Assembly: GCA_028277205.1 (NCBI GenBank)
Contig: JANQGT010000043.1
Span: forward strand, 1 to 42,420
Direction of reading: 5' to 3'
From: Candidatus Altimarinota bacterium
GTDB lineage: Bacteria > Patescibacteriota > Gracilibacteria > BD1-5 > UBA2023
DNA: 42,420 bases
The notes under the pieces are model-generated. The model was not told the DNA's origin. It ran no database searches and saw nothing but the letters and a program-made list of their open reading frames with translations. This document shows positions 1-42,420 of the stretch, piece after piece. A program made the position numbers and the translations under genes. Numbering within the stretch: position 1 is the first letter of the stretch; each line of letters opens with the position of its first letter.

Positions 1-34
1 TTTCGCGTAGTTTCGGGGTTTACGTTTTGGACTC

Positions 35-607
35 ATGCGCTGAAATCTCAAATCAAAACCGGAAATCCGTCGATACATGCGGGAGAGACTCGCCCGCACT
101 GATCCGCGTGCGAGAGAGCGTGCCGAGCAGACGCTGCTCGACTGATGCCTGGAAAAAGTCGAAAGCGCAAACACTCGTACCATACTCCTGTATGCGAGTC
201 TCCCCGACGAGATCGCTACATATAGACTCATCGACACAGTAGCATCACGCGAAGACCTGACGGTACTCCTCCCGCGTGTCCGCGACGGACGCATGGAGGC
301 GGTACGAGTGACTGGCTCCAGCGAATTTCGCACCGGAAAATACGACATCCACGAACCGGTATGACCGGTATTTTCCGGCTCATCCATCCAGATCGCGATC
401 GTGCCGGGTCTCGCATTTGACCCGGAGTGATACCGTCTCGGACGGGGCGGAGGATACTATGACCGGTTTTTCGCTGAAAATACCGGTATCAAAAAAATCG
501 GCGTGGGGTATGATTTTCAGTGTTTGGCGACGGTCGCACGCGAATCGCATGATATCCGCATGGATGAGATGTGGATTGTTTCGTCTGGTTTTCCGATGGA
601 TGATTAG
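35..607 (+). CDS. 5-formyltetrahydrofolate cyclo-ligase
   Basis: Predicted to convert 5-formyl-THF to 5,10-methenyl-THF with ATP in cytosolic folate metabolism. The frame is 190 residues, usual for the family, once UGA is read as Gly at 41-43, 143-145, 362-364 and 428-430. The C-terminal signature VPGLAFDPE-G-YRLGRGGGYYD is complete only if the UGA at 428 (residue 132) is glycine, which is the conserved residue there. The N-terminus has the expected basic helix (KPEIRRYMRERL). A TAG at 8-10 lies upstream in frame, so the ATG at 35 is the first start. The stop TAG (605-607) overlaps the stop of the convergent helicase. Family assignment is secure. Confidence 0.9.
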
Positions 608-2082
608 CGGTTGTTTCACATATTTCTGCTTGCATTTCCCCGGTATCATCCGCCTCGTCTCGGTCCGCGAAAATTTCTGCGAGAAAAATTTCCACTGCGA
701 CGCGGACGCGCGGGATGCTCGAGCCGATGCAAAAACTCATCGAGACGCCGACCAAACAGCCCGACCCGCTCCGGACCGCTTGCACGCGTACGGGCGAGCA
801 GGAGGGAAAAGAGACGTCGTGCCGTCTGCTCGGCGCCGAGCTCCGAAAACAATGTCTCAAGCAGTACATTCGCATCCACCTCATCCTCCGATCGCTCACG
901 GATCGCCGACAGGAGCGCATTACCCCTGACGGTTTGTATCTCCGAGAGTGTCGGGACGAGCCGGTGAGACATGGTATTTCCGAGCTGAGATCGTATCGCC
1001 TGCAGCGATCGCAGTTCCCGAGGTGTGACAAATGTAACGGCGACACCGCGCGCCCCCGCGCGCCCCGTGCGACCGATGCGGTGGACGTAGCTCTCTGGCT
1101 CCATGGGGATATGAAAATTGAGCACATGCGAGACGCCGCGCACATCCAGTCCGCGAGCGGCGACATCCGTAGCGATGAGTACGCGAATGTGTCCGGCATG
1201 AAAATCGGCGATGACTCGCTCGCGCTGGCGCTGCTCCATATCGCCATGCAGCCCCTTTGCCGAGTATCCTCGGGAGATGAGGAGTGTGGCGAGTCGATCG
1301 ACTTCGCTTTTCGTCCGACAAAAGATAATGATCTTTTCCGGTCGTTCGCTCTCGATGACGCGTATGGTCGCCTCGTCGCGCTCGGATTCTTCGATGACGT
1401 GATAGCGCTCGTCGATATTGCGATTGGTGCTTGCGGCGTTTTCCGGTACGACGCTGACCGTCACCGGATCTGAGAGAAAATCACGCGACAGTTTTCTGAT
1501 CGCCTCGGGTATCGTCGCCGAAAACAAGAGCGTCTGGCGATCCGACGGCAGGTGTGACAGGATAGCGCGAATATCATCGATAAATCCCATATCGAGCATC
1601 TCGTCTGCCTCGTCGAGTACGACGATATGCGGTGCGAGCTCTCGAGCCAGACGTCCGCCCTCCAGCAGATCCAGGAGGCGTCCCGGCGTCCCGACCACGA
1701 CAGAAGCCCCCGAGCGAATCGCCGACATCTGACGTCCGTACGCCTGTCCGCCGGATACGACTACACTGCGTATCCCTTTATGCTTTCCAAAGCTCGTGAT
1801 TGCTTCGCCGACTTGATTTGCAAGCTCGCGAGTCGGAGTGATGACAAGCATTTCCACACCGCAGTTTCCCCGGAGGCGGTGCAGTCCTCCCAGACCGAAT
1901 GCGGCGGTTTTTCCCGTACCGGTCTGCGCCTGCGCGATGACATCACGCCCCTCGATGATATGCGGTATCGCCTTGCGCTGGACCGGACTCGGCACCGTAA
2001 ACTCGAGATCTCGGACACTCGCAAGCAAGCGCGCATCGAGACCGAACGCTTCAAATCCCTCGTCGTTAGGTATTTCGGACAT
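604..2082 (-). CDS. DEAD-box ATP-dependent RNA helicase
   Basis: A 492-residue cytosolic RNA helicase of the DeaD/RhlE/CsdA type, probably acting in ribosome assembly or mRNA remodelling. Visible motifs: Q-motif (PSPVQ, 31-35), motif I AQTGTGKT (52-59), PTRELANQ, TPGRLLDLL, DEAD (157-160), SAT (188-190), ARGLDVRGV, and HRIGRTGRAG (334-343). The basic Gly/Arg-rich tail continues past TGA at 646-648 and 616-618 (read as Gly) to TAA at 604-606. The ATG at 2082 gives MSEIPND; a TTG 18 bases further upstream is possible but less likely. There is no Shine-Dalgarno sequence. It is convergent with the cyclo-ligase and the two stops share four bases. Confidence 0.93.
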
Positions 2083-2117
2083 ACAAAAAAAAGCTATCAA
2101 ATACAGTGCGTCTGATC

Positions 2118-2420
2118 ATGAATGAGATATCGTCAGACTCCTCGGCGACTATCGCCAGGATGCTGTTTCAAAAAAACAAACCACACACGATTTTTACGCC
2201 GAAGCAGCAAGCATACAAATATTTTCTCGAAATGCAAACAAATCAATGACACGAAATGCAAAAAACCTGTCTGCAAAGCGACGATCGCACAGGATACAAA
2301 GCTACTTCGATCGAGGCATGCAAATCGACGAACACAGCGACAAGAAGCGTAATTCCGCTTTCGTTTGCGCGTCTCGTAGAAATCGCTATAATCCGACCAA
2401 ACGTTTTTTTGCGGTGTATC
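2118..2420 (+). other. Intergenic leader with an open frame, probably non-coding
   Basis: About 320 bases separate the divergent helicase and TPR genes. From an ATG at 2118 the frame stays open into the TPR gene if the TGA near 2250 is read as Gly, so a longer protein cannot be excluded from sequence alone. The stretch is AT-rich, its translation resembles nothing I know, and a good promoter (2365-2392) lies inside it. I therefore treat it as upstream region rather than gene. Confidence 0.4.
2365..2392 (+). promoter_or_regulatory. Sigma70-type promoter for the TPR-dnaB pair
   Basis: TTGCGC (2365-2370), 16-base spacer, perfect TATAAT (2387-2392). The ATG of the TPR gene follows 28 bases after the -10, giving a short leader without a Shine-Dalgarno motif. 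Confidence 0.6.
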
Positions 2421-3248
2421 ATGGAGTTTCTCTACTCGGCGAGATTTGTGACGGCGGAGGTATGGTTTCTGCTCGTGAATATCGGCTACATAGCGATATA
2501 CGTGCTCATACGCGGGACGGTCTTTGCCATTCGCGTATGGAGACTGTTTCATGCGCGGCGCGAGGTTCGCGAGCGATTTGAGCGACATGCTCAGGAGACA
2601 GTCGAAGACCCCGATGGGTACGATCCGCACTCGAATCGTCCCATCCTCTCCCGCGAGGATCGCAAACATATCCAGGAGCTCGTCTCTCTGGTGCGACTCA
2701 AAATAGCGCGGGGAGCGCTCGCCGAAGCGCGAGTACACGTGGTGGCGGGACTCTCCATTGATAAATTTGATCGCGATCTCAATCTGCTGCTGGCATCGCT
2801 ATATGAAGCTAACAACGACCATGCGAAAGCGGAGCTCGTCTACAAAGATCTCATCGTCCTGTATGCGGGTGATCCGGAGATCTATCTGCGACTCGCGCGA
2901 TCGCTCGCACTGCAGGAAAAATACGAAATCGCCTACGAGGTGTATCGGCGTCTGCTTGAGATCGATCCGGAAAATTTTGAAGCAAGAGAGCTGTTTGCCA
3001 GTGTCGCATTCACACTGGAAAAATACGAGGAGGCTCGCGAAGCGGCAAGGCGATACCTCAAAAAATTTCCAGCGAATATCGAGATGATGCATCTGCTCGC
3101 CGAGTCGCATATCTGCCTGGAGGATCATGAGAGAGCCCTCGAAGTCCTCGAAAAAATCCAAAACCTCGAACCGTACAATCACGACATTCGATCGCTCATC
3201 GATCGCATCCGACACGAGCACGCGTCCCGATCTCCCGATATCGTATAG
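2421..3248 (+). CDS. Membrane-anchored TPR-repeat protein
   Basis: A 275-residue protein with one hydrophobic segment near the N-terminus (about residues 11-35, VWFLLVNIGYIAIYVLI), a basic juxtamembrane stretch, then tetratricopeptide repeats through the C-terminal two thirds (for example AELVYKDLIVLYAGDPEIYL, AYEVYRRLLEIDPENFEAR, ALEVLEKIQNLEPYN). TPR units bind partner proteins, so this looks like a membrane scaffold facing the cytoplasm; the specific partner is unknown. The start is placed at MEFLYSAR, just after a strong -10. It ends in TAG 9 bases before dnaB, so the two are probably co-transcribed. It contains no UGA codons. Confidence 0.8.
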   Translation: MEFLYSARFVTAEVWFLLVNIGYIAIYVLIRGTVFAIRVWRLFHARREVRERFERHAQETVEDPDGYDPHSNRPILSREDRKHIQELVSLVRLKIARGALAEARVHVVAGLSIDKFDRDLNLLLASLYEANNDHAKAELVYKDLIVLYAGDPEIYLRLARSLALQEKYEIAYEVYRRLLEIDPENFEARELFASVAFTLEKYEEAREAARRYLKKFPANIEMMHLLAESHICLEDHERALEVLEKIQNLEPYNHDIRSLIDRIRHEHASRSPDIV

Positions 3249-3257
3249 TATCCGCCC

Positions 3258-4604
3258 ATGAATGCGAAAGTCCCGCCCCACTCCACAGAGGCAGAGCGCG
3301 GCGTCCTCGGCTCCATCCTCATCGATTCGGACGGTATCGTGCAGATATCGGATCTGCTTTCCGCCGAGGATTTCTATGAGCCTGCTCATGCGAAAATCTA
3401 TGAGACGATGCTCGCGCTCTCCCTCGCAAGCAAGGCGATAGATCTGCTGACCGTGCGCGAGGCGCTGGACGATAGGGGAGTGCTCGGGGATATCGGCGGA
3501 AATTCGTATCTGGCGGGGCTCGCCGATACCACGTACTCGAGTGCGAATATCTATCAGTACGCCCAGATCGTCAAAAATAAAAGCATCCTCCGAAAGCTCA
3601 TCCGCGCGGGAAATGAAATCATCCAGTACGGCTACGATGAGGAAACGGATATCAATAAACTGCTCGAACGTACGGAGCAATCCATTTTCCGGGTCACCCA
3701 GACATTCATCCAAAATCGGCTCGTCCATATCCGCGACATTCTCAATCTTCGCTACGAAGAATTTGCCGAGATCCACGAAAATCCCGATCTGCTCAAAGAC
3801 GGCATGACGTATGCCGGTTTTACCGGTGTGGACGGGATGCTCGGCGGATTCAAGCCGGGGGATATGGTCGTCATCGCCGCGCGTCCCTCCATGGGAAAGA
3901 CGGCGTTTATGCTGAATATGGCCCAAAACATGGGAAAGAACGGGAAAAACGTCGCGGTGTTTTCCCTGGAAATGTCAAAGGAACAGCTGACCGATCGTCT
4001 GATCGCCTCCGTCATGGGTGTCGACAGCTGGCGCCTGCAAAAGGGCGAGCTGCCGGATGAGGAGTTTGCGCGGATGGGGGATGCGCTGGAGGAGCTCTCA
4101 CATGCGAATATCTACATCGACGACTCGCCGCTCGGAAATCTCCTGGAGATAAAATCAAAATCCCGTCGCCTGAAAATGGAGTCGGGTCTCGACTGTGTGA
4201 TGATCGACTATCTGCAGCTCATGAGCGGAGGAAATCCTCTGAATCGCGTCCAGGAAATCAGTGAGATATCACGCGGTATCAAGGGACTCGCGCGCGAGCT
4301 CGAAGTGCCAATCATCGCTCTGTCGCAGCTGTCGCGAGCGGTCGAGTCGCGTACGTCAAAGGAGCCGGTACTCTCGGATCTGCGGGAGTCCGGATCTATC
4401 GAGCAGGACGCTGACGTCGTCATGATGCTGTATCGCGAGGACTACTACGAAGAAGTCATTGACTCCGAGCGACAGGGTATCTTGAGCATTTTCGTGCGAA
4501 AAAATCGAAACGGACCTACGGGCATGATCGATCTGAAATTCGAACGCCGGTATCAAAAATTTTATGATATCGCACGGGAATTCGGGGATGGATTCTCGGG
4601 ATAA
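3258..4604 (+). CDS. dnaB: Replicative DNA helicase DnaB
   Basis: A 448-residue hexameric helicase that unwinds DNA at the replication fork. It has the N-terminal DnaB domain (PPHSTEAERGVLGSIL) and the RecA-like motor with Walker A ARPSMGKT (208-215), the FSLEMSKEQL segment, Walker B DYLQLM (about 317-322), SQLSRAVE and the terminal R-K-N-R-N-G motif. Length is normal for the family. It ends in TAA and needs no UGA recoding. The ATG at 3258 follows the TPR gene by 9 bases, without a ribosome-binding motif. Confidence 0.97.
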   Translation: MNAKVPPHSTEAERGVLGSILIDSDGIVQISDLLSAEDFYEPAHAKIYETMLALSLASKAIDLLTVREALDDRGVLGDIGGNSYLAGLADTTYSSANIYQYAQIVKNKSILRKLIRAGNEIIQYGYDEETDINKLLERTEQSIFRVTQTFIQNRLVHIRDILNLRYEEFAEIHENPDLLKDGMTYAGFTGVDGMLGGFKPGDMVVIAARPSMGKTAFMLNMAQNMGKNGKNVAVFSLEMSKEQLTDRLIASVMGVDSWRLQKGELPDEEFARMGDALEELSHANIYIDDSPLGNLLEIKSKSRRLKMESGLDCVMIDYLQLMSGGNPLNRVQEISEISRGIKGLARELEVPIIALSQLSRAVESRTSKEPVLSDLRESGSIEQDADVVMMLYREDYYEEVIDSERQGILSIFVRKNRNGPTGMIDLKFERRYQKFYDIAREFGDGFSG

Positions 4605-4694
4605 ACTCTGAATTGCCCGCTGGCACTTGATTTTGCATTGATGTTGGAGTTTGTGGCAATAGCTCTCCTGACACAACGCAGGATATCCTCGTAA

Positions 4695-4874
4695 GAACAT
4701 TCATGTAAGAACGCACTTCAAAAGGAGTGCGCACGGGCGATAGAGCAAATATTTGAAACTATTGATACCTATCGAGAAAATACGCGTCCGCTCGTTCGGG
4801 GTTATTTCTCACTCCAAAAAAGTATCGACATGCTCGAACGTCTCGTACTCGACGTCCGGAAATCATCCTGCTAA
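4695..4874 (+). pseudogene. Small ORF remnant after dnaB, no start codon
   Basis: An open stretch between TAA at 4692 and TAA at 4872 reads as a plausible helical peptide (AIEQIFETIDTYRENTRPLV, then FSLQKSIDMLERLVLDVRKS), but it has no ATG, GTG or TTG before the coding-like part. Its TAA shares four bases (4871-4874) with the stop of the convergent glycosyltransferase, the arrangement seen at three true gene pairs here, which argues that it was once a gene. The same frame before the TAA at 4692 also looks weakly coding. I do not recognise a family. Confidence 0.3.
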
Positions 4875-5785
4875 ACACCGAAAAATTTGCGGAGTTTCGC
4901 GATGATTCTTTTGAGGGTAATGCCCTGTGTCTCCCGATACCATCGCGCAATGCGCTCGCAGACGATACGCGACTCCTCGACGGGCACGCTCGAGAAATCG
5001 AGACTCGGCGCCGTGCGTCAATCAAGGATGCCCGCGAGGCTCTCGTCCCCGGTGCAGTGTACTCCACTGCCGTCGAGACCGATATTTTTCACGAGGGAGT
5101 GTGTCGGATTCAGGCAGAGTCAATCGTTTTCGAAAATCGTCGCATACCAGAAAATCGCCCACGTCCGGATGCGTCCGATCCGATTTAGGCGGAGCTGTCG
5201 GTGAAAATCATGCGCGCCGTCGAGATTGAAGCGTCGGCGTTTTTCATCACTCCAGTCGCGCCCCATTTCCACATCTCGACGAAAATATTGCCACCGATCC
5301 GCCCACGTACCCCAGCCCCAGCAGTTCATCACCCGCCAAAAAAACGCGTCTCCGGGCACGCCGAGATCGACGGGATAGGTCCATCCCGTCACGTGCCACA
5401 CGCGCGGATTGTCTTCATAGTGTGCGAGCGCGGCATTCATCCATTCGAGAAATGCAGGGGCGGTTTCAATGTCGTCCTCTACTACGATGACTTTTCAGTA
5501 TTTAGCAATGGTTTCACCGACACCCTGGATGATATTTTCCGCGACTCCGAGATTGTTTTCCCGCTCGATGATTTCCACCTGCGCAAATCCCGACGCCGAT
5601 CGAGCGACTGCACGAGTTTCGTCAACGAATTTTCAATCTTTGCTATTTTTCGCTCCATCACAGTACATTCTGACGATCGTCTGCTCGGCAAGGCGATTTT
5701 TCGATAGCGCGTCAAGCGTACGCCGGAGATGATCGGGACGTGCGTAGGCAAAGAGCGCCACGGGAGCCAAAGAAAACGTTTTCAT
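4871..5785 (-). CDS. Family 2 glycosyltransferase
   Basis: A 304-residue GT-A fold glycosyltransferase, expected to add a sugar in surface polysaccharide or glycoprotein synthesis at the cytoplasmic membrane face. It reads PVALFAYARPDHLRRTLDAL at the N-terminus, then VEIIERENNLGVAENI, the acidic metal-binding VVEDDIE, and the acceptor-side HVTGW ... FFWRVMNCWGWGTW. Four UGA codons (5633, 5495, 5120 and 5018 as lowest coordinates) must be Gly; the one in AKY-G-KVIVVEDD is where relatives carry Gly. The start is the ATG at 5785 and the stop is TAG at 4871-4873. In the standard code only about 106 residues would be called. Donor and acceptor cannot be told from sequence. Confidence 0.88.
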
Positions 5786-5883
5786 AGCAAAGGAAAAGTC
5801 GTACGCTACAATTAGCCGTATATGATTATACGAATATACGTAGTATGTTTGGAAACAAAATTCTCTTTATTCTCTTTTCCGGT

Positions 5884-5921
5884 AAAATACTTTCCATAAG
5901 TCATATTATGGAAAGTGTTTT
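5884..5921. other. Long inverted repeat (16-bp stem, 6-base loop)
   Basis: The arms (AAAATACTTTCCATAA at 5884-5899 and its near-perfect complement at 5906-5921) have one G-T wobble and a 6-base loop. A T-rich run follows on the plus strand. It lies between the start of the minus-strand glycosyltransferase and the structured region to its right. It could be a terminator, an RNA element or a protein-binding site. Confidence 0.5.
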
Positions 5922-5924
5922 AGA

Positions 5925-6130
5925 TTTTCGGCAGTACCCCTCCCCGTGCATCGCTGAAATGCGAAATTATACATTCCTCCGCAAAACCACTGGTTTACTA
6001 ACCGGTGGATGGAGAGTATCCGAACGACAGTGAGGACGGACGCAGTTCGAAACTCGCCTGCAGGGCGATAAAAGCCCCCTGTCTCCTGACAGGAGGTTGT
6101 TTACTTGTTTGCTTCATATCACTCCTCCCG
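5925..6130. other. Candidate structured non-coding region
   Basis: No protein-like frame was found in the gap from 5786 to 6203. It holds several hairpins besides the 5884-5921 repeat: 5987-6008 (9-bp stem, loop TACT, one G-T pair), a short GCC/GGC stem around 6056-6066, and 6078-6093 (CCTGTC/GACAGG, loop TCCT). The clustering suggests a small RNA or leader element, but I could not match RNase P, tmRNA, SRP RNA or a riboswitch. Strand is undetermined. Confidence 0.3.
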
Positions 6131-6203
6131 CAGTATTCTCGCATACATATCGAAAATATCACCGAGTCAATTATCCTCTATTTAGCATATCACCGCTCCA
6201 GCC

Positions 6204-6718
6204 ATGCCAGAGACACCTGTCGACATTTTCACACAAATTCGCGATATCCCCTATCGCATCCCTCTCTCGCTCGACGAGGAGGATACTCGCTGCACTGGGA
6301 AATCCGCACGACTCTCGACGAGAGCTCGAGGCGCTGGGGATCCGGACACGGTATCGCATGTGCCGGTTTTTTTTGCAGTGGTGCCGGGCTGCCGAGACAT
6401 CTCTGCTCGACATGCTCGCCGATGACGCAAGCGAACATATTTTCGTAGAGTATGAACGGGATGGATTCTGGTATGCGCTCGATCCGACGTGGGATCCGGG
6501 ACTTGCCGGGATTTTCCCCATAGCCCGAGTGGGATGGTACTGGCAGTACGATCCTCGCTGTCCCCGCGACAGAGCTACTGTCTGTAGAGGAAAGTGCGCG
6601 TATCATGCACGAGATCACGCCCGAGCTCATCATCGAGGATCTTTCGATATACCGGGATTTCTACGCTGCGTTTGATGACTATCTGGACTGACAGAGGGCG
6701 CTATCGAAATCGGGATAA
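6204..6718 (+). pseudogene. Transglutaminase-like gene broken by two frameshifts
   Basis: Three consecutive frames together give one transglutaminase-like protein of about 170 residues. Frame one starts MPETPVDIFTQIRDIPYRIP and carries the catalytic Cys context TRCTGKSA. Near 6300-6320 it must move to the next frame (RELEALGIRTRYRMCRFF), which holds the His (EHIFVEYE) and Asp (ALDPTWDP) of a Cys-His-Asp triad. Near 6525-6545 it moves again to ILAVPATELLSVEESARIMH and ends YLD-G-QRALSKSG, with UGA at 6689-6691 and TAA at 6716-6718. Either a decaying gene or base-calling indels. The 3' end overlaps the end of convergent corA by 18 bases. Confidence 0.7.
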
Positions 6719-7636
6719 TACTCGAGTGAAGATACCTCGTCGCTTCATTTTTCGTCTGGCAAACGTCATGATGACGAGTCCCATGATGACGCCCGTCAGT
6801 ACGAGGAGCACAAATACGAATGTATCGGAAAAGGGGGCGCTCTCCAGATTCATGCCGAAAAAGCTGGTCAAAAGCGTAAGCGGCAGCAAAAACGCGGAAA
6901 AGAGCGTGAGATAGGTAATCGTGGAGTTTGTCTCGAGATCGAAAAAGGATTTGAGTGTATCCTCCATCGAGTCGATGTTTTCCTCCAGGAGGCGGATCTC
7001 ATCAGAGATTTGCTCCGCTTTATCCTGCAGACTCTCAAAGTATTCCTCCATCTCCTCGTGAAACATGACATTGATCCGATATTCGAGGGTCTTCAGGACA
7101 GAGATCTGCGGCTTTATGAGGTGTTTGAGCGTGACGATATTTCGCTTTTTGATCATGATATCCTCGATGAAATCCATACCCGGACGATCAAAGAGCTGTC
7201 GCTCCATGAGTCGGACTTCCGCTGTAAATTTATCGAGCATCCGAAATGTTTTATCAAACATCGCGTCGATAATCTCGTAGAGGATATGCGCTGTCGTCGG
7301 ACGTTCCGGCAGATCGCGCTTTCTTTGGTATCGATCAAATATCCGATCAAACGTTTTCGAGCTGTAGTCGTGTACACTTGCGAGGTAATCCGAGGAGAAA
7401 AAAAAGTTGTATTCGCTCCTGATATATCGCTTTGTGACAGGATTGTATTTTGGAAAATGCAGCGTGAGAAAGAGGTAGTGATCATAGATGTCTACGCGAT
7501 CACGCTGATTTTCCTCCAGGAGCGCCTCTCGATCGAGCTCATGAAAACCATAGCGCTCTACCAGCTCGCTGACCTGACTGTCATCGGGATCGACGAGATC
7601 GAGCCAGTGAAGTGCATCGAGCGTCGCGAGGCGCAT
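6701..7636 (-). CDS. corA: CorA-family Mg2+/divalent cation transporter
   Basis: A 311-residue inner-membrane channel subunit; CorA works as a homopentamer importing Mg2+ (some relatives carry Co2+, Ni2+ or Zn2+). It has the long acidic/helical N-terminal cytosolic domain, then two C-terminal membrane segments (ITYLTLFSAFLLPLTLLTSF and FVFVLLVLTGVIMGLVIM) with the signature GMN (261-263) at the end of the first, and a basic tail. Length and architecture are standard and no UGA is used. It starts at the ATG at 7636 and ends in TAG. It is divergent from the Cys-rich gene and has its own promoter. Confidence 0.95.
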   Translation of the reverse strand: MRLATLDALHWLDLVDPDDSQVSELVERYGFHELDREALLEENQRDRVDIYDHYLFLTLHFPKYNPVTKRYIRSEYNFFFSSDYLASVHDYSSKTFDRIFDRYQRKRDLPERPTTAHILYEIIDAMFDKTFRMLDKFTAEVRLMERQLFDRPGMDFIEDIMIKKRNIVTLKHLIKPQISVLKTLEYRINVMFHEEMEEYFESLQDKAEQISDEIRLLEENIDSMEDTLKSFFDLETNSTITYLTLFSAFLLPLTLLTSFFGMNLESAPFSDTFVFVLLVLTGVIMGLVIMTFARRKMKRRGIFTRVLSRFR

Positions 7637-7665
7637 ATATCTTAAAATCAGTGAAAAAGCTAAAA

Positions 7666-7693
7666 AATATATCAGATATTACTATATTCGCAA
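7666..7693 (-). promoter_or_regulatory. Promoter of corA
   Basis: On the minus strand TTGCGA (7693-7688), 16-base spacer, TATATT (7671-7666), 30 bases before the corA ATG. Confidence 0.5.
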
Positions 7694-7812
7694 AATAGAA
7701 AATAAAGCACTTGAAAGATGAACCGAATTTTGGGTCTAAAAATGTACGGAATAAATTCGACTTTGCTCTTGTTTCGATCGCAGATATCATCAATTTTGAT
7801 AATCGCTTTGTA

Positions 7813-7840
7813 TTGGATTGTGATCAGAAATAGCTACAAT
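7813..7840 (+). promoter_or_regulatory. Promoter of the Cys-rich protein gene
   Basis: TTGGAT (7813-7818), 16-base spacer, TACAAT (7835-7840), 23 bases before the ATG at 7864. A second TA-rich hexamer (CATAAT) lies closer to the start. Confidence 0.45.
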
Positions 7841-7863
7841 CACCCTATCATAATTCTATTCGC

Positions 7864-9579
7864 ATGCCTCCCGTATCCACCGACTCCCTCGTCGAAACCG
7901 CGATCTGCGCTGCATCGTGAGCTGCGTTTCCGATATACGGGGGAGATATCGATATGCTGGATCGACTCTCGCCCGTCATCGCCTGACGAAAATTTCCTCT
8001 CCCCCGTCCGACGCTCTGTCCCGAGGAGCGGGAGCGCCGACGACTCTCGCATCTCAATCTCAGAAATCTCTATAAAAAGTCCTCCGCGCTCGACGGCAAG
8101 ATACTCGTATCCATGCACGCGCCGACGAGCGATATCCAGATCTGGTCGCAAAAAGACTGGTGGAGCAATCGCTACGATGCTTTTACGTATTGACGCAAGC
8201 CGAATTTTCATGCCTCTATCACGACGCAGATCGCAGATCTGTACCGATCCGCACCCCAGCCCGCCCTCATGAATGCAGCGTATGCCATGATGGAAAACGC
8301 CGAATACAACAACTACTGCGAACCCTCTAAAAATGCGTATCTGAATTTCTCGGGAATGGAGCTCACAGAGAGTGCGTACTCTGTCGGCAGTGGTCGGCTG
8401 CATCGGTCATTTGATATCTGGTGGGCAGATCAGTCGGAGTATTGCTACGAGGTCAATAGCGGCGCAATGCTTCGAAAATGTTTTTTCATCCGAAATATCG
8501 ATACGTCGGACGATGCGGTATACTGCGCGTACGGATCGGGACTGAAGCACTGCATTGGATGTTTCGGTCTCATGAATAAAAGTCATCACGTCTTCAATGA
8601 GCCGGTCTCTCCGCAGGCATATGAGATCATGAGAAATTCACTCTCCGGATACCGGGCGTGGTGCGCGCTTAGTGAAAAATTTTCCGCGTTTGAACTGTCG
8701 CGTCCGCATCGGTGCGTCGCCTCTATGAATCATGAACACTGCTCCGGCGATCAGATTTTCGACTCGTCGGAGGTATTCGAGGGGTTTTACGTCGTCTCGG
8801 CAAAGCGCCTGCGTCATGCCCACGAATGCGGTCGCATCGCTGACAGTATGGATATCTCCATGTCCTACGACTCTGACGGGCTGCTATATCAGTGCCTCAT
8901 GTGCGGCAACTCGACGCGCTGCATCGGCGGTATCTCACTTGGAAAGTGTTCGGATGTCCACTACTCTATCAACTGCACGGGGTGTCGTCATTGCTTCGGA
9001 TGTGTCGGTATGGTAAATGTCGAATACTGCATTTTCAATCGACAATACACCCCCGAGACATACGCCGACACCGTCGCCACACTCATAGAGAAAATGCGCA
9101 CCGACGGCGAGTGGGGAGAATTTTTCCCTTCGTCGCTCTCCCCTTTCGGGTATGATGAGACACAGGCAATGGAGGAATTTCCACTCTCGAAAGACGAGGC
9201 GACAGCACGCGGATTTCGCTGGTCGGGCTACGAATCGCCCCCTCCAGAAGCAAAGAAAATCATCCCTGCATCGGCACTCCCGGACACAAGTGCAGAGGTG
9301 CCGGATGAAATACTGGACTGGGCGATCGAGTGCGAGATCACAAAAAAACCGTTTCGGCTCATCCCGCAGGAGCTCGATTTCTATAGAAGTGAGCACCTCC
9401 CAATCCCCCGTCGTCACCCCGAGCAGCGACATATCGATCGTGCTCGGGCGCGAAATCCGCGCCGTCTCTATACGCGCTACTGCGCGAAATGCGGTGCCGA
9501 GATGCGTACAAACTACGCCCCGGATCGACCGGAAATCGTCTGGTGTGAGACATGCTATGATCGAGAATTTTTGGGGTAG
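7864..9579 (+). CDS. Large Cys-rich CPR-type protein with C-terminal zinc ribbon
   Basis: A 571-residue protein of a family common in candidate-phyla-radiation genomes, of unknown function (sometimes mis-annotated as CaiB/BaiF). N-terminal block: CAASGAAFPIYGGDIDML, LSPVIAG-KFPLPRPTLCP, ERRRLSHLNLRNLYKK. Then come many scattered Cys motifs (CLMCGNSTRC, CTGCRHCFGCVG), EWGEFFPSSLSPFGYDE, and a terminal CAKCG...WCETCY zinc ribbon. UGA at 7918, 7984 and 8191 must be Gly; the last sits in DAFTY-G-R, where relatives have Gly. Odd feature: in the N-terminal knuckles the second Cys of each pair is replaced (CAAS, CPEE). ATG at 7864, TAG end. The standard code would lose the first 135 residues. Confidence 0.85.
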
Positions 9580-9587
9580 AGATGGAT

Positions 9588-9617
9588 TTGCAATTGGCAA
9601 AAAAAAGATACTATAAA
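9588..9617 (+). promoter_or_regulatory. Promoter of the 75-residue small gene
   Basis: TTGCAA (9588-9593), 18-base spacer, TATAAA (9612-9617), 23 bases before the ATG at 9641. AT-rich surroundings make chance matches more likely. Confidence 0.4.
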
Positions 9618-9640
9618 GTCGGTATTATTATAGATATCTC

Positions 9641-9868
9641 ATGGGAAATAAAGAAAGATCGCCCTCTATTATTACGAGGATGCTCGATGAGCAAGGATGT
9701 GTTACTTCTGAGAAAGAAAGTAGAGTGGAAGTATCTCGAGATTGAGCACTTATCAGAGGAGGCGAAGCTCTTTCGAGCTATATCTACAAAGAGCCGTATT
9801 GTCCAGATTTAGATACCAAAGAACGTGAGCGCGAAGAGGATTTGAGAGGACTGCGAGAGCTGGATTAG
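9641..9868 (+). CDS. Small charged protein facing a displaced tsaD tail
   Basis: A 75-residue, strongly charged protein (MGNKERSPSIITRMLDEQG ... DTKEREREEDLRGLRELD) with one UGA-Gly (9743-9745). No family recognised. Its TAG (9866-9868) shares four bases with the TAA (9865-9867) that ends, on the opposite strand, a displaced copy of the tsaD 3' end. Its C-terminus (EEDLRGLRELD) resembles that of the 95-residue protein 160 bases downstream (GEDVLERLKDID), so the two may be distant paralogues. The region is AT-richer than neighbouring core genes, consistent with accessory DNA. Confidence 0.6.
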
Positions 9869-9929
9869 AGCGTCCTCGATTTACGTGCGCATAGCTGCAG
9901 ATACGCCGTCATCCCCACCATGGCGGCAT
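9865..9929 (-). pseudogene. Displaced 3' end of tsaD
   Basis: Read in the frame set by its match to tsaD, this stretch encodes DAAMVGMTAYLQLCARKSRTL then TAA. The first eleven codons match the end of intact tsaD, the rest is a different tail. It has no start and lies 451 bases beyond the functional copy. I infer it is the earlier tsaD terminus, cut off when the segment carrying the 95-residue gene was gained, though duplication from another source is possible. Confidence 0.65.
9896..9929. repeat. 34-bp perfect direct repeat, copy A
   Basis: Identical over 34 bases to 10347-10380, which is inside the coding end of tsaD. The two copies are 451 bases apart and bracket the 95-residue gene and its promoter. 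Flanking bases differ on both sides, so the identity ends sharply. Confidence 0.9.
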
Positions 9930-9967
9930 CACAAATAAATCGCTTTTCACGAATGAGGGGCTTTTTA

Positions 9968-9995
9968 TTTGCACTTTAGAAAATATGGATATAAT
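9968..9995 (+). promoter_or_regulatory. Promoter of the 95-residue small gene
   Basis: TTTGCA (9968-9973), 16-base spacer, perfect TATAAT (9990-9995), 33 bases before the ATG at 10029. Confidence 0.5.
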
Positions 9996-10028
9996 GAGCG
10001 TATATTATATTTCTAACATCCGAATCAT

Positions 10029-10316
10029 ATGCCGGAAAAGCCTGATCGTTCCTACGAGCGCGAGGTTCCTGCAAGTGAGCGCAAGGCATTTACTACAGAG
10101 TATTGATGCGATGATGAAAAAAACATTTTAGAGCGACGACATACGGGTAGCCTGATTGATCCAAATACGGGTAGGACGCTTGATCCAATACCAGAATCAG
10201 AACGTACAAAATGGTCGGGCGGTGTCAAGACTTGTGAAGAAGAAGAAATAAATTATAACTATGAAAGATTACAGAAGTGAGAAGATGTGCTGGAAAGACT
10301 CAAAGATATAGACTAG
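10029..10316 (+). CDS. Small charged protein convergent with tsaD
   Basis: A 95-residue hydrophilic protein (MPEKPDRSYEREVPASERK ... LQK-G-EDVLERLKDID) with UGA-Gly at 10104-10106 and 10278-10280; invisible in the standard code. No family recognised and no signal peptide or membrane segment. It lies wholly between the two copies of the 34-bp repeat apart from its final part, which runs up to tsaD. Its TAG (10314-10316) shares four bases with the tsaD TAG (10313-10315). It has its own promoter. The C-terminus resembles that of the 75-residue neighbour. Confidence 0.65.
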
Positions 10317-11302
10317 CTTTTCGTCTCGGACTCGCCTCTCGTGATATGCAGATACGCCGTCATCCCCACCATGGCGGCATTGTCGAGCGAGTAGATTTTT
10401 TTGACGGGCACGAAGAATCGCAACCCGTTTTTTTCACACTCCTCGGCGAGTCTCGTCTGGAGTCGATCGTTTGCGCTCACTCCCCCGGCGATCAGTACAC
10501 TTTGGATGGCTTCTCGCTTTGCTGCGAGCATCGTCTTGTGTACGAGGATTTCTACGACTCGCATTTCAAATTCATGGCAAATCTCGCGGATATCGTCCAG
10601 TGTCAATTCTCTCTCCGACATGCGAATTTCGATCTCTCGGCGTACCGCGCTTTTGAGTCCGGAAAATGAAAAATCAAGCGAATCAGGTGCGAGTAGCGGC
10701 AGCGGAAAAATCCCACGAAACTCTCTGGCATGCTCCGCAGAGTATCCAGCAACGTGAGGTCCGCCCGGAAATCCGAGACCGAGCATCTTTGCCACTTTGT
10801 CAAATGCCTCGCCGGCAGCATCATCGCGAGTGCGTCCGAGTGTCGTTTTCGAAAAAAAATCGTCTACCCGATACAGCTCGGTATGTCCCCCGGACACCGT
10901 CAGACACACCGCCGGCAGAGGGATTTCATCGGATTCTCGCTCGAGCCAATTTGCGAGAATATGGGCGTGAATGTGATTGACGGGGATGAGCGGGACGCCG
11001 AGCTCGTGTGCGAGTGTTTTTGCGACAGTCATCCCCACGAGTAGCGACGGCATGAGTCCCGGCTCGGTCGTACAGGCGATGTGCTCTACCTCGGCGAGTG
11101 TCGTCCCGCTCTCGGCAAATATCGCATCGATCGCATCGAAAATGACGTTTTCATGCAGGCGCGCTGCCACCTCGGGGACGACGCCCGCCGTCTGGGCGTG
11201 CTGCATGATCTGTGATTTCGTCGAGAGAGCGAGCAGATTTTTTCCCTCGAAGAGAGCTACGGACGTGTCATCGCACGAAGTCTCGAATGCCAGGATACGC
11301 AT
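10313..11302 (-). CDS. tsaD: tRNA N6-adenosine threonylcarbamoyltransferase TsaD
   Basis: A 329-residue enzyme that, with TsaB and TsaE, transfers the threonylcarbamoyl group to A37 of ANN-decoding tRNAs. Motifs: FETSCDDTSVALF at the N-terminus, the metal-binding VNHIHAHI (H110 and H114), SGGHTEL, FPGGPHVAGYS, FSFSGLKSAV and LIAGGVSANDRL. No UGA codons. ATG at 11302 overlaps the TAA of the upstream gene (TAATG), implying translational coupling at the end of the FtsA operon. The last cod­ons hold the 34-bp repeat, and the final HITRGESETKS differs from the tail kept at 9865, so the C-terminus has been exchanged. Confidence 0.96.
   Translation of the reverse strand: MRILAFETSCDDTSVALFEGKNLLALSTKSQIMQHAQTAGVVPEVAARLHENVIFDAIDAIFAESGTTLAEVEHIACTTEPGLMPSLLVGMTVAKTLAHELGVPLIPVNHIHAHILANWLERESDEIPLPAVCLTVSGGHTELYRVDDFFSKTTLGRTRDDAAGEAFDKVAKMLGLGFPGGPHVAGYSAEHAREFRGIFPLPLLAPDSLDFSFSGLKSAVRREIEIRMSERELTLDDIREICHEFEMRVVEILVHKTMLAAKREAIQSVLIAGGVSANDRLQTRLAEECEKNGLRFFVPVKKIYSLDNAAMVGMTAYLHITRGESETKS
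10347..10380. repeat. 34-bp perfect direct repeat, copy B
   Basis: Lies in the tsaD reading frame, encoding roughly AAMVGMTAYL near the C-terminus. Identical to copy A at 9896-9929. Recombination between the copies would delete 451 bases with the 95-residue gene and give tsaD the other tail. Confidence 0.9.
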
Positions 11303-12954
11303 TAGCGTTGGATGATGAATTCGATATTATCAGGATCGCCCACGACACTCGAGAGCCAAAACGGCGAAGAATCAATGTGGACGTTTGCGATATTCGAATT
11401 ATTGAGGAGGATGGAGCGAGCCTCCTCGTGACTCGTCCCGAGGATGAGATTTTTGAGCTTTTGTGTGAGCGCATTCGAGTCGTCCTCGAAATCATAGGAG
11501 ATCGTCGCATCGAGCTGGGTCGTCGCTTTCATGGTAAACGGTTCGCCTTCTCGGCTGACGACGGTCGTGATACGCAGCGAATCCTCGTCGATGGCGATGA
11601 GCTTTTCCGTACCGAAAAGAAGCATCTCATTTACAATCGACTGCAGATAAAACCGTGCCGCCCGACGATCATACGCGTATGCCGATACCGTGATATCCGC
11701 GGCGATGGAGACCTCATCGGCGACCGATCCGGGCTCGGCGTCTGCGAGGATCTGCACCGAGCCAGCAGAGTACCGGACGATATCGTCCACACCCAGGATG
11801 GCATACTCCTCTCCGGTTTGTTCGTTTTGACGGGCGATGGAGTCTTTCAGCTCTTCGTATGCTTTCAGGCGCACCTTTTCGAGGGCGATATTTTGAAATC
11901 GCTCCAGCTCCTCGGTATCGATGATGCGGACGGTCGGATCGTCTCCTCATGAAAACGACTCGACGGTACGGGCGTAGATCTTGTCCCGATTAAACTGCAG
12001 TCCCGGTATCGTCAGCAGCTCGCCGGACTCGATATTTCCCCGCACACCCGTGACCTCGCCATCCTGATCGTATATATCCGCCACGACCCGTATACTCGTC
12101 TCGCCGGGCAGCAGCTCGCCCCCCGTCCCCGTACTCGCGGCGGGAATCCGTATCCAGTCGCTCGAGCGATAGACGATACCCGCATCGGTGATAAATCGTG
12201 TCTTCGGACGAAATATCTGCTCGATATCGAGCTCATTTATGACCAGCAGTGTTCCCGAGGCGTTTTTGACGGTATTTGCATCGTAGACCGTCGTGGCAAA
12301 TGTCTGCTCGAGATAGGTACTGTGTTCGACACGCCGTACCGATATGCTATTTGGCTGGACAAAGAGCGAACCTGGCTCGTTCGTACTTTCCTCTTGATAG
12401 ATGAGATTTCGCGATGCGGTGCGGACAGTGAGCTCGGGAGCAATATAGACGAATGTTTTTGAAACCGCGAAATACACGATAAAAGACAAAAGCGCCACGG
12501 AAACAAGCAATCCCGCTGTCAATAGTACGACATTCGCATCGGAAAACAGTCACGGTCTTCGCATCCGGCTCGAGCTTTTTTTATAGCGAAATGCCAGCCA
12601 CAAAGCGGTTTTTTTCGCCTCGTATGCGAGGTATTCGAAAAAAGTGAAATTGTGTCGCAAAATATGCGTGCGCGTATATTCGCGCTCAAACTCGATATCA
12701 TCCGAGCGCGTATAGTAGCGAATCCCCAGCGGCTCTCCGATGCGGCGCTCATGAGCGTCGGAGACGATGAAGACAAACTGCCGATCGGGAAATACCGCCT
12801 GCAGGAGACGCACCGGGAGATAGGTCCGAAAGACCGGATTTTCCCCGAGTATGAGACGGATCTCCCGATGCGATCCGGCACTCTCGCGGATACGCATGAC
12901 GATGTCCAGTAGCGAATCCTCTCGGGCAAGGGCGATTTCTCGGTAGCTACTCAT
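11302..12954 (-). CDS. Single-pass membrane protein, CPR baseplate-J-like type
   Basis: A 550-residue protein assembled across UGA-Gly at 12550-12552 and 11947-11949. The N-terminal 110 residues (SLLDIVMRIRES, IRLILGENPVF, LPVRLLQ, FVFIVSDAHERRIGEPLGI) resemble the nucleotide-binding-like N-terminal region of CPR proteins annotated baseplate J/gp47; I infer kinship from pattern only. A membrane segment follows at about 142-164 (VVLLTAGLLVSVALLSFIVY), then a beta-rich extracytoplasmic region, so the large C-terminal part is probably outside the membrane. The start overlaps the ftsA-like stop by 8 bases and the TAA overlaps the tsaD ATG, so it sits inside an operon. Function unknown; an envelope role is suggested by topology and neighbours. 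Confidence 0.75.
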
Positions 12955-14155
12955 AGCGGTAAATAACGTATCGGAGGATTTTTGCGATGGGATCTTTTTT
13001 TAAAAAGCACACCTCCTCCCCCACCGTCGCGAGTCCGCAGGCGACATGATACTCCGGCGGACACGCGGCACCGGAGATCGTATGCGACGCGTAGTGTGTC
13101 CGGATCCGATCGGATCCGATGATGCGCGTGCGATCCAGTGCACGGACGATCCGATCCAGCACATGGGGATTTTGTACGGGCAGTCCGGAGAGAAAACAAT
13201 TTTGTGCGATGGTGCGTCCGGCGATATCCTCTATCGCGACCAGTATCCCCTCCGAAAACAGCCGATAAAACTCCGAAAAACTCTCGGCATAGGGTCCGCT
13301 CCGATGCTGCTCGGGATGGATGACCGCCTCCTCGCGCTCGATGGCGGACAGACGAGTATGACGCTCCAGATGCTCTGACAAGAGTGAAAATCCAAACGGA
13401 AGCACATTGATGCCGAGGATTTGGTTTTGTCGGGCGACGATGACGGTGGTTTTATGTGCGCCGAGATCCACGAATACATTGTGCGAATACGCATCATCGC
13501 TCGTCTCCACGAGCTTTGGCAGACACATACCGACCGGTACGAGCGAGATCAGGTGCTTGCCGACGCGCTTTGCGATCATGTGATGCGCCGAGTATTCGGA
13601 GACCGGGACAAAGACATTTATGATCTGGAGGCGAATATTTTTCCCGGTCGCGCCCACGGGATTGCTGAGACTTCGTCCGTCCACGGCGATGTGCGACAGT
13701 GAGCTGGTCACGAGCTTCATCTCCGAGGTGGCAATGTCCAGACGGGCAGGAATTTTCGATCGGAGTCGCTCGAGTGATTTTCCCTCGACTCTGGCGATGA
13801 TATCGTCGATCTCGGAGAGTGTGACGGGTATATCCGGTCAACTGCGGACACTGTTTGTCTGCAGCGTGTCGTACAGCAGACGCGAGCTATTTATGGACAT
13901 GACGATATCGGGGGGGTCGATACCCGCCGTTTTCGTGACGCGCTCCAGCAGACGCGACACCGTCCGCGATACCGCGTACAGATCCGTGATCTCTCCGTTT
14001 TGCATGTCTTTTCTCGACTGTTTCACGGCGGCAGCGGCGAGGATATGTAGGCGCGAATCGATGATACGACACACGAGTGCGCGAGCCTTGTACGTACCGA
14101 TATCGAGCGCGATAAAAGCATCGTACTCATGGATATGACTGAGCCGAAACGGCAT
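12947..14155 (-). CDS. ftsA: FtsA-like actin-fold ATPase
   Basis: A 402-residue member of the FtsA/PilM branch of the actin superfamily. Phosphate-1-like ALDIGTYKARALV is near residue 16, phosphate-2-like FVDLGAHKTTVIV in the middle, and the SHS2/1C region contains SNPVGATG. The D-(P-x-G-x-x-G) pattern fits FtsA, which tethers FtsZ to the membrane in division, better than PilM. The C-terminus (IAKILRYVIYRYE) could be the amphipathic membrane-targeting helix. UGA at 13838-13840 must be Gly; without it the protein splits at residue 107. ATG at 14155, TAG end. It follows the TPR gene by 30 bases. Confidence 0.8.
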
Positions 14156-14185
14156 GAGCAAAGAGGCGATAAATGGACGCGAAAA

Positions 14186-14725
14186 CTATATCCGCATGAT
14201 GGTTTTGAGCTCCTCGATTTTATCCTCGCGACCCGCACTGCGCAGGAGCTCTTCCCCCGCTTGCGTTTCGCCGTTTGATATGAGTGCGACGCCCAGATCC
14301 TCCATGATGAGCGTGTCGTCGGGCGTGATATTGAGCGCTCGACGCAGGATCAAAATACCCTTTGTGGTTTTTCCGATCATGAGGTATCCCCAGCCGAGAT
14401 TTCGCAGGATCTCGGCATTATTACCAAAGAGCTTGTTTGCCTCCTCCAAAAGCTTGACTCCTTCTTTGAATTTCCCCTTTGATACAGCGATATATCCGCG
14501 CAGATAGAGTCCGGTGGATGACTCGGTATTGAGATTTTGCGCAAAAGCAACCAGCGACTCCGCACGATCCATATCACCCTCCGAGAGCGCGATATCGGCA
14601 AGCTCCTCATAGAGGCGGTAGTCGTCGCTGTTTTGAAACAAGAGATCCTGAATAAAGCTCTTTGCCTCTTCGTATCGGGCATTTCCCTTGAGTTCTTCGA
14701 TGTGGGCGATGTATTCGTTATTCAT
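14186..14725 (-). CDS. Soluble TPR-repeat protein
   Basis: A 179-residue protein made of four to five tetratricopeptide-type repeats (ARYEEAKSFIQDLLFQNSDD, AESLVAFAQNLNTES, GVKLLEEANKLFGNNAEILR, GILILRRALNITPDD, AGEELLRSAG). No signal peptide or membrane segment, so probably a cytoplasmic scaffold. It is first in the operon leading to the FtsA-like gene (30 bases downstream) and has its own promoter. It ends in TAG and uses no UGA. An assembly or division-associated role is an inference from position only. Confidence 0.8.
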   Translation of the reverse strand: MNNEYIAHIEELKGNARYEEAKSFIQDLLFQNSDDYRLYEELADIALSEGDMDRAESLVAFAQNLNTESSTGLYLRGYIAVSKGKFKEGVKLLEEANKLFGNNAEILRNLGWGYLMIGKTTKGILILRRALNITPDDTLIMEDLGVALISNGETQAGEELLRSAGREDKIEELKTIMRI

Positions 14726-14778
14726 AGGCTTCGATTTTGAAAAATGCGCTCGCGTGTATCCTCTCGATAGAGATGATC

Positions 14779-14806
14779 ATTATATCCGACCGTCGTCTTT
14801 TTACAA
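14779..14806 (-). promoter_or_regulatory. Promoter of the TPR-ftsA-tsaD operon
   Basis: On the minus strand TTGTAA (14806-14801), 16-base spacer, TATAAT (14784-14779), 54 bases before the TPR ATG. Confidence 0.6.
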
Positions 14807-14832
14807 GATGATTTCGGGGTATTTGCAAAGTA

Positions 14833-15096
14833 TTATGACGACAGCTCGGTACGCGCATCGGACTCGGGTCATCCGCCGATCATCCCATCGAGCGCGCCGA
14901 GCGGATATGCTATCGAGAGAAAGATAAACACGCATCCCAAAAGCATGATTATGATGACCGTCCCGCCGCTTCAGAGGTAGCGCTCCGCCCAGGAAAACTT
15001 CCCGGTCCACTCGTAGACCTGTTTTCGGTAGCGGATGATCGCGACACCCATGCAGAAAAACATGAGTCCATACAGGATTTTTACAAATATTTCCAT
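14833..15096 (-). CDS. Small two-helix membrane protein, conserved CPR type
   Basis: An 87-residue protein with two hydrophobic helices: FVKILYGLMFFCMGVAII near the N-terminus and TVIIIMLLGCVFIFLSIAY after a loop reading VYEWTGKFSWAERYL-G-SGGT. The loop motif W/D-A-E-x-Y-L-G-x-G-G-T recurs in short CPR membrane proteins I recall, and the first UGA (14971-14973) is the glycine of that motif. A second UGA-Gly lies at 14869-14871. Function unknown. The standard code would truncate it after 41 residues. ATG at 15096, TAA end. Confidence 0.75.
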
Positions 15097-15192
15097 GGCG
15101 TTTTTAGAGCGATTACCGACGACAGTATATCGAAAACTGCAGTGAAACTCAAGCATCCAGCGCTTTGTAAATAATCGTAGAGAGGTTGCAGC

Positions 15193-15220
15193 TTGCACTT
15201 TTTCGGCATCCGGACATAAT
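15193..15220 (+). promoter_or_regulatory. Promoter of the Xer recombinase gene
   Basis: TTGCAC (15193-15198), 16-base spacer, CATAAT (15215-15220). An ATG at 15219 overlaps the -10, so the next ATG at 15228, about where transcription should start, is the likelier initiator. That would make the mRNA leaderless. Confidence 0.5.
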
Positions 15221-15227
15221 GCCTCTC

Positions 15228-16268
15228 ATGAGCGAAAACCGGTTTTCCTATATCTCTCTCGTACGCGAATTTTTGACCGCACTGCGCCTCCGCCGTGACG
15301 CAAGTACTCATACGGTGCGACAATACGCGCTGCATCTGTTTCGGTTTTTTGTCTTTCTCTCGCCCGGTATTCGCTCGGTACGCGAGTGTGATACCCCGGT
15401 TTCTTCTCAGTACTTGTTTCTGGATATGCAAACAGAGGAATGCATAAACCGGTACGAGCGTGATTTTCCCCTCGATATCACCGCCCTGACCCGGGAAAAT
15501 ATCGAGCGGTTCCGGCTGTCTCTGCATGAGACCGGTATCTCGATCCGCACCGCGAATGCCTATATCATCACGATTCGCTCTTTTTTGAAATTTCTCAAAA
15601 AAGAGGGATACGCCGTACTGGATCCGACATCGCTCGAGCTCGTGCGAGCGCCGTCCCGACAGGTGAGCTTTTTGACACTCGACGAAGTCGGTCGCCTTTT
15701 TTCTACAGCCGAGGGGGATGACATCCGATCCGTGCGGGATCGTGCCATCCTGGAGTGTATCTACTCCACCGGTCTGCGCGTCTCGGAGCTGGTGTCGCTG
15801 GATCGCGCGCGCGTGGATCTCGCTCGTCGGGAGTTTGCCGTGCGCGGCAAGTGAAAGAAACTGCGGACGGTTTACCTCTCTCCCGGTGCCGTCGAGCGAA
15901 TTTCCCGGTATCTGGATATGCGTGATGATGTATTTTCTCCACTCTTCATCCGGCATAATTTCGATACGAAAAATATCAAGAACGCCCACCTCGACGACGA
16001 ATCCGTCCGGCTGACCCGGGCTTTTATCACGCAGATGGTAAAGCGCTATGCGCTGCAGGCGAATATCATCAAGACCGTTTCAGCGCATACGCTTCGGCAT
16101 TCCTTTGCCACGACGCTCCTGCAAAACGGTGCCGATCTGCGCGCTATCCAGGAGATGCTCTGACACGCCAGTATCCTCACCACGCAGGTCTATACGCACG
16201 TCACAAATCCGAAACTCCGCGAAGTACACGAGCGATTTTTTTCGTCTGATGGAGAGAGTGCGCATTAG
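15228..16268 (+). CDS. XerC/XerD-type tyrosine recombinase
   Basis: A 346-residue site-specific recombinase, most likely the housekeeping enzyme that resolves chromosome dimers. It has the N-terminal SAM-like core-binding domain (SLVREFLTALRLRRDASTHT) and the catalytic domain with Arg in TGLRVSEL, Lys after RGK, HTLRHSF, the following His in GHASILTT and the Tyr nucleophile in TQVYTHV. Two UGA codons must be Gly: 15852-15854 (RGK-G-KKLRTVYL) and 16161-16163 (QEML-G-HAS). The latter is the near-invariant LGH glycine, one of the best proofs of the code here. The ATG at 15219 would add three residues. No sign of a surrounding mobile element. Confidence 0.92.
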
Positions 16269-16420
16269 TCTCTGAGATCTGAAAACGTGTTTTGGATCGT
16301 GACGATGCCTGGGATCACTACAAAAAATCTCATCGAATCGTCAATAAAAAAATCACCACCTTGGCGTTTACATGCCTGAGTGAGATATGATTTTGTGAGA
16401 AAAATATATTGCGCGACTCC

Positions 16421-16942
16421 CTAGCAAAATGTCTTTCGTACCGTCACATCGAGTCCCCCGCGTTCGTTGTCGTGAAATTCGAGCGCATCGACGAGCGTCT
16501 CTATGATATGAAAGAGTCCGCGTCCACGCTGGTTTGTATAGCCCGAGAGTCTCTCTTCTCGCTTCTTTTCCCGTAGTGTCTCCATATCCGCAGCGGTTTT
16601 CCGCGACAGTCCGTTTCCCGCATCGGAAACCGTCATCGTGACGCTCGGCGATCCAGAAGAATCAATACAAAACATAAAAGAGTTTTGATCGCCCGACTGG
16701 CTTCCGTGCTCGATGGCGTTATTGACCAGCTCGTCCGATATGAGCGCAAATCGCCGATTCCACGGAGGTTCGACCTTGTTTTTCTGTAGGATGGCGGAAA
16801 TGGTATCGCGGATCGTGCGAGAGTGATGATACTCTGCGGAAAACGTCCCCGAAAAGCAAAAATTTCCCATATCCTCGACGCAGGATTCGAGGTGGGCGAC
16901 GAGCTGAGCGGAGTCGTATGTGTCGATCAACACCTCGATCAT
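16421..16942 (-). CDS. RsbW-like GHKL serine kinase/anti-sigma-type ATPase
   Basis: A 173-residue single-domain GHKL ATPase of the anti-sigma (RsbW/SpoIIAB) class. N-box DELVNNAIEHG (70-80), G1 box DAGNGL (about 107-112) and G2-like RGRGLFHIIETLVD are present. Relatives phosphorylate an antagonist and sequester a sigma factor; neither partner is visible in this window. No UGA, TAG end. It has its own strong promoter and follows the HU terminator. Confidence 0.85.
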   Translation of the reverse strand: MIEVLIDTYDSAQLVAHLESCVEDMGNFCFSGTFSAEYHHSRTIRDTISAILQKNKVEPPWNRRFALISDELVNNAIEHGSQSGDQNSFMFCIDSSGSPSVTMTVSDAGNGLSRKTAADMETLREKKREERLSGYTNQRGRGLFHIIETLVDALEFHDNERGGLDVTVRKTFC

Positions 16943-16971
16943 CGAGTCTGCTATGTGGATAAAACAGCGCC

Positions 16972-17000
16972 ATTATATCCCATAAACTTTACAAAGTCAA
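16972..17000 (-). promoter_or_regulatory. Strong promoter of the RsbW-like gene
   Basis: On the minus strand TTGACT (17000-16995), 17-base spacer, TATAAT (16977-16972), 29 bases before the ATG at 16942. One of the closest matches to consensus in the window; its -35 abuts the HU terminator. Confidence 0.7.
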
Positions 17001-17001
17001 A

Positions 17002-17026
17002 AAAAGACCGCCCGAAGCGGTCTTTT
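17002..17026 (-). terminator. Rho-independent terminator of the HU gene
   Basis: A perfect 10-bp stem (AAAAGACCGC and its complement) with a 5-base loop, 18 bases past the HU stop. On the minus strand it is followed by a run of T. Confidence 0.85.
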
Positions 17027-17043
17027 CAGTGCCTCGGAAAAAG

Positions 17044-17316
17044 CTAGCGGATGACCTCCTTGAGAGTCTTTCCGGCGCGGAATACCGGAGAGCGCATCTC
17101 GGGAATGGTGATCTTCGCTCCCGTTCGGGGATTGACTCCGTTTCGAGCGGCGCGCTTCGACACCTTGAATGCTCCGAAACCGGTAATGTTTACCTCTCCG
17201 CCCCGCTTCAGCTCTGCGGTGATGATATCGATCATCGCGTTGAGCATCTTGGCGACAGCGTCCTGGCTGAGCCCCGCCTTCATGGCGATTGCCTTGATGA
17301 GGTCCTGCTTTTTCAT
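17044..17316 (-). CDS. hup: HU-family DNA-binding protein
   Basis: A 90-residue histone-like protein that bends and compacts DNA as a dimer. It begins MKKQDLIKAIAMKAGLSQ, has the core GGEVNITGFGAFKV, and the DNA-binding arm ARNGVNPRTGAKITIPE followed by FRAGKTLKEVI. Length is standard. An upstream extension in the same frame is not needed, since the -10 lies 33 bases before the ATG at 17316. It ends in TAG, followed by a clear terminator. Confidence 0.96.
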   Translation of the reverse strand: MKKQDLIKAIAMKAGLSQDAVAKMLNAMIDIITAELKRGGEVNITGFGAFKVSKRAARNGVNPRTGAKITIPEMRSPVFRAGKTLKEVIR

Positions 17317-17348
17317 AAAAAGAAAAGTAAAAGAATAGAACCGACGCC

Positions 17349-17376
17349 AGTATAGTACGAAGAAAATAAATTGCAA
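17349..17376 (-). promoter_or_regulatory. Promoter of the HU gene
   Basis: On the minus strand TTGCAA (17376-17371), 16-base spacer, TATACT (17354-17349). Confidence 0.6.
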
Positions 17377-17432
17377 ACACTTTTTCTCATTTTTTGCCTT
17401 TATAGAGGGCAAAAAATAGGAAACATCGGATA

Positions 17433-18974
17433 CTATGGCTTTGTAGAGCTATTTTCCTCACTCTTTGGCTCTACACGGGCAAAGAGCGGTACGCCCTTTT
17501 CAGCGACGAAAAACTCTCATCGAAGCTGAAACGACTCTTGCAATTTTCAGGACTCTATCGTTGCGATATCGCTTTTTCGTCCGATACGCTCCAAGAGCTC
17601 GAATGCTTTCTTCGGGAAAAACGACGCAAGCAGTACACCGAGAGTCCTCACTCCCTCGCCGAGATGGGCGAGCACGCGGACGAGCTCTGCGTGCCTGGTC
17701 TCGTCCGACGCATACTCCCAGGGACGCGTGGTGTCCAGATATTTATTGAGAAAATCTGCAAACGCGATAGTGATTTCCAGTGCTTTGCGAAGCTCATAGC
17801 GATCCATCGCCTCCCGGTACGTCCGAGTCGTGTTTTGGATTTCGTTTGCAAAATCATCATCGAGTGGGATGGACGGGATGTTTCAGCCAATCTTCAGCGA
17901 CAGCACAAGAAATCGATTGAGGAGATTTCCGATGTTGTTTGCCAGGTGCGCATTGTACGCGTCGACTGCGTGCTCATGCGAAAAATCTCCGTCCGCTCCG
18001 ACGGGAAACGCATAGAGCAGATACAGCTGCATGAGTTCGCGTGAGTGCCTTTGTACGTATTCGACTGGATCAATGACATTCCCGACTGATTTCGAGATCT
18101 TTTGTCCATCGATCGTGAAAAATCCGTTTGCGAGAATATTTTTCGGCAGCGGCAGCCCGACAGACCAGAGCATCGCGGGCCAGTAGACCGCGTGAAATCG
18201 CAGGATTTCCTTGCCCACGACGTGGACATCCGCAGGAAAAAATCGCTCCTGTCCGTGCGTGCAGGCGGTATAATAGTTGAAAAGTGCGTCGTACCACACG
18301 TATGTCACGTGCGACTCGTCAAACGGGAGCGGTATGCCAAATGTACTCCCCTCTCGGGAAATGGAGAAATCCTCCAGTCCGCCCCGGACAAACTCTATGA
18401 TCTCCCGAAATCGGTACTCCGGCATCACAAAGTCGGGCTGACTCTCATAGAGCTCCAGGAGCCGATCCTGATACTTTGACAGACGGAAAAAATAGTTTGT
18501 CTCGGAGAGGATGGTGATATCCCGATTTGGATGATCGGGACAGCGGCCCTCTTCATTCAGGTCTTCATCGCGTTTGTATGCTTCGCAGCCGACGCAGTAT
18601 TTTCCCTCGTATGTCCCCAGATAGATATCACCTGCATCGTATGATCGCTGCAGCATATCGCGCACGACCTCGAAATGCCGGGGATCACGCGTGCGCACGA
18701 AGTCCGTGTATTCGATACCGAGATTATCCCATACCGCCCGGTGTTTCGCTGCCATCATGTCTGCGTACGCCTCCGGGGTCATCGCTTGCTCTTCGGCTTT
18801 CTCTACGACTTTTTGACTGTTTTCATCGACACCCGTGGAAAATTTCGTCTCATATCCCGAAAAGCGTTTGTATCGGGCGATCGTCTCGGCGATGAGCGTC
18901 GTGTACGTGTGCCCAATGTGCGGCACACCGTTTGAATAGTAGATGGGAGTGGAGATATAAAATGGTGGTTTCAT
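17433..18974 (-). CDS. metG: Methionyl-tRNA synthetase
   Basis: A 513-residue class I aminoacyl-tRNA synthetase charging tRNA-Met. N-terminal FYISTPIYYSNGVPHIGHTY carries the HIGH motif (19-22), the zinc-type insert begins CVGCEAY...CPDHP, and KISKS (292-296) is the second ATP signature. The anticodon-binding domain lies beyond UGA-Gly at 17883-17885 (LKI-G-NIPSIPLDDDF). UGA-Gly at 17547 and 17517 lead to the classical end FFVAEKGVPLFARVE. No C-terminal tRNA-binding EMAP domain is present. Standard-code calling would lose about 150 residues. ATG at 18974, TAG end. Confidence 0.96.
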
Positions 18975-19061
18975 GGCGATTTTATAGAAAACACTATTGT
19001 ATCGGAAAACGCCTGCGCACCAAGAAATAAAATCACCCCTCCCACTAGTGTGATTCTGCAC

Positions 19062-20132
19062 TTATATCGACTCGTAGTATTTTACGAGGCGGTCAAGATA
19101 GCGTCATCGTGATTCATTTGACATACCACTGAAAATATTTGTCTCGAGGTAATAGGGTGTACCATCCCGTGCGATGAGGATATCTATAGCTCCGTGCGGC
19201 ATACGCGTGAGGCGGATGTATTCCACGAGAGCATCCTCGAATTCTGTCGGGATGTATTTGCGCCACTCTGGGCATTCGCGATCGTTTTGCTCTCCGTGAT
19301 AGTGGTGAGTGCGCTGTCCGGTGTGGCGTGTTTTTTCGATCGCATAGACAAAATCAACAGTCCCATCCTTTTCATGAATGAAGTGCAGACGAAGCTCGGT
19401 ATCGGATGCGTCTATTTGCTCGCAGACGACAAAGGCATTGCCCATCTCTGCCGTCTCGAACAGTGTCTCAAAAAGTGCTTTCCACTGAGATCCGGGAGTA
19501 TCGAAAAATATGATTCCCTTTCCGGAACAAGTACCCGAAATTTTTATGACGAGGGGGGTGTTTCAAAATTTTTCTTGCAAAAATTGCAGCAAGAGAGAAG
19601 CGTTCATCATACGACTGCTTACTTTTGTCATTCCTGACGGGATGAGTGTATGTCAGCGAGAGTGCTCATCGGCAAAAAATCCGTAAATCATATGCTTTTC
19701 ACTCGAGAGAGCATCCGGCACTATTCTCATATTGGCGATATGCAGTGTCAATCAGTATCTCTCTGCAGTTTCGATCAGTCATCGTATCGCATTGGGATCG
19801 ATTCAATTCGTCCGATAGATATACACGTGGGCGTTTTCGATTTTTTCAAATGTACGTGTTTTGAAGCTATAGTAGAAAAATCCGTGTTCCTGATTTTTTC
19901 GATCATAGAAAAAGAAGCACGAAGCAGGATCGACAAAATCGTACTGATCATCCGCTCCGAGATGCCGGGAAAAAAGGTAAAGGCTGTCAGCCTGAAGCAA
20001 CGAATAGTCCGGAAGTACAAGCGTATTGAGAATGGTCTCCCGAGAGGAGATCACCGCTCGATCGAAAAGATCGAAGTCACGCAACGCTCTGAAAAACTTT
20101 TCATTATGATTGAGAAACAATAGCCTTTTCAT
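19062..20132 (-). CDS. ATP-grasp-like protein
   Basis: A 356-residue protein interrupted by six UGA codons, all read as Gly (lowest coordinates 19803 and 19104 among them). The second half looks like ATP-grasp: TPLVIKISGTCSGKGIIFFD would supply the ATP-binding lysine and flexible loop, FVVCEQID the hinge, and DILIARDGTPYYLETNIFSG the metal-binding acidic end. Such enzymes join a carboxylate to an amine or thiol; the substrate is unknown. The N-terminal 110 residues (MKRLLFLNHNEKFFRALRDF) are family-specific. TAA end; 87 bases separate it from the metG start. Assignment rests on pattern and is less certain than for the core genes. Confidence 0.65.
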
Positions 20133-20167
20133 AGCGCAAAATAAACAGCTGAAACGAGACGATGTAC

Positions 20168-20195
20168 AGTATACGATATAGAGCTGCGTTTTCAA
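20168..20195 (-). promoter_or_regulatory. Promoter of the ATP-grasp-like gene
   Basis: On the minus strand TTGAAA (20195-20190), 16-base spacer, TATACT (20173-20168), 35 bases before the ATG at 20132. Confidence 0.55.
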
Positions 20196-20221
20196 AAAAA
20201 ATTTGCTCGACTAGCGAATCA

Positions 20222-22414
20222 CTACTCCTCTATCGTCCGCACCGGTGCGATCTCGATATTGAGTTTTTTGATGCCGGCTCAGGCAAACGACACCTGCGCA
20301 ATCGCACCGGAAAGCGATACGATCGTCCCGATTCCGAGCTGCGGATGGCTGATTTTTTGCCCGAGGGAAAACCGGGATGTGTCGTTTTTTACCGGATTTC
20401 GAGCCGGTTTTTTTATAGCCGATTCCGGTTTTGAAAGCAGCGACGATGCGTGCGATCCGGTGGAAAATCCCGAAAAACCGGTATCGACAGCTTGAATTTC
20501 GACGTATTCGTCCGGGATCTCATCCAGAAATCGGGACGGGGGATTTGCCGCGAAATTGCCGAATGCGAATCGCTCGCGTGCACGCGTGATGGCGAGCGTA
20601 CGCTTCGCGCGGGTCATCGCCACGTACATGAGCCGACGCTCCTCCTGCATCGCACGATCGTCCGCGAGTGTACGCACATGCGGAAAAAGTCCCTCCTCCG
20701 CGCCCACGATGACGACATGTCAAAATTCGAGTCCCTTCGCGAGGTGGACGGTCATGAGCGACACGCGCTCCCCTCCTCCGTCACGATCCTGATCGGTCGA
20801 GAGTCCCACGTCTTCCAAAAAGAGAGTATACGACTCCGCGGGATCAAATCCGGCATATCGACTCGCAAGCGAGAGAAGCTCGCCGAGATTGTCTTTTTTC
20901 GCTTCCGATTCGTCGCGAGTGTAGTTTGCATCGAGGTATTCGAGGTACCCCGCGCCCTCAATCAGACCCTGTAATACACGGTCCACCGTCTCGGTTTGCA
21001 GGCGATGGATCGCACTCCGGATGATACCGGCAAATCGGTGAAACGATGCGCGCGCTGCGGGAGTCAGCTCATCAAGCTCGTCCGCCATATCAGCCAGATC
21101 CAAAAACGACAGACCGTAGTTTTCACAGTATCGGAAAATCGTCGCGACGGATTTGCCGCCGAGTTTTCGAGAGGGGACGTTTATGACACGCTGGAGACTC
21201 GCCGTATCGCGCGGATTGCCGACCAGGCGCAGGTAGGCGAGCATATCTTTTATCTCCTTGCGCTCGTAAAATTTGACACCGCCATAGATACGATACGCGA
21301 TATTCGCTCGCACGAGCGCTTCTTCGATGGCGCGCGATTGGCTGTTTGTGCGATACAGTACCGCCCACTCGCTCGGCGACGCCGTCGAGTCTGTGATCAT
21401 CTCGGCGATTTTTCGTCCCTCGTCGCGATCGGATGCACACTCGATGAGTTGAATTTTATCTCCCGTCGGATTTTCTGTCCAGAGTGTTTTGTCGATATTT
21501 TCGTCATTGTGTTTGATCAGTGCGTTCGCTGCCGTGATGATGGTCTTGGTCGATCGGTAGTTTTGTTCGAGCTTGACGATATGTGCGTCGGGATAGTCTT
21601 TTTGAAAATTTAAAATATTTCGAATATTTGCCCCGCGCCACGAATAAATGCCCTGCCAGTCGTCACCGACCACCGAGAGATTTCGCGTCTTTTGCGCGAG
21701 AGCGCGGACGATGCGGTACTGGATGTCATTGGTGTCCTGATACTCGTCTACGAGGATATGGGAAAATCGCGCATGATAGGCATCGAGGATATCGGGATTT
21801 TGCAGGATACGATGGGCTTTTAGCAGGATATCGTCGAAATCGATGGCATTGTCCTCGCCGAGACGTTTTTCATATCCGGCGTAGAGTTTTGCGATTTCTT
21901 CTTTTTGATAGGTGTCGGCGAGCATCGCAGCGTCATCGGGAGACTGTCCGGCATTCTTCGCGCGTGAGATACCGGCGAGGATGACACGCACTCCCTCCAG
22001 CTCGCGATCGTCGTGCTTTGTCTCGGACTTCATGAGATCTTTCAGGATGCGTTTTTTATCGTCCTCGTCATAGAGAGAAAATCCCGGCAAGAGTCCCGCA
22101 GCCTCCGCATTCGCACGCAAAAAAACAAGACACACACTGTGAAATGTCCCGACGATCGGCAGCCCCCGTGTGCGATAGAGACTGTATCCCTCACCGGAAA
22201 ATCCGAGCCGCGCGAAGATCCGATCGCGCATTTCGCGTGCCGCTTTATTTGTAAATGTGAGTGCGAGAATGGCGGACGGATCGCTGTCACCGCGCTCGAT
22301 GAGTGAGGCAATGCGCTCTGTCAGTGTATGCGTCTTTCCGGCGCCGGCACCCGCCAGGATGAGTAGCGGTCCGCTGCGATGATTGACGGCTTCTTGCTGG
22401 GAGGGGTTGAGCAT
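20222..22414 (-). CDS. uvrD: UvrD/PcrA-type superfamily 1 DNA helicase
   Basis: A 730-residue 3'-5' DNA helicase of repair and replication restart. Motifs: Q-region LNPSQQEAV, Walker A GAGAGKT (about 22-28), LTFTNKAAREMRDRI, VGTFHSVC, Walker B VDEYQDTN, GDDWQGIYSWRGA, LEQNYRST, LYRTNSQSRAIE, LMTVHLAKGLEF and VAMTRAKRTL. UGA at 20720-20722 (residue 565) joins motif V to HVVIVGAEEGLFPH and must be Gly. A second UGA (20279-20281) leads to the GIKKLNIEIAPV tail. The stop is TAG at 20222-20224. Normal length for the family. Confidence 0.95.
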
Positions 22415-22492
22415 GATGTATTATTTGAATGCGTTTACAAAAGGATCCACTATACTGAATAAGATAGAAGAAAAAAACAGTATCGCGAAATT

Positions 22493-22521
22493 TTGTATTT
22501 TCAAAAAAAGTAGGACATACT
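22493..22521 (+). promoter_or_regulatory. Promoter of the 325-residue unknown gene
   Basis: TTGTAT (22493-22498), 17-base spacer, CATACT (22516-22521), 33 bases before the ATG at 22555. Confidence 0.45.
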
Positions 22522-22554
22522 GAAAGCACATATTTACTTTCTTTCTAAAAAGAT

Positions 22555-23532
22555 ATGCCTGGATTTGAATTATTTCATACACCTGATATGATAAGTACAG
22601 ATTCTCTCATGATGAAAGCCCGCTGCAATGATGCTTCTCGTTGCGGCTTCGGCGAATGACCAACCACATGAGAAACTATATCTGTTTCCCCAACTGAAGA
22701 GCGCCGACTTTTAGAATACCCCTCCAGCGAGATTGAGACAACTGTTTTACGATACATGGATGATGGAGATCGTCGAAAATTTGTAGAAGCAGGATATGAG
22801 TTGAATATCAGACTTGCTACACGGGAAGAACAGAGAAGAGGAAAGCATCGCTTGTCTCCTTGAAATCGATTCGCCCTCGAAATACTCGGACCCGATGGCA
22901 CTCCGGTAAAAACTCTACAAGGGTATGAACTTACCGTCTCTTTTGAGAATGAAGATGCTCTGGGGAATATCGCACTACTGATATCCAGAGATGGAAGCGT
23001 GGCAGAGATGCAGGTATTTAGAGGCTATGAATGGGTTGGAGTGTGACGATTCGAACTTCAAGAAAAAAAAGAACAGCGTGAATGGACTGAAGTCGCTACA
23101 GAGCAATTCATTGAGTTTAATAAAAGAGCAAAGGAATTATGATTTTGAGATATATCAAATCGTTTTTATTACAATCCCCGTGGAAATCGTATCATGATAC
23201 CAACATGGAATGGTAGAGTGAATGACGTACGACTTCAGTCTCTGAGACATAGAGAAGGTGACGAAGTAGAGGCAATACCTCTTGATACTCTATATGGTGA
23301 TACAGGCGAGCCAGAAATAGCACTCAGACTGATCATCCGGGATGAAGATACAGGAATGTTTCAGCCAGTAGAAGTCCGTGCGTGGATCGTAAACGGAGGA
23401 GTAAATGTGCGAGCACGCTATGCACAAGAAAGCTTTGAAAATCGAACAGACGCTCTGCGCTATAGCAGTGAAGATATGACGGCCTTTGCACTATATTGAT
23501 CTGGATGAACTTCTACCACCCGAAGACGATAG
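22555..23532 (+). CDS. Unknown 325-residue protein, densest in UGA-Gly
   Basis: A continuous frame from ATG at 22555 to TAG at 23530-23532 once eight UGA codons are read as Gly. Standard-code calling sees only a 101-residue fragment at 23194-23499. The protein is hydrophilic, Arg/Glu-rich and beta-leaning (FALEILGPDGTPVKTL, ELTVSFENEDALGNIALLIS, AWIVNGGVNVRARY), with no signal peptide or membrane helix and a Gly-Ser-Thr-Arg tail. I do not recognise a family. It lies in an AT-rich island followed by a frameshifted GHKL ATPase 185 bases downstream. Codon choice (more AGA, ATA and TTT) differs from the core genes, suggesting accessory origin. Confidence 0.7.
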
Positions 23533-23669
23533 ATAGTACACTTTCTTCGTTTTTAAGTTTTGTTCATTATTTGATACTTTCGAGACTAACTTTGGTTCCA
23601 TAATCTTCGTACACCAGAAAATTCGAGCTTTTGTGAAACTTCTTACCGAGAGGAAAGGAATATAGCTTA

Positions 23670-23696
23670 TTGACTTTTGAAAAAACAGTTTATAGT
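23670..23696 (+). promoter_or_regulatory. Possible promoter of the GHKL gene
   Basis: TTGACT (23670-23675) and TATAGT (23691-23696) with a 15-base spacer, shorter than ideal, 21 bases before the ATG at 23718. Confidence 0.35.
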
Positions 23697-23717
23697 ACTC
23701 TTTCTCTCATCCATCAT

Positions 23718-24312
23718 ATGAATATCACGAGAGAAATCGAGAGTCACGATTCACAGTTTATCGAGGCATGGGTACAGTATCCATTTCTTGAGAAGTTTCT
23801 AGAAAGAAAGCAAAGGTACGGATCTTCGCTATCACAAAGTGAGATTTCCGATCAAATATTACATCTCAAATGAATAATTCAAGAACAAGTACGTTTGCGA
23901 CTCATATATCATGAAAGCTTCAGTATAAGTGATATAACAAAAGCACTTGCGATGCATGTATGCGAAATCATTACCAATGCTCATGATGCGTGCTATGACG
24001 TAAATACGAGAAAATGAAGAGACACTTCTGTTTTCATGTGTGCACGCATTCGCATACGCATCTATCCTGATCGAAGACGATTCGTAGTATTCGCACGAGA
24101 TTTGGTGAGCGGGATCTCACGCCGCAAATACCAGTATAAAAGACCATAACCTCGGAAAATATCTTGGAGGATGTGGGATGGGCGAGATATTTCTACGCTT
24201 TCCGAATTACAAAACTACTGCGCCTACTTTTCTCTCAAATTTTATTTACAGGCGGATTAGCAGCCATATCTCCGGTAACGGCTCCACCGTGAAATTCGCC
24301 TGTGACTATTAG
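23718..24312 (+). pseudogene. GHKL ATPase-like gene with one frameshift
   Basis: From ATG at 23718 one frame reads through UGA-Gly at 23871 and 24015 and contains an N-box-like stretch LAMHVCEIITNAHDACYDVN, ending its useful part at RRRFVVFARD near 24100. The next frame then supplies a Gly-rich lid and G2 box (SIKDHNLGKYLGGCGMGEIF) to TAG at 24310-24312. Together they make a histidine-kinase/Hsp90-type ATP-binding fold of about 200 residues. In the first frame translation would stop at TAA near 24147. Either a recent one-base indel or a sequence error. It ends 3 bases short of the convergent topA stop. Confidence 0.65.
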
Positions 24313-24315
24313 CGA

Positions 24316-26526
24316 CTACTCTCCCTCTTCCCCACTCTTCGATCCCTTTGGTATCGGCTCCGTATGTTTGCACTCCGGATAGCATGAGCACGCCAGAAAG
24401 GGTCCGCGTCGCGAGCTTTTGACATGTAGCGTCCCTTTTCCGCAGACTTCGCATGGCTTTCCGCCAAATCTCGCTTCGAGCGCTTGGATTTTCGGTGATT
24501 CGATTTTTCCGATCCATTTCACCTCGGGATACAGAGAGCTCGCGAGAAAGGGTCCGTAGCGCCCCATTTTCACGACGAGGGTACCGCCGGCGGGACAGGG
24601 CTTTCACTCGTATTGCTCGCGCAGCTTTTCGAGGTAGGCATCACGCTCCGGATCGGGCACGCGCTCCGTGTGTTTGCACTCCGGATAGTTTGCGCATCCG
24701 ATAAATTTTCCTCCCCGCGAATATTTGTAGACGAGCTCTCCGCCGCACGACGGGCACTCACGCCCGACCTTTTCGACGATTTTCGTCTTGTCGGCGGTGG
24801 CTTTTTCCAGGTGTTTTACGAAATCCGCGTAGAAATCCGAGAGCATCCGGATCCACTCGGTCTCCCCCGTCGCGATGCGATCCAGCTCGGTTTCGATATT
24901 TGCGGTAAAACCGTAGTCCATCATCCGAGAAAAAAACTCCTCCAGAAAATCATTCACGAGAAAGGCAATATCGGTCGGATGCAGGCGTTTATCGCGTTTT
25001 TCCACATAGTTTCGCTCGACGATGGTGGCGATGGTCGGGACGTACGTGGAGGGACGACCGATGCCTTCGCTTTCGAGTTTTTTGACGAGCATCGCCTCGG
25101 TGTAGCGCGCAGGCGGTCGAGTGAACGATTGGCGCGCAGTGAGGCTCTTCGAGGCGATGATTTCTCCCTCCGTCATTTTCGGCAGGATGGCGCCCTCCTC
25201 GTCCGTCTGATCGTCGTCCGTTCCCTCGATATACAGCCGCATAAATCCGGGAAAGGTGATCACCTCCCCTTTCGCCGTCCATTCGCTCTCTTTCCAGGCA
25301 TTCGGTGTGAATGTGTATGTCGTCGTCATGATCTCGGCATCGCGCATCTGACACGCTACCGTGCGCTCCCAGATCAGACGATAGAGCCGAAATTCATTTC
25401 CCGATAGCTCCGATTTTGCAGGTGTTTTTTCGACCGAGACAGGACGGATCGCCTCGTGCGCTTCTTGGGCGTTTGCCTGTTTCGTCTTGTAGCGCTTGGG
25501 CTTTTCGGGGACGTAGATATCACCGTACTCGCGCGCGATGTAGGTGCGGCACTGCTCGATGATGTCTGTAGACAGATTGACGCTATCCGTACGCATGTAG
25601 GTGATATGCCCGTTTTGATAGAGATTTTGCGCAACGCTCATCGTCTGCGATACGGAAAATCCCAGTTTTCGCGAAGCCTCTTGCTGTAAAAGCGACGTGG
25701 TAAATGGAATGCCGGGCGAGCGCTTGGACGGTCGCTCGACGATACTCTGAAGGGAAAAATCGGTCTGGAACGGTGATTCATACAGCGTATTTGCTTGCTT
25801 GTCTTTTTTCGGCTCGATGCCCTCGATGCTCCAGTCGATATTCGCGATGATTTTCTGCAGCTCCTCAATGGTGCCGATTTTCGCATTTTTTCCGGAGATC
25901 TTTGACAGCTCGACGCGAATAATCCGCTCCGGATGCACGAGATCCGCAAATACATGCCACCGCTCCTCGGGGACAAATGCGCGAATTTCGCGTTCGCGCT
26001 CTACGATGAGCTTTACAGCGACGGACTGCACGCGTCCCGCCGAGAGCCCCTGGCGGATTTTTTGCCAGAGGATGGGACTGACCTGAAATCCCACGATACG
26101 ATCCAGCACGCGGCGCGACTGCTGAGCATTGACGAGATTTGCATCGATGCCGCGGGGATTTTTGATCGCGTGCTCCAGCGCTTTTTTGGTGATCTCGTGA
26201 AAGACGATGCGCGATACGGCGTTCGCATCCAGTCCCAGCGCGGCACACAGATGCCAGCCGATCGCCTCTCCCTCGCGATCCTCATCCGTGGCGATCCAGA
26301 CTTTTTCCGCTTTTTTCGCGAGCTTTTTCAGCTCGCTTACGACCTTTTTTTTATCGGGGGCGATCTCATACTCCGGCTCGAAATCCTGCTCGATATCGAT
26401 ACCAAATCGTTTTCCCGGCAGATCGCGGATGTGTCCCATGGACGCCTTGACGGTATAGCCGTCTCCGAGAAATTTTTCTATGGTGCGGGCTTTCGCGGGA
26501 GATTCGACGATGACGAGATTTTTCAT
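24316..26526 (-). CDS. topA: DNA topoisomerase I
   Basis: A 736-residue type IA topoisomerase that relaxes negative supercoils. N-terminal Toprim (VIVESPAKARTIEKFLG; DEDREGEAIGWHL), the active-site Tyr in ITYMRTDS, and C-terminal zinc ribbons. The first ribbon (CPSCGG...CANYPEC) is intact; UGA-Gly at 24604-24606 (EQYE-G-KPCPAG) then connects to a second, degenerate ribbon lacking most cysteines (VKMGRYGPFLASSLYPE) and a third, intact one (CEVCGKG...CSCYPEC). In the standard code the last two would be lost. ATG at 26526, TAG end. Confidence 0.96.
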
Positions 26527-26570
26527 GAGAGGTATCTATACTAGAGAGAGGAGCGTACAATTCGAACGAT

Positions 26571-26599
26571 AAAATAGCGAATTCTCGAAAACAAGTCAA
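26571..26599 (-). promoter_or_regulatory. Promoter of topA
   Basis: On the minus strand TTGACT (26599-26594), 17-base spacer, TATTTT (26576-26571), 44 bases before the ATG. Confidence 0.5.
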
Positions 26600-26633
26600 A
26601 TTTTTCACACCGATATCGGGAAAATACTTTGCA

Positions 26634-26661
26634 TTGAAAACCGGTTTTTTCTCTCTATGAT
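26634..26661 (+). promoter_or_regulatory. Promoter of the nucleotidyltransferase gene
   Basis: TTGAAA (26634-26639), 16-base spacer, TATGAT (26656-26661), 20 bases before the ATG at 26682. Confidence 0.5.
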
Positions 26662-26681
26662 GGGGTATGTAAAATATCGCC

Positions 26682-27407
26682 ATGGACGATCCGCGCCTTC
26701 ATTTTCCCGCTTTGCGTGCCCATCTCGGTGCGAGAGACGCTCCGAATGCGGATGACGTGCGACGACTGGATGCAGCCAGACGCCTCGCAAAAAAACTCCG
26801 GTATATCCCGGGAATCTCGATGATCGCCGTCGGCAACTCCGTGGCGATGTACGCGAGTCGAGAGGAGTCGGACATTGACCTTTTCATCGTGGCGAGACCG
26901 GGTCGACTGTGGCTCGTACGCGCGATCTTTACACTATTTGTCGCACTCCTCGGCGAGCGGAAAACCGCCCGGCATCACCGAGACCGGTTTTGTCTGTCGT
27001 TTTTCGCGGATGAGGAGGGGCTGGATTTTTCGGCATTTCTGCTCGAGGATGATATCTATCTCGCCTACTGGATCGCGACGCTGAAAATCGTCTACGACGC
27101 TGACACTGTCTACGAAAAATTTTTACAGATAAACCGGGATATCATCACCGTAAAACCGGAAGAGCGGGATGAAAACACACGCTGGAAACTCCGTGCGACC
27201 GGTACAAACCGGGAATACCTCCGATGGCTCTGGGATATGCTGGAGGGTATCGCGAAATTTTTTTTGCTCCCAAGGGCGCTGCGTACTCATGAGCGCCTGG
27301 GAAAACCGGCATGAGTCCGGATTACCGATCATCTGCTGAAATTTCATGACCGGGATCGCCGCGCAGAAATCCGGGATGCGATATTCAAAAACCGGGATGC
27401 GGATTAG
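26682..27407 (+). CDS. Nucleotidyltransferase-fold protein
   Basis: A 241-residue protein with a polymerase-beta-type nucleotidyltransferase core: ISMIAVGNSVAMYASREESD (about 45-64) followed by IDLFIV, where D64 and D66 form the metal-binding D-x-D. The region RDRFCLSFFADEEGLDFSAF and a C-terminal helical part follow. UGA-Gly at 27312-27314 extends the protein by 31 residues to TAG at 27405-27407, which shares four bases with the TAA of the convergent giant gene. The substrate (antibiotic, tRNA, protein or other) cannot be told. Confidence 0.8.
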
Positions 27408-30400
27408 GCGGGAGACATGACTGCTCCGCTTTCATCCAGCTGCAGACCGACCTCGCCGGCGTATATCCGCCGAAGCTCGATGAGATAGGCGCGAGCGTCG
27501 TCCGGATCGAGATCGAGTGCTGTAGTAGTTTGCTCGATCGTATGGGCATCGAGTGCAAATGATCCATCAAGCCACTGTGTAAAGTGCTCGCGTGCTTGAT
27601 CAGAATGCTTGATATCCACCGTCGCACCAATTTCTGCGAATACCGTACGAATCGCTTCCTGATCTCGTAGAAATACCGGTTTGTGAAAAACGATCTCGAC
27701 ATGATCACCCGTACCGCGCCGTACCTCATAATCAGCATCGGATATGGCGATATCATGATCCGACGGTGCGGAAATACCGATATCGAGAATCGAGAGATCG
27801 AATATTCGCGGAAGCAAGTCAAACATGCTATCGCGCGCACCATCACGCTCATCCTCGGGCACGAGCGTATAGTAGACGAGCTCTCTGTAAAATCCTTTTC
27901 GCACCTCGACATCGAGCATCGCAATACTCTCACCCAAAGCACGATAATTGATATTATCATATTGATCGATGATTTTCTGCTTCTTCGCGTACGCGAGTAG
28001 TTTCTGGTAGCGACTCTCTTCGGAAATATCACCACGAAGAATTTCCTCGATTCCTTTATATGTGGCGATCCCGATACCGAGCGCGACGAGAGCTACGCCC
28101 AGCTTTCCCGACATTGGCATTTTCCCAAAAGCAGAGCTCCCTGTCCGTACCGCCTCACGCAGTCGTCGGAGGATATCCGGATTTCTCGCGAATTCACGCA
28201 GTGCACTCGCGCCGGATGCGCCCAGGTGCAGCATTTCCTTTGGATGACGTGCCAGGTGCGCGGCTGATCCCGCGAGCCGCGTCAGTCATCTCGCGCCCTC
28301 CGCCATATCCACGAATGGACGCACCGCCGGAGAGAGCGCGGATCATACGCGCGCTCAGAGCGACAATCACGGCTGCGTCATAGCGCCGACGATCGTGGTA
28401 CCGACGCCCCCCAGCTGCCACACGGTCAGTCCGCTCAGCGTCAGGAGTGTGCTCATACCGTTGAATTCGAGTGCATTGTCCTCGCTCAGAGAGACGCCGA
28501 TATCATCCGCCTGCGTGATGAGCACCGATACCGGTCCGACGACGGGGATCGTGAGTGCGAGATTTCTGAGGAGATTATCGAGGAAATCCCCCGCCCCCTC
28601 GGACTCCGCCACCGTGATTCCCGTGATCGCGATCACGGGCAAACTGGAGATCAGGCTCCGAGCGATACTTGGCGACTCTTTCGCGAGTGTGGCGAGATTT
28701 CTTCCGAAGTCCGGAGCGGTTTCCCTCGTAAGTGCAAACGCCGTCTGTCGCGCCGCACCGGGAAGCGCCGAAAGTCTTCCGGAGCCGATGAGCTCCTGAT
28801 ACACGCGACTCATGCGTGGCGATCCGATGGCAAATCGCTCGCTGAGCATACGATGAGCACCCTCCAGCTGCCTCGCAAAATCATCCGCGTGCGCCGCCGC
28901 TCCACCGTGCATACCCACGACGGCGCGCCGCATCCGTGAAAATACCGACGCCTGCGATCGAGTGCTCACTACGCCAGTGTGACCTCAGGATTCACGAAGT
29001 CTTTGACCGACATCGGCTACCGTGACGCCTGTCGATCTCCCGGCGAGATCATCCAAATTTGCAATAGCGTCATCCAAAAATTGAGACGATGCTCCGGGGG
29101 GAAGCGCTCATTTCATATCTCTCAGACGCTCCTGAAACGAGCGAACCTGCGCACCGGTAATAGTACTCCCCTGTGGTAAAATGTCTCTTTGATACGCGTC
29201 GAGTACGAGGGCTTTCGCCTGCGCCTCGGTGACGGCGGTGCGCAGACCTCGGGCGTAGTCGGCGACGGCGGGATCCACGCTCTCAAACATCGCTCCCATC
29301 CTCGCAAACTGCTCGGCAACGACATCCATCCGGGCGAGATTTCGCATCTGCAGAGCGCTCGGCAGTCCCGCGGCGGCACCCACCGGCGCGACCGCGACCG
29401 CGAGAATTTTTTCCGAAAGCCATCCGGTCATCCGAGAGATGATGGAGAGCTTTCTGTAAAACATGACCAGGAGGAGCTTTTTATGATCATCGGGCAGCGC
29501 CTCGAGCGTTTTCAAAAAGTCTGCAGATGAAAGCGTACCAAGTGAAAATCCGACCGCCTCCGTCGCGGCACCGATCCCGATGGAAAATGTCTCGATGACT
29601 CCCTCTCCGACGCGCTCCGCAGCGACCTGTATGTGCTCGGTCCCGATGATCCCCGCATCGACGAGATCACCGAGTAGACGCACCATATCCGCCCCCGGGG
29701 AAAACGCCATCGCAAGTGTCGCTCCCCGCTCGTCAGCGACCTGCTGACCAGTCTCAAAAAGTGATTCTTGGTATGTCTGTATGATCTCCGGGAGCTTTTC
29801 CCGCTGTGTATCGTCCAGGTGGATCCCGAGTTTTTCGGTGATATACGTCTCCAGAGCGGCAGTGTATTTTGCCAGCATCTCAGGAGATTTCTTTTGCGTC
29901 TCATCCGATTCACCATCATCTCATGGCTCTCGCTCCGACTCTCACTCCGATTCCTTGGACTGTTCGACTGCCGGTTTATCGTCTTCAGGGCTTTTTCCAG
30001 ATAGACCTCAAAGTCCCAAAGCGGATCCGATTTTTGAAAATATCTCTCCAAAAAATACTTTGAATATTTTTCCGATTCCCTCAAACATGGCAATAAATTT
30101 CTTGAATCCCTCAAAGAGATCGAGCTGCGGGATGACATCGGAAACCCTCTCGAGGGCGGACCCCGCCGTATCAGATACTCGCGAGACGATACCGGTATCT
30201 CATCCGTCGTCCGGATTTTCAGACCGGTGGTCTCATCATTCGCTTGTTTCTGGGGGAGTTTCGGGGGATTCGGGGGAGCGACCACGTTCGACATTTGTAC
30301 GAAGTTGCTCGACTCTCAATGCCGTACGGGTTCGCGATGTAAGAATCTCTGTCAGGATTTCTCCGACATCCGCATTGCCTCTACCTTCGATTGCCTCACG

Positions 30401-30505
30401 AAGCTCTTTGATCTCTGACGATGTCAGTGTCTGAAATTGAGCACGAAGATCCTCCGGAATGCCGAGTGTTTCGGCGAGAGTTTCGCGGGATGGTTTTGGG
30501 GTCAT
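27404..30505 (-). CDS. Giant membrane protein, downstream member of a tandem pair
   Basis: One unbroken 1,033-residue frame with 12 UGA-Gly codons; the standard code sees pieces at 27404-28234, 28367-28969, 29108-29878 and 30236-30505. Order: a charged N-terminus (RETLAETLGIPEDLRAQFQT), an acidic Pro/Gly/Glu linker at about 77-106, an amphipathic segment (FKKFIAMFEGIGKIFKVFFG), a second acidic linker, then mostly alpha-helical sequence. Hydrophobic segments lie near 362-380, 646-665, 684-709 and 799-815, with a hydrophilic C-terminal domain of about 200 residues. No family recognised. It starts 24 bases after the upstream giant gene, in the same frame and operon. Membrane association is likely; function unknown. 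Confidence 0.75.
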
Positions 30506-30529
30506 TGGAGAGTATGATTAGATTCGAGA

Positions 30530-33500
30530 TTACAGCACATCTTCGGATTTCATGCCTCATATTTCGAGGACAAACTCTTGTCCGCTCCATACGAGATTAT
30601 CGACGATCCATTGCGCGGTATCTCACCAGTTTGGCTCATCATCTCACAGCTCCTGCCAGTAGTTTACAATTTCCGGCAGATGCTTTACAAGAAGCGCCGT
30701 ACCGACACCGAGAAATACCGTGGACGCATAGTTTTCTAAAAATCGGTATTCCGGACTCGTGTCGTCGGATGCTGGCTCGAGCCACTGTTCGACTCCGGTT
30801 ACCACACCTGCGACCGCTCCGGCACCAAGCGTACCCGTCCATCCGTATGCCCCGGTAAGGAAAGTGCGCTGCAGTGCCGCAAGCTTTCCGAGTCCCTCTT
30901 TATTGATGAGTGCGTTCGCAAGACCGCGATAGTACCCGATAGGCGTATTTTGCGAGATCCATCCCGGATTTTTATCGAGCCATGCGAGGATTGACTGTCG
31001 AGATGTTGTTCCAGTATGAGCGACGCTTCATGCTGCCCGTCGGGATCAGCGTATTGCGCTTTTCATGGAGTTCCAAAAGCCTCACGCACTCGCTCCCGCT
31101 GCCGCACCAGGAGCTGCCGCTGGAGCGCTCGCCACCCGCTGTGCTCACCGCTGGAATGCTGTACGCATCACCGCCGCATCATGCTCTGGCGCGTACGCGG
31201 CGAGATCGTCGCCGAGCTGAGCGAGTGTTCTATTTTGCACTCCGTTTACGATATTTCCATTTTCATCGACGAGATTGAAATTATTGCCATTTTTTTGCAC
31301 TTTCATATTCGTCCCGAGGATTTCAAATTCGTCTTGACTCGGATCATTTGCAAATCTTGCGAGCTGTCGACGCATCGTACGCGACCCGAGTCCGTACATA
31401 CCGGAGAGCTCGCGCGCTGCGGTATTCATATTTGCGACGAGTCGCTCCGCATCGGCTCTACTGGCGACGGTGATCCATGTGTCGTCGGCACTATCTCCGC
31501 GAAAACGGACTTGATAGTTATCATCCGCGACTTTTTTGATTTGTACTCGTTCGTGTGTTCGAGTTCTCCCTACATTTCCCGTGCCTTCGATTTTATTATC
31601 AAAATACGTCGTAACACGTTGTCGCAAAGCCGCTCTTGAGATGCTGGAAAGCGCTCGCTGATTCATGAGAGGCTTGACTGTCGAGAAGAGATCCGCCTGA
31701 GCAATGTCGTCACCAATATTCTCAATTCTTCCAGCTCGAGTCCAATGCCTTATCTTGTATATTCCGGGTTGGCTTTCCGGAGAGGTACGAGTAATGCGAA
31801 TTTTTCCTCCCTCCCTGTGCTGAAAATCTCGACTACCACTCTGTCGAACTCTCTCAAAGCCTCGAGAAAAAACCGCACTTTCCTCTGCGAATGTCGGCGT
31901 GCCCGGTTTTCTTCCGAAGGATGCTCGTACTCTTCAGCCTACACGACCGATGATGATGTCTCGATCTCTGGGGGCTCCTGTTTCTCGAGAGGCGCCCCTG
32001 CCACCGGCAGCACTCCAGCGCGATGCTGCTGCGAGTACGAATGCCATCGCGACCCCCGAGGCGATATTGAGAGCGAGCTCGTCCATCGGCATATCCGTAA
32101 AATCACCATACTTGATATGCGCATTGACCGCTGTCATCGTCACACCTCCACCGACTGCGATAGTCAGTGCTTCGGTGCTGCCGGCGAGTAATTTATTTCC
32201 GGTACGATGTGCGACAGCACGTCCTACTGCCTGCGATATGACAGGGAGCGCCGAGGCGAGGAGTCCCGATGCGACCAGCATCTCCCACTCCTGCGACTCC
32301 ATAAACCGATCCCAAGAAATCTCGGCGTCCTCATAGAGCATGCTCTCTGCGATCATCTGACCCGCGAGCATTCCCTCATAGCCTCCGATACCGCTCGCAG
32401 CACCGGCACCCAGCGTGCGTGCATAGCGTCCATAGCGAGCGATTCGACTTCCTGTGCTCACGAGTCCGATCGTTCGCCCTATTCCCATACCTACACGAGT
32501 AGCGAGTATTCATACACCCACTCCGCCTACCAATCCGAGCGGCAGCGTCAATGCAAACATGACCGCCTGCTCTTTGAGAAGATTTGCGTTTTCATCGGAA
32601 AAGTCCCAAAATCCGTATCCCTCCATGCCCGCATACAGTTGCAGTTCTTTTTCGTATTTTCCGCTGTATGTTTCCCCTTCTTTTCCGAGCGTATTTTCAT
32701 ACAGATCCGCAAACGCGTATTCGAATATCGAGCCTGTGATGACCTGTCGGATATGGACGTACCGCGCCTGTCGACGTCTGATGTCTTTGTATGCATCTTC
32801 GTTGAGCTTTGCTAATTCGTTCGCTTCACGTTCTTTATTATCCGCTTCCATTTGCTTTTTCCATTCTGCGGCATTTTCTTGCCACTTTTGGTCGAATGTT
32901 TCATCGAGTCCTGCTTCCGCCTGACGGAGTTTTCCGATGAAAGCATAGTACATATCATGCTCTTGCAAAAATTCCTTGAGTTTGGCGAGGGGCGTTCAGG
33001 CGCCTGCACTCTCGATTTTTGCTTTGAAATCATCGACACTTCACGCCTGAAGATACTGGATACCTATCTGCTCCATCATATTTCGTGTCATGCCAGTTAC
33101 TTCTTCGTATGTCAGGGAGCGCAGGTGCTCGCGCAGGTGATCCGGTGAAATTCAGCGAATGAGATCGTAGACAGCAAAACGCTCATCGACACCGGACTGA
33201 TCTCGTAGGATTTTTTCCAGGCTCTCCGGATCCCAAATCGTCGTCGTATTGTCGTCGTATATCGTATCGACTTCTTTTGCGAGTTTCAGGATTTTATCTC
33301 GGAGTTTTTGCTCGGCATCTCCAGCAGTTGAATCGTATCCCTGCAGGAGCGTGATAAATTTTTCGTGGATATCCGCATATGTATCGCTACGAGACAGAAA
33401 CGCCCCGAGCGCCAGCTCGAAAAGCTCGATTTCCTGGCGCAGATCCCCGATGACCTCGATGAATGTCGACGACAGCGAATCCATATCGACGATACGCTCC

Positions 33501-35545
33501 TCGCCGTCCTCTCCGACGATGCGATATACGCCATCCCGTACGTAGATATACGGACCCTCGTGAGGCGCCATGCGTTTACGCTCACGCTCTGTCCGCGCAG
33601 CATCATCGTATCATGCGACGGAGGGTGCTACGCCGGCTACGACTGTTCATCCGCTCGGACGGGGAAATTGTGTTTCTATCGTTATCGATTTTCCGATTAC
33701 TCCCTCTGCTACCGCCTTGAATGCTTTGAGTGTCTGTGGTCAGAGCTGCCCGTCTATGGTCAAATCTGAAGCAAACTTTGTGAGCTTGAGAATATTTTGA
33801 AAATCTTTTACTGATGCCTCTGAATAGTTCTCATCTTTTACTTTTTGAAATGCACTGACGACGGCACCCACGTTCACTGCTCGTCAGTCCTTGGCGATAC
33901 TTTTATCCTGATTGCTATAGCGTTGGAGCGCTGCAAAATAGGCTTCAAACCACTGAGCGTTTTCATCATAAAACTCTCTTGATTTCTCGGACATAGTCTT
34001 CTCTGCTTCTGCTCCTTCTCTTTCTCCGTCTTTTTCATCATCATCTTCTTCTTCTCCATCCCCTCCTCCATCCCCATCCGCTTCTCACTCAGACTCTGCA
34101 TCTTTACCTTCCTCGTCAAAAAATTTCTCGAGCTTCTCTGCGATAGTCTCCATTTTTTCTAGGAGCTGATCGAGGATTTTCGTGAGCGCTTGCTTGAATT
34201 TTTCCTTATCATACTCTTCACCGTCAAATTCTGTATACAGTTTCGTTACTTCGGCTTCATCGATAAATCTTTCATCGATCTGCCCCGACTGATTTACGAG
34301 GCGTACCAGCTCCATGAGCGTCTCGATATTTCGAAAGTGATCGGGATAGGAGACCCTATTTTCAAACACTCCGGCGAAGCGACTCCATGTCCTCTCATCG
34401 AGTCTTGTCTCCGCTGGTACACTTGGGGTGCTCGCTCGCTTCATCTGAGCACAGGCAATATCAAATCGGTATCCGCTGTCTCCCTCCTCGAAGAAATCCC
34501 ACATGATCTCGCGCGTGGCTCGCTCTGCATCTGTCAGCTGCGAGCGATTTAGCTCGGCAAAGAGTCGCTGTCGCTCCTGCGTACTGCGATCTTTCGTGAG
34601 AAAATTTTTATCCTTTCACACTTCTTCCTCGATTTTTTCGAGGATGATATCGATGCGCAGATTGTCCTCGCGTCAGTCTCACGGCTCGCCGCGTACGACG
34701 TATTTTTCGGTAAAGTCGCCAACGAGATCGATACACTCGATGATCTCCGCCTGACTCCACTCGCTTTGCTTTTCTATCACAAATTCCTTTATCGCCGTCC
34801 GGATCTCCCGCTGTGCTGCCGCCCTATCTGCCTCGTGCCAACTATGGACAATGGGGTCGATAGTGTCGATTTGTCTCTCTATAGCACTCCTGATCGTCTC
34901 GGTGTCTCATTCACGCATCTCGGACGACTCTGCAGGTGCTCCACTGGTTTTCGCATTCAGTCGGATCTCATCGTAGATCATGGCGATATCGCTCGCGTCA
35001 ATATCCCGAGGATCGCCATTGGAGAGGAGATCAAGCTCTCCGCTCGGAGAGCATATCGCATCCGATCACCATCCACGCCGATAGACGTACACATCGACAT
35101 CATGCTCTTTTGCGAATTCCTGGGCTGCTTTATTGCGTGCATCATTGCCTCCGCCGAGGACCATATAGTGCGGCTCTGCAGTGTCTTTCAGTATCACCTC
35201 GTAGACTTTCGGCGTGTCCGCATCATGAAATCGCTCGAAACGTTTTTCGGTTTCTTCATGGAGTTTTTCGCGTGTACCCGCACGCACCGTCTCGGCGATG
35301 ACGGCAAATCGCTCATCGAGATTTTCGATCTCGACATCGATGCGCGCCAGATACTCTTCTACTTTTCGTACGAGTGTTTGCTGCTGAGTCTCATCGAGAT
35401 TCGGCAGCTCTTCACGCAAAAATTTCTTTGCCTCTGTGCGAATTTTTGTTTCTTTTTCGCTTTCCGGCACTTTTCATTCGATAGCAACATCGACAATGTC
35501 GATGCGCCTCTCAAAGTCTCGGACCTTGATTTCCTTCTCTGCCAT
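30530..35545 (-). CDS. Giant membrane protein with peptidoglycan-binding-like segment
   Basis: A 1,671-residue frame from ATG at 35545 to TAA at 30530-30532, rejoined over about 23 UGA-Gly codons; standard-code pieces are at most 184 residues. The first 480 residues are hydrophilic and helical. An extremely acidic Gly/Asp/Glu linker lies at about 486-515. Near 560-615 a segment ending ASDLTIDGQL-G-PQTLKAF recalls the end of peptidoglycan-binding domain 1 (PF01471-like, inferred). Coiled-coil-like sequence follows, then hydrophobic helices at about 996-1022, 1083-1110, 1126-1146, 1156-1174, 1562-1582 and 1604-1619. No signal peptide. It probably forms a large envelope-spanning assembly with its downstream neighbour; that is inference. 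Confidence 0.75.
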
Positions 35546-35575
35546 AGGTGTGTATGGATATGAATACTTTTCTCT

Positions 35576-35604
35576 ACTCTATCACACTCTCTGCCTACAC
35601 GCAA
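35576..35604 (-). promoter_or_regulatory. Possible promoter of the giant-gene operon
   Basis: On the minus strand TTGCGT (35604-35599), 17-base spacer, TAGAGT (35581-35576), 31 bases before the ATG at 35545. Its -35 abuts the T-run of the L33 terminator. Confidence 0.4.
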
Positions 35605-35608
35605 AAAA

Positions 35609-35629
35609 ATCCCTCCACACGGGAGGGAT
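35609..35629 (-). terminator. Rho-independent terminator of rpmG
   Basis: Perfect 8-bp stem (ATCCCTCC and complement), 5-base loop, followed on the minus strand by seven T. It lies 18 bases past the L33 stop. Confidence 0.8.
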
Positions 35630-35647
35630 GAGACTGCATGTGAAAAT

Positions 35648-35830
35648 CTAGTTTGATTTTTTGATTTCCTTTGCCGTGAAAGTAACGTGCTTGCGGGCTT
35701 TTTTGTCGTATTTTCTGCGGGTGAGTTTTTCGCCCGTTTCGAGATTTCATTTATTGACCCGTGTCACATACCCCATGATTTTCGTCTCCGCGGAGTACAT
35801 TGCCATTTTTGTGGATTTCCCTTTTGCCAT
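35648..35830 (-). CDS. rpmG: 50S ribosomal protein L33
   Basis: A 60-residue basic protein of the large subunit. KIMGYVTRVNK-G-NLETGEK and LTRRKYDKKARKHVTFTAKE follow the L33 pattern. It carries no CxxC pairs, so it is the zinc-free form. UGA at 35747-35749 splits it into 27- and 32-residue pieces in the standard code, which is why an ordinary gene caller would miss it. ATG at 35830, TAG end, followed by a terminator. Confidence 0.88.
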
Positions 35831-35859
35831 AAAAAATCATAAGAGATGAAAGCGAAAAA

Positions 35860-35888
35860 ATTATAGACACGGACGATAAAAACGCAAA
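35860..35888 (-). promoter_or_regulatory. Promoter of rpmG
   Basis: On the minus strand TTTGCG (35888-35883), 17-base spacer, TATAAT (35865-35860), 29 bases before the ATG. Confidence 0.5.
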
Positions 35889-35943
35889 TCTTTCTTTGAA
35901 AAACCGGGTTTGTCGATACACTTTCTCGCGAATACTATCAGCT

Positions 35944-37287
35944 ATGTTTGTCGACGAAACAACTCTCGAATGCCGGGCAGGACGCGGTGGAGACGGCACA
36001 GTGTCCTGGCGCCGGGAAAAATACATCCCCCGCGGCGGACCGTGGGGCGGAGACGGCGGACGGGGCGGCGATATCGTGCTCGTCGCCGTCGATGACGTGC
36101 ACACACTCTCAGACTTTCGACATAAAAAAATCATACAGGCGCAAAACGGAGAACGCGGCGGGACAAATCGAAAACACGGACGCGACGGAGCGGCACTCAT
36201 CCTGAAGGTGCCGACGGGCACGATCGTACGCGACTGAGAGACGGATGAGATGCTCGCCGATCTGAATGCCAAGAATATGCAATTCACACTCTGTCGCGGT
36301 GGACGGGGCGGATATGGAAATGCGCATTTCGTCTCCTCTACGCGACAGGCACCGAAATTTGCGGAGCTCGGTGACGAGGGCGACGTGAAGCACATAATCC
36401 TAGAGCTCAGACTCGTCGCCGATATCGCCATCGTCGGATTTCCAAATGCCGGTAAATCCACGCTCATCGCCACAGTCACGAATGTCCGACCAAAAATCGC
36501 GGACTACCCCTTTACGACGCTCGTGCCAAATCTCGGCGTCATGGAATGGAAAGGCGAGAGTCTCGTCCTCGAAGACGTGCCGGGTCTCATCGAGGGGGCG
36601 AGTGCGGGACGGGGTCTCGGTATCGATTTTCTCAAGCATATCGAGCGAGCGCGGATGATCCTCCACATCGTGGACGCGAGTACGAAAGACATCGTGAAAC
36701 AGTACCGGACACTGCGAAGAGAGCTCGAGCAATTTAGCGAATATCTGGCGAAAAAACCGGAAATCATCGCTATCTCGAAAACGGATACGATCGAGGCATC
36801 CGACCTGCAAACAAAGCGCAAATCACTCGAATCGGAAGCGCGTATGCCAGTACTCGCCTTCTCTTCATTTGATCGTGTGAGTGTCGATCGGCTCCAGGAT
36901 GCATTGATAGAGGCTTTCGCGCAGGCGAAGCCCGCCGAAAAATCGAGACTCGAAATCTCCTCGGACACTCATCGTGTCTATGATCTCAAACAAATCGAGA
37001 CCATATCCGTACACGCCCGCCCAAAAATTACCCGACAGGATGAGACCACCCTCGTGCTGTCGCATCCGCGTATCGAGCAGATAGTCCGCATGACGGACAC
37101 GCGAAATCCGGACGCCCTCTCCCGCGTCTACGACGTACTGGAAAAACATCGCATCCCGGAGCGAATCCTGCGAGAACTCTGAGTAGAGTGAGAAGAAATA
37201 TTTGAAGCTATGGAGGACATAAAACTCATAATTGCCGAAAAGCAATTGCCGATCCGACCGCTCCTCCTGCGTGCCCGTCTGCGATAA
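35944..37287 (+). CDS. obg: GTPase Obg, ribosome assembly
   Basis: A 447-residue Obg GTPase acting in 50S maturation and stress signalling. The Gly-rich Obg fold (RAGRGGDG, PRGGPWGGDGGRGGD, GGRGGYGNAHF) is complete only with UGA-Gly at 36235-36237 (TIVRD-G-ETDEMLADL). The G domain has GFPNAGKST, DYPFTTLVPN, DVPGLIEGAS, and SKTD instead of NKxD. The OCT domain reads LSRVYDVLEKHRIPERILREL-G-VE-G-E across UGAs at 37180 and 37189 and the frame ends at TAA 37285-37287. The C-terminal 30 residues after OCT are unusual. Coding-like sequence continues in frame past this TAA. Confidence 0.93.
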
Positions 37288-37463
37288 AAGATTGCTTTCG
37301 AGAGAGAATTGCCATGCTCGTACATTCCTCTGAATCCTCCGATCAACGATGAGATTGAATTACCTGAGGGCACATCCTGTTTTCAGGTCGTTCGACGAGT
37401 CTTTGTCAGATCTCGGCGGTGATCTGCTACTGATGTGTGTGCTGACGCATGAGCGTATGTGTT
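37288..37463 (+). other. Open, protein-like frame after the obg stop
   Basis: Directly after the obg TAA the same frame continues KIAFERELPCSYIPLNPP, NDEIELPEGTSCFQVVRRVF with no stop across the gap to the convergent exonuclease, TGA being Gly. It lacks a start after the TAA. It may be the lost end of a longer Obg or of a small separate gene beginning at the ATG at 37210. Nothing else was found in this gap. Confidence 0.3.
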
Positions 37464-39221
37464 TTATTTTCAGCGCTCGTTTGCGATGATTTTCAGGAGG
37501 ACGTCGCGCGTCGCCAGTACGTCCCCGAGCGCCGTATGCGCCGGATGATCGTCGCCGACGGCGAGCGTATCCTTCAGACCGCCGGGCGCAGAGAGGCTGG
37601 TGATAGGATACGGCATCGGCTCTCCCACCAGGCTCGCGCGCAGATTCGCATAGTTTACGAGGGACTTCGTATCGATAAAATTATTTCAAAGAAGATTTCC
37701 ATCATAGAAAATCTCGGGCTCCACCCGAGAAAATACACCGCAAAGAAATGCATAGTCAAACGGAAAAAATTGTCCGATCACGACAGGTTTTTGCCTAAAA
37801 TGTCGCAGAAAGAAATCGCAAAACGCCCGGGTAAACTCCGCATAGGATACCCCCTGGCACATACGATCGCGAGTAAAGCCGTTTATCTGGAGGGATTCCT
37901 CATTGATATCGGCGTCATCGGGCGGACACACGTCCATCTGAAATGTATCGAGAATATCGAGCCGATCGTCCAGTACGGCGCACGCGCACTCTACGAGTCC
38001 ATTTCGATACGGATCAAATCCCGTCGTCTCCGTATCGATGATGAGATAGACGCCGCGTTTTTCATCGTGTGAGTCATATCATCAGTCCTGCGAGACCGGT
38101 CAGTGTGCAGACGACGAATGTATCAGTGCAAACATTCGTTGCTTTAGCGTATCGATGCCCGCCCCCGTCTCGGCGCTGATCGGGATGGGATCGAGGTGAG
38201 CATAGAGCTTGAGGAGGTGTTTTTGGATATCCGCATGGATCGTATCCCATTTATTGAATACTATCAGGCGCGACTGCGAGGCTCCGAGGGATGCGAGCGT
38301 TTCGTTCACGACGTGCAGATGCTCGTCGAGCTGTGGACTGCCGGCATCCACGACATGCAGGAGGACATCACTCTCGACGCTATCCTCGAGCGTCGCGGTA
38401 AATGCGCTCACGAGATCATTTGGCAGATCCCGGATGAATCCGATGGTGTCCGAGACGAGCACTTCCAGACCCTTTCGGGTATCAGCATTTCACGCGAGAT
38501 ATGCCGTCCCCGTGCTCGTCTCCAGCGTCGCGAAGAGCTTGTTTTCCGAAAGTACGCCTTTTCCGGTCAGTGTATTCATGAGTGTGGATTTGCCGGCACT
38601 GGTATATCCCACGATTCCGAATGTCGGATACCCCTTTCGTTTGCGATTTTGTCGGTGCAGCGAGCGAGTTCGTTCGTATTTTTTCAGGCGTTTTCGTACG
38701 TCTTCTTCGCGCTCCCGGAGATGTCGGCGCATGATCTCGGTATTCGTCTCTCCCTTTCCGCGTGCGAGTTTCGAGCCGCCACCCTGACGCGAGAGCTCGA
38801 TCCCCATGCCGAAAATCCTCGGACCCATATGGCGGATACTCGCAAGCTCTATTTGTAGTTTTGCCTCGGGCGTCTTTGCGTGCGCTGTAAAGATCTTTAG
38901 GATGAGATCGACGCGATCCCATATCTCTATGGACAGTTTTCGCTTTTCGATGATCTCACCGATATAAAACGTCTGTGCGGGCTTGAGGACATTTCCCAAA
39001 ATAATAACGTCCGCGCGGTGCGTCTCCGCCGAATCCAAAATTTCCTCGAGCTTTCCCGAGCCGACGTAGGTACGATAGTCGACCGTCGCGCGCCGCTGGA
39101 TATGCTCCACGACGACGATCCCGCCATAGGTCGAGACGAGACTCTGCAGCTCCTGCGAGCGCTCGAAAAGCTCGGCGTCCGACGCGTCTTTCGGGGCGAC
39201 ATTGACGAGGATGGCACGCAT
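37464..39221 (-). CDS. hflX: HflX GTPase fused to a DEDDh 3'-5' exonuclease
   Basis: One frame of 585 residues. Residues 1-370 are HflX, a ribosome-splitting/rescue GTPase: N-terminal AILVNVAPKDASDAEL, RQGGGSKLARGKGE, G1 GYTSAGKST, DTIGFIRDLP, FNKWD. UGA-Gly at 38490 lies in the G domain. HflX sequence ends near IHSSSAH, then G-PVSQD-G-G-YDSHDEKR leads without a stop or any ATG, GTG or TTG into YLIIDTETTGFDPYRNG, a DnaQ-like exonuclease with the later catalytic HPAHTALGD. Further UGA-Gly codons at 37683 and 37470; the end is TAA at 37464-37466. Either a genuine fusion or two genes with an unconventional internal start. Confidence 0.8.
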
Positions 39222-39313
39222 AGACTGCTGATAAAAGGAGCGATTGTATCCGCAAGTCGCAAAAAAGTCAAAACTCTCCCCCGCATTCAGACGAGAAATC
39301 CGGAAAATGGACA

Positions 39314-40828
39314 CTACCCCAGCACGTATTTTCGCATGCGTCCGGATACGAGCGGCGAGAGCGCGAGGGCAAATAGTGCCAAAAGCATCACTCATCCGAC
39401 GACGAGCGAGAAAAACGGCGAGAGCGCGAGGGCATCCAGTACATGCCGGACGACAAATACACTCCCCACAGTCCACCCGAGAAACACGAGCATGCAGCCG
39501 TACGGGATGGAAATCCGTGCCGTACGGGAGACGAGCCAGAGTCCTCCGACAGCGAGCAGTACCTGCGAGACGACGGTCATTCCGGCGCTTCAGAGAAAGG
39601 AGAATACAGGAATCAAAAAGAAATTTCCCACGATATTGACGAGGGCGAGCAAAAAATTGAGCGCGAGCAGGCGAGACTGGACGCCGTGCGCCACGAGTCC
39701 AAATGTCGCAAGCTGACCCAAAAACGCGACGATAAATACCCCCCCCGCAATATGAAATGCGTCAAGCGATGTAAAGGTATACAGCGTGTCGTCGATATAG
39801 GCGGTATTTGACAGGACGATGAGGATCTCCCGACCAAATGCGAATACGCACGCCGACAAAAACAGTGCACCGAATACCAGTACGAGCGACGCCCGGCGAA
39901 ACGTCCGGGCAAATCCCGGCGCATCATCTCCCTCGACATGGCGGGTCAGCACCGGTAAAAGCGAATTGAGAAACAATGTGGAAACCATCATGCCCACCTC
40001 CACGATTTTCATCGGTACGCTATACAGCGCCACGCTCACATCCGCGATCGCGCGCGGCTCCAGGATGGAGAGCATGATGATATCCACCTTGAAATACACG
40101 ACTCCGAGAAAGAGTGCGAGTCCGTATGGTGCTGCGCGTCTGAGCAGATCCACGATATACCGACTATCGAGTCCGATACGGATGCGGTATCGCGGGAGCG
40201 TGTACAGTGCCGTGAGTGTCGTCATGATCACATTGCCGAGGAGTCCCGCCCCCATGATCGCGAGAAATACCCAAAGTCGCCACTCGGGATGCGCATCGAG
40301 CGTGGCTGCCGGTACGAGGACAAAGACGATGAGGAGGATCGAGAGAAGATTCGCGATCTTTCCGATGCTCGTGGATACGAGCGAAAACTCCGACCGCTGA
40401 TACGCCTGCAAGAGCGAGAGCAGCGAGCTGTTTATGATACCGAAAAACGTAAACACCCCGGCAAATGCCACCGCCGCAAGCGCGAGCGTCGAGTCATATC
40501 CCGGCAAAAATGCGGCGATCCCGAGCGCCAAAAACACCGCGACGATGCCAAATATCGCACGTATCGCAAAGATATTTCCAAAGATTTTCTCGGCTTTTTC
40601 CGGGTCGTCCCGGCATGCGGAGATCTCTCGGATCGCCATCGTATACAGTCCCGTATCCGCGATCACTGCAAATATGGAGAGGTAGTTGTACACCTTTCCG
40701 TACAGTCCGTACTCCTCGATGGTGAGGTAGTTTGTCAGGATTTTCAAAAGCAGGATGCTCGTCGCGACCGTGATGAGCTTGCCGGCGATTTGCGCCGAGG
40801 CATTTGAAAACACTCGGAAATCCGCCAT
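39314..40828 (-). CDS. Polysaccharide flippase (Wzx/MATE-like)
   Basis: A 504-residue multi-pass membrane protein of the MOP exporter superfamily, expected to move lipid-linked sugars across the membrane. It starts MADFRVFSNASAQIAGKLIT and has about 12-14 hydrophobic helices, the usual N-terminal repeat (TNYLTIEEYGLYGKVYNYLS) and the VYFKVDIIMLS segment. UGA-Gly at 39590 and 39392 add the last two to three helices. The stop is TAG at 39314. The start lies 1 base after the stop of the upstream anchored protein gene, so they share a transcript. It pairs naturally with surface glycan synthesis such as the glycosyltransferase at 5 kb. Confidence 0.87.
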
Positions 40829-40829
40829 G

Positions 40830-41801
40830 CTACTCGATGTTTTTGAGATGCAGGATATCCCCGTCCGCCCCGACGACGAAGACCTCTCATCGCACGAACT
40901 CTATCCGATCGATTCCCCGATCCTCGTAGATGGCACGCGCATCGGTACCCGACACATCCGCCAAAAAAAGTGTATCACCTCATAACGCGGGTGCTCCCAC
41001 GCGCGCCGTGCGTACCGGGTCGTCCGTGCGCACGAGTCCTACGACCCGGTCTCGACTGATAAATACCCAGTCCGAAAATACGGGATGCTCCGAGAGTCTC
41101 AGCGTCCCGGTATCGTAGAAAAACGAAAGCCGGTCTGCTGCGATGATATGCCGGTTTTTCAGAGGAGTGCGTTTTATACTGCGGATACTGGTATCCCATC
41201 ACGCGATCGCATGTACCCGGTCATACTCGGCATCGTAGAAAAAATACCGGTCGTTTTCTCTCCACGAGACAAATCCGTCCGGATGCGCGCGGATACTCTC
41301 GATTTCTCGCGAAGCGGGGAGACTGTAGAGCGTTTCTCTCGAGAGTGTACTGATGGTAAAGGGATTTTGTGTGATGGAAAAACCGCCCGTCGAAAGTAGT
41401 CGTACCGGGGTGATATCGGCGTTTTCCGGGTTTTCGATGAGTGTCTCTCATGAGATTTCGACTGTCTCCGCCTCTACGCGCCGCGACAGTTTTACATGCT
41501 CGCTCATCGTCTCTCATCGCAACAGCGAGACCGGTATCCGCCTCGACACAAACCGGTTTGCCCGGATCGAGACCGTATAGTCGAGCGCGGGAATCTGCGA
41601 AAAAACACACGGATTTTTCGGGTCGCAGACGCGCTCGTAGAGCGTCGCGGAGTCGCGCTCCAGCCCGACAGTCGCCTCCGCATTGACGGTGATTTCGAGG
41701 GTGCCGACATTTTGAAAAAAAAGCCAGTGAAAAAAACCTCCTCCCCCGCCGAGCACGACGACCAGGATGAAAATCGCAAGCAGACGATTTGAGAGGCGCA
41801 T
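40830..41801 (-). CDS. Membrane-anchored extracytoplasmic protein with PEGA-like domain
   Basis: A 323-residue protein with an uncleaved-looking N-terminal helix (LLAIFILVVVLGGGGGFFHW), then a PEGA-like segment (GTLEITVNAEATVGLERDSA through TVSIRANRFVSRRIPVSL), with two cysteines in CDPKNPC. A C-terminal beta-propeller-like part follows, repeating short W/F-rich strands (GFVSWRENDRYFFYDAEYD, DRLSFFYDTGTLRL, DTLFLADVSGT). UGA-Gly at 41514, 41448, 41199 and 40887. The stop TAG is one base before the flippase start. I infer an envelope surface protein; the family is known by domain type only. Confidence 0.75.
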
Positions 41802-41826
41802 TGTATTTTCGGGCGATCAGGGTAGA

Positions 41827-42420
41827 ATGCTCCCACTATATCCGAGCCTGCTTCGTTTGCAAATTCCCATCGCGATCACTTCCGCTCTCGCCTCTTTTCT
41901 GGATACCGGCAGCAGCGTACCGCGCATCGTGGACGAGGGTACCGCACTCGATTTCGTCGAGGCGCTCGTATGACGGCGATTTGACAGTCTGGACGATGTG
42001 CGCGCCGCGAGCCTGGAAAACTGCCTCGTGTACGGATCCGATACCGAAAGCATGAAAATCAGTCAAGCCCGCGAGATGCGGGAGCGGATATTCGCACTCT
42101 CGGGATCGGACAGCCGCACGCTCGTCATCGTATCGAGAGCGGATGCGCTGACGCACGATGCCGGCACCAGTCTGCTAAAGACACTGGAAGACACGCCGAC
42201 GGGGATTTTTTTTCTGCTGTCAGTAGAGCGTGCAGAGTCGCTCCTGCCCACGATCCGATCGCGCTGTATCGACGTGCGAGCCTGAGTCCGTCATGAAAAA
42301 ATACTCGATGAGGCGATAGAGACGGCTCTGCGAAAATACTGCTCCGGCAATCCCGCTCCCCTCTTGCAGTACCTGTTTTCGCATACTGTCCAGCGCGAAG
42401 AGGCGATCATCATGCTCGCT
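41827..42420 (+). CDS. holB: DNA polymerase III delta-prime-like subunit, partial
   Basis: The visible 198 residues resemble the clamp-loader delta-prime/gamma family: SRTLVIVSRADALTHDAGTS, LLKTLEDTP, FFLLSVERAESLLPTIRSRC. UGA-Gly at 41971 and 42283 keep the frame open to the window edge. The N-terminus is short and lacks a P-loop, consistent with delta-prime being catalytically inactive. Start taken as ATG 41827; a possible -10 (TAGAAT, 41823-41828) overlaps it, so initiation could be slightly downstream. The 3' end is outside the window. Confidence 0.75.
41835..41863 (-). promoter_or_regulatory. Promoter of the PEGA protein-flippase operon
   Basis: On the minus strand TTTGCA (41863-41858), 17-base spacer, TATAGT (41840-41835), 33 bases before the ATG at 41801. 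It overlaps the start of the divergent delta-prime-like gene. Confidence 0.5.

Follow-up and report, generated by a model that had tools for sequence, protein, structure and literature searches.

A tandem pair of giant genes conserved among bacteria predicted to read UGA as glycine

The window analysed here, 42,420 nucleotides from a Candidatus Altimarinota bacterium, carries two giant genes in tandem on its minus strand (Table 1). On sequence comparison this tandem locus appears to be ancient and confined to the lineages with a UGA=Gly code, namely Absconditabacteria/SR1 and the Gracilibacteria related to them, the only groups in which it has been found so far, because the downstream gene is conserved in 39 genomes and a large gene lies directly upstream of it in 18 of 25 inspected loci. 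What these comparisons appear to add is the conservation of the giant pair as an unnamed gene pair. We tentatively suggest, with a probability of about 0.4, that the two proteins form a cell-wall-associated, probably host-contact apparatus.

Table 1. Coordinates of the giant pair, its convergent neighbour and the protein segments discussed in the text
Feature	Position	Strand	Description
Upstream giant gene	30530..35545	-	1,671 aa with 23 in-frame UGA-Gly codons; upstream protein of type A
N-terminal helical domain	35231..35545	-	residues 1-105; A1 profile
Small second domain	34976..35218	-	residues about 110-190; by eye
Very acidic Gly/Glu/Asp linker	33986..34117	-	residues about 477-520; direct reading
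Peptidoglycan-binding-like segment	33686..33868	-	residues about 560-620, DGQLGPQTLKAF; sub-threshold Pfam, motif recurrence, PDB profile matches
Conserved type-A core	31976..32608	-	residues about 980-1190; G.W..SD...D motif, hydrophobic 995-1013, weaker further segments
Downstream giant gene	27404..30505	-	1,033 aa with 12 in-frame UGA-Gly codons; the conserved P0002 family is defined by it
Low-confidence part, probably disordered or linker	29888..30304	-	residues 68-206; AlphaFold pLDDT <50
Moderately hydrophobic helix pair	28517..28666	-	residues 614-663, around the most conserved stretch (P612, G657)
C-terminal alpha/beta domain	27452..27733	-	residues 925-1018; AlphaFold
Convergent neighbour	26682..27407	+	241 aa; resembles a nucleotidyltransferase by motif alone (GNS...DIDLF)

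When UGA was translated as glycine, the 1,671-aa and 1,033-aa genes shared one frame and were separated by 24 bases. The coordinates, strand, lengths, frame and gap given in an earlier note on this DNA were matched exactly on recheck, as was its count of about 35 UGA-Gly codons (23 + 12 = 35). Both giants are single, unsplit genes, as that note had claimed; a homologue in which a TGA site is a real gene boundary was looked for, and none of the 25 inspected homologous frames was split into separate genes. The possibility that one gene had been split, or that a sequencing error lies between the giants, was rejected, since homologous loci keep separate genes. Direct homology was rejected after comparison, both between the 1,671-aa and 1,033-aa proteins and between the two types of upstream protein. 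The 241-aa gene adjoins the 1,033-aa family in four further genomes (G163, G158, G153 and G145).

Translation of the giant-pair stretch with table 11 yielded minus-strand ORFs of at most 276 aa, and this fragmentation into many short ORFs is what would be expected if separate short genes had been wrongly joined across TGA stops. We give that reading next to no credence. The genome to which the window belongs (1.06 Mb, 52 contigs) contains a tRNA with a UCA anticodon (G000:C2, about 94985-95060) whose acceptor stem (GCGGG...CCCGCT-CCA) is identical to that of tRNA-Gly(UCC) of the same genome and unlike that of tRNA-Trp; the UCA tRNA is therefore predicted to be charged with glycine, which supports a UGA=Gly code (NCBI table 25). 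In the type-A alignment, which represents the larger protein, glycine made up 62 of 199 aligned residues (31%) at UGA columns, compared to 30% at GGN columns and 6% at other columns, and tryptophan was absent from all 424 aligned positions at UGA columns of both families together. The glycine excess of the 1,033-aa family alone was weak (10.7% vs 7.1%). The homologue of the 1,033-aa protein in G153 is 935 aa long with zero TGA and is therefore one frame without recoding; by this comparison the artefact is already refuted for the 1,033-aa gene. UGA accounted for 35 of 244 glycine codons in the pair vs 13 of 348 in 12 neighbouring frames (Fisher p = 1.3e-5, computed with 14 instead of 13 and thus slightly conservative). 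The stress that the earlier note laid on UGA richness was not borne out by the relatives, which carry none in G153 and 7 and 1 in G163, and the feature therefore has no functional weight.

Single-sequence searches of 145 genomes of the class gave weak pieces only, and profiles were therefore needed. Profile searches, which carry out the earlier suggestion of looking for the pair in other Gracilibacteria and Absconditabacteria, placed the 39 genomes with relatives of the 1,033-aa protein, SR1 RAAC1_SR1_1 (Absconditabacteria) among them, in three GTDB families whose genes contain in-frame UGA. Relatives read from end to end are 800-1,130 aa long; the family is conserved over its length and single-copy in most genomes. 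The same searches found no convincing relative elsewhere in the phylum, and the short, weak matches obtained in genomes of other families (E 4e-6 to 9e-4) were attributed to chance. Within the window's own family a match was present in only 13 of 27 genomes; either some of these bacteria can do without the giant pair, or the search may have missed copies. A gene of at least 565 aa was far more frequent directly upstream of the family (18/25 loci) than among background genes (24/155; p = 2e-8). The upstream gene was on the same strand in 25 of 25 loci, and the intergenic gap was 6-116 bases in 16 of 17 measured pairs and 555 in the remaining one. The nameable neighbours of the inspected loci are housekeeping genes (topA, obg, queA and ftsX). 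Between the window and G163, identity was about 23% for the 1,033-aa family, compared to 71% for topA and 59% for obg, and the alignments thus show far more rapid divergence in the giants than in the housekeeping genes beside them.

The acidic linkers and internal hydrophobic segments earlier described for both giants are present by sequence. The hydrophobic segments of the 1,671-aa protein lie at 995, 1089 and 1157, and the first of these, near 995-1013, is common to most of its relatives, which were recognised by profile in G163, G161, G145, G154 and others. Its description as a membrane protein is plausible. The flanks of this type-A segment were acidic on the N side in 10 of 15 members and basic on the C side in 9 of 15, leaning N-out/C-in, a charge test that is too weak to use and in which the segment was probably misplaced for two members. 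The N-terminal domain recurs in other proteins encoded by genomes of this family, among them a protein from contig C21 of the window's own genome. The A1 profile includes the C21 and G085 copies among its rows, and its independent matches reached E 4e-16 in G156 and 7e-12 in G163. In two proteins of G163 the small second domain, judged by eye, again comes after the N-terminal one.

In the 1,033-aa protein the acidic linkers span residues about 73-105 and 170-206, and the hydrophobic segments lie at 367, 614 and 645. A segment above the hydrophobicity threshold was missing in 7 of 25 homologues, and the label of membrane protein is therefore unsupported for this member of the pair. AlphaFold models were weak (pLDDT 59.9 and 46.9); that of the 1,033-aa protein was mostly helical, was best predicted at residues 390-510 and gave no match in Foldseek. 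Whole-chain PDB matches of the family profile to apolipoprotein and hemagglutinin HA2 (E about 0.01 at best) were set aside as coiled-helix noise.

The earlier note had also proposed a peptidoglycan-binding-like segment in the larger protein. This, and with it a link to the wall, gained support from the motif DG..G..T..A, which occurs in four proteins of these loci (those of the window, G145, G151 and G085; shuffle mean 0.075), and from the best PDB matches of the segment profile (6v3z, 1lbu, 7aj9 and 6v40), mostly peptidoglycan-binding proteins with weak E-values. The segment thus resembles the peptidoglycan-binding domains (PG_binding_1 and PG_binding_3) of wall hydrolases in this motif and in weak profile matches to Sen1395, 1LBU and YcbB, but it is a short part of one giant only and falls below the Pfam cut-offs (PG_binding_3, E 0.013, 16.2 bits vs 24.6). 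A second protein, P0006, scored 21.4 bits against peptidoglycan-binding Pfam models (PF01471/PF09374; cut-off 23). The motif is missing from most upstream proteins. In three of the 25 loci, all SR1-family (L075, L076 and L068), an NlpC/P60 wall peptidase is encoded immediately beside the family, but by a separate gene; no NlpC/P60 gene was found in the window or in its genome.

At accepted thresholds the giants had no match in Pfam, NCBIfam, PHROGs, PADLOC or PDB, in agreement with the earlier remark that nothing in them is recognised. No N-terminal hydrophobic segment or signal peptide was present in the proteins of the loci (0/25 and 0/14). TraG-D_C (ATPase) domains of the T4SS type were found in 9 of 9 genomes tested. 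Among the genes adjoining the locus, none was recognised as a secretion gene. The giants had no Pfam match to type IV secretion VirB6/TrbL, and TrbL was not found in the window's own genome. Three readings suggested by sequence had no Pfam support and were dropped: VirB6-like for the C21 neighbour, pretoxin (PT-TG-like) for the type-B C-terminus and RelA/SpoT-like for a G156 protein.

The absence of signal peptides might also fit proteins that never leave the cell. Together with the 7 of 25 P0002-family members that have no membrane-like segment, the mostly helical model and conservation as a single copy in most genomes, it would suit a scaffold that stays within the cell, or at the cytoplasmic side of the cell's own membrane, and serves cell shape, division or assembly of a pilus or secretion machine. 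We regard this as possible though somewhat doubtful, since the peptidoglycan-binding-like motifs and the adjacent NlpC/P60 genes point outside the cytoplasm and divergence is unusually fast for such a role. Delivery into host cells as secreted effectors, with shared N-terminal parts and variable remainders, is improbable. The A1 domain heads otherwise different proteins in five genomes, as effectors might, although within the pair this applies only to the 1,671-aa protein; the lack of signal peptides, the hydrophobic Gly/Ala-rich segments and the T4SS-type ATPases would also fit. On the other hand, Pfam, NCBIfam and PADLOC gave no toxin or enzyme domain, a C-terminal toxin included, and P0002 is one conserved family rather than a set of exchangeable C-termini.

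Tape-measure proteins of phage tails are typically long and helical, with internal hydrophobic stretches and wall-acting domains. The giants are likewise long and helical and have internal hydrophobic stretches, and a few tape-measure proteins were among the insignificant Foldseek matches. Nevertheless, derivation from a degenerate phage tail or tail-like particle is disfavoured as very improbable: there was no PHROG match and no BFVD Foldseek match at E <= 0.001 (TM-scores about 0.1), no tail genes were recognised near the inspected loci among the part of the neighbours scanned, and the nameable neighbours are the housekeeping genes listed above.

If the pair does form a wall-associated apparatus, the two genes, judged by their spacing, would be co-transcribed and both proteins would act jointly at the wall of the cell. 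The peptidoglycan-binding-like segment of the upstream protein might grip peptidoglycan, while its hydrophobic core would keep it at, or close to, a membrane. The long acidic linkers would be spacers, and the helical protein encoded downstream would be the partner or scaffold. Export would follow a route needing no Sec signal peptide; T4SS-type ATPase domains, as noted, were present in every genome tested. The assembly would most likely serve contact with, or opening of, the host cell wall. The earlier suggestion of an envelope-spanning or host-attachment structure is reasonable as a hypothesis. The fuller proposal, in which the pair forms the heart of a host-contact apparatus, for docking or wall-breaching, that only the UGA=Gly predatory lineages possess, peptidoglycan-based, exported without a Sec signal and unlike described attachment or secretion systems, seems to us unlikely as it stands.

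A predatory, epibiotic lifestyle with giant surface proteins is known in Absconditabacteria (PMC8080830), and the bacterium of the window is probably host-dependent. The size of the giants, earlier called striking, is not so in this lineage, since Vampirococcus has ten proteins of 1,392-4,163 aa (PMC8080830). The giants of Vampirococcus lugosii resemble the pair in size (>1,000 aa), broad lineage, genetic code and a proposed envelope or host-attachment role, but they are described with WD40, TRP, PKD, DUF11, integrin and fibronectin adhesion-type domains (PMC8080830), whereas the pair has no adhesion domains (Pfam, NCBIfam) or signal peptides and is mainly helical. Annotation is lacking for about half of the Vampirococcus proteome (PMC8080830), and 104 proteins of a BD1-5 genome were predicted as non-classically secreted (PMC6851277).

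Standard-code gene callers will shatter these loci into fragments, and the pair supplies search profiles as well as a syntenic marker. Little is understood of the way in which Absconditabacteria and Gracilibacteria attach to a host, open it and empty it; the pair, being large, conserved and fast-evolving, offers a short list of two proteins for localisation and interaction work.

With UGA read as glycine (table 25), the minus strand of the window contains the two long frames described in the earlier note, in the same reading frame and 24 bases apart, and its estimate of about 35 UGA codons was reproduced. Under the standard bacterial code (table 11), the longest minus-strand ORF over this stretch is 276 aa. 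The genome (1.06 Mb in 52 contigs, the window being contig C18) encodes a tRNA with anticodon UCA on contig C2 (about 94985-95060), labeled SeC by ARAGORN by default. It has the same acceptor stem and discriminator as the genome's own tRNA-Gly(UCC), and differs in these from the tRNA-Trp. In the P0001 alignment, glycine occupied 31% of UGA columns, compared to 30% of GGN columns and 6% of other columns. The signal was weak for P0002 (10.7% vs 7.1%), half of whose UGA codons fall within a variable N-terminal linker region. Tryptophan did not occur at UGA columns in the alignments. The earlier note had named a TGA that is a real gene boundary as the case against its reading. The most direct evidence is the P0002 homologue in genome G153, one frame of 935 aa without any TGA, and therefore the P0002 gene is single and long. 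Both genes are genuine and unsplit. UGA is commoner in the pair (35 of 244 Gly codons) than in neighboring frames (13 of 348), a high share that relatives do not keep and that probably reflects relaxed codon usage.

Coordinates of the pair and of other frames inspected
Sequence	Positions	Strand	Feature	Basis
Window	30530-35545	-	P0001 gene, 1,671 aa, 23 UGA	table 25 frame
Window	27404-30505	-	P0002 gene, 1,033 aa, 12 UGA	table 25 frame
Window	26682-27407	+	241-aa protein, nucleotidyltransferase-like GNS...DIDLF, no Pfam match	motif
Window	37464-39851	-	HflX-type GTPase frame, 795 aa	
Own contig C21 (L009)	4830-7961	-	Paralogue of P0001 N-terminal domain heading a different protein, ~945 aa (frame 1,043 aa)	
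G156 (L030)	7525-9300	-	591-aa protein carrying the N-terminal domain of P0001	
G163 (L032)	76-6222	-	Further giant frame, 2,048 aa, 23 UGA	
G144 (L077)	4456-8037	+	Neighbor of the pair, 1,193 aa	C-terminal DUF7831 (3.1e-34)

In the HflX-type frame the GTPase is followed by an exonuclease domain of RNase_T/DnaQ-like type at residues 603-781 (Pfam 2.1e-8), possibly an HflX-exonuclease fusion read through UGA-Gly codons.

Single-sequence searches recovered fragments alone. One of these, in G085, is the end of an 802-aa P0002 homologue (3e-11 in a two-sequence comparison), the last of five genes in a row on a 10-kb contig; three of the genes are large and one has a PG-binding-like domain. Using profiles built stepwise (A2, A3 and A5; matches at E ≤ 0.001), we found the P0002 family in 7 of the 27 genomes of the window's GTDB family and then in 37 and 46 of the 353 genomes of the class, absence being weak evidence because the genomes are fragmented. 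Thirty-nine of the final 46 have E < 1e-8, and all lie within three GTDB families: the window's own (f1, 13 of 27 genomes), one of the same order (f2) and one of a different order of the class (f13). The other seven matches were short and weak and were treated as chance; a profile search of 380 genomes sampled across the phylum gave weak matches like these alone. Because f13 includes 'Candidate division SR1 bacterium RAAC1_SR1_1' (G032, CP006913.1), it holds SR1/Absconditabacteria, where the earlier note had suggested looking for relatives. Every copy in the 39 genomes has in-frame TGA except that of G153. Gene starts in relatives are uncertain since they were called by a simple in-house script, and alignments under 20% identity are rough.

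The gene upstream of the P0002 family is on the same strand in 25 of 25 loci and encodes at least 565 aa in 18 of them; the corresponding figure for background genes is 24 of 155 (p = 2e-8). Of the 17 pairs measured, 16 are separated by 6-116 bases and one by 555. The upstream position is filled by two unrelated kinds of giant: type A, including P0001, has a G.W..SD...D motif and then a hydrophobic Gly/Ala-rich core, and type B occurs in G085, G157, RAAC1_SR1_1 and others. Profile-profile comparison detected no mutual relation among type A, type B and the P0002 family. A type-A-like giant lies downstream, not upstream, in G151, and an NlpC/P60 gene intervenes in G175. Flanking genes vary by family (f1, topA and the 241-aa gene; f2, ftsX and queA; f13, NlpC/P60 in three loci). 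The 241-aa gene also adjoins the pair in G163, G158, G153 and G145. The order in G163 (topA, 241-aa gene, P0002 homologue, giant) is that of the window, and on a separate contig obg is divergent from the N-terminal piece of a giant. Identities between the two genomes are 71% for topA, 59% for obg and 53% for the 241-aa gene, vs 23% for the P0002 homologue and 24% over 247 residues for the upstream giant. The pair is linked, lineage-restricted, fast-diverging and without signal peptides, an N-terminal hydrophobic segment being present in 0 of 39 aligned giants.

The domain formed by residues 1-105 of P0001 also stands at the N-terminus of several proteins that differ in the remainder, spread over five genomes; one of them is encoded on contig C21 of the window's own genome. 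Upstream of this C21 paralogue lie a gene resembling glycyl-tRNA synthetase and one for a 651-aa membrane protein with multiple helices; the latter is VirB6-like by eye and has no Pfam match. The C-terminal part of the G156 protein is RelA/SpoT-like by eye, without support from Pfam.

The description of both giants as membrane proteins is plausible for P0001 (type A shares one hydrophobic segment, mean hydropathy 1.97 at 997-1015) but is not supported for the P0002 family, in which membrane segments are not conserved and seven members have none. AlphaFold predicts largely helical folds for the giants, with low confidence, and Foldseek found no match to the P0002 model in the PDB or viral structures. 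The main rival explanation is that the pair forms an internal scaffold. There are hints, in contrast, of an association with the cell wall. The peptidoglycan-binding-like segment claimed for P0001 (residues 560-620) falls under the Pfam cut-off (PG_binding_3, E 0.013). The DG..G..T..A motif is present in four proteins of these loci, compared to 0.075 expected from shuffles, and a profile of five such segments matched, among PDB structures, chiefly proteins known to bind peptidoglycan, although with weak E-values (6v3z, 0.0096; 1lbu, 0.056; 7aj9, 0.47; 6v40, 0.99). P0006 of the G085 cluster scores 21.4 bits for PG_binding_1 (cut-off 23), and NlpC/P60 peptidases above cut-off directly adjoin the family in three loci (L075, L076 and L068).

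Wall-acting domains without a signal peptide would need to be exported by some other way. T4SS-type TraG-D_C domains were present in 9 of 9 genomes tested, and T4SS are widespread in the phylum (PMC12102498); no secretion genes were recognized beside the pair. A second rival is that the proteins are effectors delivered into the host. Giant putative surface proteins are on record for Vampirococcus (PMC8080830), as are many non-classically secreted proteins for a BD1-5 genome (PMC6851277). Searches of open-licence papers turned up no account of this pair, and, as the earlier note had it, nothing is recognized: neither Pfam nor NCBIfam, PHROGs or PADLOC names these families. Our preferred reading is that the locus is a conserved tandem of giant, signal-peptide-less proteins that are probably wall-associated. 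The two genes would be co-transcribed and their products may act jointly at the wall, with a possible role in host contact.
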